Of a stretch of DNA of 64,000 bases, positions 1 to 64,000 are shown in pieces. The stretch lies in the NCBI GenBank assembly GCA_950295325.1, contig OX485803.1, positions 45,771,554-45,835,553 on the forward strand, read 5' to 3'. A model generated the notes under the pieces. It was not told the DNA's origin. It searched no databases and saw nothing but the letters and a program-made list of their open reading frames with translations. The position numbers were made by a program, and so were the translations under genes. The first letter of the stretch is position 1. Each line of letters opens with the position of its first letter. The DNA is from Polytrichum commune (lineage: Eukaryota > Streptophyta > Polytrichopsida > Polytrichales > Polytrichaceae).

Positions 1-1
1 A

Positions 2-742
2 GGCAATATTTATTCACAATCCACTACCACATTTATTGGAGAGTATTTCGATAAAATACAACCAATACCTATACAAAGAGGAACTATATAAGGAGACACA
101 TTAAGCCCAAATCTCTTTATCATATTTCTTGAACCACTCCTCAGATGGCTACAACGAGGAAACAATGGATACACCTTTAACACCTCCAATACCAAACTAA
201 GTTTCGCAGCCTATGCAGATGACCTAGCGGCAATATCCAACAACTTGACATCCCTCCAACACCAATTGAATAAACTAGACAAATACTGTGAATGGGCAGG
301 AATGGACCTTGGCATCCCGAAATGTGCAATCACGGGTTGCCCCAATAAATCAAAACTAAATCTCCAAGCCTTTAAAACACAACTAAAAAACATAAATATA
401 AATTTTAGAAACCAACCCATACCTATCCAAAGCCAACACGAGGCATATGTCTACCTCGGAATCAATCTAGTCCCATTGTTACAATGGAAAACACAAACAC
501 ACATAACAACAACCAAACTAATCAAACAATGCAAACTATTAACCGCATGTCCAACAACTATGAAGCAAAAAATACAAATGGTCGACACAGTCATACGAGT
601 TGGCATTGCCTACAGTTTCTACGCCGTCCCATACTCACTCCCCTCCATTAACAAACTTGATAAAAAAATAATTTCCATACACAAAACTATATGTGGTCTC
701 CCGAAATGCCTGTCAAACACAATTACACAACTACCATAAGAT
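2..742 (+). pseudogene. LINE reverse transcriptase domain (degenerate)
   Basis: One frame reads through RT motif B (GDTLSPNLF, about 92-118) and the catalytic box AYADDLAAIS (YADD at 212-223), followed by a palm/thumb region to the stop at 740. A TAA at 89-91 sits directly before GDTLSP where Gln is usual (QGDPLSP-type motif). The two catalytic Asp of YADD are intact. The enzyme would copy LINE RNA into DNA at the target site, but this copy is broken by stops both here and downstream. Confidence 0.85.
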
Positions 743-841
743 ATGTTCGGCACATAAGTTTTTTCACTCAAAAATGCATATATTACATGTATAGGTGAAC
801 AACTCATTAACGCCCTCAATGACAAATGAAGACTTAGAAAA

Positions 842-1249
842 ATATATAATGAACTAACCGTGCACATACTTGCCAAACACGGCGGATCACTAAACCTATC
901 ACGCATATCCCAACATGACTGTATAAGATCACCAATTACAAAAACATTATTCCTACTCAAAATAACCAGTAACACCCACCTTAGAAGCACACTTGAGAAA
1001 TTTCCCCTTCTCCCCACACCACTAGAAACACAATGGATGCGTCAAGCACAAAATATACCAACACTAATCCCCACAATCTCCCTAATATATTTACATAAAC
1101 TAATACTACACAACATAACCGAACTCAAGCACATAACACACCCCAATGGTACACAACTAATGACAAACGATGAATTCAAATATTACTATGACATACCCAC
1201 TAAAACAACCAAAGCCGCCTTAGACCAAGCACGAGTATTCTTTTGTTAA
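842..1249 (+). pseudogene. LINE connector region after the reverse transcriptase (degenerate)
   Basis: The open stretch continues the LINE polyprotein after several stops and a frame change near 740-850. It has no recognisable domain by eye. Its base composition (A/C-rich plus strand) matches the RT and RNase H blocks on either side, so I treat it as part of the same element. From about 1250 to 2600 further short open stretches in changing frames continue the same A/C-rich strand bias without a motif I can name. Confidence 0.5.
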
Positions 1250-2611
1250 ATACCGTGTTACAATCAATGCCCAAATAATTGCCCTACACATGTCATACCA
1301 AACACCCTAAAAAATGCATACAAAATACAAACCACAACATACACACAAGAACAAGAAGACACAACGCACACCCCCCACCACGTCCACCACCGGAATACCC
1401 AAAACCACCCCCGCACATCTAAAAAATCCACATACAATTCCCCATACACTCTATAATAAAAGACCGCCCCCACACTTACAAAGATAAAAACAAAATTATG
1501 AAAAAATATACATCCTACTTATGTCAATGGCTACTCCCAAATGAAACAATATATAACAAGTGGCTCCCCCAAAAAGACTTGTTCCCATGAAACAACCAAA
1601 ACACCATAAACCATAACATCCTACTCCTAACGCAATATTATACTCACAAACAAAACCAACACTTCACCAACATCTTACAATTAAACTTCGATGAAGAACA
1701 ATTGAGAGTCACTAGATACATCCCCCCGCCACAAGTCATATCCCTATGTCATATCCATATTAACGAATGTAACCCAGATAATGACATCGCCCACACAAAA
1801 CACCATTAAAAGCCAACATGGTGTATCACACATCTACGACAACGATGGTCGCTACTTAATTACCATCCCTGAGCAAAGACTACAATGATTATGGGAAGAA
1901 TACCAAGATGCATTAAACAAACCACATAATCTAGAACTCCCCATACAATCATTTGAAAAGGAAGTTGCATGGTTGTACAAACGATATAAATATAGAATGC
2001 CCAAAAGTGACCCCCTCAAACTCTCACAATACACACTCCCAAATGCCATCCTTGAACACATTATTGATTCCTTCCACATCACCCATTCCTACTTTTCGTC
2101 ACCAGTAACATGCCCCACCACGCTGAGACAATTCTCCTCCCCATTCTCCCGAGACAAAGTATTTGGGTCAATAGGAACAACATTCCAACATAAATGAATA
2201 GGGAACGGGTATGCCCATTCATATACATGAAGGTCCTTTCCCAGACTCACACGTCATCACACACTTCAAGGCGGACATCATTATACACGATGAACCCACA
2301 ATACCACCAGAACTACGAATAGAACCCCGAATAGAAAGCCGTGACATTCGGGTACTATGCATACACCACAAAACCACAACCCTTGGACCGAGAGGATACC
2401 CACGTCGCATGGACATTATTGGTAACACCCTGCAAATACCCACTATATTTAACACAATTGCACCACCCACACCAATAAACACACCAGTAAACTGTAGCAA
2501 GAACTGGTCTCAACTTACATACCCCCCCCCCCACCTACGACCCTAACTACCAATATCCCACTAATTACCAACCAAGACATATGCCTACCCCTCAAATACC
2601 AACCGCAATTA

Positions 2612-3154
2612 TGTTATTACACAGATGGGTCATTTATACCACCCAAAGAAATAACCCAAGGGCATTGGAAACGAGAAAAAGCAGGATATGGTATATATAA
2701 CTCCTTTAAAAACCTCAAAATCGCCGAAAGACTACCAGGACTTCAAAATATACTACAAGCGGAACTGATGGCTATACACCACACCCTCCGCCTCCTCACC
2801 ACCACATACCGGAATGAACCAGCACACATCTTCACAGTTTGTCTCAATGTTTTATACCTCCTAAACACACAAACAAAACTCCCAACCATGCACAACAGCC
2901 ACCCATATAAGAAAATACTTGAATCTATAACTAAGATGCTACAATCCCGCACACAAACCACCACACTCCATAAAGTCAAAGCACACACGAACATAAGTGG
3001 CAACGAACAAGCAGATAAACTAGCCAAAATGGGATGTGCATTAGAACATAGAGATGCCGTAGCAACATATGAACATGCACACCCCATGCCATACTACCTC
3101 CAAAAAGGCTGGTGGCACTCAATGCAAGAAACACTAGACAAGGGCCCCATCTGA
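2612..3154 (+). pseudogene. LINE RNase H domain, third catalytic residue lost
   Basis: One frame from 2612 reads CYYTDGSFIPP (first Asp at 2624-2626), then QAELMAIHH (Glu at 2762-2764), then FTVCLNVLYLL where the family has an Asp after FT, then KVKAHTNISGNEQADKLA with the final Asp. The RNase H order D-E-D-D is therefore recognisable, but the third residue is Val (GTT), which would remove metal binding. A TGA closes the frame at 3152, where Trp is the likely ancestral residue, and the same frame runs on to the transposon insertion at 3276. Confidence 0.8.
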
Positions 3155-3272
3155 CACCTTGGTAAATACATCCTTAAATATGACAAAAAGCATAACCTAG
3201 CAATTATAGCAACCCAAACACACCAACTACATAAATGACTCGACAACAAAGATATCAACAAAGCATTATCAA

Positions 3273-3276
3273 ATGA
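3273..3276. other. Left 4-bp target-site duplication (ATGA) of the 16.4-kb transposon
   Basis: ATGA lies immediately before the left terminal inverted repeat and is repeated directly after the right one (19712-19715). Removing the element and one ATGA rejoins the LINE sequence as ...TTATCAAATGACTTTTGG..., which keeps the LINE reading frame open across the junction. Confidence 0.85.
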
Positions 3277-3304
3277 AACACTATATTCGTTAAATTGAGA
3301 CTTT
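3277..3304 (+). repeat. Left terminal inverted repeat (28 bp)
   Basis: Starts AACACTATATTCGTTAAATT and is the exact reverse complement of 19684-19711 over 28 bases. A diverged copy of this end and the following 110 bp is found at 12919-13045. Confidence 0.9.
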
Positions 3305-3438
3305 TTGGGCATTTTGAGACATTCACAGAAATAAGAACAAGGATAAATGGAACACATATTGGAGAAAGTTGTAAGATGCGAACACTTTGAAGCGGGTGTT
3401 TAGAACAAGAACCCCGTTAATAACTCAATATTTGGGAT

Positions 3439-3651
3439 TGTTTAGGGTGGGCAATCCAAACCTTAGGCCAAGTTGAAGGGGAAATCTTAAAACATTCATA
3501 TTATCGCACAAAAACTTGTATGAATATGGTTTAGGTAGGGCAATCCAAACCATAGATCATATTGAAGGGGAAATATGTGAACCAATATAATATAACATAC
3601 AAAATATTCCAAACTCATATTTGTGATGGTTTAGGTAGGGCAATCCAAACC
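3439..3651 (+). repeat. Left subterminal repeats with imperfect palindrome cores
   Basis: Three copies of a 24-bp imperfect palindrome (GGTTTAGGTAGGGC then AATCCAAACC) at 3439-3462, 3528-3551 and 3628-3651. Copies two and three are exactly 100 bp apart. Each is followed by a shared segment ending in GAAGGGGAAAT. Subterminal repeats of this kind commonly bind the transposase. The core looks like a decayed relative of the 22-bp palindrome found elsewhere in the element (outer halves GTTT...AAAC). Confidence 0.75.
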
Positions 3652-3817
3652 TTAGACCATATGGAAGGGGAAATCATGTGACACTTATATTATTGCAAAA
3701 AAAAAACATACAAAGTGTGGCATGTAAAATGCATAGCATGCTAACACAACAAATCCATTGGATAGTGCGACCCAAAATGTTCTTGCCTATGGCCCAAAAC
3801 CCTACGCCTACTATGGC

Positions 3818-4120
3818 CTATCTAGCCTCGGAGACTACCTCTTTTTCTTTTGCTTTTTTTTCTTTTGCCTCTTTTTCTTTTGCTGCGGCTTCTTTTGCTC
3901 GCATTGCTTCAACATTCCTGAAAATCTCCACCCCGCGACTATAGCCATTCTTGGGGTGACCGCCATCAATAACACATTTTGGATTCCGTCGGCCGCCCGA
4001 ATTATACGACGAAGAATTCGAATACGATGAAGGGGACTGTCTTGCATTTCTGGTCATGGAGTAGAAACGCTCCAACTCGACGGACGCACTAGCCCGCATA
4101 GGTCTACGGGTGGGAGCAAC
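3818..4120 (-). CDS. Last exon of a minus-strand unit: Lys/Ala/Glu-rich C-terminal tail
   Basis: Phase-0 exon joined to 4256-4609 by an intron at 4121-4255, with donor AAG|GTGAAC and acceptor GCGTTGCAG|GTTGCTCCC. It encodes about 100 residues: a Ser/Asn/Arg-rich part (PSSYSNSSSYNSGGRR), then an alpha-helical tail (EAMRAKEAAAKEKEAKEKKA...) ending VVSEAR and TAG. The tail would be strongly charged and probably helical or coiled. No catalytic domain is visible. The position downstream of the FCP1-like exon on the same strand suggests it is the C-terminus of the large cargo protein, but the connecting junction is unproven. Confidence 0.6.
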   Translation of the reverse strand, partial: VAPTRRPMRASASVELERFYSMTRNARQSPSSYSNSSSYNSGGRRNPKCVIDGGHPKNGYSRGVEIFRNVEAMRAKEAAAKEKEAKEKKAKEKEVVSEAR

Positions 4121-4255
4121 CTGCAACGCGTGAATGCAAGAACACACGTGTTAGTTTAGGGAGGAAGACCCAAACGTGTCACACGTTCATTTTTTAAGTG
4201 CCGGATGATTGTAATGCGCGGTTAACCATGTTTTGGGGGGGGGGGGGGGGTTCAC

Positions 4256-4609
4256 CTTGTCACCGGGGGCGTTCCCGTCGGAGTCGGCGAGGAGGGGCAA
4301 TGCGTCCCGCAAAGGAATAGGAAGGGTGCCACTCTTCGTAGGCCGAGCGTCCATCCGCAGCCGCCGTTGAGGTGTACTACTGCCGCCGGGCCGAGAGGGG
4401 GACGTCCGGACGCATTTGCGATTTATGCCCTTGAGCGGCGACGGGGACGGAGAATGCCGGAAGATTTGCTTGGGTGGGGGGCTATCGACGACGCCGGCGT
4501 CAAGAGGCTCCTTGGAGTAGTCGATGGTGGACGCGGCATCGTAGACGGTCTCGTAGAAGAAGCTCCCCAAGTTTGATTCGCTGACGATCTCAATCGAGGG
4601 CTCCAAACG
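4256..4609 (-). CDS. Internal exon: Pro/Ser/Arg-rich low-complexity segment upstream of the C-terminal tail
   Basis: Open frame beginning after a possible acceptor (CATTAG at 4610-4615) and ending in a good donor at 4255. It reads ESNLGSFFYETVYDAAST near its start, then an SPPPK/SPSPSP/SRPGGSS low-complexity stretch. The in-frame TAG at 4610-4612 excludes upstream extension, so it needs splicing to an earlier exon. A phase-2 join from the FCP1-like exon (for example MYRE-F to ESNLG, acceptor GATCGTCAG) is possible but the donor (GTACGC) is weak. A poly-G run in the following intron (4236-4250) may also be an assembly risk. Confidence 0.5.
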
Positions 4610-4728
4610 CTAATGGCAAAATTAAAACAAACAAAACCCAAGGGGAGGGGGGCAGGGGGGGAGCATGAGAAAATCGATATACAATTGAGGCATACTATAT
4701 CACACACAATGGCACACCATGTAGTATC

Positions 4729-5541
4729 TCAAATGAGTTTATTATATTTCGCGTGAGCGTACAACTCTCTGTACATGTAGTCCTTCGGATCCATGTATCT
4801 TTCGCCTATCGGATTACAACTAAGGAACCGGGGCACGGGTAGTCCGCTCCCCACGAGCGTTTGAATGTACTTAAGTAGGTCTAACAAAAAGCGGTCTCGG
4901 ACCTTCTCGACCGTCCACGTGGGGCAAACGATGAAGTTGGAGGTCGGGTTCAAAATGTTTTTGGAAGCGTTGTCGTCCACCATCAACGTGTTGTCACGGG
5001 TGGGGCGAACGTCGTAGGGACAGCCGACCATGGTCGGACGCTGGTCCCATACGACTGGCTTCAAGACCTTAAGAAATTGGTTTACGGCGGGGTTGTTGGG
5101 CTTCTTCACAACCCTGCCCTCGGGGGTGTACAATGTTTTACAAGAATCCTGTCCTAGGACCAAGCACGGGGGTTGGAGTCCCTTGAAGATGAACTCCACG
5201 ACGGCCTGGGTATTCTCGGACTTCATGGAGCTCCAAATGATCACCCACCATTTGGATAGGGCGACCTGTAGGAAGCGCCGAAGCCACGGGCGGAGGTACA
5301 CTAGCTTGCTTTTGATGTACGCGGGGGGTCCATCGTAGTTGGCGTCCTCGGGCTTGCAGAAAGGCACCGTTGGGACCCTCGGACAATGCACGCACTGGAC
5401 AAGGACCCCGTTGAGGTCTAGCACCAGGAACCGGGTCTTGGGAGGCGAAGGTGGCGAGGGCAAAATCGGGGGGACCACCGCGCTGTCCTCCACATTCCTC
5501 GGAGAGGATCGGTGGGGAGCCGCGACGCTATGCTCCGAACC
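4729..5541 (-). CDS. FCP1/SCP-type HAD phosphatase-like exon with DxN in place of DxD
   Basis: The frame opens at a phase-0 acceptor (TCGCCGCAG|GGTTCGGAG at 5541) and ends KYNKLI-TGA at 4729. From about residue 37 it shows the FCP1-homology layout: FLVLDLNGVLV (HAD motif I), the WWVIIWSSMKS segment (motif II Ser), Lys-rich linker, and TLMVDDNASKN (motif III with paired Asp), then FIVCPTW. Members of this family dephosphorylate phosphoserine proteins such as the RNA polymerase II C-terminal domain. The nucleophile Asp is kept, but the general acid/base Asp two residues later is Asn, so activity is doubtful; plant homologues with DxN are known to me only from memory. The upstream exon ends in phase 0 at 6033, so the two can be joined across an intron at 5542-6032. 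It could instead be an independent gene starting at the GTG or a hidden first exon. Confidence 0.72.
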   Translation of the reverse strand, partial: GSEHSVAAPHRSSPRNVEDSAVVPPILPSPPSPPKTRFLVLDLNGVLVQCVHCPRVPTVPFCKPEDANYDGPPAYIKSKLVYLRPWLRRFLQVALSKWWVIIWSSMKSENTQAVVEFIFKGLQPPCLVLGQDSCKTLYTPEGRVVKKPNNPAVNQFLKVLKPVVWDQRPTMVGCPYDVRPTRDNTLMVDDNASKNILNPTSNFIVCPTWTVEKVRDRFLLDLLKYIQTLVGSGLPVPRFLSCNPIGERYMDPKDYMYRELYAHAKYNKLI

Positions 5542-5989
5542 CTGCGGCGACGAGCGAGAGAAGGCGGCGAGGACTATGTTATGCTATGTCCATCTCAAGC
5601 AGAACGGAAATTTTGTGCAAACACAAGAAGAATTGGACCATTGGTGGCAACAAAAACATACAAGGGAACAACATACATTGGGACACGGATGCAAACATAT
5701 GGGCGCCAAAAATAATAATTTTATTTTTACAAATCTCTATGTACAATTTGATTCGGGGGGGGGGGGGGGCGCGGTGAACGAGGGCATTCACACTATCCTA
5801 ATTCTACATCTACAAAATTGGTTGCGCGTCGCCAAGGTCGAGCGTAGTTGAATGCAGGTGAGACGAAGGGGATCGCGGGGGGGCACGTTGGGGGGAGGGG
5901 GAGCAAGTGTAGACCAGGGGGGGCAGGGGGTGTGCATTTCCTCCTAGCAAGGGGGACACGACCACGCCAACAAGACAGTGACCCAGGAA

Positions 5990-6011
5990 GTTTGGGTCGG
6001 TCGACCCAAAC
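5990..6011. repeat. 22-bp element-specific palindrome in an intron
   Basis: Perfect palindrome except its centre: half-site GTTTGGGTCG followed by its inverse CGACCCAAAC around a central GT. It lies in the intron between the coiled-coil exon and the FCP1-like exon, close to the donor at 6032. Confidence 0.9.
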
Positions 6012-6032
6012 TGGGAGGGCTCAATGTATTAC

Positions 6033-7510
6033 CTCGCCCTGGTCATGTCTCGACGATATGGAAGCCTCCACCGTCCCCGCTGCCCCGCCTCTCTCGCCAC
6101 CACCTTCTCCGACGACGTCAGGAACCTTCTCCTGCAAACGATCGGCATCAGGCCCTTGTCCTAAACCAATCTCCGCATGTGCATCATGCATGGGTTCATC
6201 GATTTGGTTAGGAGTAGAGGTATCACCAGGCCCTTGCAGGCCTTCAACATCTAGCATGGCCGTGTCTAGTTGACACCCATGTTGGTCAAGGGAGGACTGC
6301 GCTGCAACGGGGTTTGGGTCGCCCGACCCAAACTGTCCTGCATCTGGAGAGGGCCCTTTGGACACTACAGTGGATGGTGGGTTTGGGTCGGTCGACCCAA
6401 ACATCCTGGGGTCGTCCGATTGGTGGGGTGGCGCCATGACTATGGGGGGCCGAAGTGGTGGAGGGCCCAAAGGGGAGGAGGCTCCAGAGACGCGCCAGAT
6501 GTTGGGGTCATCCACTTGCTGGACCGGCGCGTACGGAACTTGGTGGGGCCGCATCAAGTGCTGGAAGCTGAAAGACGATTGCGGCACAGGCTGCTGAGGG
6601 ATGCTCTGCGGAGGGAAGCCGGGGGGCAAGTGCGGGAAGGAGCTGGAGGGAGCCACCACCAAACCTTGCGCCCACATTCCTTGTATCACTTGTGATATCA
6701 AGTCGGCGTGGGACGGAGGTTGGGCCATCGCCCTTTGACGCTCCTGCTCCAACAGGAGAGCCCTCAGCTCTGCGACCTCGTTCCGCATTGAGGGTTCTTC
6801 CGCGGCAGCCTTCTGCAGGCGGACTTGCTGCTCCTCGTCTTCTCGTTCGCCTCCTCCACAGTCAGGACCTCGGGCTTCACCCTAACCATGCCAGCGAACG
6901 CTGTCGGGGACGGGGGATCTGATCTTAGCCGTTTGGCGAGCTCAATGTCATCGTCGTCCTCGCTACTTATGGCAATGGTCTCCTCCACGGAGTAGTCGCC
7001 ATACAGCTTCTTCCCCTTTAACTTCCTCCTCTCCCTGAATGTCGCGGTGGCGTCCCTGGAGTACATGTCCCGTGCATCGTCCACAGTCAGGACGGGCACG
7101 AGCTTACTCTGCGGGGTTGCCGCCCGCATCGCCTTCTTCCGTTGAGGGGCTTCGGATTGTTGCGTGAAGCCCGTTGCCCCTTCCTCGACGTCGCCTTCCT
7201 TCTCCGCCTCCTCGTGTTCCTCTTCTTCCTCCTCCTCCTCCTCAACCTCGCCACCTTCTGTGCGGGACGGATTGCCCGGATGCAACCCGACTAGAGGTTC
7301 GGGAACTTGGGTCGTGGCCCTCATGGCCATTTCCTCCGGGTTGATGCGCCTCACCCTATCAAGAGGGTTTTCGCCACCCTGAACAACCTCGTCGACGTAG
7401 CTACCCGGGATCCAATCGAGGATGTCCATCTTCTTCGCCAGCGATTTCTGCACCCTGTAAAATGGCAGATCGCCATCCTCTATGTAGGAGTATATATTCA
7501 GCCCCGACAT
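6033..7510 (-). CDS. Cargo gene exon(s): end of methylase-like fold, Glu-rich region, coiled coil, Pro-rich tail; one frame change
   Basis: Starts at acceptor TTGTGTAG|ATGTCGGGG (7510) in phase 0, directly continuing the methylase motif I of the previous exon (AAM-MSGLNIYSYIEDG). It then has an acidic run of Glu (about 7210-7250), nuclear-signal-like KRLRS, and a heptad-like segment EEQQVRLQKAAA...AELRALLLEQERQR (about 6830-6740), then Pro/Gln-rich sequence ending HDQGE at donor GAG|GTAATA (6033). The frame changes near 6830-6900. Either one base is missing (the paralogous-looking LTVEEANE runs into the coiled coil), or a 74-nt intron (ATG|GTTAGG to CTGCAG|AAG, both phase 0) is spliced out. 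Two 22-bp palindromes lie inside the coding sequence and are read as FGSTDPN and FGSGDPN. Confidence 0.65.
6312..6402. repeat. Two 22-bp palindromes inside a coding exon
   Basis: Copies at 6312-6333 (centre GCCC variant) and 6381-6402. Both are in frame on the minus strand and add FGS-x-DPN heptapeptides to a Pro-rich region. Their length (22) plus flanking bases leaves the frame open, so they look like tolerated insertions. Confidence 0.85.
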
Positions 7511-7584
7511 CTACACAATCCAAGTTATAGGGAAATTAGAATTTGTCGAGGCAATCACATAAACAAGACTAAGTACAATGTGTA

Positions 7585-7642
7585 GTTTGGGTCGGTCGAC
7601 CCAAACCTGCAAAGAGCCTAGTTTGGGTCGATCGACCCAAAC
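7585..7642. repeat. Two 22-bp palindromes in the second intron of the cargo gene
   Basis: Copies at 7585-7606 (centre GGTC) and 7621-7642 (centre GATC, a perfect palindrome). They fill much of the 160-nt intron 7511-7670. Confidence 0.9.
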
Positions 7643-7670
7643 TGCTTACGAGCTATAGAAAGTCACTTAC

Positions 7671-9002
7671 CATAGCAGCATAGACAGGTTTTGAGCCTCC
7701 GAAGACGTTGAAGATGCAGTCCCCTCTCCTCGTCAGCGTCCTCATCATTCTCATGTAAAATTCCATCCGCAGCTCATCTGCAGGATAGTTCGCGTATTTA
7801 GCCTCGTCGTAGAGGCATTTGTTCGCACCCAACCCTTCTGGAACTTGGAAGAGTTTGTCCATCCGGGATATAGGGTGGTTCGGCACCTTCAGCAACTCCG
7901 CTTTGTACACGAAGTACAAACACAAGACGTTGACGAACTTGGTCTTCTTGTCCTTCAACGTCGTGTAAGCCCCCTCCGCCGGTGCGGCGATGTAGTGAGA
8001 CTTGGACACTGCATACTCCGGCTGCAGTTTCCGGACAAGCTCGTACACCTGCTCCGCCCTTCTATCCTCGACTATCCAAAGCCAGATATCTACCTCCCTG
8101 AACTTAGGGCTTGCATAATCGACGAACTTAGTTAAGAAGGGGTCGTAGAAGAGGGTGCTCATCGTGCCCTCAAATGAGCTTCCAAGAATATTTCTAAAAT
8201 CAATCATCCCAAAAGGAAAGCGGTCCCTTGCTTTCGTCCTTATCGCCATTCTGGCGTCTTGACCTGGCCAGCCCTGAATTTTCAAAGGCTCGAAGGTGAC
8301 AAGGTTGAAGTAAGCGTCCCCTTCAAACTGGACAATCTTCTTCTCCTTGATGAAGTTCGAGAACGCACGCGCTGTGTGATCCGGAAGCGCCCGGTTCTTC
8401 CCACCCTTCACCATCTTGGCCCGCAAGAAGTCGTCCCCCGCTTCCCTTATTAGAGCCGCCATGGAGGCACTGGTGAACTTATATTCATCTTTGAATGCTC
8501 TCCAGTTAGCCCCATGAACCTCGCCGTCCACGACAATATTCCTCTCTGGCACCAATTTATGCAGCTCCTGCACGATAGTCGTCTTCTTTTTCCTGTTCTC
8601 CATCCATTCCTTCATGGTGTAGCATGAAGGAACGAAGGATTTGGGCTTTACGAAGACAATCTTCGGGTGCACCCAGCACCTCTTGGCCGTGGGTGCCACG
8701 TGCAGGATGTGCGATGCCGCCTTCTCCACCTCCGTCTCTGACAGCCCTTGAAGAGTTCTAAAGAACTCTCTCACGAGAGGCTTCATCTGCTTGAAGCGCG
8801 AGGCCAGGCTGAAGAAAGCGCCAGTGTCAGGGTCGATCAAATCCCCCGTCTCGTGCTTTTCAAACACGGTTTTCCACTTCCTCCAAACTGAGTCCGATGC
8901 TGTAATCAAGTAAATCTCCCCCTTCAGGTCGCTGTATTTCTTCTGCTTGTGGCTCGAATTATCAATGGAGGAGAATTTGTTGATCATTTGGTATTTGAAA
9001 TC
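7671..9002 (-). CDS. Cargo gene exon 2: beta-class N4/N6 DNA methyltransferase-like domain, catalytic motifs degenerate
   Basis: A 444-codon phase-0 exon between acceptor GTTCACGTGCAG|GATTTC (9002) and donor GCTATG|GTAAGT (7670). The final residues GDCIFNVFGGSKPVYAAM, continued after splicing by MSGLNIYSYIED, match the SAM-binding motif I of beta-class methyltransferases (D-x-F-x-G-S-G...A...G...E). Upstream, YDPFLTKFVDY followed by EDRRAEQVYELVRKLQPE resembles the motif IV (DPPY/F) to helix order of the same fold, and motif IV preceding motif I is the beta-class order. Key positions differ: Asn for the first Asp, GGSK for GSG, YDPF for DPPY. The protein may bind but not methylate. The N-terminal half (SDLKGEIYLITASDS...) has no fold I recognise. 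The neighbouring ParB-like exon strengthens the call, because ParB-like plus methylase pairs are familiar in phages. Confidence 0.65.
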
Positions 9003-9092
9003 CTGCACGTGAACAAAACAGAACATTTGAATGCGTGTTAGTTAAGTACATGTGATTTCCAAACCATATCATGACCAACATCTACAACAAGA

Positions 9093-9406
9093 GTTTGGGT
9101 CGGTCGACCCACACTGAAAAAAAACACAAGACTGCAACAGTTGTTTGGGTCGATCGACCCAAACTAAAAAAACACAAGACTGCAACAGTTGTTTGGGTCG
9201 ATCGACCCAAACTAAAAAAACACAAGACTGCAACAGTTGTTTGGGTCGATCGACCCAAACTAAAAAAACACAAGACTGCAACAGTTGTTTGGGTCGATCG
9301 ACCCAAACTAAAAAAACACAAGACTGCAACAGTTGTTTGGGTCGATCGACCCAAACTTTAAAAAAACACAAGACTGCACCAGGAGTTTGGGTCGGTCGAC
9401 CCAAAC
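9093..9406. repeat. 48-bp tandem array built on the 22-bp palindrome, inside intron 1 of the cargo gene
   Basis: Seven palindromes start at 9093, 9143, 9191, 9239, 9287, 9335 and 9385. The inner units have a 48-bp period: the palindrome with centre CGATCG plus a constant 26-bp spacer (TAAAAAAACACAAGACTGCA then ACAGTT). The array fills the intron 9003-9415. Reading it in any frame gives long open frames such as WVDRPK or LGRSTQT repeats, which are not genes. Confidence 0.95.
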
Positions 9407-9415
9407 AATACTCAC

Positions 9416-10741
9416 CTCCCACTTGGGATTCTTGTCCTTCGCATTCTCCCTCTCCTTGGGAGGCCTACCATAGAACTCCCACACCTCCCGCGAGGCCATG
9501 ATATTCCTTATCCAAGAAGCTTGATAGGCCCTCTTCTTGTTTCCCATATTGAAGTACCGGGAGATGTCGCTGAGCTTAGTCTCGTCGTCAGACCACACCA
9601 CCAGTGCCTTCCAAACCTTCAGCTTTTCCTTCTGATTGTTGGGATCGTCCCACTCATTCATGAGTTGGATTTTCTTGGATGCCTCCACGGTGTGTTGGCC
9701 GTCTATCAGCCAAAAATCGCCCTTCTGAATTGTTGGCCACATTTCAGGTGTAGGCATTTTCTTGAGACCCTGTGGCATCACTACAATCGTTTGCCTGTCG
9801 TCTTTAAACTGCTCGCAAACGATCTGCGCGATTATCCAGTCAACGTAGGCGTCCTCCTTTGCCCGGACACACTTCTCCGGTGGCGCTAGATGGCACTGGC
9901 TGATGTTCACGTCGAACTTGAAATCCCTGCCCATGAAAAAACAGTGGGAGCATTTCGTCGTGAAATTGTTCACGATTTTCTGCAACTCCCCTGCATCCAC
10001 CTCTTCGCCGGGCTTCGGCATGCGCAACTCCGGTGAGACTGGCTCGTCAGTCATCACAGATGACTCTCTCGCCCTCTTGGATGGAGTTGTTTGACGGCTC
10101 CCAGAAGGTGTAGGGGTCTCACTATTCGTAGGTGTTTGGGAGGGAGTGGTCCTACGCGAGTCAGCCAGTACTGGTAGCGGCATCCTCACCGATTGAGGTC
10201 TTGACGACCCTGCTCCTTCCTCTGTGGGAGCTTTCCGCCTCACAGGTTGCTGTGATTTGGTTTTGCTTTGCAGGCCCCTGTTCAGCACGGTTATTGCATG
10301 TTTTAGTTTTGTGAACCGGCTTGAGACCTTGGTATTCGATGTACTCCCATCGATAAATATTGTCTCCGGCTTGATAACTTCCGGTTCGACACAGGACTCT
10401 CTTGCATAGAGTGCGTCGAAAGGCTCGGAGAACTGGTGCATGAACATATGCGCGTTCTGCACAGCCGAGTTCTCGAGGATGACGTCGGTATAGTCTCCAA
10501 GAGACTGTACCGATGCGACCTCCCATCCTGTAAGAGTCGCCCAGGTGTGTTTCTCCACGGTTCCCACCTTGACAACAAAAATCATTTTGTATGTTGAGGC
10601 TTTGACTACTTGAATAGACCAAGCGAGGACAAGCCCGTCCTTAGAGGAATAGGAGTCATCCTGCGGGGTTTCGTGCTCCTGCCACAACATGTCCGGCGCA
10701 GGCATGAACCACCTTTCGCCGGGTCTTTTCTTTGGAGCCAT
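9416..10741 (-). CDS. Cargo gene exon 1: ParB/sulfiredoxin-like domain protein
   Basis: Starts ATGGCTCCAAAG at 10741, right after an acceptor-like TTTTTTTACAG, so a 5' UTR intron is likely. It ends KNPKWE at a perfect donor (GAG|GTGAGT, 9415). The 442 codons comprise an N-terminal region of unknown fold (PAPDMLWQEHETPQ...), a Ser/Thr/Pro/Arg-rich linker with KRARE, and a C-terminal block from about residue 265. That block has the ParB-like order: ISQCHLAPPEKC, a helix, TIVVMPQGLKK, then GDFWLIDGQHTVEASKK (about residues 343-358) and KALVVW. DGxH-x-x-x-A is the signature of the ParB/Srx fold (DGhHR in bacteria); here Thr replaces the usual Arg. In phages and plasmids this fold appears next to DNA methylases. 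The spliced product continues in phase 0 into the methylase-like exon. Confidence 0.7.
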
Positions 10742-10767
10742 CTGTAAAAAAATAATGCGCAAAGTTA

Positions 10768-11235
10768 GTTTCGGTCGTTCGACCCAAACATCTACGACAT
10801 GAATAGGTTTAGGTGGATTGTGTATTTATATATTTCAGCATCATTTGTAATGATAATAAGAATGTTGTGATTATTGGGTGGATTTGCATTTTATATTGTT
10901 TGTGACATGCAGGATTCCTTGATACTTTTCCTTGATGCATTCCTTGATTATTATTTTGGGTTGATGTGAATTTTATATTGATGCAAAAATCATGGATTTC
11001 TTTATGAGTTTATAATTAGAAGACTTAGTTTGGGTCGTTCGACCCAAACATGATGCTTTGTGTTATATTTTGGTCGTTCGGCCCAAACATGATGCTTTGT
11101 TTTGTGTTTGGGTCGAGCGACCCAAACAAGGGGCTGTGTTTGGGACTGTGTTTGGGTCGGTCGACCCAAACAAGAGGCTGTGTTTGGGTCGGTCGACCCA
11201 TACAAGAGGTTGTGTTTGGGTCGTCTCCCCAAACA
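10768..11235. repeat. Cluster of seven palindromes upstream of the cargo gene start
   Basis: Copies at about 10768, 11028, 11067, 11106, 11150, 11182 and 11214, each 22 bp, with centres GTTC, GAGC, GGTC and degenerate forms. They sit 27-494 bp upstream of the ATG at 10741, in what is probably its 5' UTR intron or promoter. Confidence 0.9.
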
Positions 11236-12918
11236 GTATTATTTTAATATATTTTTTAAACTTGGCATCTAGCATATACAATGCTTATGCATTGTGTATG
11301 CTACAAAACCGTGAATATACAAACACATATTGGTTAAAATAAAACACAATACCTTTCAAAGATGTTGTGCAGACAATTTGGAGTAGAGCAGGTTGTTCTT
11401 CCAATAATTCTCAATATCAAACAAACTGTGAGAAAGTTCAATGAGAAACTTTCAAACAAGTATCAACTCTCTCAAATAGCTCTTGGATCTCTCAACCAAC
11501 TCCTGAATCTCACACAGAACTACTGAATCTCTCAAAAGACTTCGAAATGTCTAAACCAACTCCTGAATCTCACACACAACTACTAAACCTCTCAAAAGCC
11601 TTCGAAATGTCCAAACCAACTCCTGAATCTCACACACAACTACTAAACCTCTCAAAAGACTTCGAAATGTCTAAACCCACTCCTGAATCCCTCACAAAAC
11701 TACTGAATCTCTCAAACGACTTCGAAAACTCTCAAACAACTCTTGATACTCTTAAAGAACTCTTGAATTTCACAAGCACTCCTAAAACTTCCAGTACAAA
11801 CACCTGGACCTCCCAAACCGAAGCTTTATCTACTACCGAATGTTCTACTAACTTCCTTCAGCACTTTCCAATACTCTTCAACACTCTTTTGCTAACTTCC
11901 TTCACTCTCACGCTCTAAAACCTTCCTCCGTATGTTTCTGTTTCTTTCAAAACTCTTCCTAACTTCTAAGATTGCACAAGGGCTATTCTATTGAAGAGCA
12001 AAAGAAAGGAGGGAAAAGAAGATGCAGAAGAAAGCAATGAACGCGGGAGAATGAAGGGTTAACCTACACCAAGCCTGATTCGCCGCGGCGCTTTGCGAAA
12101 GCGGCGCTTCAGGAGAGGCGGCGCTTCCAAGCGAGGCGCGGAGAGAGAGAGAGAGAGAAAGAAATGAGAAATGCGACGGTTGGGGTTTTGTTTACCTCGG
12201 GCATTGGCCCCCAACCGCATGAATAGGGTGCCCACAGGATTAGGGCACCCACGGAAACAGGGTTATAGGGAACCCTAAAACCTAAATCATAACGCTTGAC
12301 TCTAAACCCTTAGCGGGCCTACCTCTTTAAGAGTACATAGGCTATTTGCCTCATAGCATAGGTTGCATTCTACAATATCAACTTTTTGTAAGTTGAAAAC
12401 CTTTTGAGTTTGTAAGTTCCTCGCCAATTGCCTCAAAACTAAATTTTAGTAGGTTAAAATCCTTCATATCTTTTAATGTTGTAGGTTTTTAAATCAAAAT
12501 TTGAGTACTAAGTGGGATCCTTCAAGTTGGCAGGAATTGAACCTGGCTAAGCTTTTCACCACGTTTGAAGGCCAAGGATTAACCAAGTCTTTTTTAAAGA
12601 GTTGATTATAAGTTTTGAAAGGTTGCTAAAATTCAAATGAGTTTAAGGGTGAAAGTTCTCACCATGTTCTCATTCAACCTCTACTCTTCCTGCAAGATAT
12701 AGCCTAAAGATATGTACTTAGGCCAACTAATTTCCCAATTTGAAGAAGGATGAATGGCTAAAATCCTTTCTTTTAAAAAAAATTTAGGCAAAATTTCCTA
12801 AATGTTTTTATCACATAGGTTGATATCCTATGTTTTTAAATTGTCCATAGGCTCTTTGTCCTACACTTTCAAAATTTTATAGGCTAAGTCACTAATTTTG
12901 TAGGCTGCATTTGTTTTA
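11236..12918. other. Noncoding centre of the transposon, left part
   Basis: No supported gene. Holds a 63-bp minisatellite (11470-11760, listed separately), then a purine-rich stretch (11990-12060) and a GC-rich patch with repeated GCGGCGCTT and a (GA)n run (12080-12170). On the minus strand these read as a CT-rich leader and may be the promoter/5' UTR of the cargo gene. The rest to 12918 is AT-rich with nothing I recognise. Confidence 0.4.
11470..11760 (+). repeat. 63-bp minisatellite
   Basis: About four to five diverged units containing CTTCGAAATGTCTAAACCAA and CTCCTGAATCTCACACACAA. The period is a multiple of three, so one frame stays open (11547-11918) and would give 21-residue repeats (MSKPTPESHTQLLNLSK...). 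With no start context, splice signals or known domain, I read it as a noncoding satellite. Confidence 0.75.
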
Positions 12919-13175
12919 ATCGGTATATTCGTTAATTTGGGATTTTTTCGGCATTTTGAGAAAGTTACAAATATAAGAACATGGATAAAATCGCACGTAC
13001 ATTGGAGAATTTTGTAAGATGCAAATACTTTGAAGCGGGTGTTCATATCAAGAACGCAATTAAGATCTCATATGAAGATGGTTTAGGTAGGATGACCCAA
13101 ACATTACACTATGTTGTTGTGGTCCATATATTAATTTGAGAGAAGAGAAAATCTCAAATTAGCGAATTTTAGGGT
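12919..13175. mobile_element. 257-bp non-autonomous relative of the big transposon, nested inside it
   Basis: Its left 115 bp align with the left end of the large element (TTCGTTAATTTGGGATTTTT... through GAAGCGGGTGTT, compare 3277-3410). Its right 45 bp align with the right end (CCATATATTAATTTGAGAGA... compare 19660-19711). The middle has one palindrome-like core (GGTTTAGGTAGG...GACCCAAAC, about 13079). The two ends are diverged, so this is an old copy. It looks like an internally deleted, MITE-like derivative. Confidence 0.75.
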
Positions 13176-13689
13176 TTAGGTTCTTTTGGACCCTGCTCTA
13201 AACCCTTATTAGTTTTTTCAAAAGAACTATGGAGTACCCTAAGGTGCTACATAAAATGTGTTATTCTACAAAACTAACCATTTATATAGCCAGCGCATTC
13301 TTACAACAAAACTTTATGCTAAACTAATACTTATCCCCTACTTACATGACACCATACCCTAAATTTTCCAAAATCATTGAAGGCATTGGTTTCTCTTTTG
13401 TTTGAGCATGTTAGAAAATTTAAACCATATAATTGCGTTATATTTAACGATGTAACCATTCACATTTAGTCCTTACCAATGATGCCAACAATTCACACGA
13501 TATTGAATGAAAAAAAAGAAGATTACCCACACCCCCCAACATGTGGAACAATTTAGAATAATTGAGTGTGGAGCCTAATAAATGAATACCTTCCCCAACT
13601 GCATTTTGCAAGGGTTTTGAAATGCACGATCCTTATTTGAAAATGCGAACATGCTCAAGTTTTAAGTACATCCCTTAGATCGTGACTTT

Positions 13690-14515
13690 CACGAATCACA
13701 TAGTCGCCAATAAATCATGGTTCATGATTTATTTAATATATAGATTGTGATATAAGAGTAAATGGGATAAGCACAACATCAAATGAAGCCATTCAAGCAA
13801 TCATGTTGTTATTCCCTGTTCCTTCCATGTATATTAGATGATGGCGCAAGATAAAATAGATGTTGTTTGTATATGGGGGCATCAGTGAACCACAACTACA
13901 TTTGGTGTTAGGGTTTAGGGTTTAGGAGATAGGAGATAGGGTTATAACATATTAATCTATCCAATGTCAATGTATAACATTGTCTTACTCGTGAGAAGAG
14001 TCTTATAGGAAGGTTATAGTGAAGACGATGTTGATTATGTTAATTTGTTATTCGAGACGTTTAAACGCGATATATTGATTGGTCGTGTGTTTATTCAAAT
14101 AACATGAAATATTGTGGATGTTAATAGGGGCTAGGGGTCCAACTTTGGATGTTTCGCTCACTTTAGGGAATCACATATTAGTCGCTAATAAACCATCGTT
14201 CATGATGTATTTAATATATGGAATGTCATGTAAAAGTAAATCGAAGAAGCACAACATCATGTTGTTATTCATTGTTCTCTCCACGTGTATTAGATAATGG
14301 AGGAAGATATAACAGATATTGTTTGCATAATATGAAGAAGAGTCTAATCGGAAGGTCATAGTAAATACAATCTTGATCATGTTAATATGTTATATGGGAC
14401 GTTTAAACATGATATCCTAATTGGTTTTGTATTTAGTCAATGCGTATTTCATGTTGTGGATGTTATAAGGGTTTAGGGTCCAATCTTGGATGTTTTGCTC
14501 TCACACATTAGTAAA
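13690..14515. repeat. Diverged tandem duplication of about 0.48 kb
   Basis: Blocks near 13693-14160 and 14168-14510 share AATAAATCATGGTTCATGAT / AATAAACCATCGTTCATGAT, the GTGTATTAGATRATGG segment, and GACGTTTAAAC...GGATGTT. The second unit has internal deletions. Nothing coding is seen. The flanks 13176-13690 and 14515-14667 also hold no gene. Confidence 0.7.
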
Positions 14516-14667
14516 CTTGAAGTGAACTTGAGGATGGATTCAAGTAACATTAAAAGATTGAACTAGAAAGGGACATTGGTAGTTAGTATCCCCTTAACAA
14601 CGTCCACATACATTCGTCATTGCCACTCTTGCATGCGAGATAATAGAGCAAGGCTCTAGGGTTTAGG

Positions 14668-14812
14668 GTTTAGGGGGGACAAATAAATAATTCTATTCAT
14701 CATGACAATGGCCTCAAGCCTTGGAAACTCTCTCATAATTGCAGCCTCCAAATGGCCCAAACCCCACCTAAATAGGTTTACACTTGCAAGCATTGAATGG
14801 AGTTGTGTTTGG
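14668..14812. mobile_element. Internal fragment of the Tourist-like MITE seen at 60668-61195
   Basis: Shares TTCATCATGACAATGGCCTC, AAGCCTTGGAAA and CATAATTGCAGCCTCCAAAT with 60812-61070, but lacks that element's terminal repeats and part of its middle. Confidence 0.7.
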
Positions 14813-15065
14813 GTCTACATATTGGTTAAAATATACCTTGATGACACTTGAAAAAATTAATGTGGCCGCCACCCTTCCTCCCAATGGCGTATGTCATATC
14901 CACACAAAACAAAACAAATAGATTAAATAACATAGACTAAGTCATATGACGGCTGGGGTATCAGAGGGGCATTGATAGATGCGCATTTTTCTACTATAAA
15001 CAGAAAACGGGGAATTCTGTCGGGAGGTTTGAAATAACCTCTGCAAGAGAAGAAGGCGGGGAAGG

Positions 15066-15135
15066 CATCCAATGACTAAGTCTGGGAAGCGGAGGTGGAT
15101 AGTATAAAGGGGCGCACCCCCCAAAAGTCGGTCAT
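15066..15135 (+). promoter_or_regulatory. Likely core promoter of the transposase gene
   Basis: TATAAAGG at 15103-15110 is preceded by a CCAAT-like ATCCAATGAC at 15068. A pyrimidine-rich TTTTTTTCTCTTCTCCC follows at 15133-15150, a typical start region about 30 bp downstream. This would give a 5' leader of about 970 nt to the ATG at 16111, probably containing an intron. Confidence 0.5.
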
Positions 15136-15413
15136 TTTTTTCTCTTCTCCCGCTGTCGAATTCGTAGAGAGAACTCTTAGTAGGAGCTGTACTTCAAGGT
15201 TCGTGCATGCTGCCGTTCATGAGCACTTATCCATAGCATGCAAGTTCATGAGCACCTATCCACACCATGCAAGCCCACCGTGAACTTTGCAATGAGCTCA
15301 AATTCAACACACCACGCAATATCCGCCGCATTATACGCCGGATTTTGTGGTGTACTTGGGCGAACCTTCACCTTTACACTAGTGTTGGCGGGTTTTGAGT
15401 CTGACCCTATGAG

Positions 15414-15934
15414 GTTTGGGTCGACCGACCCAAACCTGTCCACTAGTGTGTTAGGGTTTATGTCTGACCCTTAATATGTTTGGGTCGGTCGACCCAAACC
15501 CCAACCCCAGTGTGTTAGGGTTTTTGTCTGACCCTTATCAGGTTTGGGTCGACCGACCCAAACCTGTCCACTAGTGTGTTAGGGTTTATGTCTGACCCTT
15601 GTGAGATTTGGGTCGGTCGACCCAAACCCCTACCCCAGTGTCTTAGGGTTTTTTTCTTGACCCTTATCAGGTTTGGGTCGACCGACCCAAACCACTACAT
15701 GGTGTGGGTGGATGTACTCTTATGAGGTTTGGGTCGGTCGACCCAAACCCCTACCCCAGTGTGTTAGGGTTTTTTTTTCTGACCCTTGTCAGGTTTGGGT
15801 CGACCGACCCAAACCCCTACCTGGTGTGGGTGGATGCACCCTTGTGAGGTTTGGGTCGGTCGACCCAAACCCCTACCCCAGTGTGTTAGGGGTTCAGTCC
15901 GACCCTTATGAGGTTTGGGCCGGTCGACCCAAAC
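15414..15934. repeat. Array of nine palindromes upstream of the transposase gene
   Basis: Copies start at 15414, 15478, 15542, 15606, 15671, 15727, 15793, 15849 and 15913, spaced 56-66 bp. Centres alternate between GACC and GGTC, so the units alternate in orientation. The spacers share TGTGTTAGGGTTT and TCTGACCCTT. The array lies between the promoter and the start codon. Confidence 0.95.
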
Positions 15935-16110
15935 CCGCACCAAAATAATTTCTGGAACTTGTTTTGGACTTGCACACAGTGTTGGGAGTTCACATTGTAG
16001 TTGTGTTGGAAATGTCTTCATCCTCGGTGTCCCCATTGATCATGGTGTCTTGCATTTTCCGATATTTGATTCTTTTGGACCCTTACATTCTTTCCATGTG
16101 TGTAGGCGCA

Positions 16111-19100
16111 ATGGAGGGAGTTGGTGGAAGAGGGGATTCCTTCTCTGACGACATGGGCAACACCCAATCTACGTCTGGGGATGAGCTAGACATTGTTGGG
16201 GAGGATAGTTTTGATGACAGTGCAGATGAAGGTGACTTGGGGAGTCCTTCGCCATCTGCCCCTTCTTGCCCCACTGTGGAATGTGCTGGGCTTTCACGAG
16301 CTTCATGGGTGAATTTGGATGTAGTACTTGTTAATGACAGTGGAGTTGCTGTGGCGGAGGGTATTTGTCGTAACACACATCCACAAGATTGCATTGATGA
16401 AAACCCCCTTGGCACCGAGGACGTTGGAGTTGTTATATTGGAATCACTCGTACATTCTGAAGTGAATCCAACTCATAGGTTCTCGTTGCGAAGGTGGCCG
16501 TTGAGGAATGTGACAATTGATGGGGTTAATTTGCATGAGCATGAGCGACGACACATCCAAATCCAAGAAGAGCTCCAAGCAAACATTTGGCCACGCAAAG
16601 GCCTACGGAAGTACGATACATTGGCACGTCCTACTCCGTCTGCAAATGAGTGTAAACGTCAAAGGTTGCTTTGTGAGGAGTCCATTAGAGAAGTTGCCAC
16701 AAAGGATTGTTGTGTACATCGTTGTTGCCAATTGTTCCCAAGGGATAAATTGAAGGCCATCCGCGAGGAAATGTGGCTTGGAGATTTCCGTCTAAGATCC
16801 ACCAAAAAGCTTGATGTCCATAGGGCGATACATGTGAACGGAGCGGGTCGCAAGGTCATCACCCTTGAGAGCATAGACGTGTGTTGTACCGCATGGTACA
16901 TCATTCACGGTGTGTCGAAAGCGGAATTTTATAGACAAGCCGCGTATGCCAAGGAAGGCCGCCGGTCCCGTCACCATGGGAATACGGGCTTAAAGAAACC
17001 AAGGGAAGCAACGAGACAAGCAATCGCCACTTTGGCAACCATCATTGTCCCCCTTGCCGATGCAATGCCGCACAAAACACGCACACTCGCAACCGGTGAA
17101 AAGGTTGTGGAGAAGGTTCTTCCTACAGGCACGAAATGGAAAAACATATTGTTGGACGTAAACGCAGTTGGCGAGAAGGCTGGGTTGGACCCTATTTCGT
17201 TGTCGAAACTGAGTGCAATAAAAAAATCTCACTTTAGCGAATACATCACAAAAAGACGAGGCGACAAATTTGCCCGTTGTTCCAAATGCGAGAAGTTGAA
17301 ACGCCTTCGAGATGCACACACGATGGGGACAGAGTCCTATGCCGCACATCAAATGAACTATTTCAAGCATGTGAACATGCAAGAGGCACACCGTAATGAT
17401 TACTACACAAATAGAGCTTTGTCCATCTCTAGGCCTTTGGAGGTCCTTACAATCATCCATGACAAAATGGACCATGCCAAAACAGCCTCACCATGTTTTG
17501 CAAATCGAATCAAAGCCACAGACGGCCTTTTTAAGCTTCATGTATCGGTTACAGGTGATTTCGATAACAATTGCATTGCATTACCTAAACACAAATTTGT
17601 GCTTTAGGTTTGTACTTGGGGCCATAGATGTACACCATGTGAATTTTTTGGTGTTATAGTTGAATATTAAACCATTGGGTTGGCTTTACAGGGATGATTG
17701 CACATGGACATGGTGATGTCAAGTATGCTCATTATGCTCTTGATTTGTATCCGGCGGATTCAAACCACACGATAGGGTCATTTGCAAAGCTTTTACGTGA
17801 TTTGGAGAAACCGCCGTCCTATTTATCAAGATTGTTATTTGAAAACTCGGGATCAACACCTCTATATGAAGCGGTCTTGGATGGAAGAGATGTATGCGTG
17901 CACTCCTTGCCGGAGCCACCAAGTGAAGATGTGATTGCCAAGAATTTGCCCCCAACTCTGCGTGTCCAATTGGACAATTGTGCGAAGGACAATAAAAGTA
18001 TATATGTTTTTGCATATTGGTCGTTGTTGGTTGCGAAAGGCATTTTCAAGGAGGTTTTTGTGTCCTTTCTATTGGTAGGCCACACGCACGACGATATCGA
18101 TGCATCTTTTGGGCGGTGGAGCATGAAGTTGCGCGAGGAGGATTTTCCGACAATCCCATTGTTGATGAAGTCGTACATGGATTTGGAGAACATTCCCGTC
18201 ATCCCCCATATGATCGAGGAGGTTCCAGACTTCAAGGCATTTATAGAACCGTATATTCGAAGCGGAGCTCACCGATTGATCGGACATACGAAGGCACAAC
18301 AATTTCGGTTTTACGTGCGTGACGATGGTGTCCCCGCCATGCAATACAAGTTGTTGTGCACGTCACAAGACTGGAGCCCGCCGGAGGGTCTCCTTGTATG
18401 GCGTGTTGATGGAGAGGGAAGGACGATGTTGCCTGACGGAGAGCCTAAGCCTTGCAAACCAATACTAATGAAGAATTTGGAGGACATTTGTAAAGGCATA
18501 TCAGGCTTCATACAATATTGGGAGAGTTTGAGGGTAGCGGATGTTGGTGGATCGTGTTGGCTTCGTTACGGAAGTTGGATACAATATTGGACACGTGTTC
18601 GTGGTGCTTTGGCAAACCTTCATCAAGATACACCCCTTACTTTAAGGCATGGGTTTTGGCCACAAACACGTGTCAATGTACAAGCTTCGGAGGCTAGTCT
18701 TTTGGGAAATGGAGAGGTTCGAGAGGAGTTTGATGTGGACGACCATTACGTGGGGCCTGCTAGTAGTCGTCCGCCACCATCTTTCCGCATTGCAGTGGAT
18801 TGTCATGAAGGTTATATGCTCATTTTGCGTCCTGGAGATGAGACATATGCAAAGCCAGTGTGGGTGGCAAGAGCTTTGTCGAAACCAAATTTTGTAACTT
18901 CCAGCCCTCATTTTCGACAAATACAAGTAGAGTACTACCGACCGATAGCACGGAATGAAGATGTTGTTCGGCATTATACAGGCTGGGATACAAACCAACA
19001 CTTTCGGTGGAAGGTGGATTCTGAGCACGGTCCATCTTGGGTAGATACAGATTCCATATTCATAGCATGGAAACCACGGAAAAATCATAGTGGATCAGTG

Positions 19101-19178
19101 TCCATCCCTCAAAAGTACATAATTTTTGCAAAAGACAACCTTGCTCGGATCGCAGAAGAAGCAACCCACGTTGAATGA
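16111..19178 (+). CDS. DDE/RNase H-fold transposase (DUF7869-like), two exons
   Basis: Exons 16111-17554 and 17692-19178, with intron donor ACAG|GTGATT and acceptor CTTTACAG|GGATGATT; the join is phase 1 and gives 976 residues. The start ATG (MEGVGGRGDSFSDD) follows an acceptor-like TGTGTGTAG at 16097-16105; the frame is open further upstream, but without a better start. An acidic N-terminus is followed by CCVHRCCQLFP and a long basic helical region (GRRSRHHGNTGLKKPREATR), a probable DNA-binding part. Three acidic positions fit a DDE triad: IIHDKMDHAK (about residue 450), VQLDNCAKDNK (about 575) and VGHTHDDIDASFGRW (about 612). The D-N-C...N-K and GHTH-x-x-x-D layout is that of the DUF7869 family. 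It would cut and join the element ends. The ORF is unbroken, so the element may be recently active. Confidence 0.82.
17555..17691 (+). other. Intron of the transposase gene
   Basis: 137 nt, GT-AG, AT-rich. Splicing restores VSVT-GMIAHGHG, joining the two halves of the catalytic domain between the first and second acidic residues. Confidence 0.85.
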
Positions 19179-19199
19179 GAAGTTGGTAGGATTGTGTTA

Positions 19200-19683
19200 G
19201 CATGATTATAGTGTAATATGTAATTCGACGAATATATATTACTCATATGTGTGCTCCTCAAACTTGGGGCAAAGTTTGGGTAGAACTTGCGAATGCTATA
19301 TTGTTTGGGGTTGGATGAATATCCATTTACTATATTTCAATACAGTTGTGAAGTTCATTTTTTTATTAAGTTTGGGACTAAATTTTCCATTGAAGAAAAA
19401 TGCATTTATTGCATGTACTTTGTATGTTGCAATGTCTATATTTTATTGACCATGCTAATAATAGAAATCCTTTTATATGTTTTTTGGGTGAAACTAGTTT
19501 GGAGTGCTCTACCCAAAGTGTTTTTGTTGATGAAGTTGGTGTTGAGTGCTCTACCATATGTGCTTATATGTCCACACCCCATAGATTTGGGATATTAGAA
19601 CATATAATATATTTGAGATTGTTCGCAATATAGTTTCGGAACACGGAATGTTGTTTGATCCATATATTAATTTGAGACTAGAG
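19200..19683. other. Right subterminal region of the transposon
   Basis: AT-rich, no gene. It contains repeated TGGAGTGCTCTACCC / TTGAGTGCTCTACCA (19499-19555) and, next to the right end, a hairpin TTTGAGAC...GTCTCAA (19671-19692). Confidence 0.5.
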
Positions 19684-19711
19684 AAAGTCTCAATTTAACG
19701 AATATAGTGTT
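19684..19711 (-). repeat. Right terminal inverted repeat (28 bp)
   Basis: Exact reverse complement of 3277-3304. It is followed immediately by ATGA (19712-19715), the second copy of the target duplication. Confidence 0.9.
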
Positions 19712-20520
19712 ATGACTTTTGGAATAACCCAGTTATCACAAAAAAACAAAAAAACATGCCTAGTAAAATTTCGAACCGGACAATACATGGGACATGCTCG
19801 AAAACAACTATTCTTTGGTAGAAATGTAGACCCATCCAATGCATGCCCTATTTGCAATTCATTAGAATCAGACACATGGCTCCATGTACTCCTTAAATGC
19901 AAACAACAACACATACATGCACTAATAATGAATAGACATAACAAAGTGGTATGGGAAATACGCAAACTTCTTGTCTCAAACAAAATAACAAAACACTACA
20001 TACTTATGAATGCAGGCACATACAATGAACTACCCCAAGAAAATACAGTACCACCATGGTTATTACCATGCACATGTGGCACCCAAAGATGTCATTGCAA
20101 CGCTAGGTTCAAACATGACATACTATGCATCTTAGGCCACCCATACAATTCCCCACCACCAGAAGCACCTACACCGGAAATCACTATACAATTCATAGAA
20201 GTTACATACTGCAACGATAGGTTTTCCTGCTGAAACAAGAGAGAGAAAATTTACAAAATATCAACCACTCATTAACAATATCATAGCAAGAGGATGGAAT
20301 ACAACTCCACTCATAGTACTAGCATCAAGTGCCAGAGCCACAACTCACATCCCCTCAATGAAAGAACTAGAAACAAAGCTTAAACTCCCTACACCACAAA
20401 TCCGGAACACATTCAAGCAAATCAACGTAATCGCCACACAATATGCACACTCAATATTGATACATAAAAGAAGGATAGAAAATCGACAACCTATCATTGA
20501 CTTACAAAACCATATCTAAA
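19712..20520 (+). mobile_element. 3' part of the split LINE with zinc-knuckle domain
   Basis: The plus-strand frame to 20233 carries CLVKFRTGQYMGHARKQ and then CPICNSLESDTWLHVLLKCKQQHIH, the Cys/His motif found at the C-terminus of LINE RTs (zf-RVT type). The sequence continues the A/C-rich style of 1-3276. Excising the transposon makes the RNase H frame run across the junction (LSND-FWNNP) before one frameshift in an A-rich tract near 19740. The end is near 20520-20570, where CT-rich and poly-C sequence follows. Confidence 0.8.
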
Positions 20521-20569
20521 TGTCACAAGTCCAACACACTCTCTCTCTCCCTCCCCCCCCCCCCCCTTC

Positions 20570-22090
20570 TCTCCCATTACCCATATTACCGGTCAACCGG
20601 TAAAAGCCACTAGTTACTAACATAGTGTCTACTCCCTGCAAAGGATGAAGTAGTACTACATCCAACGCCACTACCATGGGGTATGGCTAAGGATGTCCTA
20701 CGAACATACACTCTATTCACTCCGTGTGAGCCCAATTATGTGCCCACATTTGAATTTAATCTTAGGAATCTCAAGATTTTAGAATTTGTGTTGTTTTGAG
20801 TTAGTTACCAAATTAAGAAAGATTTAAGTCTCCCAATTTAGATTGAGTTATGTTAAGGTAGAACAAACTAGTAAATATTAAAAGAAAAAGCCAAAAATGA
20901 TTAGAGTAAGGTGATTTAAAGGCCAAACACGGCTAAGGCCAAGTGACTAGAGGTCAAGCCCTGCTATTCGTTTAGGGAGAGGGCAGCTGGGGTGGATAAT
21001 TCTGCGCGGCAAGAGGCCAGGAGAGGCCCCGAGAGCAGAGGAGAGCTCTATCGGAAAACGGGCAGAAGGAAGGAGGGGGAGCGTCGGAGCACAGGGGAAG
21101 AAGGAAGGAGTGGCTGCAGCTGGGGTTAAGCTGCGGCTCGGAGAGAGCATGGGCAGCAATGGGCCACAAAAGGATGAGGAGATTGAATTGATCAGGAGAG
21201 GGCAAGTTGATTCTGCCGAGGGTGAGCGCCGGAGCTGATGCAATTCAAAGTTGGAAATCAGATTCAGAAGAGATTTGAATGCAATCCTAGTCCGGGAGAA
21301 GTGTGGGCTTCCTGCACTGGGTTTGTGGCCTAGCACCAAGGGACAATGAGAGGAAGAATCGGCATTCAACCGGGCACAGTGAATTCGACAGGCCCCAACG
21401 GCCGCAGGTGATCTCGACTCATGTTGTTTTCGCATTGTCATGCGAATCTACACCGAGCGACTACATGAGTGCACACAAATTAGTGCAGATGCCAGAAATC
21501 GGGGTGCCAGGTGATTCCCTCACCTGGGATTGAACTGCTGATCTTTGTTGCTGGGGAAGGAGGGACCTTCATTCGAAGCCGCTGGTCACTCGGGTGCCGC
21601 ACTCACTGTGGGAAGGAGTCCAACAGTCAAGGAGGAAGGTCCAGAAGTAGGCATTGGGGATGGCTAGAATTGTGGCGGTTGATGAAGGGTGGCAGCTGCG
21701 GCCGGGCAGGGGTGAGGAAACCGATGGGCCAGCTGGTGGATTCCAAGGAGCCGTGAAGGCTTGAGCGGAACAGGGGAGGAGAGAGTTCAAAGTCAGTTGG
21801 ACTTGGGCAGTGTTTAGTTGGAGTGATTTTTAGTAGTGTGTGGTAGGAAGTTGTTATTGGGGTGGGTGGATCAACCAATTGAATTGTAGTGGAAGGTTGG
21901 TTAGCACCTGAATGTTCACTTGGGTGTCTACCCTAACCCAAGTTCAGAAGAGTTCATTGTGGTGGGGTTTAGGGTTTAAGAGTGATGTGTGGAAGACTTG
22001 GTGAGTAAAGTTGTGGTGACAACCATAAGGAAAAAGAGCATTTTTGAATGCTTGTAACCTTATTTCTTTTGGAGTAAAATTATGTGTGTG
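20570..22090. other. Unassigned stretch with a GC-rich patch
   Basis: 20570-20940 is AT-rich with no signal. 20940-21800 is unusually GC-rich for the window, with open frames on both strands (for example 20947-21441 minus, Ser/Pro/Leu-rich) but no domain, clear splice structure or codon-like constraint that I can see. It may be a gene relic or part of a retrotransposon. Confidence 0.35.
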
Positions 22091-22109
22091 GCATGAATAC
22101 TGTTGAAGT

Positions 22110-22290
22110 AGTGGGGGGCCTAGTCCAATGGCACATCGAGGTCAGTTAATTACATGTGAGCCATAGGCTCTCACCCGGACTACGACGCAGAAGGGTGGGG
22201 GTTTAGGGCTGACACTCCGCCCCCCCCCCCCCCCCAACATGGAGACTGGAGTTCTTCTTCTTCTTCTTCTTCTTCTTCTTCTTCTTCTGT
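22110..22290 (+). mobile_element. Possible tRNA-derived SINE ending in a (TTC)n tract
   Basis: GGGGCCTAGTCCAATGGCAC resembles the start and box A of tRNA-related SINEs. A degenerate box-B-like AGGGTGGGGGTTTAGGG follows about 80 bp later, and the unit ends in poly-C and then (TTC)11 at 22254-22287. No target duplication was found, so this is tentative. Confidence 0.3.
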
Positions 22291-22737
22291 TGATATATGA
22301 AAAATACTTGAAGATACACATAATCACAACACTAGACCACAACAATTCCACATGAAGAGATGATGCGAGACTCAAGAGATCATACAATTCACATCACTCA
22401 TCCCCTCCATTATTTATCACCATAACAACAAGACCCCTTCTACAACCCCCTAACTAAGACACTACCCCCCACTCAACACAAAATCCTCATCAAACAACTC
22501 ACCACCCCCTACCCATTTGACAATTACATTTACAATCAAAACACATACCCTTGCAAAAGGATAGTACGAAAATCTTAGACTTCCAAATTTATACCAATAC
22601 ATACATGACACACATACCCTCATCCTATTGGAGGTGACATGCAATTGATTTTTGGATCCATAAACACAATCCTACACCACATGCTAAAGGAATTCACACC
22701 AAGGCCAAAACTACACTTTGCTTCCAATAAACTCAAA

Positions 22738-22891
22738 CATAACATTACTAAGCAATTGTGGGCCCTGGAAAGAAACCATGGGATGCAAGGAGCTTAGTGT
22801 GAATTTGAGTCTCCTTGTGCAAGGTTTGTGCATCCCATAGTTCTATTCTCAAGGCCCACGAAACAAACGCACACTCCTTAGTAATGTTATG
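22738..22891. mobile_element. 154-bp foldback MITE with 8-bp target duplication
   Basis: The ends CATAACATTACTAAG and its reverse complement pair. Inner segments (GTGGGCC, CATGGGATGCA/TGCATCCCATAG) also pair, making a long hairpin. Flanks AACTCAAA (22730-22737 and 22892-22899) are direct repeats of 8 bp, the hAT length. Confidence 0.75.
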
Positions 22892-23173
22892 AACTCAAAC
22901 CACATTAGACCCACATGATGGAATAATTCAACCCTTGCCTCGACATCATGCACCCATATCACCCAGAAATACAAGAAACCTTCCCTCACTCAACAAAATG
23001 TTGCAACATGCTCACACCTTATCCCACCATTGTAGCACCAACATAAATAAGTGAATAAACTCTAATCATTCATAGATGATGCTAATTTTATCACTTTCAT
23101 TTCAATAATAGGCAGTGTGTCATTCGTATCATTATGTATGGTTCAAGCACCTGTATTAACTATGGACCAAATC

Positions 23174-23583
23174 CACGGGGAGGTCACTTCATTGTCAAGT
23201 TGACACCACGTGCGGACAAAGTTTGCTACCCCTATATTACATGCCATATATAATTTTAAAATTTATGATATTTTTTCTACATATACATAACCATTGATAG
23301 TATCTTTTGTATACTTTTTTGAAATTTTTAGTCATCTTTATTTGTTTTAGTAATTGTTTTAGTTCAATTCTGTGTCATTCTAGTTAGAAATGGTATGTTT
23401 TATGAAAAAAACAAATCATCAAATTTAGTTACCACTTTTGACTATGTCATAGGTACTGTGTATATCTACTCATGAAAAACATTTGATAAAATTTTGACCC
23501 ATTTTGGTGGTGCAACTTACCAAAAGAAGATTTTTTTTGGTCACACGTGGTGTTCAACTTGACAATGGAGTGATCTACCCGTG
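23174..23583. mobile_element. hAT-type non-autonomous element (410 bp)
   Basis: Terminal repeats CACGGGGAGGTCACTTCATT and (inverse) CACGGGTAGATCACTCCATT, extending through TGTCAAGTTGA. Flanked by 8-bp direct repeats ACCAAATC (23166-23173, 23584-23591). The interior is noncoding. Same family as 26801-27299. Confidence 0.85.
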
Positions 23584-23591
23584 ACCAAATC

Positions 23592-25742
23592 TTAAGTTTG
23601 ATGAACTAAATGACAAGCTGTCCATGTGATAGAAATATTCTAGTCACATTATGTGCATATGATCTGAATTTTTTATATTTTAATATACATCAAAAGTCTA
23701 AATGTGAGAAAATGAGTATAAACCTCATTCATCAAAAGAAAAAGAAAGAAAGAAAAAAAATCCCCTTGGTGGTTTTGTGATTTTTAATCTCAAATGGTAA
23801 TTTGAGTTCTTTGTAACTAACCATAACTTCCAATCATCCTACAATAACAATAGGGACTATATATGTTGGCTCATTAAAAGAATGAGAAGTATGATTGCAT
23901 GCAAATATTCCCCTGGTTTGGTTGCAATGTTTGACAACTAACAATGTCAAATTATGTGTCTTCCTAGAAACTCATGGTCATGTAGATATGCAATATCTTC
24001 ATTACAAACTCGGGATGGGGTTAAACGGTTCAACAAGTGATAGGATGAACATAGCCTCATTCACCTTGGTGCAAAAATGCCGCACTTCTTTATTATTTTA
24101 TCCTATAATTTTAGTGTTTATGTAGCTCGGTAATCGGGAGTCACCATGTCCCCAACAATGATTGCTAGCTAAATAGACAATACTCGAGGATGCCGAAGAA
24201 ATGTCGACCACATCATCCACATAGTGAGGCCAAGAATTTTGATGACTCCAAGTTGCTTGTCCTTTGAGCAAGGTATCTTGGCCTAAAACAAATACTTTCG
24301 CAACCTCCCACTTCCCATAGGATATTAAACACATGATTAGTAGAAGATGATTAGCAAATCCAAATCCAGGCTGTAGGTGGCACATGTAGTTCTAGGTATG
24401 TTGAAAGAAATGGAACCAAAACTTCATATGCAATGCTAATTTTTCACTTGATCACAAACGTCTCCAAAATTTGTTCACAATTGGTGAATGTGCCTGATAA
24501 TTTGTATGCATTGCATATTAAATTACGATTGGATGAAACTTATCATCATTGTGTACACTACATAAAATATTCATCTAGGGATGTGTCTAATTGGTATTAC
24601 TTCCCATTCAAACTAACATTTCATTCCGCATCATCCATAAATAGTCACTTTCAACACTCCTCTCTCAATACATCATGAGCATGCATGTGCTCAAACCATG
24701 AAAATAATTTCAACACAAAGCTTTGTAATCTAGATTAATGAAAAATTGTCCATTTAAAGCTAAAAATTGCTTGCATGTAGGTCACAAGTTATTTGATGAC
24801 ACCAATTGTATAGATATAATATTTGAATCAATGTTGACAAGTTTGTTTTATGAGTTTTTTACTTGCTAAGCCTTGCAACCTTCATTTTCTACTTCACATA
24901 ATTCTACTCATGTGAACTTGTCCTCTTTCATACTTGACATGTGAGCAAGAAATGGACTTGATATGAAGCTTGAAATCACATGTTGGCTTATAAATATCTA
25001 ACTTCACTTCTTTCCTAGCATGTGAACTTATCCTCATTCGAAACATATGCACCAATCTTTATTCAAAAGTTGACATGTGATCTTGACATGGAACCTCAAA
25101 TCACATGTAATATTTGAATGACGTTGGATTAAAAATAATAGAAGTTGATATGATATATATAGACTCACATGTTGTTAACCTCTTTTCATTGAATCATGTG
25201 AACCCGTTCTTTCTTCAAGTATTGATGTGTAAGCTTGAAGTGAAACTTCAAAACACATCTTCATTCACAAGGGGTCAACATCTCAAACTTTGTACCATGT
25301 GAAACCATTGTAACTCAAAACTTGGCAATCAAACTTCAAATTACGTGTCCACTCACAAGTGGATAACACGACCTCTCAATTTAAGCTCCAATAAAGACAA
25401 CTTATCTTTGTTCAAAATATGTCAAATAATTCCATATAACACATTGACAACTATTTCTACAACATGATATCTCATGACATGTGAGGTGGTCTTCTATGAA
25501 AACGCCAATCTCTTTGTTTGCATTGGTTTCTTTTACACATTGAAAGTCACTTCTAAATGACTATACATTGATAGATGGTCTCGACACTCAACTTGTGCGT
25601 TTGAAGAGTGCACAGCCACTGGCACAACCGATAGCTCAGTCTGATTCTAGCCCGGATTGTCCTTCTCCATCCTACCCATGAGCAATTTTTTGAGCTTCTC
25701 CCTTGTTAACACAAGGTCCTGGCTCCACCATGCACGTTGGCA
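23592..25742. other. No gene recognised
   Basis: AT-rich intergenic sequence. Between about 24700 and 25320 there are loosely repeated CATGTGAACTT / CTTGAAATCACATG phrases, resembling 30420-30800; they may be an old dispersed repeat. Nothing else is supported. Confidence 0.4.
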
Positions 25743-25750
25743 CCTCTTGC

Positions 25751-26525
25751 CTCGGGGGGGGGCAGTGTGTTAAAAAGTTAAGGATATACTCCCTCCGTTT
25801 CATATCAAAAGTTACGTTTGGACATAATTTGCGTTACGAAACAAAAGATACGTTTGGTGAAATTTCTTTCAAACTTCGTCAAACGAATTGGAATGTTGCT
25901 ATAAACAATGTAAATGTTGTTGCTGATGAACTACCAAGTTAATCAACTAACAATTTACACTTATTTAACAATTGATATTTGAACTCAACCTAAACCCAAA
26001 CATCAACACGGTTTTATGTGTATCATTTGTCAATGGTGATGAACGGGCGTGTTGCCTTCAACAAATTCAACAAATTTGATTTTTTTTTTGGACACCCCTA
26101 GCTCACCGGAAAGTGCTTAGTGAGAGCTATACAACGCACACAATTTCGTGCTAAAAATGCGAAAAATGACCTTAATCCCACATATTTAGTGAAACGTAAC
26201 TTTTGATATGAAACGGAGGGAGTAGGTGCGAACAACCACTATTTTATAGGGGGGTATTACTTTCAATTCTCTTCTTTTTTTCACATGCTATCATTATATA
26301 AATTTCTACTTTGGGTTAATAGAAAAATGGCTTGCATTACTTATAATTCCAAATTACCTATTATTCCATACCCTATAGTACTTTAAAGATGTCTAGTGCC
26401 ATTTTTGATACCCTATATTACTCTTAAGTCCATTTATAAATTATTGCCCCCATGTTTTTAAAATACCCTATCATTTGTTCGCATGTATATTGCTACTCCA
26501 ACCAATGACTACCCCCCCCCCCGAG
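25751..26525. mobile_element. Element with G-run termini and 8-bp target duplication, containing a nested Stowaway
   Basis: Ends CTCGGGGGGG and CCCCCCCCCCGAG are inverted. Flanks CCTCTTGC (25743-25750 and 26526-26533) are direct 8-bp repeats. The body is 775 bp because a 434-bp Stowaway sits inside; a reverse-oriented copy without it lies at 39494-39847. Confidence 0.85.
25789..26222. mobile_element. Stowaway-type (Tc1/mariner) MITE, 434 bp
   Basis: Starts CTCCCTCCGTTTCATATCAA and ends with its inverse, with TA on both sides (25787-25788, 26223-26224). The inverted repeats extend through AAAAGTTACGTTT. The CTCCCTCCGT end and TA target are the Stowaway signature. Confidence 0.93.
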
Positions 26526-26800
26526 CCTCTTGCCCTCTTGGATGTGCCACCAAGCGCACCTTGGTCTCCGCCTAGACCTCTACCATGGATTTCTGTTGCG
26601 ACCATCATTTGTTGGGCCGTCAAATCCCTGGGGTGAACCTAAATGGCGTGTGTGTGTCACCATGAAAACAAACCCCCCATTATATGAGATATTTATAGAA
26701 AAAAGAATGTGTACATACTAATGGTAGGCTAGAAAATGGGATCATGTATTTACACTATGTTTTTTAATTTCATATAATAAATGCCTCCACCACATATACA

Positions 26801-27299
26801 CACGGGTAGATCACTCTAAGGCATTTTTGTGCACCACGTGCGGCTGGGGGTTTTTTTTGTTTTGGGGCTATTTACCTTCAAGGGCTAAGTTAAAGCCTCC
26901 CTATAATTACTTAAATTTCAAAAATGGCCCATTTGTTTGCACCCTTCCATTACTTATATTTTCCAAGTCACTGCAATTTTTTGTACTCTATATTCCTTTT
27001 AAGTAATTTTGGACAGACGGAAATCCCAATTATCATCCATCCCCGTGAGTCCTAAATCCATTTACATACCATACTAAACATACCTTCTAGGATCCTTATC
27101 TTCAGCCCCTATATTAATTTTACAAAAAAATAATGGCCCACGTTTTATGTCCATCTAACTTACTTATAATGGGATTGTCTACATTTAATGGCCCCTTCAT
27201 TATTTGGAATTCCCTTATAATTTTTATTTCAAATGATTTTAATCCTCTCTATATTATGCCGCACGTCGTTTTTTAAATGCACTAAGTGATCTACCCGTG
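26801..27299. mobile_element. hAT-type non-autonomous element (499 bp)
   Basis: Termini CACGGGTAGATCACTCTAAG and (inverse) CACGGGTAGATCACTTAGTG. Perfect 8-bp flanks CATATACA (26793-26800, 27300-27307). Termini match the element at 23174-23583. Confidence 0.88.
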
Positions 27300-27307
27300 C
27301 ATATACA

Positions 27308-28360
27308 AAATAAAATCATGATATTAATAAGCCTTTCTTACATATACAATCCACTTTCACTTTCCATTGTCAAAGTCATTGAACACTTTTTGATACATGG
27401 GATGTAACTCAATGATTGCATAAAATAAACAGAGACAAGAACATAATAAGTTAGCCACAATCTGGAGAACAAAATTCAAAGGAGCCAACAAGTGCCCCAA
27501 AAGCCTCCAGTATGTAAAATCCTAGCCCAATGCAAATCCTAACAAAATGGACATAGTTGCCATTGGAGACAATTAACATATGACAATAATGGATGAAAAT
27601 GTCATGGATGAAACTAATACATATACTGTCAATTTTTTTCTTGAAAACTCAAAGCATTTTGTACATCTACCTCTACTTGAAATTTCTTAATACTTTTTTT
27701 GAATGTAGACACTAGAGAAAAATAATATGTCTCCCTTATGTATGCTATATATGCTAGGGCCTCACATAATATCCCTTCTTATACTCACTATAGTTCATAC
27801 GTGGTATGGAAAAATTCCCCCCTACGGCCCATTCTTCATTTAAATGATAGAACATATCGAGGGTCAACAAGCACCTTGGAAATAACATCCACCATTCACA
27901 TAATGTTGACATGCATAGGAAAAAGAAAAAAAAAAAAAAAAAAAAAGTGGTGAAGAGGACAATGTTCTTATTTTATGGCATATAGCTCTGAAGGAGGACA
28001 TGACATGGAAGATGACACATTGAAGCACCCATGTGTGAAGAAAGTCTTTGACCTTCTTGCTTGGCACATAACTATAATTTTGGATGCATAGTGGTATGTT
28101 AAACTTAGGTCCACATTTGAAGAATGCATTTAAAAAATGTACGCTTCCGATATATTCTATGACATCTTGCAAATACGGAGGAAGGTTTTTAATAGGTTAG
28201 TGTATGACCATAGACCGTTAATACAAGGACAACTTAGCAAGTGAAGATAACCTATCGGAGTTGACAAGAAGGTGATAGTGATGTTGTTCAAGGTTATGCA
28301 TTAGTGTCACCATACCTTTAGAGGTTTATAAGGTGGTACTCAACAAATTCACTACGCATA
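27308..28360. other. No gene recognised
   Basis: AT-rich sequence with a poly-A run (about 27925-27946). Short open frames here have no recognisable content. Confidence 0.4.
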
Positions 28361-28367
28361 ACATCTT

Positions 28368-28970
28368 ATGGCAAGTGTACCCAACCGTATGCAATTTTGG
28401 CCACCTCAATGTTGGCCACCTCAATGTTGGCCGGTTGGCCTAAGATTAGTTTGTGTCACATCCTGTTTCCAATTTCAAACAAAGGCCACCCAATTGAATT
28501 GGACTATTGATGATGATTTTCATATTTATATTGATGCATCACCAAATTGCATTGTACTGTTGACTACCACAACCGGTACAAATCCTTCTCTATATTTTTG
28601 TAAGGTGTGATGGATAACAAATGTTAATTGACTTTGTCGACACTGGCCCTCCAAGGTCCTTCTATGATAACGTTTATTTCAAGATTACGAAATTATATTG
28701 AAATGTGGAAGAGGAAGTGGTGGGAAATTTTCATGATGACCCTTTGACATTGCATGTGACTTTCCCATTTCCACCCTATATTGTGGCAAATTAGAGGTAC
28801 ATTTTCTTGAATTGGTACACTACACCATTCAAGACATGGCCTATGAGGAAGCTACTCACGAACCAAGAGGTTTGGTTTAACAAGAAGCATTCTTTGACTT
28901 GAGTGAGTGCCAAACAAGTGTTTGGCATAGCCCATAATCAATGCAAGATTCAAAGAGAGAGGGGACGATC
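28368..28970 (+). pseudogene. Decayed PIF/Harbinger transposase (DDE_Tnp_4-like)
   Basis: Across frames with several stops I read DYHNRYKSFSIFL-stop-GVMDNK (28562-28617), then FVDTGPPRSFYDN, then PFKTWPMRKLLTNQEVWFNK with KKHSLT-stop-VSAKQVFG. These follow the order of Harbinger nucleases: Y-N-R-K...S, G-x-P-G-S-x-H-D, then L-x-x-E-x-x-F-N-x-x-H-S-x-x-R-V-x-x-E-x-x-F-G. In this copy the His of the HD pair is changed and the reading frame is broken, so it is dead. It is a plausible relative of the source of the Tourist-like MITEs at 58969 and 60668. Confidence 0.6.
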
Positions 28971-31361
28971 ATAATTAAAATTATATTTCTACCTATAGTG
29001 TTACATTCTTGTTATGATCTTGCACAACCATAAAATTGTTAGGAAAGACTAACATTTAATCAATCTTACATAATGTTAATTTTATACCCATGGAAGATGA
29101 TGACATGCTTCTTTAAGAGGATGAAGATGTTCTTGACCCTCCAACATCCATGGACCTTGTAAAAAACACAAAGCCTTTGCTAGAATAAAATATGCATTAT
29201 AGATTAAAAAAAAATACACGAGAAGACCATTACATAGAGGAAGTAATAAAAAACAGGAGAGAAATATATTATGTATTACCTTGTAAATGCATTCATGGAT
29301 CACATTGTAAGCAACAAAGGTCTAATCATGTTTCTTAGATTCTTTGTTTTTGTCACATGCAATTCATCATTCTAGCTCACGGCTTGCTCCTTCATTTGCA
29401 CAATTCTTGCTTTATGTGTTGTGCAAACACCTCACTCCTTCAAGCATGTTTGTCTCTATTTTGGACCTCCACACGTACAAGCTACCGATTGTTAGAATCA
29501 TCAACAAATCAATGAAATTGTTAGTGTCGATGGCTCTCCGCTTGTAGTTGCTCAACTTTGATGTGTCGTCTCTAGACGTTCCTTCTATTAGACACTTGAA
29601 TGCGGGTGCAGATGATATTGCTGAACTATTTATTCTGATTAATGTAGTCACACATGCAATAGGGAGAGAGTAGCCAAAATGCCTAGGATCCGATGGCGTC
29701 ATTCTATCGGGGTCCATCACATCCAAAGCACAACCAAAAAATTATCTCTTGCCCACAAAGTCCTCCATCTCATTGTACATAGACTTGCTAAATTCAAATG
29801 ACTTTTCTCTAGATTTAGATAGTTTTTCTTCTCTACACGGTTCACCTTCTACAAATTAGCTGAAGATGCATATTAGATGAATTACTTGATTATTTTTTTG
29901 TAATCCTTAATCAATTCATTTCATTTGTTGGTATTATGATTGGCATCCCTAACTTTGAAATTCACTATCTTTTGCAACCTGCCAGAACTAATTCTCATGT
30001 GGTGGTTCCATATATAAACTTGGCAAGAAAATGAATCATGCCTTTCATTCCATATAACGCATTTTGGGCCAATGAGATCCAACATCTTGGCCTCCATCTA
30101 GTTCGAGTATCATGCCTTGTGGGAATGTTGCTCCTTGGGGCTACGATGGGGCCCATGATGTTTGTGTTCTATTTGATCTCCGATTTGCACTTATTTTTTC
30201 TTTTGTAGTGGTGGAACGGATGAAACTGATGTTTCGTTGTCTACAAACTCCAAGCCAATGTCACATTCATGTCCATGGGAAATTGAGTGGAGGGGCAATG
30301 TGTCTCCTTGTCTTAATCCATGACCTCATCTATCATCCAACAAAGAGCCTAATGCAAACACAAGAAGAAAGAACAAGGATGTGATACTGAGGGAATATAC
30401 CAAAGCCAATTCATGCAACTACGTCAACATGTGTTTTCAAGCTTCACTCCAAATTCATTTTAGGTGAAAATGTCAAGTTTGACTATGGTTGGGTTCAAAT
30501 GGTTTGAAAGAATATAGGTTGCCTATTAGCAAATATATATGTCATTTCAAGCTTCATTTCAAGACTTTTATTTGAAGTTCACATGACAAGTTTTGATGAC
30601 AATTTCATCACAAGGCTAGAAAGAAGAGAGGTTGTCCACATATAAGTTCATATGTTCATTTGAAGTTCACTTGAAGCTCACATGTCAAGTTTGAATAAAC
30701 GTTGATTTCATATGATATAAAAGGAACAAGGTTGCCCATTGGCAAATCAATACGATTTTAAGCTTCATATTCGTTTAAACATGTCAAATTTGAATGGCAA
30801 TGACATCGCATGATTGAAAAGAAAAATTATGTAGAATCTCAGCGCATGTAGGCAGGAGAGTACAAGTGTGGAGAGTGAAATTAGTCTAACCGAAAGTATG
30901 GGTGTTGCCAAGGGGATCTATCGAAGCAATGTAAGATGGACTTGGTTGTGGCGAGACCAATATGCAATCGCTAAACCATGGAGGATTCTCTTGCAAAGGT
31001 GTAACTTGGAGTGGGATCACATAGACAACCATCCATGTCCCATTGGGTAAACAAGGTGATGGGAGTAGCAACCTAAAATCGCATCTTATTATCTGCCGGC
31101 CTAAACACGATGCCGATTACTTACATGTGGTAGGGTAAGGTTACTAAGGCTAAGACTAAGGTGAACTCGGAGTAGTGGTCGGAAGGGAAACAACCCTAGG
31201 ACTAGCGCAAGAAGCAAGGCACAAGGGATGCACATTAACCTTCACCTCGGGTTGTTACGAAGTGGGAGTGGTCCAAATTGTGGGGCGTGAGACTTAGCTC
31301 CAATCTTGGATAGGAGTGGGGAGCACCGCACGTGAAGCTTGATGAGGACACCAAGTTCTTT
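28971..31361. other. No gene recognised
   Basis: AT-rich intergenic DNA. 30420-30800 contains repeated TTCAAGCTTCA / CACATGTCAAGTTTGA phrases similar to 24700-25320. From about 31080 the composition changes to that of the gypsy-like fragment below. Confidence 0.35.
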
Positions 31362-31374
31362 AAGTGGGGGAGAA
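31362..31374 (+). other. Polypurine tract next to a probable Ty3/gypsy 3' LTR
   Basis: AAGTGGGGGAGAA is followed at 31375 by TGTAAGGCTTCTCAAGTG. A purine tract of this form directly before TGTAA is the usual 3' LTR junction in plant gypsy elements. The LTR end (CA) was not located; sequence of similar character runs to about 32130. A diverged relative of the upstream part appears near 57780-57880. Confidence 0.4.
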
Positions 31375-32635
31375 TGTAAGGCTTCTCAAGTGCGGGGGGG
31401 GGGGGGCACCGAGGTGGTTGGGCGGTGCCTAGCTTGGGCACAAACTTGGATGCATAAGAGCAGAACCCAATTGGGAGACATGTGTTAGGCAGGCATACTT
31501 ATACAAGCGATGGGGTGGCCCGCACCCACATGTGGGTGCAAAGGACGCTAAGTGGTTAGACTACTTAGCACTGCGAGGATCCATGTTGGGGAAACTTGAA
31601 GCACGCCTTGGAGGCGTGGGAAAGCCGTGGCCACTAGCAAGTCGGACCGAATGCTGGTGACCATAAGGTTGGATTGAGTGAAATTCCAGGAGAGTGAGCA
31701 AACTATCTTAGTTGGCCAAGGGGAGTTGGAACATGCTAACCTATATATGTTGTGGGCTTGAGCAGGTGTATTGTGACTATGAGGAGGATGCAAGACATAA
31801 CGTAGAGATGCGTTACAGTGTGGTTGCCATGGCCTGCCAAATGCTATGAAACATCTCCCGCAACTTGCAAGCTACTAAGTGCCAAGAGAGTTAACGGAAT
31901 AGACGAAATTTGTCCACTTTATTCATGACATACATCAAATGATCCAACAGCGAGAAGCAAACGTTGGTATGGGGTGATGGGTGAAAACCAACCATTTCAT
32001 CTCATCCTCCTCGTTAACTTGGGCAAGAACATGGGGCCAACAAAGTATGACACCCCATCCAAGCTCCCATTTTGGCCTGGGCCCAGTTAGTGCGGTCATG
32101 CCCTTACTACTTGAAAAAAATTGGGGCTAAAGGTCCAAGGCGTCTCTTGAATAGTAAGATGGTTGAAGACGAAATGCTTGATGATCTTAAAAGCCGTTCT
32201 TTCAGAATAAAAATATTGAGAAATCATCTAAAGATGGGCTAAACATAACTCCTACACAATCATAAGTTGTATTCACCAGCAACTTCTTCACCATATAAGA
32301 AATGTGTTTTCAAAAGATCAAATTATTTGCTCAAAATTTGTTGATTATTCTAGACCCAAAAATCTAAATCATCGGAGCAACTATAATATGACCATGTAAT
32401 AAGAAAGAGAATCTCCGCTTTGACAATGGATTGAATATTTATGCAAGCTCAAAAAAAAAAGAGGAGAAAAATGACTATGGGGCTTGATTTGGATTTTCTA
32501 CTCACCTTGAGACTTGCACTTGTTTGTGTGTTTCATAACCTATGAGAAGTGGGTGCAAAGCTAAAACTGTCCAATTAAGGTCCACTTACCTGAGACCTTG
32601 AGCTAAGGTCTTGGAGTACTTTTGATAAGGCCCTA

Positions 32636-33387
32636 CAATCTAACCTCGTTAGTACAACACTCATTTATATGACGCCCTCGATATTACGACACATTTTTGA
32701 GAGACCAAACTCTTTAGTTCAAAACTCCCTCTTCTATACAACTATGACACTCGATATCGCGACATTTAAAATCTCCATTTTGTCATATTAAAGAGGTAGT
32801 TAATGCTAAAATTCCTTTCATCTATGTTAAGTACATCTAAAATACATTCATTCTCACTTGGGAACTACTTGGGAACTTCACTTATCATTGGGAACTTAAT
32901 GATAATTAGGGTTACTAGTGCAGAATAGACATGGTTAGGGTAGTGTGGAATGGACATGGATGATGTTGCTCCACCTATAGTAAAGCTTAGTGACATTAAA
33001 CGTCATGCATCATTGTTGTCTAGTTTCTTATCAAAGAACACTTTATATGTTGGTGTTAATGAAATTATTAGTTTTCAAAAGTTAGTAGGAAATTTAAATC
33101 AAATGACAGTTGCTAACTTGGGTAGGCAACACCATAGATCAGTGGACTCTTATTTCAAGAGCTCTTGAGAACAATTGTATTTGTTTGGAGTTACAAGTAA
33201 ATATGTCATACCATCTATATTGCTTAAACCCGTCGAACATATTTTCAAGCTCATATTACTATGTTTTCATATTCCCTCGATAATACGACAACTTTACGCC
33301 ATTCGTCATATGAATCAGAAGATGACACCTCAATGATACGACTTTCTTGGTGTTTCCCAAACGTGTCATACTAAAGAGGGAGAACAG
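32636..33387 (+). mobile_element. pogo/Tigger-type remnant, about 752 bp, flanked by TA
   Basis: Left end CAATCTAACCTCGTTAGTAC and right end (inverse) CTGTTCTCCCTCTTTAGTAT are imperfect inverted repeats of the pogo type (CTCGTTA-TACGACAC). Both sides carry TA. An internal frame at 32950-33168 ends RQHHRSVDSYFKSS, like the C-terminus of Tigger/jerky transposases (KQ-x-x-x-D-S-F-F). The catalytic domain is missing. Confidence 0.6.
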
Positions 33388-33876
33388 TACCTTGAAAATA
33401 AAATGTGTACTGTAGTGTGTGCGCATATATAGGCTCAGTGTGCAGGCAGAACAGTGCCAAACCTAATTTGTTTATTGACTTTTGTGTCGTCTAAGATCAG
33501 GTTCATTGCATATACCTTTTCGACCACTTTCTCTACCTAATAAGTTAAGTCATTTTTAAGCTCCAATGCGCATTTGGTAGCTAGCTAGGGACATGAAACA
33601 ACTAATTCAGGGATGAGGGCGATTGACCCATGTAATCAGTTAAAGAAGAATCTGTGCAATGAGAACAAATGCGTCATGTTGCCCATGCTTATTGCAGTCC
33701 GATCCTTTACTTTTCTAGTCAAGTTGAGCCCCAGCTTATTCTGAGTCCTTGGCTTCTTGTTCGGAGCATCTGTGTAACTACTTGCCTAGCTAGTCCAGCA
33801 GCAAAGCTCCTTAAATCTTGCTGGCAACTGGAATGTAGAGAACAGAGCTTGAAGGCTCGTGTTTACACTACCACAG

Positions 33877-35693
33877 TAGTACACCGTTTACGGTATTTAG
33901 TGTCACGCACTCTATTGGCAAAGGGCCTAGACTAGATTACTAGAGGTTTCAAAGTGTCACGCCCGTTAATTGTGAGTATGATTCCATTTGTCAATCTAAG
34001 TACTTTTTTTAGTTGAAAGAATATCTACATTATGACATTTAAAGTGAGTAGCATATTGGGATATGTTGGATGATAGTCTTGTGTTTTAATATGCAAGGGG
34101 AAGATGTTTTTGAGTAAACTAATGGCAAGTGTCATGTGTTTTCCATTTTCATTTGCAATAGGAAGATTTTTCTTGAGCATACTAATGGTAGGTGTCATTT
34201 ATGTACACTTTAGTGAACTTGTAGACCATTGCGTTGTCGGGTAGAGAGGGTTCCGCCTTGGGAAAGCACTGGGCTTCTGGCTGCAACTAGATTTTATCGG
34301 ACCCGTCGAATCTTCTGGTCTTCTAGTCTTCAATTTCTTCAATTTCTTCTAATCTTCAACCTCTTTCCCGTCGACCTATCCTGTTGCGGCTCTATATGGG
34401 TAAAGGGTAAGGGTAGTGTGATAAGAAACCACGGGCTTCGGACGGGTAAAACGGGACGTCAGAACACGAGCTGACGTCCGAAAGATTGGCTCCTAAACTT
34501 TCAAACCCACGGTGACCAGCAATCGCGCCTCACCAGTGGGAACGACAGAAAACAACCTTGTGGGTGATCAATCCCACTTCGTTGTCACAAACAACCTTGT
34601 GGGTCATTAATCCCACTTCGTTGTCACACAGGAAACAAATTACGATGCAGAAATGAAATGCAACTAGCCTCCAAAACCGGCTTGGAATCATACACACAAT
34701 AAAAAGACAACGTGCCACAAGCAACCACACATTCGAGTCTTGAAGCCTTCAATTCTTCAATCTGGCCGTCTTCTATGGTCGGTCGAAGTCTCAGCTCTTC
34801 TTTTAAGAACCAATAGACTTCCCTCCACTCAAACAAACACAAATCTTGATTGCTAACTTCCAAAACAACAAGTGAGATCTCTCATGAATCACAAATCCCT
34901 CGTATTTTATTTCATATTCTTCTCAAAACAACTCACACCGTGAGCTTCGAATCCACTTCTCTCTCTCTCTCTCTACAACTTCTCTCCCACAATAATCACA
35001 TAACATCTTTCCTTCACCACCTCTCCCTATCCATGCGAGAGACAAAGTTTAATCTTATCCTCATCACATGGCTTCTAATCACCCATTGGTCCAAAATAAC
35101 TCAAGATAACTAAAAGACAAAAATAAACTATGAGTAAATAAAAAGGTAATCTATTTCTATCATTTGGTAAAGGTAACTAAGAGTAACTATGAGTAAACAT
35201 AAAGGTAAGCAACTTCTATCCTTTGGTAAAGGTAACTAAGAGTAACTATGAGTAAACATAAAGGTAAGCAACTTCTATCCTTTGGTAAAGGTAACTAAGA
35301 GTAACTATGAGTAAACATAAAGGTAAGCAACTTCTATCCACTTCTATCCTTAGGTAATGATAACTAAAATAAACTATGAGTAAATAAAAAAGTAATCTAC
35401 TTCTATTCTTTATTATTTTTCTCCAAGACCAAGAATCACAATGCAATATTAAATACGTACACATCTATATAGTGTACGTATTTACATCACGACAGCGTAG
35501 CATAGGCATGCACCTCGTAACATTATTGAACACACTCATGCCATGATATTAGTAAGTGCACTTGAATGCCAAGTATCATGATGTGACACTTATGGTGAAA
35601 TTGGTCAACATGAGTGTAACATAGCATACACCTCAAAATAGGATAAGTGACACTATTATGCATGTGACACTAAATACCATAAACGATGTAGTA
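33877..35693. mobile_element. Candidate 1.8-kb element with CACTAC-family inverted ends
   Basis: The left end contains ACACCGTTTACGGTATTTAG followed by TGTCAC (33881-33906). The right end contains GTGACACTAAATACCATAAA then CGATGTAGTA (35664-35692), its inverted counterpart. The same end sequence bounds shorter elements at 44676-45051 and 48215-48425. No transposase and no target duplication are seen. The pairing of these two ends is inferred from orientation. Confidence 0.45.
35113..35410 (+). repeat. 59-bp minisatellite
   Basis: Units start at about 35113, 35172, 35231 and 35290 with core GGTAACTAAGAGTAACTATG then AGTAAACATAAAGGTAAGCA. The outer units are diverged. Lies inside the candidate element above. 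Confidence 0.9.
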
Positions 35694-36334
35694 TTGGAAG
35701 CAATGTCTAGAGAGATTTTCCTGATCAACCCTTCAATAATTGGTTGAGTTGAGGCCCAACCGGTTAAAGCCCAAAGTTGGTTGAAATTGGGCCCTACAAA
35801 GCTCACCCTGTTGATTTCCTTCATTGCAAATTTTATTTCGGTTGAAATCCAAAACTCCAAATTTAAGGCTAGTTGAAATTATGTTTGATTAAAATTCTAG
35901 CCGGTATTCATTTTTGTAGTCTTAATTTTGACTCTCTTTGAACTTAGGGGGAAAACCCATTATCCTTAGCAAGAATTGAACTTGGCTTGAGGACCCCCTA
36001 CCAGTTGGGGGTTAATTAAGAATTCCCAACCTTTCAAACATCCAATGGCTTCAACAACTTCAACAATTTCAAAACACTCTAGGTTACAACTAGCATTATC
36101 TAACAATTAGCAACAATAAAAGTCTGATCTGTCAATCAACATTTAACATGTATACTACAATACAAAGACAATACAATCTGGTGCATCTTACAGACACCAA
36201 CACCATATGAAGCCATGGTTAATATGTGGTGCAGTCATCAACTTAAATTATGTAACATTCAAACTTGTATAAAATTCACATCACATTAGGTGTCTTCTTC
36301 CTCAGGGTCATCATGTCCAGCTATATAGCGTCTG

Positions 36335-37085
36335 GGCTTCATCACTCCAAATGATTGTTGCCAAGTGATTCAGGTCAAAGATCTTGCAATTTTGGAAAAG
36401 AAATCAGTGTGAGTCTAGCCTTGGTGAATGCATGTGAAGAGAGGGTGGAAGATGGAGTACTGGAGCTCCTAAACCTGCGACAGTCCCGCAGAGCTGCTAC
36501 TGGATTTATACCAAGTTAATATAATTTGTCATTAAGTTACACAGCAGCACTTGGACTGCAATCGAGAGTCAAGGCCACCAGACTGCAGTTGTTCAACTGG
36601 GTCTTCACCACAGAGAAACAAGTTGGGACGAATGTATTTAATGTATACCATGTACCAGGTGGATGCCTCACCCCTAGCCTAGTGCTGAGCCTTGTGCTTA
36701 GCCTTGGTAATGTCGATCTAGCTGCAGTGAAATGTCGATGTGGCTGGATAAATACTAATTAACTCGTGCTCCGACTGTCCATGGATCGAAGCCTCCTCCT
36801 CGATGCTCCTGCCAGAACATGGTGCAGGAGCTTGAGACAGTCACATAACTTAGAGGATCAGATCAAGAAACCCAACCTAGTGGAGTTCAACACTTCAAGC
36901 AAGTAACTACTGAAACACGTCGTGAGTTGCGAAACCATCGTCATATTTGAATCAATACTTTTGGCCTTGGAACAGCTACTACCAGTAATATATGCCTCCC
37001 AAAGCATGTGTCTTGCGCAATCGAAAAATTTGCAAATATGTCATTTTGATAGATTTGCAAAATTTTCAATTGGGGAGGATCATGT
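36335..37085 (+). repeat. Dispersed 0.75-kb duplication, copy 1
   Basis: Near-identical to 42725-43460 from CAAATGATTGTTGCCAAGTG through AGATTTGCAAAATTTTCAAT, differing by small indels. It has no convincing gene. Unknown repeat family or a segmental duplication. Confidence 0.85.
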
Positions 37086-39097
37086 GTGCTATGAGGTTCC
37101 TATGAAGAATGTAGAACCCTACGAGCGGATCCCGCACAAGGGGCAATCGTCCATGTGGTGTGGTTTGTTGGTTGGGAGTGTTCAAATGGATCCATTTTGG
37201 TGTCGGAATCTTTGTCCATTATAGTTGTCTCACTCCAGGATGCTAGGGGGTGACCCACCTAGCGTTGGATAGATGTCCAACGCAAAAATAGTCAGTCGTT
37301 AAATACATAGACACATATGGATGTGCATCTGTAAGTTGCCCCTCTCAATGGCAACCCCTAGGAGTTATGGACGTGCGTCCGGAAATCCCTTGTGATGGAT
37401 GTTCATGAATGTCATTGATAAATGAAGATTTTTTCGGACATACGTTCAAAAAATGTCCAACAACAAGCATGAGAGAAATTCACCAATGCAACATAGATGA
37501 GTTTAGTGCCGCCAAAGGCATTGTACATTGTGTCCCCCTAAACAGTCAAGTGCTAGAGGATGTCAATGTAGAGCTCCATATGCAACTCAATAGCCTATGT
37601 ATATACTACACAAAGTCTCCTTGATCATGTCCTTCGGGTGCAGTGCAGGCAAATCGTACATTTTCTTGAAAATGGAATGCTTGGTTGCAACCCCTTCCCG
37701 TTGGTGATTTCTAACATGCCAAGAAATATGAGTGGACAATTCCTACTTGCTTGAAGCTCCTTGCCTCCTGAATCACAGTGAGGTCTTCAGTCTTCGGTGG
37801 CATGTATGTGCTAAGGAATATGTCATAGTTGATGCTAAGACCATTTTTTGGTACAATATTTGCCAGCTTTCTATGGCTTGACGAGCCATAGCCACACGTG
37901 AGGCTCTTGATAGTGAGGAGAGCGATGCTTCTTGAAAGCATAATAGAAAGCTTCATAGAATGCACTGTTTTCCGAACCGGACTTCCACGCTTTTGAAATG
38001 GCCTTGAAACCAAAAATGGCAAAAGGTGAATCCCATGGGTCCAATCTGACTATCGCTCTAGAAGCATGGTCGTCATATAGACTAATGTCCATGGTCTTGG
38101 GGTCGACCGTGCAAAATCTTGTTGCACCATCGAATTTGGCATTCTTCTTCCTCTCAAGGAAAAAATGTACATAACGTTCTCCCTCTCATCTAAGGAGGCC
38201 ATCTTCTCATTCATCCTGGCACTTTGTGCTAAGAAAGGGGTGGCCTCTTTTACAAAGTTTGAAGGCCCTCCAATTCTCCTAGATTATGTTGCCATCAACA
38301 TTGACCAATTGCTTCTCCGGGACAAGCGTATTGATCACCTTGGTAGCCATGGTCTTACCCTTCATATACTCACACCACTCTTTGATGTGATAAGGGGAGG
38401 GCTTCATGTGCTTAGGCTGCTTGAGGAAAATCTTCAGATAGGGCAATGTCCTCTTTCATCTTCAGGTCTTGCATTTCAATCAATGCTAGGGTCATGTTTC
38501 ATCATTGACCGGGAGCCCCCCGGTGTACATGAAATCCACGGGCAACCATGAGATGAATAGAAGTCAACGATAAGGCCATAATTTGCAGGGACTCCTAGGT
38601 TTATCAAACTTGTCTATCAACGCGGTATTGTGCATTGCATACATGAGGGTAGTCATGCCCATGCCCATGTAGGCACCCTCCAACATCAAGTTCCTCCTAA
38701 TTACTCTGCTACAATCAACCCGACTTAGTTTTGCATTTGTTGACTGTTGCTATCCATGGCACCTCAAGTTTTTACCCATGCCTTCAATTATAACTTTCGT
38801 TGATATGCCTTGTTGTTAACTATTAGCCCTCACAAGATTTGTCAACTCCTCAATGTGGTTTTTATTATGAAGATGATAAGGTTTTTATTATGAAGTGCAT
38901 ACGTAATTCTTACATACTCCCTTGCTAGTTGTCTATTGCTTGGAAGGCACAATAGACGCATGGATAATTCATAATTAATATACCTCTATCATAATATAAT
39001 TACATTAAATAAATTTTCTTTACTAGACATACATTTTCTTAGTCCCTCACTCTAGAGCTTGTAAGTGCAACCAAACTTCTATTAGCCTATAATACAT
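37086..39097. other. Unassigned, with a decayed coding-like segment on the minus strand
   Basis: On the minus strand around 38160-37660 a stretch reads KFDGATRFCTVDPKTMDIS then DPWDSPFAIFGFKAISKAW, with stops and frame changes further along (38560-37620). It has the look of decayed protein-coding DNA, but I do not recognise the family. Nothing is supported elsewhere in this interval. Confidence 0.35.
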
Positions 39098-39249
39098 AGG
39101 GGGGGGTTTAATTGGTTGACATCGATTGCTCGCCATCAGTTAATTGAGCCCGTCGACTGCTCATTAACAGTTGATTTAACCCGTCGACTACTTACCAACA
39201 ACCAACACTTTACCCCAAGGTTAATTGTCCCCCCCCCCCCCCCCCCCCC
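39098..39249. repeat. 152-bp segment with G-run and C-run ends
   Basis: GGGGGGGTTTAATTGG at the left and GGTTAATTGTCCCCCCC at the right are imperfect inverses. Inside are repeated CCGTCGACT motifs. No target duplication was found, so it is only a candidate MITE. Confidence 0.35.
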
Positions 39250-39493
39250 GACATGACGTTTTGGGGTTTGGCATTATATCGTGTTCACATGGTGTGATGC
39301 GATGTGGCAAATGTTGACATGAAATTCCTAATGATGCCCAAGTATTTGATGAAGGCATTGAAGTACTACTCCTCCCTACAATAAGTATTTCTTATTTAAG
39401 CTTCAAAGTTTGGTCCCCATGTTCCATGTTTCTTTTGATCTAACAAACCTGCATGTCCACAAGGATTAGATGAGGATGAGGGAATGCCATAGT

Positions 39494-39847
39494 CTCGGGG
39501 GGGGGGGGGGGGGTTAGTCATTGGTTGGAGTAGCAATATACGTGCGAACAAATGATAGGGTATTTTTAAAAACATGAGGGCTAAAAATTATAAATGGACT
39601 TAAGAGTAATATAGGGTATCAAAAATGGCACTGGACATCTTTAAAATAATATAGGGTATGGAATAATAGGTAATTTGGAATTATAAGTAATGCAAGCCAT
39701 TTTTCTATTAACCCAAAGTAGAAATTTACATAATGATAGCATGTGAAAAAAAGAAGAGAATTGAATGTAATACCCCCCTATAAAATAGTGGTTGTTCGCA
39801 CCTATATCCTTAACTTTTTAACACATTGCCCCCCCCCCCCCCCTGAG
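39494..39847. mobile_element. Second G-run-ended element (354 bp), lacking the Stowaway insertion
   Basis: Reverse complement of 25751-26525 without the 434-bp insert. Ends CTCGGGGGGG and CCCCCCCTGAG are inverted, and the flanks GCCATAGT (39486-39493, 39848-39855) are 8-bp direct repeats. At the position of the Stowaway in the other copy it has the uninterrupted sequence with a single TA. Confidence 0.9.
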
Positions 39848-39855
39848 GCCATAGT

Positions 39856-42724
39856 TAATCAAGAACCTTGTTAGCATGACCTAGGAATTGGACAAGGATA
39901 TGGAAGAAGAACCGTTTGGAGTTGAGGAGACTATGGACATTCTTGAGGGGGTGGAATTAGTGGCGGATGTGCCAACACATGAAAAAGGTGAGGATGAGGC
40001 AGAGGAGGATGAAGAAGGTGAAGAAGAAGAAAAAATCAACTAAGAGAAAGATACCAAAGAAGAGGACAAAGAAGACAATGATGAAACATAGAAAGAGATA
40101 TGAAAACCAAAGAGGAGGACAATTCTAATGCCAAGATAGTGGTAGAATTGGACCCAAAAGCTTTTTCACAAGTTTTACCACCATGAATTTCACCCCTACC
40201 AGCAAAGCAATCTCTTTCCTTCTCAAAGAACACACACTAGATTTTAGGGTCGTCCCAAGGAGGATCAACATGCGCAATACCAATTTAGGTGGTGCCTCAC
40301 ATTAGGCCACTCCACATGAAGAAACGACCCCTTCCAACACTATGCATGAACTTGTTTCCTTAACAACACAAATCTAGCCTCAACCTCAACTGCAACTTCA
40401 TCTGCCACAACCACCTCCATTGTCACTACAACCTGGCCAATTTTTATGGACGCCATTTTCCTCGAGACTCTTTTGGAGAGGACTCACCAACAAAGGTGGT
40501 TAGTTATGCAACAAATGTTGGCTTCATAGTTCTTTGCATTAAATACTTCCGGATATCAAGTGCATATGCAAAATGTGTCTCATGTCTACCTACTGGATCT
40601 TATTTCCTTGCCTTTCACACGTTTCTTTCCTTTTGTGTTCCCCACTTCTTCAATCAACTTTTGATTGTTTATCCTCATTGTTCAAGGGATCATGTAGGTC
40701 GATAGGAACATGCCCCAACCAGTTGGTGTACTTAGGATAGATTCCTTGTGGACCTACATGATTCTGCTTCCTCGGCTATCACAACTTCATTTCTTCAAAT
40801 TGTTTGGTCACTTTGTGATACAACTTCTCTAGTGGATTGCAAAGTGCTTGAATGCCATCTTGAACCTACTTCATCTCTTTGCTCATACACATGTCCATCA
40901 TTGTAGGTGTTATTTGGCTTCTCCCACTTGTGACATGATTTAATTCATGTCGCACAATCATAATCGATGTAATACCCATCCTCAACCATTGTGTTTGCCT
41001 ATATCAAATGCTTGAATTGGTTTTTGTTGTCATCGCCTCAGGATCATGCATCTCTTTTGTTTGCTATGCCTCAAACTTTAGCAACTTGCGACGGTGAAGA
41101 TAATCCTCACTCTCTTTCTGAATCTCATAGTCAACTTTCCTAGAACATCATGTCTTTTCGTGCTACTCATCAAGCACTTTCGACATGGGAATTACTACGT
41201 TTGGTAAATTTTGGACATTGGCCTATGAAGCATTATTTTGTATGGTGAACAACTAGACCTTGTTAATAAACACATCTTTGTTTTCAATTGCATCCTTTTC
41301 ATGTTTTTTTTCCCCATTTCGATTGCCTCATGTAAATAAGTTCTTGGTTTGGGTTTCATTCAACAAAACCACACATGGAAGACTAAATAAGTGTCAAATT
41401 GAACTCTAAGTGTTACTATGAGGTTAATTGATAGATCACAATGACGTTCGAATGAGATTTGGGTATTGATCCTAGGTAAGACATTGTGTCATGTGGGTTT
41501 TAGAAAATGATGACATTAAAGAGTGGATTATGATGGTCACTCAGTGCAGTACATGCAATTGTGTGGTCTCTCCCTTATAGCCAACCATAGTCAAGTAGTC
41601 ATGACTCGCTATACCATGCATTTTCAATGCAGGGAGTCACATCTCATCAATAATTTTTTTGAGTAACCAGTAACCACATGTAATTAGGGCCAAAGGGACC
41701 CTAATTGGAAAAATGATTCTACTTTGATAAATTATTGATTTAAATGGATCATGAAATACTGTAAAACAAACCATGCGGGTTGATTGCGTTCATTAATTTA
41801 TCTTAAGTTTAATACGTCTGTAGGACAATGGTCCTTACCTGGACCAACTGAAGGACAACATTCTGCAAGTTTCCGGAACCATAGGCCATAACAAGTTAGT
41901 GCATACAATTATGCTATGGTCCATTCATATGTCCTCTTAGTTTGATTTAATCGCACTTCATGGATTCATTTGGTTCATTAAGATCAACAAAAATTCATAT
42001 GTTGATTTATAATATCCCTTTTATAATCGATATATGAATGGGATAAATTCATTTATTTAATTATATGTTTTGATGCAATGATAGAATTAATTAATCCTTA
42101 TAAAAATTATTTGAGCATAATATAAAAAATAAAGGAAACTTACTTGGCCTTCGGCCACTTGGAATTACGTCACCTTCCCCTTAATAGGTGGCAACTCAAC
42201 AACCCCAATGCTTTGTCACTTTGGCTCTTCAGCATATAGTGGTCAAGATGGATTGTGTAGTCTTTAAGTGCTTTTGGTCAAGATTATGATGATTGATTAT
42301 GTATTATCACGTATTGATTGATTGTGATGACTATTTAACCTAGAATACTTAAATCTTTTCTAAATTTCAAGAACTTGTTGTTTTGGTTTCCATTCTTAGA
42401 TCCACACCCAACCACAAACGGCTCAAATTTATTGTTGTCCGTTAAAGATGAGTGCCTGAATTAGGTCCTCTTACCTTATACATGTATCAGACATGAAACA
42501 AATTGTGTCCATCCAAAGGAATGTACACGAAACCTAGCTTGATGATAAGTTCATATTGTTACTCTACTGTTTTAGTGTTTGGAGAAAAAACACACCAACT
42601 TGTGATAATTGAAATATAAGATGGAATAATATATAAAAAATTCCAGTTTTTCATGGATGAAATTCCAAAAGTTGGATCGATTAAAATAGATTCAAACTAA
42701 TAACCACCCTATCATCCATGAGTT
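39856..42724. other. No gene recognised
   Basis: AT-rich sequence. 39900-40100 is purine-rich (GAAGAAGAGGA) and reads as an acidic low-complexity peptide on the plus strand without context. Nothing else can be supported. Confidence 0.35.
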
Positions 42725-43460
42725 GGCTGCATCGCTCCAAATGATTGTTGCCAAGTGATTCAGGTCAATGATCTTGCAACTTTGGAAAAGAAATCAGTGT
42801 GAGTCTAGCCTTGGTGAATGTGGAGAGAGGATGGAAGATGAAGTGGAGCTCCTAAACCTGCGACAGTCCCACAGAGCTCCTGGATTTATACCAAGTTAAT
42901 ATAATTTGTCATTAAGTTACACAGCAGCACTTGGACTGCAATCGAGAGTCAAGACCACCAGACTGCAGTTGTTCAACTGGTCTTCACCACATAGAAGCAA
43001 GTTGGGACGAATGTATTTAATGTATACCATGTACCAGGTGGATGCCTCACCCCTAGCCTAGTGCTGAGCCTTGTGCTTAGCCTTGGTAATGTCGATCTAG
43101 CTGCAGTGAAAACTGTGGCTGGATAAATACTAATTAACTCGTGCTCCGACTGTCCATGGATCGAAGCCGCCTCCACGATGCTCCTGCCAGAACATGGTGC
43201 AGGAGCTTGAGACAGTCACATAGAGGATCAGATCAAGAAACCCAACTTAGTGGAGTTCAACACTTCAAGCAAGTAACTACTGAAACACGTCCTGAGTTGC
43301 GAAACCGTCGTCATATACTTGTACTTGAATCAATACTTTTGGTCTTGGAACAGCTACTACCAGTAATATATGCCTCCCAAAGCATGTGTCTTGCGCAATC
43401 GAAAAATTTGCAAATCTATCACTTCGATAGATTTGCAAAATTTTCAATTTCGGAGGATCG
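42725..43460 (+). repeat. Dispersed 0.75-kb duplication, copy 2
   Basis: Matches 36335-37085 with small deletions (for example it lacks the ACTTAGAGG stretch before GATCAGATCAAG). The spacing between copies is about 6.4 kb, and the orientation is the same. Confidence 0.85.
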
Positions 43461-44675
43461 TGTGCTCTTTGAGGATCATGTGTTGATCAAAGCGTGTAGA
43501 AGCAAGGTCAATGTTGGATGAATGATGTGGATGACAGAGGTAGATCTTGAAGTATTATACCAAGCATATAGTTGTGGATGTAGAGGATTATATATGGACA
43601 ATGTGGCCCACTTGAGCCAATTTAGGAATGGTTGTAAGGGCTCTAAAGTTCACCTAGTTTCTAGGGCCAAAGTAGATGTAGAACTCACACTAGGGGTAAC
43701 ACCTACCTTGATCATGGATATTATACAAAAAAAACAATGAATTTAGCCACATCGGTCCCACCCGCAATTGACATGAAATCACAAACCCTTAGGTAGCCTC
43801 TTAGCTACATAATACATCACTTTTGTCCCCAATATCTAAGATATTGTTCATAGTTGCACCCCTTTCACTAGTAGTCCCATCTACTCCCATTCTAGATACA
43901 CTACTTGAAAACTTGATCTTAAAACACACTCCATTTCACATAAGTGGGGTCATATCCTACTGACTGCTTGTGTCCATCGAGAATTGTGATCTAAGACCAT
44001 ATTTTCTAGGGCACAACCCTATTTACACGTGTCAAATCCAATCTATAACAACTATATATTAGACACTCAACACATGTAAATGGGATCATGTCGCAATAAC
44101 CGCCCTTGTCAAGTATGAAGTGTATTTTAAGCCCCCATTTGCTAGTAGCGAAATCGGGTGATGAACTTGCCCTCACCCACACTCATCATTTCAGCTCCCT
44201 CCCTCAAGTTCATCGCCTCTGTCCTTCATGTAGGAGTTTGGTAGATACCCAGTCTTAGATAATGAGCAGAGGTGGTGACCTCATCAGCCTGCCCTGGCCC
44301 CCACCCATACTCATCATTTATCGCACAGACCCTGGTCCCTCAGGGACCTTCTATGTTCCTCACCTCTGACCCAAGTATCTAGGAAAATGGTAGATGTACC
44401 ACTCTTACAAGTGGTACCAGATACCCTTCTCTTAGATACTAGGCAGAGGTGATGAACTTAGCCACACTGGCTAACTTAATTAGCCCCACCTACACTCACC
44501 AGATCTGCACAGGCCCTCAGGAGTGAGTCAGGAGCCGCCCTCAACATCACCGTCTACTAGGCCACCCATTGTCCAGGGTGTTAATGAATGTACCACTTTC
44601 ACCAGTAGATACTAGGAAGAGGTGATAAACTTAGCCTACTAATCTGGCCCCATCCACACTCATTAGATCACACAA
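43461..44675. other. No gene; loose repeats of a Pro-rich phrase
   Basis: 44160-44660 contains three loose copies of a phrase with AGAGGTGATGAACTTAGCC, CCCACACTCATCA and TAGATACTAGG. A related piece lies at 48710-48830 (inverse orientation). Probably an old dispersed repeat. Confidence 0.4.
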
Positions 44676-45051
44676 CTACACTCGTATGATATTTAGTGTC
44701 ATATGGTATTTTATGTCACTTTGGTAACTTTTCGAATGACATTTCTTATGAATAAGTGAAAATATACTGTCATGGATGATGGATGAGTTGATCCAGTGGC
44801 CAAAACTCTGCCTTCTCTTGTCAACAACTTATGGTGAAATATTGTCATGGATGATTGAAATTTGAATGGAAAATCACTTGGTAAGCGACAGTGATTGCAA
44901 CACTGTAAATCTGTAATCCCCAAAACATTTACAAGGAATGGCAAATAATGTGGGGTTAACATTCAGTGTTGGTGACACTTCACCGCAGTTAACAATTAGT
45001 ATTGAGCAGGACAGTTAGAATTGGTGACACTAAATATCATGTTTAGTGTAG
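44676..45051. mobile_element. CACTAC-family MITE (about 376 bp)
   Basis: Ends CTACACTCGTATGATATTTA then GTGTC, and the inverse CTACACTAAACATGATATTT then AGTGTC. The interior is noncoding. Shares its end motif with 48215-48425. Confidence 0.6.
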
Positions 45052-45621
45052 CTATGTAGTGTGAATCTGATCGTGAATGAAGCCCAGCCAGCCAGCGTAA
45101 CGCAACGAAATGCAAAGTGGGCGAATCTGCTGGCTGATGATTCGTACTAGTCTTTCATGCAGCAGTTCTAGTGCGGCACGCTTCCGTGGAGTCTGGAGCC
45201 ACTGGTCCGCCTGCCTCCTCCTCCTGCCTGCAATCAATCTGTCATGTATTGCACGCACTTCGAGGTCACGGATCGATGCTGCTCATCCGTGCGAGGATAA
45301 ATTAATCTTGGTTGCGACACTGCAAGGACTAAGTTTAGTTTAAGTTGGTAGGAGCTGAGTCCTGCTGAGTCCTGTACTAACTTACTGACTTTGTACCGGC
45401 CTGGGCCACGAGGCGAGCTGAGCGGGAGGGAGAGGTCACAGTGGTCTAGTATTGATTCAAGGTGGCGATCGAGCTGCAGAACTTGCCCCCGAATTCGCAA
45501 CAATTGACTGCCGAAGTTTTGCAGGTGCTCCCGGTCCCCCGGATTGGCAACAAAATTAAGCAGTGGGTGGGTTTGTTCTGTGCATGTGAGGAGGAGCTGG
45601 GAGGAGGAGTGAGTAACACCG

Positions 45622-48600
45622 ATGGTGTGTATTCGGCAAGCCACGGTGCGAGCTACAAGCTTTACCCTGCTTGGTCGCTCTAGCTAGCTAGCTAGGTTGC
45701 GATTGACAGCAGATGAGTGAATTGGAAGTAGTGGTGGTGGTGAGGATGGGGATGGTGGTGGGAATGACGATCACGTTGTGGATTTGTGATGATTTCGGGG
45801 CAGGTAGACGATTTGCTGGCCATCCAGAACGTCAACACCCTCTGCTTGCCGGAGAATTACCGCTTGAATGTGGGTAACTTAAATGATGCTCCTGCTTCAT
45901 GTACCTTTCTAATTTCTTTGAATGGTTTATGTGATAGTTAGATGCTGCTCAATATCACCGTCTGGTCATCGCTTGCAGCACAGACTCGTATCATGTCTGC
46001 TCTCTCTGATCAATCATCAGCTCAACTCTCACTAACGGGATGGGAACTGGATGAACCTTCATCTAGCTCTGTCTGCTTGAATCTCCAGCTCGGCGAATCC
46101 CCAGGCTATGAGACCCCTTATGATGCATGCATGCTACCTTTTTTCTTTTCTTTTTCTTTTTTCATCCGTGCTGCTGCTGTTGCGGATGATGATTGTGGAT
46201 TGGGCACTTGCACCGAGTCTAATACAAATTCATCATGTGTGGAATGTCTGGGTGTAGTTCTACTTGAATCACATTCTCACCTGGCCACAGCTCCTACATG
46301 TCGCAGAGGACTATAACAAGAAGATCGTAGGCTATGTGCTCGGGAGCTTGTAAGCCGATCGCTAGCCTTTTCTTCCAATCCTATCCTAGTCCTACTTGTG
46401 GGAGGGAATCTGATGGCGTTCTCTCATTTTCCTTTTCTAATTTTGTTGCACCGTGAATTGCACTACTTGAATCTGAATTAGCACCTGATCACAATGGAGC
46501 TAGCTGCCAGGTGTGGCTAGCTAGGTAATAAAATTAACCTGAGATGGGCGCAGGGACGAGACTTCGGAGTTGTGTCACGGCCAGATCGCTTCGTTGGCTG
46601 TGCTGCGAACGCACCGCAATTTGGGATATGCCACTCAGCTCATGCGGGCTGCAGGTATAACTTCTACGAATATGCTTCTAGATGAATTCAAGAGGATTTG
46701 TCATTTGACGATCTTGAGGATTATCAACATGTTTGGCTGGAAAAGAGGGAGGAAAGGAGGGCATGGACGAACCCACAGATACCATCATTATGATGTGTCT
46801 GAATGAGCAAAAAAGGTTTACGCTTTTAAATGTCGAACTATAATAGAGCAAGTCCTATGGTCAGTGGAAAATGATTCTCTAAATAATCTTGAGGTTTTTT
46901 TGAGCCACGGCTTATGCTCGATTTGCACGTCAAATCCATATATATAATAAATCTTCATTGCCGACTGATTGTTGAGAAAGAGACGACCCTTTCAAGTCCT
47001 TTTACCTTCCAATCTGGAGAATGGGAGGGGTTTAGAGGGTTGCCTCTCTCAATAATCGGTGGGCACAGAAAAATTTGGAAAACATATGGGCTTTGTGGGT
47101 GGAATGAGGGGCCCTCCCCCCAAAAAATGAATACCTACGAAGCCAATTATTTATAAGATCATTTTCCAGTGACCATAGGAATTTCCCAGGAAGCAATAAA
47201 ACTCTCCTGTAGCTCATATTTCAAGACTTTAGGGATTAATTGAAATCTTTCACAAACACTTGTGTGCAACATCAAATTTCTCCATGGATCATCATACCAG
47301 GAGGGCAGGAAGAAAAATTAAACTTCATAAACCTGTATCTCCCATATGTTTACACTCCTCGAGAGTCAAAGTGGCTTTAAAACTATTAACTCCATTTAGG
47401 CTCTCTCGAATGTAATATGGCCAGCATTTGAATCTAGAATCTTGTAGGAATTCTTGAACGACATGTTCTCGGTCTTGTGAGAGGAGGACCGTGTGTCAAG
47501 GGTCTCACCTCCGAATTCTCAATGTCAGGAGCTAATTAGAAGGAATTTTTCTACAGCTACCACCATCCATCATCACCACCATCCAGAGCCCATTCTAGAT
47601 ATATCTTTCAGTTCCAGGAAAACTTAGAGAATATTTATTGTAAAACTATATTATTGGTTTAAAGACACTGGCCCTTGGGGGTGCTACAGATAGTTGCCAC
47701 CCTGGGTAGATACCTTCAGAGTGTTGATGCTGGAAAGAAAAAGAAAAAGAATGCGCCTCTAAGTAATCTGAGATGTGAATTTCGGGGCGGTGACGCCAGA
47801 GCAAGCCATGCGAGATGTATATGGAGCTGGAAGCGTGTCTCTCCATGTGCGCAGAGTGAACTCCGCCGCGTTCCACCTCTACTCCAGAACTTTGGGCTAC
47901 AAGTAAGTACAGATTCACATTTGATTGTTTTGCCCATTTTTATTTTGTTTATAAAAAACCATCTCACATTTGGTTATGGTCATTCACAAGATCTATGGCT
48001 GGAAGTGTTACATTGATTATGGTTATTGACACATTCTTGAGTTGGGAGACTTACAAGGAATTTGGGCGAACCAACCCATACACTCATTCCTTGTTGGATG
48101 CCTAAACCCTTGCCTCCAAGGAACCAGTGTACGGGTTGGTTCGCCCCAGCCCTTACAAGGGCCCTGAAATTCATCACCTCTGTCCAGGATATAGGTTGAA
48201 GAGCTAGATGATACCACTACACCATTTATGGTATTTAGCTTCACTTACTATTTGGAACTATAAGATGCTATTAGTTTTTATCATAGATTTCATTTTCTAT
48301 CAACAAAGATAAAGATCATATCATCAATGACTTTACTTGGTGAACACTTACATTCTTTGCAGAAAATTATAGCATTTTGTAACTCCGAACAGCTAGTGGC
48401 ACTAAATACCATGAACGGTGTAGTGAAGGTGGTAGAGAAGGTGGCGCATCTACCGCCATCCTGGATATTGGCAAAGGTGATGAGCTTCAGGACCCTGTGC
48501 TCAATAGACTGACTATATATGGGCATTACTCATGTGGTAATGATATGGTGCCCAGAATTAAGGTGTTTGAAGCGGCTTATTACCGTGACGGTGCGGATGC

Positions 48601-48661
48601 GTACGAGATGATAAAGCTCTTTGAAGAGGATCAGCTTCCACTTAATGCTCCCTGTACGTAA
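45622..48661 (+). CDS. NAA10: N-alpha-acetyltransferase 10 (NatA catalytic subunit), six exons
   Basis: Exons 45622-45645, 45804-45869, 46258-46349, 46554-46654, 47800-47902 and 48556-48661, all with GT-AG introns and a continuous frame of 163 codons. Order: MVCIRQAT, VDDLLAIQNVNTLCLPENY, HILTWPQLLHVAEDY, KIVGYVLGSL, then CHGQIASLAVLRTHRNLGYA, with the GNAT acetyl-CoA loop R-x-x-G-x-A (RNLGYA), then SVSLHVRRVNSAAFHLYSRT and FEAAYYRDGADAYEMIKLF. This is the NAA10 (ARD1) core from its first residue. In the NatA complex with NAA15 it acetylates N-termini of nascent chains starting with Ser, Ala, Thr, Gly or Val. The stop at 48659 follows the core directly, so the usual acidic/His-rich tail is absent unless GTACGT at 48654 is used as a donor to a later exon. 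No broken motifs are seen. Intron 4 is 1145 nt; intron 5 holds two small transposons. Confidence 0.92.
48059..48151. mobile_element. 93-bp foldback element with 9-bp target duplication in NAA10 intron 5
   Basis: Inverted arms TGGGCGAACCAACCC and (inverse) GGGGCGAACCAACCC plus TACACT/AGTGTA. Flanks CTTACAAGG (48050-48058 and 48152-48160) are 9-bp direct repeats, the Mutator-like length. Confidence 0.75.
48215..48425. mobile_element. CACTAC-family MITE (211 bp) in NAA10 intron 5
   Basis: Ends CACTACACCATTTATGGTAT and (inverse) CACTACACCGTTCATGGTAT, continuing through TTAG. The interior is noncoding. No target duplication could be matched. Confidence 0.75.
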
Positions 48662-51600
48662 TTCCCAATGTCCAGTAACCTCAACATTTAGATATTTTGC
48701 ATTGACTCAAGGTGAATGTTCATCACCTCTTTCTAGTATCTAGGAGGAAGGTAGATAGTACCTCAGGTGAAAGTGGTCCATCTACCATCATCATGATATT
48801 GGGACAGAAGTGATCAACTTTAGGGCCCTGTGGTAATTGCGAACTTTGGGTTTCTTGAAACTGATTCTTGAATGCCCAAATTCTTCCCTGCAGTGAATCA
48901 TGAGAAACCATTTGAATGGCCACTTTGATTTTGTGATCAATAGGTACTTCGAAACTGATGAAATTCGCATTTGTCCTCAACATCCTCTCCTCTTTTCTTC
49001 TCTATTGTCCTCCAGTTCTCTAGCTGATCCCAAACTCTCCTCCCTTCAGTCATCAATGTGAGATGGGGTTTTTTTTTTAAAATTATTTATATTAATTTTT
49101 TTTTTAAAAGAGAGGGAGCACTAGAAGTGTAGTAAAAGGAAATTTCCTATTTGTCATCGGTTCATTTAACCATGATGAACCATAAAATTCTTTGGCTGCC
49201 ACCTGTTCACACGAGTCACACCAACTCGAAGACACAATTTTTTGATTGTTTTATCATAGCTTGGAAGGAATTGTAATGACAGCAGGTGGAACTTCCTGCA
49301 AGAACAAAATGTAATGTGGAGACGGGCAATGTTTTTATTGCAGCTACATGGCAAGATCAGGCGACACATGACATGCCATTGATTCAGTTACCTTCTCCAC
49401 AATGGATTGGGGCAAGCATAATTTCAGAGATGCCAAATCCAAAGCCGAGCTCAGAGACGAAGAAGATTCTTGACCAAGATCTACTAGGTGGTGATGAAAG
49501 TAATCCATGACAACAACAGATTCCATGGCTGACGATATGCAAGTGAAGTTTTAAGCCCCACAGCCCAATCCTCTGCCACTAGGCCACCCAAATTGCACAT
49601 GGAGAATCTTCATGCTGTGCTCGAATTCCAGCACCAACCGCTTCATGCAAGAGAGTGGAAAGAAGTTTTCATGCTAGAGAGCTTGAAATTCAGAAAATGT
49701 TTCTATAGAGTGATCAATTTCTTGCACAAGCAGATGGCATCAAAGAATCAGGATGCTTGTAGTGCATGTGGATACATGATTCTATCACAGTAGCAGATTC
49801 TTAGAGTCTGATCAAGACAGGTTGCAGCACCCAGATCTCGAAGGGCTTTGGGCCATTTTGAAGAACCAATTCACTGCAAGTATGATTCTCATGTATAAAG
49901 AAACACTCACTCTTCATTCCATGGATTGTTAAGCTAAAAAATGGAAGCAGTTTGTTCTTGAAAGTGGAAGCAGCATTGTGTTGCTGAAGATTGCGAGGCG
50001 TTCAATGTAAGAATTATGACCAGAGGTAGATGGGCCTTAAATGGTTATCCGACTAGCCCCCTTCTCCTAGGATATGAAACATGCATTAGTTGAAGATGGT
50101 TAGCAGATTCAAATTGGCGTTCTAGCCACTTTGCTAATAATTTTTGGAGTTCATATGAATACCTTCATTTTCAAAGTGAAGATAATTGTGTTTATTAATG
50201 GTCATATGGTTCCCCCACTTATGTTGACTATTGAGCTTAGAATGGTTATCATATTTTGAGCAATCAGTCTAATCCCTTTTAGACACATGTCCTTTTCTGT
50301 TATCTGTTCTTGGAGCCACACCAAACCACATACCAATAAAATATAGGTGTTCTCATAAGGATAGTAACTGAATGAAGGTTGTCTACCTTATATGTGAGGA
50401 AAAGTTTTGGGTTCAGTTTTGGGGATAGGTTGCTTCAAATGCTGGATAGTCCTCATCTGTGCGCAGAGTGCTTCCCCTGATTTTTCATGGCCATTTTCTC
50501 CAGCAAGTGGAGAGAATCCCACATTCCCAGTATTTGAATTTTGTCAATGTTGGAATTCATGCAATTAGTTGATGTTTTGTTCGTTGAGTAAATCCATCTC
50601 CCATCCATCTTCAAAGGAGATACGAACAGGTTCAATTCTGATACTCGGTTATTGATAATTGGTGCTGATGATCTTTCAAAAACACGCCGTGAGTGCAACG
50701 ACTTTTATCCATTCCATATCTCCGTGATAATATACGACTCGCATTTGTTTCTTATGTCAAGAGTGCTTAATCCTGAGCTCATGGTATCAAAGTTCCCGCT
50801 GGAAGAAATAGAGGCCACGATCTAAAGTGGTCATCATGCCTGTGTACATTGTTGGATCAACAGTTTCTCATCTTTGGTATAGTTAAAATATTTGGCCTTA
50901 TGTGGTCACTCTTCTTAATTGGATGCCTATGTTTGCTTTGTATATGGTGAGGCTTGTAGTCAAACCGACACCATGAAGTCATGTGGTATGATGAGATTGG
51001 GTTGTGTGCTCAAGATTTCATTCAAAGTTCAATTTTGAACACAATGTGAGGGCTTATGTGTGAATCGTTGAAGAGTAAGAAAAGTCCTCATTGTGGACTC
51101 TCATAATTTTGGCACCTGCGCTTCAATTCTGAAAATTGAAACAACGTGTTTCATGATTCACAATTTCTAATCAAAGGTGACGCTGTGGGGTTGGAAGTGT
51201 CCATAGTCGGGCCACATCGCTTACATTCTAGGAGAATTGATTCTCCGAATATTGCATATGTACCATTGACCAAAAAATCCTGTAATTTGTGAGTCTACAT
51301 CATATTGGTTAATTTCCCCCAACAACATTGGCCTTCAAATTAGGTTTTGTCGTGTGTGTCAATGAGTATGTTGTGCACATTTCAACATTAAGAACCTGTT
51401 GTAGAATATAAGGGTAACTAGATAGCAAGTTGTATTATCATGCATTTTAACCTATGTGACACTCAAAATTCCAAACTTGATTCGTTCTCCTATTCCTTGA
51501 AATTTGTATGAGAATGAAAACTCCATTAGTTAGAGTATAATCAAAATGTTATGAAAACTGCATGGTCTCCACTGTATTGTCTCCGTGTTATTCACTCATT

Positions 51601-54600
51601 ACATAATATGCCAAAGTACCTTTACCACTTTGACACTAATTAAACTATTTTGAGGAAAATCATAATTTTGAAAAAAGTAATATGATTTTTTTAATTTCTC
51701 CTTTAAATACATGATCATTTATTATAAAATATAATTTATTTTTATTTTTATTATTCGCCTATAATTTGTCAAGGTGGTTAAGGTACTATGGTATTCATCT
51801 ACTAATTCTCGGTGGGGTTTGCCATAATTCAAAAATCTCATATTTAACTTGCCATGTTTCCCATCCTCAAAAGATAAAGCTCAACTATTACCCAAATCAG
51901 ACCTCCACCTCCATATCTAATTTGTCCTCTGTAACGATGCCATATGGAAGGTTGAGAAATGTGTTCAATTTTTTTAGAATTCAATTTATTAAAGCTTTTG
52001 TGCTTTAAATGTTCCAAAGATGTTTCAATGTTCTTAAAATAATTTTGAAAATACAACAACAATTATTACAATAAAAAACAGAAATCCTAAAAATTTGCTT
52101 CAATATGGACCATGCTGGAGTTTTCAACACCTATGACATTTAGGTGTTAATAATGAAGAGATGCTTCATGCATCTTTTTGAAAATGGAGTTATCATTCAT
52201 ACCTGAATATTTGTATCTTTTATTCTTTGCGATTGTAGATTAATCCTCCCTCACATTTGGTGACCTTGAACATGAGTTGTGATCTAGCCTTAACCCCACT
52301 TATGAGGTTGTCTTTTTAAGTGAGTTGTAACAATTATAGTTTACATGTCTTGGTCTTTTTTTTCTTTTCCTTTTTTCGGATGATAGAACTGTTTCAACTC
52401 CATTAATCAATTGTGCAATCTTAATTAAAGATCATATTCCACAAAAACATGCAATGAGTTTTTGGTATTAGAGTTAACCGTAAAGTATGGGGATGAACTG
52501 GTATCAAAATACCCTAGTGGTCCCTTCTTTGAGAGTAACCGGAAAGTTTTGGAGGGTTTCTTTGAGTTTTAGGCACCAACATGTTTTATCTTTATATATC
52601 TAAGATTCTTCTCATTATCTTTGCCACCTATATGAACATGCATCTCGTTGCTCCTTTCACCACTTGTGAACTCCCCAAATAGAATATACTCAAGGAAAGA
52701 ACTTAAGAGTCCCTCAAAGTTTTGTTGCTCCAAAATAAAGCAAAACGACTTCCCTCCCTAGTTTTGTTTTTAGGTCAATGACAGAAGTGCTGGAAGTGGC
52801 AAATATGGCTTCAAAAAAATTGAGTTGGTCCCCACTTTTAGTGGCATTACGGTTAAGTCTATTATGTTAATGTGACTCAAATCATTTTGTGTCTCTCTTC
52901 AAGTGTATAGCCGGATGTCATTCTTTGACCTAGGGGGTGGACTCATCATACTAAGTACGAACTAACGTGAGTGTAACAAGGTGTATTATTTGAGGCATTA
53001 GTGTACATAGCGTACATAAGGGAGGGGTATTATTTTTCTCTAGTGTGTACATCAAGAAAGGTTATTGATGTTTTTTAAATAGAAGGCAGATGTACAAAAG
53101 GGGGCCCTAAGGTTTAGAGATTTTTTTTGACAATAGACATGTTAGTTTCCTCCAATGCATGTTTTCATCATCTGGTCATGGTCCTTGATGACTACCGTGA
53201 ATGTTTTTCTTAGGGTTTGCATTTGGGTTCTAGGTTTTTAGTATTTACATACTAGAGGCTCTTGGACCGATCATGGGCTTCCTTGAAGTTTTCTCTCTGG
53301 ATTGTGGCTAAGTTGTTGTGCAATTTTATTTGATACAATCTTTGAGTTACATCCTATGGACGAATAAACATTCAATGACTCTCTCTCAAAGGAAAGTGAA
53401 AGTGAAATTTATGTGTATTAAAGGCTTATTTAAATCATGATTTATATTTTGCATATGTAGTGGAGGCATTTATCACATTAAACTGAAAAGATTATTATAA
53501 ATACATGAGTCCATTTTCTAGCATGCCGTTAGTACATATACAGTACATTTGTTTTTTCTCTATAAACTTCTTGTATATAAGGGGTTTAATTTCATAATGA
53601 TCCACGAACGTCATTTAGGTTTCCAACGAAAAGTCCACCCCCCATGTTCTTTGGTGCCTTTTTATAGAGCTTCTATGAATCATCCAAAGAGAATCAATTT
53701 AGGTTTTCTAGATTCAAGACTCCATTTGCAAAAGTATTTGCTTTGGCACCTCAAACATCCAAAGAGTTGACTCAACTTTATGTTGTGGCTTGCCTTGGGG
53801 GCCAAATATGGGCAAGCATGTCAGTGAGGCCAACTTGGTTATGAAAATGACAAGCAACACATGTGACAATTTAAAACGATTCCTTTGGAGTAAGTCAAGT
53901 TGATGCTTATGAAAATGAAAAGGGAGCAAGTTATGTCCGCTAATAATTGTTGTGTAAGGATACTTACACAGATTTGCATTGGAAACTAAAAGGACTCTTC
54001 TAAATATATGTAGATCTATGTCCCTCATGTTAGACTTTGTTGGAACATAATATGAATGTGATGTAGGCCCTATGTAGTTTGATTTTATGATCATTTCACA
54101 ATCAAGGGCTAAATATTTGTGTGAGGACTGTGTATTGTTAAGTACGAAGTTCAAGTATGAATATTGTACAGAACGAGATTAATTAGGAGACGACACTACT
54201 ACAATTTCCAACCAATCATATAATTTATATATGATGAATCTAGGGCCCTCAAGCTCTAGTGTAAAATGGCCCTGAGGACCACTTCACACACGAGCCAAGG
54301 GTTGTGACCATGTAATTGTGAGGGCCCTTGGTTCTCAACCAAAGGTTGTACCAGTTATTTAACCGATATGGTCTGCTTGAATTTGTGTTAGGCCTACCTT
54401 TTGGAGGTGGGCCTGTCACAAATTCCGACACACCATGACACTATCCACAGTTTGCCATGTAAGAATCCATGAGAGTCTTCATCCATTATATATCTTTGGG
54501 TCCTCACACCTTCATCTTCTAGTGTGAAGTGAACTTAGACGGTCTCAACCTTTTTGTTCAACAAGAGATCTTGTAATGCAATTGTGACAGGCCTTCAATC

Positions 54601-55017
54601 TCATGTGTGAAGTAACCCTAAGCTTAAGTACCTTCAATACGAAACATATTCATGTGAGAAAGACCTCTTGGATCAATGGATGGGGAGCACCGACCGCTAG
54701 TTACAAATCAACCGGTTGAGTTTGAGAAATAACCGGTTCAAATTCAAGACCTCAGGGAACTTACCGATCCGTTTAGAGGAATATACAGAATATTCATCAA
54801 TTTAATAAAGAAAAACCAAAAGATGTCAACATGGCACCGGTTAATCTTGGAGACACTAGGATCTCGACCGGTTATGCCCAAAAATATGACAAGTGTTGTG
54901 GATCTGCAAAGATTCCTCCAATGTGCTTTCCGGTGGCTCATCCTCATGTACAGGCACCACTTTTCCACACGCTTTGATGTATCTCTGAAGTCACTTGCTT
55001 GCCAATCTTGAACTATC
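48662..55017. other. No gene recognised
   Basis: Mostly AT-rich intergenic DNA. 48720-48830 carries a fragment of the repeat also seen at 44160-44660. Low-complexity T-rich or A-rich tracts occur near 49065-49110 and 51650-51760. Short open frames have no recognisable content. If NAA10 has a distal 3' exon it would lie here, but I could not identify one. Confidence 0.4.
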
Positions 55018-55793
55018 TGACATGGATGACTCAAATTGATTCATGCGAAGGCCATATTGAAAATGAAAACAAGGTTGAAGTTGGGACTGGTAGGTAGAAT
55101 GACAAGTTGTCACAAGGGTGTCCTCCAAGTCATCCCCAAGTCACATCACCCGTGCGTTTTTGCCACATCACCGGTTGTTCCGATTATTCCATGAAGAAAC
55201 AACTGATTGGATATTGGAGAGTGGAATGTTGTGAAACCATTGAGTTAAAAGCTCCCATTCTATCCTTTTTGTCCGTATGACATGGATGACTCAAATTGAT
55301 TCATGCGAAGGCCATATTGAAAATGAAAACAAGGTTGAAGTTGGGACTGGTAGGTAGAATGACAAGTTGTCACAAGGGTGTCCTCCAAGTCATCCCCAAG
55401 TCACATCACCCGTGCGTTTTTGCCACATCACCGGTTGTTCCGATTATTCCATGAAGAAACAACTGATTGGATATTGGAGAGTGGAATGCCGTGAAACCAT
55501 TGAGTTCAAAGCTCCCATTCTATTCTTTTTGTCCATATGACATGGATGACTCAAATTGATTCATGTGAAGGCCACATTGAAAACAAGGTTGAAGTTGGGA
55601 CTGGTAGGTAGAATGACAAGTTGTCACAAGGATGTCCTCCAAGTCATCCCCAAGTCACATCACCCGTGCGTTTTTGCCACATCACCGGTTGTTCCAATTA
55701 TTCCATGAAGAAACAATTGATTGGATATTGGAGAGTGGAATGCCGTGAAACCATTGAGTTAAAATCTTCCACTCTATCCTTTGTCCGTATGCT
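55018..55793 (+). repeat. Three tandem copies of a 260-bp unit
   Basis: Units start at 55018, 55278 and 55538 with TGACATGGATGACTCAAATT. Copies one and two are exactly 260 bp apart, as are two and three. Copy three has a small deletion (one AAATG lost near 55580) and ends slightly early. High identity suggests recent duplication. No coding content. Confidence 0.95.
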
Positions 55794-55799
55794 CTTGCA

Positions 55800-58700
55800 T
55801 AAGTTATGCTAAGGGAGCAGGGATTGGGTGAAGTTTAAACTACTACTAAGAGTGTTGAATGTATCTAGTTGAAGATACTAAACGTGTGATTTAGTGTGGC
55901 CCACACTACTCATCATCGACCCACATTAGTGACTGTCTTGCAATCAGTGGGTGGCAACCAACGAGGGTGTTTAATAATACTTACATGACAAGTTACAAAG
56001 AGCACTTTTATTTGACATGGCAAGCCAATTCCAATGCCAAAGTAAATAAGATGTTGACTATACTTGTTCCCAAGAAATAGCCCGTTACAAACATGAAGAT
56101 AAAGTTTAGTGGGATTTTTTTTCACATGTATCTTCAACCCTAAAAGTACAAATGGGTGATTTGATCCAAATAATCATTTTTTGAAGGTGGATGGAGATGC
56201 AAACAGGGTTATACCACATACTTCAAAATTGTGTATGATGACAAATGCCATATGTGCTTTCTTTTGAGTAGATTTGATCAAGAAATGTTCTTTATAGTCA
56301 TGAAAGTGTTGAAATTCTCCCAAACGGTGAACACCTCTCATGCATTGGGTGCAATGAACACGCAAAACCATTTAAATATAGGGTTTTAGTGTTCACAAGG
56401 AATATTATGTTTCCTCTTGTTTTTGAGTCCGAATCACTATTGCACCTTTCCAAAGAACAAGCCATCCACCTATCAAACCGGAACGGAATATGGTGAGGGT
56501 TTTGTTAAGTGACAAATTAGTGACCATGAATATATAACGGGACTTAGTACACCAATTAGCCTTCATTAGTGTGACGTTTTAGATATAGTGACTCACTACG
56601 TTGACCCTGTGGCTCCAAGAAACTAAGATAAACTCAATATCACTTTTTGACACGCCAAGACACATTGAACTTGGTATACTCTATGTTGTCTAATAATTTG
56701 GTCTCTAATAATCAATGTAAAAGTAAGTATTATAGATATTTATAACAAGTTACATAGTATAATAGGAAAAAATAAATAAATTGAAGACTAATATGTACGA
56801 GGTAATTTACCAGTCCCAATGCATTTGAATGAAACCCATTTTTTTTTACGTTAGGAAGGTGTGTATGGTCTCCCGAGCCACAATATTGAAATAATATTGC
56901 TATAGTATTGCTACTTTTTTGTAACTCGTAGTGTTTTTTGTTCTTTCGAAAACACGGATTTCGTATTCTTAGTTTTGCACGAATGATCATGTGGGTTTAA
57001 AAATGGCATGGGTCAAGAAAAGTAACATTAGCAAAAATTTCAAAATATGTTAAAATTGTAGTGGTTCTCAATATTAGTCTCTATATGTAAATGGTGTGGT
57101 GTCTTTAAGGGTTGACTAAAACTTCAACTCATTTTACCCCTGATGTCCCACATGGAAGTTCTTGTGCGAATGAGAAATTTTGGTAGGGTGGATGAGGGTG
57201 CAAATCAAGCTTTTTGTGCCAATAGATGGCATCACTACCTACTTATGACAAAACCAAGTAACTCAATTTTTTTCATAAGGAGCTATCATTTCCTATCACA
57301 TATGTTGTCCAACTGGCGCGTGTTCTTCACCAGTTTAATGCAACAAAAATGACAAAACCCTCATCTTATTGTCATGTGAAAAATGTGTGTTTGCCATGTG
57401 AGAAATGCTTGGATACTAAGAGTCCAATGTCCACTTCCGAACAACACAATAATAAATTCAATGTAAAGATTTTGCAAACGAGAGAAGGAATTCATTGCAT
57501 ACAATTGCACCTCTCATTCATCTAACATAAATGTATCTACCTGAAATAGTACACATGTTGGAGAATATGTATATATTCAATGCCATCGATTTAGCTTTCA
57601 TTAGTCTAATCCAAGTCATTTGAGATGAATCGGGCACAAAACCTATAGAGGATTGAGGTTCTTATGTTGGATGATGGATCGCGTTCATTCTCTCCCTCTC
57701 TCCTCTTTCACACTCTAGCTTGCTTGCTAAAAGGTAAAAGCGGGCAATGGAATCCCAAGCGTGGCGGTGTGAAGTGTGCACGAGATGCCAAATGGGAGTG
57801 GTCCAAGCGGACGTGGAGGAATATCGGGAAGACAAGGATAAGCTCCAACCGTGGAGCTTGGATGCTATGATGATGTAGGAGTAGTAGTAGTGGCTAGAGT
57901 GGGGCTAACTTACTCCAAATGTACACACCCTTTGATTACAATTGGGGTGCGGGTGGCGGGCGGAGTGGGGTTGTCTCCAAGGAGTGGGGAAAGTTCGTTC
58001 ACCCCCTCTTGGATTGAGCCTTATCTACTTTGCACCCGGTCAAGGGATGGGAGAAACCCCCTCCGTTTCCCCACTATCTAATCTCACCTTTATGTGTGTA
58101 CATTGTTTCCGAGACGACCCTAAATTTACTGGGTGATAGTGGAGAGGTACCCATTTTTAAATGGAGTGATTAGTGGTTTAATTTCCATTGTGACATCTTC
58201 TCTCTACTTGATGGAAAAAAAAAACTAGGTAGGTAGGTAGGTGGGTAGGTAGGTAGGTAGCCAAGGGCCCACCCACCGCAAGGTAGGCAGTAAACCCCAC
58301 CCTACACCAAGAGGATTCTTGAGCAGGGTAGGACCAACGGGCTCAAATTCACGTTGGATTACCTGACGTTGGGTATTTATTTATTTATTTATTTATGAGA
58401 GAGGGAGTGATTGTAGAAGAACGTACCTCACATCCATCGAACATAAAAAAAAAACTTGACTACATAGAGTAATCCGCAACTTGAGCTAGAGTTGCTCAAG
58501 GTCGTTTGGACCTAATTTTGGTGTCAAATCAACTCAAAATAACAGTTTTCATGTTTCATATTGTTTCAAAAAAATTGTGTTGGATAAAAATGAAAGGTAC
58601 ACTGGTATGCTATAATTTCCAATCTCCTATTGTTTATGATATTTAGTATCTAGTGTCGTAGCATCTATGGAAACTCATCCGTCGAGGATGAAGGAGCTCC

Positions 58701-58968
58701 AATGAAAATAAGTCCCCTACATGTTGAAAACTTATTCGTTCAAACTAAATCTCATCTAAGCATTCGGGTCTCTGATGTCATTTATGAAGGCAAATCATCT
58801 GGAACAACTTTCTTTTTGCAGGTTATAGAATCATTCACTACGTTTTTACCTCCCAATTAAGTTATTGAATGTACATAGACGCCATGATTCCCTAACCCTT
58901 CTTGATGTTGGATTGTCGGATGTGATGCCTAAACACAAGGAGAAAGGCAACCTCTGTTGTGAGCTTCA
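55800..58968. other. No gene; microsatellites and a possible gypsy relic
   Basis: 57780-57880 (TGGGAGTGGTCCAAG, AGCTCCAACCGTGGAGCTTG) loosely matches 31258-31320, so it may be another piece of the gypsy-like element. Simple repeats: (GGTA)n at about 58227-58261 and (TTTA)n at about 58375-58397. The rest is AT-rich with nothing supported. Confidence 0.4.
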
Positions 58969-59463
58969 GGGGCAGTTTACACTATGGACCATGAAGTCGT
59001 CCCACGGCCGTCTAAGCGATGTGATTGGACGTTAAAGTCGTCCCGGGACGACTTGGGTTTACACCAAGGAAAAAATGGCAGAGTGACCACGGAGGTTGAG
59101 GTCCACAAATTTGTTTTTTTAAGCCTACTTTATCCACTGCCATGGTCCAACGGGTTTTCCGTTGGGACAAGCAAAAGAGGTGGTCTAGGAAAAATAGCAA
59201 GGGCCCATGTCAGAAAAATGCCGTTTTAATGATTTTTAATGATTTTTTAATGATTTTTTTTCCAACTTAGTTAATGACTCCACTTTTTGGTGCATGGTCA
59301 TTCTTCATGGTCCACATTCGGTTTACACCTAGTGAAGGGCCCACGAACCATGAAAACTAATATTTTAGTAACTCGGACCATGGAAGTCGTCCCATGAAGT
59401 CATCCCACGCAAAATAGGCCTCTTACGTGGGACGACTTCATGGTCCATAGTGTAAACCGCCCC
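58969..59463. mobile_element. PIF/Harbinger-type MITE (495 bp)
   Basis: Ends GGGGCAGTTTACACTATGGA and (inverse) GGGGCGGTTTACACTATGGA, both continuing CCATGAAGTCGTCCCACG, an inverted repeat of about 38 bp. Flanks TCA (58966-58968, 59464-59466) are 3-bp direct repeats. The interior repeats the GTCGTCCC motif. Noncoding. Confidence 0.85.
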
Positions 59464-59626
59464 TCAGTATGTAGTTTAAGAAGTAGTTCAAAGTTTATGC
59501 CTTCACCGTGCTCGATGTAGGAAATCAAAATAGCTCGTCTTACAACATATTGGACCACACGGCCATATGGCTAGGAACAAAATTTTGATTCTTCAGCTCC
59601 ACGTATTATGATGTACATAGGGTTGG

Positions 59627-60575
59627 TTTCCTTATCCAATAGCAAATAATTTTATCATTTTCTAGACATATGATATGCTATGTTTGTTAGCATAATCCAT
59701 ATGTAAACGCTTCTTGATACCAATTTTGAGATATGCATGAAATAATGAGCCAAAGCATCCACGAAATATCTCACAATTCGTAACACATGACAAGAAGTGG
59801 TCCATGGCTTTCTTCCCCGACGTTGGGTGCAAAGACCCAAAGCTTTTCTACATGAAAAGTTGCAATAAGTAGGCAATTTTTTGGGTCAATGTGATTGTGC
59901 AAGTTCTTAATGACCTTTACATCAGTCGAGGTGGGGTACCAATTTCCTTTATCCAATAGCAAATAATTTTAACATTCTCTAGACACATGATATGCTATGT
60001 TTGTTAGCATAATCCATATGTAAATGCTTCTTGATACCAATTTTGAGATCTGCATGAAATAATGAGCCAAAGCATCCACGAAATATCTCACAATTCGTAA
60101 CACATGACGAGAAGTGGTCCATGGCTTTCTTCCCCGACGTTGGGTGCGAAGAGCCAAAGCTTTTCTACATGAAAAGTTGCAATAAGTAGGCAATTTTTTG
60201 GGTCAATGTGATTGTGCAAGTTCTTAATGACCTTTACATCAGTCGAGGTGGGGTACCAATTTCCTTATCCAATAGCAAATAATTTTAACATTCTCTAGAC
60301 ACATGATATGCTATGTTTGTTAGCATAATCCATATGTAAACGCTTGTTGATACCAATTTTGAGATTTGCATGAAAGAATGAGCCTAAACATCCACGAAAT
60401 ATCTCAGAATTCGTAACACATGATGAGAAGTGGTCCATGGCTTTTTTCCCCGACGTTGGGTGCGAAGACCCAAAGCTTTTCTACATGAAAAGCTGCAATA
60501 AGCAAACAACTTTTTGGGTCAATGTGATTGTGCAAGTTCTTAATGACCTTCACATCAATCGAGGTGGGGTACCTT
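59627..60575 (+). repeat. Three tandem copies of a 316-317-bp unit
   Basis: ATCCAATAGCAAATAATTTT starts units at 59634, 59951 and 60267. Each ends TCGAGGTGGGGTACC. The minus strand of the first two units is open for 60-74 codons (KLWVFAPNVGEES..., YFVDALAHYFMHISKL), but I recognise no family. It could be a triplicated fragment of an old coding sequence. Confidence 0.9.
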
Positions 60576-60667
60576 CACGTACTTTTTGTAAAGGTTGAGA
60601 TACATTGCATGCTCTTGACATACTTTGGGTCATCCAAGCAACAAGGGTTCAATCCCTTGCAATCTTA

Positions 60668-61195
60668 GGGCCGGTTTAGACTTGGAGTCAAGGCTCAAAA
60701 ATGGGTTGGGGTGAAAGAAATCCACTCCTCTCATTGGTAGAGAGGTTGGGACTCGCCTCTTCAAGTTTACACCATGAGTTGGGGCCAATTAACAAATAAA
60801 TTATTTTATTCATCATGACAATGGCCTCAAGCCTTGGAAAAGAGAGCTCCCAACCTTGTGGACTCTTTCCCTCTAGTTGAGGCCATTGTCATAGCTTTTA
60901 TTTGCTTGTAGTAGTTTATTCTTTGAGCATTGAATAGGAAAGGAGACATTCTAAATTTATTATACTTTAATCATTATCCATAGAATAGTTCATGAGTACG
61001 TTGGAACCTCTCATAACCCTCTCATAATTGCAGCCTCCAAATGGCCCCAACCCCACCTAAATAGGTTTACACATGAAAGCAATGAATGAAGTTAGGTTAC
61101 TTTCTTATTAATGACCTTGGGGGCCCATTTGCATGCCACATGGGACATATTGGCCTTCGTTCACAATGGCCTTGACCCCAAGTCTAAACAGGCCC
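60668..61195. mobile_element. Tourist-type (PIF/Harbinger) MITE, 528 bp
   Basis: Ends GGGCCGGTTTAGACTTGGAG and (inverse) GGGCCTGTTTAGACTTGGGG, then TCAAGGC. Flanks TTA (60665-60667, 61196-61198) are the classic 3-bp target duplication. A fragment of the interior recurs at 14668-14812 inside the large transposon. Confidence 0.9.
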
Positions 61196-61198
61196 TTA

Positions 61199-63698
61199 GA
61201 ATCACATTGAAAACTCAATGCAATAAATCTCATAGCAAGTTCAATATCTCTAGGTTAATATGTATGCCCATGTGAAGTTATAACTCCAACATCTCCACTT
61301 CGTGAAATTTTCTCTTCATTCCCTAAACCCTTAGACCTCACAACAAATAAAAAATTGTCTAGTGAGAATTTTGGAAAGAGTGGATAGGAATGCAAACAAA
61401 ATCATCTTGGTTTAGAAAAAAATTTCAACAAATAGATGGCATATGTAACTATATGTGAGTAAACTTTGAACCAAAATTATATAAGAAGTTGTCTAGTTAT
61501 TATTTCATCTTCTTTTTGTAATAATCACAAATGACTATTGTGATTAGTTGGTAGGCACTTACCACCGTTTGAATCCAACATGACCACAAAATAGTACATA
61601 CATAAAAGGTTCTCATGTTTAAAAGGACACGTCTCTTAATACAAAGGATGCATCAAAGTGTATAAGAATTACATCATGCACATAAAACATGACTTGGAAG
61701 TTGGACCTTACAGTGTCCTAATAATTATTTAAGTTCTAATAAAATACTTAGTATCCATATTGTTAGAAATCAATGTAGACCATACCAAGTATCCCTCCAC
61801 ACTAAATCCCATAAGTGATGTACATGGTTTGTTGATCTTCAACAATCAATTCACTACCCTATGAAATAGTGTGTATTCATATACCATTTCAAGATTGTTG
61901 AGTTGTGTGTTGAGAACATATGATGTTATTTTTACATGCGGGCAGGTTTTCCATACGTTTTTACATGATTTTCATGTAAAAAGGTGACAATAATCACCCA
62001 TAGAATCCTAAAGTATCCAAGTTATTCGGAAGATGACAAGGGTAGTTTTCTACGAAGATCTCACCACTTACTTAGACATAGATTGTAAAATCCAAATATA
62101 AGTACATTGCAGAAGGGTTAGATTTGACATAATTCATTATGTTTCACCAGAACATGCCATATGTCACCGCATGAGCAGTTGCACCCTCTTAAAAACTTGA
62201 CATAGAGATTAGTTTGAGGCAAAAGATGTGCCAAATCAAGCCCAAACTACATGAATGGAATTTTTTTTTAATAGGGAGAATCATCGCTCATTGGTTGAGA
62301 AGGGTAAGTAGCTACTACATGAGGGGAAAGGCAGCCTTGATCACTCATCAACACTTTTTGGTTTGATTTAGGTTTGGAAATCTCATGTGACAAAAAAGAC
62401 AAATGACACGACAAAGAATCTGCACTTCAAAAGTTTTGGGTACCAAGTACCCAAAAATCCTAGAATTGGGAAGCCTAAAGAAAAAGAATTGAATTATGGA
62501 AGTGTACTCATTGGATAATGTACTCTACGGTGCCAACATGCCATCCTAGAGGAGGGAGGCCTCTTTTATCATGTGGTTTGAAACCAAACATATGGTAAAA
62601 ACTAATATCTAGATAATTCTAGTTTTTTGTCCAATTCTAGACTACATTGCTACTACATGCCCGCTTTAATATCTCCACTTTGATGTTGAATCATGGTCAT
62701 AATTTTTTTTAAATATACAATCACCTACACAATGGTAAGTTGCATGGAGAGTACAAATAATAATACTTGAAACATGAATGTTCACATTTTCAAGAGATGT
62801 TTGTTTTTTTCCAAACTCATCAAAAGTCAAGAATTGCCTACATATAGGTTGGTAACTCTCACCATTTTGGTCCATATACCTCGTTATTACTTATAATAAT
62901 ACACACAATTAGGTTCCCCCACACTAATTTATCGGCATCCCACACTATTTTGAATATCTATGACCGTAATGAAAAAAATAAAATGGGTTTTATTCCACTG
63001 TAATTGCTATAGGAATGAACAAACAAGATTATAACTTTTTGTCATCTCATTTTGACCTAAAGTAAATTTGAGCGGATAAGGAGGCAGCCTATTGGTGAAC
63101 GCCACCTAAGCGCCTGCCACCTGGCAATGCCCAAGGGTTGGAGAACCATTTGCGGCAACTTCAGTTCCTTCCTGATCTTTGGGAGTTTGAAGCATCACAG
63201 GCAAACCCTAGGGTGACGTGGCATTAAGCTTAAATCCAAGTGGGGGATTAGCTGGTTATCCAGAAGGGATAAGATGGGAAGTTACTGGAGTTCCTACGTG
63301 GACTTTCCCTACCGCTGACCTGCAAGTTACCGCGTCAGCACGTCGGGAGGTAACACGGCTTTACCCCCGCTCTACTCTTTTGCTTTGCTTAGAGTTACGA
63401 TATTACCAGACGCCTATAAGCAGGGGAGCAGTCGCAGAGCACATTCTCATGTTCTTTCGTTGGAGCTCAGGCGACGAGGATACAATTCGATCGAAGCTCA
63501 GATTTGCTACCTTGAACGAATGTGCATTTCATTCCTTTAAATGAGTTACTACAGGTGGAGAATTAAACACGCCGAGAGGAAACATCTGCGCTTACGGGGT
63601 TTAGCTCACTGTTGTCGACGAGAAAGTTGTGAGGAGACGATCGAGAAGGCAAGAGATAGACAAGAGAATTTGGAGTTCGAGTTTTTGTGAGGGATAAA
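61199..63698. other. Intergenic; 3' part is presumably upstream region of the J-domain gene
   Basis: 61199-63060 is AT-rich with no signal. From about 63080 the composition becomes more balanced, as expected next to a gene. A plus-strand frame at 63218-63544 has no recognisable domain and no clear start context. No TATA box is convincing. Confidence 0.35.
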
Positions 63699-64000
63699 AT
63701 GGCTATGGCGGTGTCCCCCCTGCGGTTAGGGAGCTCGATAACGGGCACAGATGTAAGGAGCAGTCGCTCAAAAGTGTGCCGTAATTTGTCGAGGAGGAGA
63801 TTAATGATGGCCAGGGCGCAACAACACCATCCGAGCTCCAATTTCTCCCCGCAGGATGACTACGCGACGCTCGGGGTGTCGAGGTTCGCGACAAAGCAAG
63901 AAATCAAGAAACGGTATCGCCGGTTGGCGCGGGAGCTGCACCCCGACGTGTGCAGGGGGGACCATTGTTCTAGCAAGTTCCAGCAAGTCACCCGAGCTTA
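63699..64000 (+). CDS. Chloroplast-targeted J-domain (DnaJ-like) protein, N-terminal part
   Basis: Starts MAMAVSPLRLGSSITG (context AAAATGGCT), with a Ser/Arg-rich N-terminus lacking acidic residues for the first 17 positions, typical of a plastid transit peptide. The J-domain begins near residue 53: DDYATLGVSRFATKQEIKKR, then YRRLARELHPDVCRG with the invariant HPD, then FQQVTRA at the window edge. J-domain proteins stimulate the ATPase of Hsp70; here the partner would be plastid Hsp70. The short type (transit peptide plus J-domain, as in DJC23/24-like proteins) fits, but the C-terminus is outside the window. An alternative start at the MM near residue 35 is possible, but the first ATG is preferred because it supplies the transit peptide. 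Confidence 0.88.
   Translation, partial: MAMAVSPLRLGSSITGTDVRSSRSKVCRNLSRRRLMMARAQQHHPSSNFSPQDDYATLGVSRFATKQEIKKRYRRLARELHPDVCRGDHCSSKFQQVTRA

Follow-up and report, generated by a model that had tools for sequence, protein, structure and literature searches.

Organisation of the locus

The stretch of Polytrichum commune DNA examined here (64,000 nucleotides; the window) carries one large mobile element, the features of which are collected in Table 1. Its target duplication has the same length, 4 bp, in 11 of 11 end pairs tested, and the terminal 25-mer (up to two mismatches) is found in the genome 595 times in forward and 601 times in reverse orientation, as against none for the reversed control. 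The accessory gene on the reverse strand is one part of this giant terminal-inverted-repeat DNA transposon, which is present in hundreds of copies (~600) genome-wide. The other strand carries an intact putative transposase of the DUF7869 type, the two exons of which join into a single frame of 981 aa. Literature searches found no paper on DUF7869.

Table 1. Features of the Polytrichum element (positions are those of the window).
Feature	Position	Strand	Remarks
Left target site duplication	3273..3276		ATGA
Whole transposon	3277..19711		16,435 bp; defined by terminal inverted repeats and 4-bp target duplication
Left terminal inverted repeat	3277..3304	+	28 bp; AACACTATATTCGTTAAATTGAGACTTT
Separate small gene	3818..4609	-	two ORFs (4187-4609, 3818-4150), both with counterparts in L052 and the start of L045
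Accessory gene, last exon	4729..5541	-	FCP1/NIF-like domain; stop common to window copy and two relatives
Palindrome, intron 3	5990..6011
Accessory gene, exon 3	6033..7510	-	Glu-rich and coiled-coil; frame broken in window copy, by eye near 6830
2 palindromes within coding exon 3	6312..6402
2 palindromes, intron 2	7585..7642
Accessory gene, exon 2	7671..9002	-	444 aa; methylase-like motif I at 3' end by eye only, without profile support
7 palindromes, intron 1	9093..9406
Accessory gene, exon 1	9416..10741	-	442 aa; N-terminal region and ParB-like region (FWLIDGQHTVEASKK); ParB-like match weak
6 palindromes 5' of accessory gene	10768..11203
Single palindrome between genes	13081..13102
9-palindrome array directly 5' of transposase	15414..15934
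Putative transposase, exon 1	16096..17554	+	start codon picked by likeness to L037
Putative transposase, exon 2	17692..19178	+	DUF7869, PF25273, E = 5e-42
Right terminal inverted repeat	19684..19711	-	28 bp
Right target site duplication	19712..19715		ATGA

A target duplication of 4 bp is characteristic of Sola1 elements. The Polytrichum element has this duplication, the giant size and the opposite-strand accessory gene in common with the Sola1 superfamily, though its transposase is known only as Pfam DUF7869. Sola1 is listed for Physcomitrella in a table of PMC9033089. Accessory proteins of the ParB and methyltransferase kind are already known from algal transposons, as PMC12477816 describes a ParB-like plus N4C/N6A methyltransferase protein for the giant element Ectocarpus Sola1-1_Ec32 and cites green and red algal cases. 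Compared by description, Sola1-1_Ec32 and the Polytrichum element both encode a large accessory protein on the strand opposite the transposase; a ParB-like part, plausible on the Polytrichum side, is a further likeness, and a methylase-derived part may be one too. The algal protein has 1104 aa, whereas that of Polytrichum is encoded by ~1,650 codons in four exons. The Polytrichum element differs from the algal cases in its FCP1/NIF-like C-terminal domain, a methylase part that is unrecognisable by profile, family-specific palindrome arrays, and residence in a plant genome. LEAFY-type genes at three loci (6 exon matches) put this genome in the plant (streptophyte) lineage.

Structure of the accessory gene

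The four exons are joined at three phase-0 junctions: the GT donors are at 9415, 7670 and 6032, and an AG acceptor immediately precedes each of positions 9002, 7510 and 5541. This chain on one strand, proposed in the sequence-only reading, is upheld by the open exons and by recurrence of the layout. A diverged copy, L037+L038, has it (the three exons compared are 77-79% identical in DNA and 76-85% in amino acids), and so has the relative L052, whose amino-acid identity is 38-45% in the three parts that were compared. For the Glu-rich/coiled-coil exon the proposal stands in part: its junctions recur and L038 reads through the region as one ORF, but in the window copy a frameshift splits the exon into two frames. 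The FCP1 ORF needs an upstream exon, because no Met precedes the domain in any of the three copies read (window, L038 and L052). It ends at a stop at 4729-4731 that is the same in the two relatives read (...KYNKLI, ...KFNKLI and ...KINKLI). Hence the gene does not extend to 3818, as had been supposed, and the region beyond is a separate small gene with counterparts 3' of the FCP1 ORF (42% and 41% identity, E = 5e-14 and 1e-8, single comparisons).

The accessory gene is under purifying selection, with dN/dS values of 0.047 for exon 2, 0.18 for the FCP1 exon and 0.043 for the ParB part of V1 versus V2. Exon 1 was scored at no fewer than 89 genomic places, each with at least 90% identity over the main match, and exon 2 is without a stop in 68 of the 92 places scored, by our count.

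Domains of the accessory protein

The FCP1-like domain is the best supported. The last exon matches Pfam NIF with E ~8e-14 to 9.6e-14 and 51.8 bits, far above the cut-off of 21.8, in agreement with the original assignment, and the relative gives 56.4 bits; against solved structures, the exon had 0 matches at E 0.001. The consensus catalytic motif of FCP1-like phosphatases is DxDx(T/V). Although the domain is common to these phosphatases and the Polytrichum protein, the latter has DLNGV in place of DxDx(T/V) in all three copies compared, which makes phosphatase activity doubtful.

The ParB-like identity of the exon 1 region, claimed earlier, is plausible but unproven. PHROG 1033, 'ParB-like partition protein', weakly matches window exon 1 (E = 0.056) and one of the seven related exons (E = 0.13), at overlapping profile positions, but ParBc is not demonstrable by Pfam. 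Neither Pfam nor NCBIfam gave a ParB match for window exon 1, nor did Pfam for the seven related exons. When the region was compared by profile with the sister family, 2 of 100 shuffles equalled the score in one comparison and 1 of 60 in another. Two AlphaFold models from single sequences were unusable (mean pLDDT 36 and 30), being too poor for a fold search. A literature search on ParB in moss transposable elements returned no paper that looked relevant.

The claim of an N6_N4_Mtase-like domain in the window protein could not be sustained. Exons 2 and 3 joined have no methylase match in Pfam, NCBIfam and PHROGs give no methylase homology, the best tblastn hit of the protein to phages has E = 2, and the score of the window profile against phage DNA methylases (79 plus query) was reached by 90 of 100 shuffles. 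Methylase identity of the window protein is thus not supported (STATISTICALLY). By eye, the end of exon 2 and the start of exon 3 (GDCIFNVFGGSKPVYAAM|MSGLNIYSYIED) have the look of motif I across the splice, and hhalign to the sister family places its best or second-best alignment at this region, with 15 of 100 shuffles equalling it. N6_N4 DNA methylases have a catalytic motif like (D/N/S)PP(Y/F/W), and visual inspection of exon 2 in four family members revealed no such motif.

The sister gene family of the same genome can, by its profile matches, be regarded as methylase-derived. Joined exons of sister genes match Pfam N6_N4_Mtase with E = 2.6e-5 and 3.1e-4 (24.7 and 21.2 bits, under the curated cut-off of 26.7) and an NCBIfam DNA methyltransferase with 0.0017, also under the cut-off; the family profile finds phage methylases at E = 1.1e-9, a score reached by 0 of 100 shuffles. 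Where the phage query has DLPYG as its catalytic motif, the sister genes have DLPEG, DIPES or FPDG. A DNA-marking enzyme, which would bind its own transposon and methylate it (N4C or N6A), has been proposed for Ectocarpus Sola1-1 (PMC12477816). The methylase-derived sister family fits such a role, but it is quite unlikely for the window protein, whose own region fails the phage-methylase profile test and in which the catalytic motif is not recognisable, that of the sister genes differing from DLPYG.

Palindrome arrays

Arrays of a 22-bp two-fold palindrome, GTTTGGGTCG-NN-CGACCCAAAC, lie in the introns and the intergenic region of the element, a feature that the sequence-only reading had missed. 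The window has 28 sites (up to three mismatches), all inside the element between 5990 and 15934, and the genome contains 9,231 exact copies, with none for the reversed control. Among 103 sites in three copies, the core carries 1.90 bits/base against 0.17 in the flanks, the core value being raised by the choice of sites with no more than three mismatches. Among the 100 palindrome matches listed, 77 fall in copies of this transposon family (assigned by reading), another 22 fall within or next to a second family, which also has a ParB-like gene, and 1 is unassigned. Control stretches (4 x 10 kb of the window and five phage loci of ~3 kb) yielded one palindrome family of 3 sites.

TnpA of Spm binds repeats and so brings the element ends together. 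An element-encoded protein with repeated sites in cis might suggest a similar accessory role in transposition here, but this is improbable, as the sites are internal rather than subterminal, ~2.7 kb separating the nearest from one end of the element and 3.8 kb from the opposite end. Palindromic sites and a ParB-like motif also recall partition or tethering, in which ParB would spread from parS-like palindromes and cluster or segregate the copies. This is very improbable for an element integrated in chromosomes, given also that no ParA-like ORF was noticed in the ORF lists read and that the ParB assignment is unproven.

Relative V (L052, L053) shares the exon layout but has a palindrome of its own, TTTACGAACG-NN-CGTTCGTAAA, which differs from that of the window element. 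It occupies corresponding positions, 5' of the accessory gene and within its introns 1 and 2. Its 42 sites carry 1.66 bits against 0.10 in the flanks, and 4,680 exact 18-bp cores occur genome-wide (control, 0). In L053 the N-terminal part of the transposase is 64% identical to that of the window element over 374 residues, as compared with 38-45% for the accessory protein, which has therefore diverged faster than the transposase. The second family encodes a barely alignable ParB-like protein, yet carries the same palindrome as the window element, and a strict pairing of protein and site is thereby blurred. Right-end sequence of this family has 199 forward and 219 reverse matches; no left-end partner was seen near loci X, Y or Z. 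Its assignment as a MULE was rejected: no transposase domain turned up, and the one match, to SWIM, was weak and fell below the cut-off (E = 0.043).

A palindrome array of its own is also found in another type of DUF7869 element, where no accessory gene was seen among ORFs of at least 110 aa over 12.7 kb on the 5' side of the transposase. No palindrome family was found at sister locus P38649. At P52157 and P36464 (4 sites each) the palindromes lie within tandem units, and since these units are near-identical, conservation of the sites is uninformative.

Proposed function

The accessory product is a putative sequence-specific DNA-binding protein by virtue of its ParB-like region, and the two-fold symmetry of the 22-bp site makes a dimer probable. 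Its targets would be the arrays that lie in promoters and introns of the genes carried by the element itself, and binding would keep these genes transcribed, by activation or de-silencing. The FCP1-like part may recruit or retain the transcription machinery rather than act as an enzyme, other partners being an alternative. Our tentative view, which falls somewhat short of being probable, is that this giant plant DNA transposon encodes, in the accessory protein, an activator or anti-silencing factor that acts at the element's own sites in a manner comparable to VANC. An element-encoded DNA-handling or anti-silencing protein had been put forward as a candidate before, and it is the best available reading, helped by the palindrome arrays.

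In VANDAL elements, VANA is the transposase. According to PMC5735166, the VANC target motifs form tandem repeats, which occupy introns of VANC21 and VANB21 and also lie upstream of VANA21. Thus, in the VANC system of these Arabidopsis Mutator elements, as here, motif arrays occupy accessory-gene introns and the region upstream of the transposase, and they differ between related elements (PMC5735166). The likeness is one of placement; the VANC motif is the short YAGTATTAY and the Polytrichum site a 22-bp palindrome, and the transposase domain, DUF7869, is not that of VANDAL.

The arrays 5' of both genes fit a repressor equally well. FCP1-like domains generally act on transcription complexes, which, like the sites 5' of the transposase and of the accessory gene, would suit a self-limiting repressor that binds these arrays and those in the introns and lowers element activity as copies rise. 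This is nevertheless unlikely, as ~600 copies are present, many with an open exon 2 (68 of 92 places scored), and arrays in introns are unusual for a simple repressor.

Returning to the activator or anti-silencing reading, we consider it possible, and hold it loosely, that at least two apparently unrelated plant transposon types use ParB/methylase-derived proteins, each reading a private palindrome with CpG in the half-sites, and that these evolved independently of VANC. Protein and palindrome, changing together between families, would then form a swappable addressing code by which an element's own copies alone are protected from silencing.

It is still an open question how transposons evade silencing and yet spare the host ruinous damage, VANC being the one well-studied plant case. 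The likely target sites in Polytrichum are repeated thousands-fold and differ between related elements, so that the specificity of protein for site is open to direct test, and the system could also hint at what the ParB/methylase proteins of algal transposons do.

Structure and genomic context of the transposon

The accessory gene lies within a transposon (table below) that ends in a 28-bp inverted repeat, AACACTATATTCGTTAAATTGAGACTTT, and is flanked by a 4-bp duplication, ATGA. Perfect 4-bp duplications, with letters differing between pairs, were present at all 11 end pairs read, comprising that of the window element and 10 others hand-picked from 100 listed end matches and read as 144-bp stretches. 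Across the 408 Mb genome, the 25-base terminal pattern (≤2 mismatches) occurs 595 times in forward and 601 times in reverse orientation; its reversed control gave 0 matches. As the left flank matches RVT_1 reverse transcriptase (2.2e-10) and RNase H (1.8e-13), a LINE-like retrotransposon seems to have been the landing site. The 981-aa plus-strand protein includes a Pfam DUF7869 domain (5e-42) and is likely the transposase.

Features of the window element and of a related element type
Feature	Location	Strand	Remark
Whole transposon	3277-19711		contains the gene of the sequence-only reading
Accessory gene exons	10741-9416, 9002-7671, 7510-6033, 5541-4729	-	
Putative transposase exons	16096-17554, 17692-19178	+	single unbroken 981-aa frame
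Palindromes	between accessory gene and transposase		16, including 9 directly 5' of transposase
Palindromes	intron 1		7
Palindromes	intron 2		2
Palindromes	intron 3		1
Palindromes	inside coding exon 3		2
Third DUF7869 element type	L136+L044 (C2:3665050-3683000)		

All three introns of the accessory gene are GT-AG and phase 0, which confirms the four-exon chain proposed in the sequence-only reading, and the same layout was found in A610 (L037+L038), a diverged copy of the element, and in V1 (L052), one of two copies of a distant relative, V. The window and V1 proteins are 38-45% identical over the parts compared; exon 1 of V1 includes one stop. In all three copies read (window, A610 and V1), the FCP1-like ORF has no methionine before the domain and stops at the same point. 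The ORFs at 4609-3818 thus represent a separate gene, and the proposed extension of the accessory gene to 3818 was not borne out. Their V1 counterparts, also 3' of the FCP1 ORF, are 42% and 41% identical. Because exon 3 is split into two frames in the window copy and a single ORF spans that region in A610, the full-length accessory protein is probably not functional from the window copy.

Between the window and A610, dN and dS were 0.086 and 1.84 for exon 2 (ratio 0.047), the ratio was 0.18 for the FCP1 exon, and dN was 0.089 for exon 1, where dS was not computable. The ParB-like parts of V1 and V2 (L053) gave a ratio of 0.043. These low ratios indicate that the accessory exons are proteins under selection rather than chance ORFs. 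Judged by identity, the accessory protein diverges faster (38-45% to V1) than the transposase, whose N-terminal part is 64% identical to that of V2 over 374 residues, as expected if the accessory protein tracks a changing site. Since dS between the window and A610 is 0.47 for the transposase exon and 1.84 for accessory exon 2, the elements may be of mosaic origin, different lineages having swapped their accessory gene and arrays.

Domains of the accessory protein and its sister family

The predicted FCP1-like domain was recovered as a Pfam NIF match (9.6e-14) well over the cut-off. FCP1-like phosphatases usually have the nucleophile motif DxDx(T/V), whereas DLNGV takes its place in all three copies. 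The best ParB-like sign is FWLIDGQHTVEASKK, and a ParB-like partition PHROG matched exon 1 of the window copy at a weak E of 0.056. The same PHROG was seen, again weakly (E = 0.13), in one of seven related exons scanned (two from V and five from the sister family, a second repeat family with a ParB-like gene); the other six gave families of unknown function or no match. The score of the ParB-like profile against the sister family was equalled by 2/100 and 1/60 shuffles.

The methylase-like domain claimed for the accessory protein was not supported by profile comparison with phage methylases and shuffles. In contrast, the sister family is methylase-derived on profile evidence. Its profile matched 79 phage methylases plus query at E = 1.1e-9 (0/100 shuffles), with Pfam methylase scores below the curated cut-off. 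A protein search with its ParB-like exon gave at least 150 scored matches among 1,226 candidates (42-100% identity), and seven loci were read: X, Y, Z, P68607, P36464, P52157 and P38649. A methylase-like ORF noted by eye at L041 2474-2851, LDLILADIPESLPVPG, had no match in Pfam; this stretch is nested in the sister family and also contains a 24-site palindrome family.

Palindromic arrays

All 28 sites of the palindrome GTTTGGGTCG-NN-CGACCCAAAC (≤3 mismatches) in the window lie within the element. Exact copies number 9,231 genome-wide (control 0), with 21 in the window element, 36 in A610 and 27 in B10973, a third copy; the arrays of the latter two are differently spaced. Across 103 sites of the three copies, conservation averages 1.90 bits in the core and 0.17 in the flanks. 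The two sites of coding exon 3 are at 6312 and 6381, and A610 and B10973 each have a site pair that is likewise 69 bp apart and lies towards the corresponding end of the element. A CpG is present in each half-site. The observed/expected CpG ratio of the element is 0.80, vs 0.62 and 0.47 for the window sequence to its left and right, which fits less methylation decay but would also fit mere youth or coding content. Separately, a 20-bp-period repeat array lies at 11445-11918, in an ORF reading SKPTPESHTQLLNLS.

The exact palindrome was absent from the V1 and V2 stretches read. These share a palindrome of their own, TTTACGAACG-NN-CGTTCGTAAA, at the corresponding positions (upstream of the accessory gene and within its first two introns), with 1.66 bits in the core vs 0.10 in the flanks over 42 sites, and 4,680 exact 18-bp cores genome-wide (control 0). 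Further arrays were found at P68607 (GGGTTTCG-GTAC-CGAAACCC, 8 sites), X (GTGTTTCG-GTGC-CGAAACAC, 24 sites), Z (CCCTGTGCGTTAACGCACAGGG, 11 sites) and a third DUF7869 element type (CCACGGGTG-NN-CACCCGTGG, 9 sites). In this last element, 7 sites lie upstream of the transposase ORF, and the transposase shares 45% identity with that of the window. Because these four arrays sit mostly in tandem units of regular spacing, conservation counts for less here than it does for the window and V palindromes.

X and Z carry the window element's palindrome too, the third element showed no accessory gene among ORFs ≥110 aa over the 12.7 kb upstream of the transposase, and no palindrome family was seen at P38649; all three count against a clean protein-site code. 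In the unrelated-looking second family, the window element's palindrome lies upstream of the ParB-like gene (L041 5339-8008 and L047 3111-3401), as if sites of the window element had been captured; L047 also has a further palindrome of its own.

Novelty and proposed role

Giant transposons with ParB-like plus methyltransferase accessory proteins are already described in PMC12477816, which cites Iyer 2011 and Petroll 2025. Our literature search returned no report of such accessory proteins in land plants, of an FCP1-like fusion in them, or of family-specific palindromes at conserved positions.

With its two-fold symmetry, the 22-bp site would suit a DNA-binding dimer, for which the candidates encoded by the element would be the transposase, the accessory protein and the small-gene product. 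Because the sites are concentrated in promoters and introns, away from the element ends, a role in expression or chromatin control is more probable than one in end synapsis. In Arabidopsis, the motif arrays bound by VANC are located both within introns and 5' of the transposase, and this protein causes loss of DNA methylation (PMC5735166, PMC10398659). Tentatively, the accessory protein could well act as an own-site activator or anti-silencing factor of its element.

Follow-up and report, generated by a model that had tools for sequence, protein, structure and literature searches.

The Transposon and Its Genes

The window analyzed here, a stretch of 64,000 nucleotides from Polytrichum commune, contains a DNA transposon of 16,435 bp (3277-19711), whose parts are collected in Table 1. 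The first-pass annotation of this DNA had placed the element at 5990-15934; the corrected limits take in six degenerate palindromes near the ends that it had missed. The element sits inside a LINE-like retroelement, which occupies positions 1-3272 and 19716-20540. The left part of this host matches reverse transcriptase (PF00078) and RNase H (PF00075), and the right remainder was assigned to it by eye. When the two flanks are joined across the insertion, the reading frame runs through the junction.

The ends of the element are found throughout the genome. With the first 25 bases of the terminal repeat as the pattern, and up to three mismatches permitted, 1045 and 1043 matches are found. On contig C1, at least 91 exact ends are among the matches listed. 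These form 35 neighboring pairs no more than 45 kb apart, 19 of which are separated by 16.0-18.5 kb. One sister, copy A (C1:2112817-2129768), has the same ends as the element in the window and a different 4-bp duplication (ATAA).

Members of the CACTA superfamily have ends that start with CACTA and a 3-bp target duplication. Here, the ends start with AACACTA and the duplications, ATGA and ATAA, are 4 bp long, which does not fit CACTA. The Sola superfamily makes 4-bp duplications, as does this element.

Table 1. Transposon features in the window. Coordinates are window positions.
Feature	Position	Strand	Remark
Target site duplication ATGA, left	3273..3276		right copy 19712-19715
Left terminal inverted repeat	3277..3304	+	28 bp, perfect
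Left subterminal degenerate palindromes	3440..4175		at 3440, 3529, 3629, 3756, 4154
SCP/NIF-type phosphatase-like ORF	4732..5583	-	PF03031, E 9.6e-14
Palindrome, 3' end of ParB-like gene	5990..6011
Two palindromes, last exon frame of ParB-like gene	6312..6402		at 6312, 6381
ParB-like gene, exon 3	6767..7510	-	up to where the frame runs in the window copy
Two palindromes, intron 2	7585..7642		intron 7511-7670
ParB-like gene, exon 2	7671..9002	-	residues 225-444, predicted N6-adenine-methyltransferase fold
Seven palindromes, intron 1	9093..9406		intron 9003-9415; 48-bp tandem unit
ParB-like gene, exon 1	9416..10741	-	residues 272-404, predicted ParB-CTPase fold
Seven palindromes upstream of ParB-like ATG	10768..11235		at 10768, 11028, 11067, 11106, 11150, 11182, 11214
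MITE-like fragment nested in element	12919..13177		one degenerate palindrome (13081); right limit by eye
Nine palindromes, leader of transposase gene	15414..15934
DUF7869 transposase-like gene, exon 1	16111..17554	+
DUF7869 transposase-like gene, exon 2	17692..19178	+	PF25273, E 5e-42
Right subterminal degenerate palindrome	19497..19518
Right terminal inverted repeat	19684..19711	-	28 bp, perfect

Three genes are carried. The DUF7869 protein is taken for the transposase of the element. Among metagenomic proteins, its highest identity is 68%, across 44% of the query; with named moss proteins, it shares 36-50%. A TATA-like sequence lies at 15103, ahead of the nine palindromes in the leader. The phosphatase-like ORF is present in all three sister copies, 75-98% identical, with a dN/dS of 0.20 against one of these, copy B. 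In the fetched parts of the three sister copies, all three genes have matches, of which some carry lesions or insertions.

The third gene, of three exons, lies on the minus strand. At threshold, no Pfam family was found in its exons or homologues, and no helix-turn-helix reached the Pfam cut-off. The ParB N-domain fold is predicted for the protein, as is, for the exon 2 part, a Rossmann methyltransferase fold of the N6-adenine class, for which the Foldseek search returned no significant E-value (best 0.12). ParB-CTPases have a P-motif of the GxRR type; here, the place of the nucleotide-binding P-motif is taken, by eye, by DGQH[TS]VEA, and a ParB-type CTP-binding box is not recognizable by eye. 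The catalytic motif IV of N6-adenine methyltransferases is of the DPPY/W type. By eye, this is absent, and a conserved DFRxxPG stands at the expected strand end; the methyltransferase-type domain, as modeled, appears catalytically degenerate. Within 6767-6881, near 6855, the frame of the gene shifts relative to a downstream ORF (6021-6881), a place past which a homologue, P0092, reads. The window copy may be damaged in its C-terminal part.

A Repeated 22-bp Palindrome

The element carries a dyad-symmetric sequence of 22 bp, GTTTGGGTCG-NN-CGACCCAAAC. Between 5990 and 15934 it occurs 28 times, with 21 copies perfect, five having one mismatch, and two decayed (11067, with three mismatches, and 11214, with a decayed right arm). 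The first-pass annotation had reported at least 28 copies, upstream of both genes, in introns, and in an exon. The count is confirmed, and so is the placement: by the exon-intron models, two copies are in exon frame, nine are intronic, and the other 17 belong to gene leaders or the 3' end. It had also given each copy a variable center of two to four bases and several CG dinucleotides. The free center is in fact 2 bp, and the CpG dinucleotides, which are indeed there, number exactly two in every perfect copy. A further copy, at 13081 with three mismatches, belongs to the nested MITE-like fragment, a member of the same family that has a diverged copy of both element ends (6 of 28 bases mismatched at the left end).

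When at most one mismatch is allowed, the half-site GTTTGGGTCG is matched 61 times in the window, where shuffled sequence would give 2.85. The 47.6 kb of the window outside the element hold no copy of the palindrome with five or fewer mismatches, as the earlier reading of 47 kb had claimed; first-order Markov resamples give a mean of 0.1.

A profile was built from 165 sites with at most three mismatches, drawn from seven loci, and 121 of these are perfect. It carries 1.5-2.0 bits at each arm position, values that are partly built in because the sites were chosen by similarity. The two central bases carry about 0.3 bits and the flanks no more than 0.44.

One could, of course, ask whether such sites serve transposition. 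Spm/CACTA elements have repeated subterminal binding sites for TnpA, and the present palindromes are likewise repeated candidate sites for an element protein. The subterminal regions do hold six degenerate palindromes (five or fewer mismatches) where 0.01 would be expected, just as a dyad bound by the transposase would have it. However, the perfect copies in the window are internal, at least 2.7 kb from both ends, in introns, an exon, and leaders, and a second transposon family, described below, has a different type of transposase and the identical dyad. A transposase site is for these reasons unlikely. The ends and duplication of the element also differ from those of CACTA elements.

Selection on the Palindrome

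Selection on the site shows when the window is compared with copy B. Within exons 1 and 2 of the ParB-like gene, the DNA of the two copies is 77-79% identical, and differences at four-fold sites number 101 of 151 and 86 of 141 (61-67%). For the four pieces that allowed a measurement, dN/dS is 0.05-0.20. Against this nearly saturated background, the sites that occur as single copies, one at the 3' end and two in the exon (5990, 6312, and 6381), are identical at 60 of 60 arm bases, with 64% identity in the rest of the stretch. The sites of intron 2 are likewise identical, at 40 of 40 arm bases, in a stretch whose remainder is 34% identical. Arm identity at the multi-copy sites (89/140 in intron 1, 82/100 in the ParB leader, 177/180 in the transposase leader) depends on which copies are paired in the alignment, and weighs less than that at the single-copy sites.

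The arrays themselves tell a similar story. The nine palindromes of the transposase leader have a mean identity of 97.8% in their arms and 67.6% in their spacers. The spacers that surround one and the same dyad are unrelated between the 64-bp units of the window, the 78-bp units of copy B, and the 32-bp units of the second family.

The alternative is that a satellite has spread by tandem duplication without having any function. Tandem repeats with unit lengths of 48, 64, and 78 bp, among others, are in fact present, and the array in the transposase leader has 9 copies in the window, 17 in copy B, and 21 in copy A. Passive spread would not, however, leave single-copy 3'-end and exon sites unchanged at near-saturated synonymous divergence, nor keep arms so much better than spacers, nor set the dyad among unrelated spacers in copy B and the second family; we consider it most improbable. 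The earlier claim was of selection on a dyad-symmetric site rather than simple satellite spread. The sequence comparisons support its first half, and the same introns hold the site in the relatives discussed below; its second half needs amending, as tandem duplication does contribute to the arrays.

Relatives in Metagenomes

Proteins homologous to the ParB-like product often continue into introns, and the intron DNA can therefore be read from the peptide. Translated in three frames, the dyad gives VWVxRPK, LGRxTQT, and FGSxDPN. Among 80 tails cut from 71 metagenomic homologues, 35 strict matches to these were found; shuffled tails give a mean of 0.001. The relatives keep the palindrome in the same introns as the gene in the window: 10 of 22 intron-2 tails have it, and in 16 of 32 exon-1 tails, with strict and variant sites counted together, it comes directly behind the splice donor. 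The first palindrome of intron 1 in the window also lies just after the donor, with nine bases between. This closeness to the donor is a fixed position.

The arms of the relatives vary, and covariation between the two arms is thin. At arm position 8, all 10 readable cases have matching arms, with both double changes coming from one protein (P0097). At position 5, the arms match in 8 of 11 readable peptides, and 3 of 11 are changed on one side. When variant labels are assigned by hand to the protein tree, one group of variant arms falls mainly in one clade (P0102, P0152, and P0155, with P0154; support 100/100). In contrast, the variant P0104 has a non-variant as its sister. This association of arm variants with protein clades fits a co-evolution of the site and its putative binder; it does not prove it.

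A palindrome in transcribed DNA may also act as RNA. Were it a hairpin in leaders and introns, controlling splicing or giving rise to small RNAs, then the many sites in introns, exon, and leaders, and the position behind the donor in half of the exon-1 tails, would be natural. A hairpin asks only for pairing, and the sequence is kept beyond pairing, as the 121 perfect sites among the 165 of the profile indicate, with the caveat, given above, that the sites were chosen at three or fewer mismatches. A one-base variant that preserves the symmetry (GTTTCGG..CCGAAAC) has no copies in the genome, and two-sided changes are seen only in the relatives. Further, the whole stem could not form around a loop of 2 nt. 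The hairpin is, on these grounds, very unlikely.

The Palindrome in the Genome and a Second Transposon Family

The first-pass annotation had proposed a genome-wide count with a test for enrichment inside copies of the element, and had named an equal frequency in unrelated regions as the outcome that would speak against it. The perfect dyad occurs 9,231 times in the 408-Mb genome, where the reversed dyad sequence has no copies. In eight arbitrary 10-kb stretches (80 kb), no copy with four or fewer mismatches was found, and one with five. The first 100 places listed, of the 9,231, span the first 2.16 Mb of contig C1 and form seven clusters, the DNA of all of which was fetched and examined. Three clusters (0.61, 1.18, and 2.11 Mb), with 77 of the 100 places, belong to the family of the element in the window (family 1). 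These results support the proposed enrichment within element copies.

The other four clusters (0.438, 0.463, 0.475-0.478, and 2.154-2.160 Mb), with 23 of the places, were assigned to a different, MULE-like family (family 2); here, the 0.463 Mb cluster matches in part only, and two places at 0.475 Mb were included on account of a neighboring array at 0.478 Mb. Since family 2 has the dyad too, the palindrome is not private to the element. The earlier statement that it is confined to the transposon is right for the window and does not extend to the genome.

MULEs have target duplications of 8-11 bp and terminal inverted repeats. The family-2 copy at C1:2.15 Mb, 12.3 kb long, has inverted ends of about 60 bp and, with the ends allowed to move by up to 15 bases, a target duplication of 9-10 bp, AGTTGGCAT(G). 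On its right side, homology between two copies stops where the element does. Its transposase has a SWIM match below the cut-off (E 0.076) and a MULE core recognized by eye, and a gene opposite to it contains a DGNHR motif that looks ParB-like, again by eye. An ORF resembling N6_N4_Mtase, below the cut-off (E 0.021), was matched in the copy at 0.48 Mb; the ORFs of this copy and of the one at 2.15 Mb share 80-97% identity. On the strength of a motif seen by eye and a sub-threshold match, family 2 would thus have a ParB/methyltransferase-like gene similar to that of family 1; the match between the ParB-like profiles of the two families is very weak (probability 0.6%, 23 columns, the motif only). 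In family 2, dyads occur in the intron of the transposase gene and in the interval that separates it from the ParB-like gene. In L034 (1974-2938), two ORF pieces are 28% identical to the methyltransferase-like ORFs of family 2, and are possibly a third relative of the gene.

Dyads with CC at their center, of which the genome has 86 and 73, allow co-occurrence with the ParB-like gene to be followed. Of 1234 candidate copies of exon 2, 95 were scored. Among 100 CC-centered sites listed, 46 lie within 12 kb of a scored exon-2 copy, against a shifted mean of 0.6, and 46 of the 54 scored copies in the listed part have such a site near. The 54 listed sites that are not near any of the 95 may in many cases be explained by unscored copies.

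A site and a type of gene common to two families is the best clue to the binder. It is also what speaks most for a host protein, either a transcription factor or a chromatin protein, whose binding to the dyad both families would exploit. A host factor readily accounts for two unrelated transposon families having the same site. It accounts less well for the absence of the site from the 80 kb of arbitrary DNA (at four or fewer mismatches) and from the rest of the window, for the 100 listed genomic places all lying in or beside the two families, and for the varying arms of the relatives. One set of these arms falls largely within one protein clade, as would suit a binder evolving along with its element. 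We hold a host factor to be improbable.

Comparison with Known Systems

In the VANDAL elements of Arabidopsis, two reports describe VANC motif arrays in introns and upstream regions, as fast-changing tandem repeats (PMC5735166, PMC10398659). The present system resembles this in having a short element-enriched motif that is dense in introns and upstream regions within variable tandem repeats, and in having a second element-encoded protein besides the transposase. The VANC motif is a 9-base YAGTATTAY in one orientation (PMC5735166, PMC10398659); the site here differs in being a long dyad. Further, the dyad is common to two transposon types, and the candidate binder is predicted to be ParB/methyltransferase-like. 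The VANC domains named in the first of these reports, DUF1985 and DUF287 (PMC5735166), have no Pfam match in the ParB-like exons or homologues.

The predicted domain pair has a parallel elsewhere. For phage fusions of ParB-CTPase with N6_N4 methyltransferase, also on mobile elements, one report suggests a role in anti-defense or phage-host interaction (PMC12704722). Relative to the fusions described there, those in Polytrichum are eukaryotic transposon genes with introns, their methyltransferase motifs are degenerate, and a dedicated palindrome array accompanies them.

The dyad with its gene may be compared as well with bacterial partition systems. In ParB-parS, a ParB fold goes with a palindromic site that loads the protein as a clamp. 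Here, a ParB fold is predicted, and the palindrome could load a clamp. The site, however, is unlike parS in sequence and length, and, as noted, the CTP box is not recognizable by eye.

A Possible Self-Recognition Code

From these sequence patterns, we infer that the dyad is the recognition site of a protein that the transposon itself encodes, used for self-recognition in the manner of VANC and probably for anti-silencing; our confidence in this is a little above even. The most likely binder is the minus-strand product, predicted to join a ParB-CTPase-type domain to an apparently degenerate N6-adenine-methyltransferase-type domain. The layout of the dyads is like that of VANC targets in VANDAL elements, and by this analogy they would recruit the ParB/methyltransferase-like protein for self-recognition and anti-silencing. 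The protein would bind the dyad as a symmetric dimer. Like the VANC arrays of VANDAL elements, the arrays of dyads would gather the protein in gene leaders and introns, where it would mark the element as self and keep the genes of the element active against silencing by the host. It may also act, by feedback, on the gene that encodes it. The degenerate copies near the ends would serve as weaker versions of the site.

CpG dinucleotides bear on this as well. Their observed/expected ratio is 0.80 in the element and 0.76-0.80 over both families, against 0.40-0.60 in the eight arbitrary 10-kb stretches. Because the noncoding part of the element has a ratio of 0.58-0.62, and two other stretches outside it have 0.73 and 0.83, the raised CpG of the element supports reduced methylation weakly.

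A broader possibility, which we regard as doubtful and yet worth stating, is that the 22-bp dyad and a ParB-clamp/pseudo-methyltransferase protein related to the phage fusions form a portable self-recognition module, taken up by at least two unrelated transposon superfamilies of one plant genome. Here, the protein would load as on parS, spread over the element, and shut out silencing, with cross-activation between families. If this were true, the protein of either family could activate the other.

To our knowledge, sequence-specific anti-silencing by transposons is known mainly from VANDAL elements. If self-recognition through the dyad is true, then a second, structurally different anti-silencing system, with thousands of defined sites, would stand beside VANDAL, and transposons would evolve private address codes repeatedly. 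A ParB-type clamp would offer a concrete mechanism of spreading, making the undoing of silencing testable. If two superfamilies use one code, then cross-activation, or parasitism between families, would become directly measurable.
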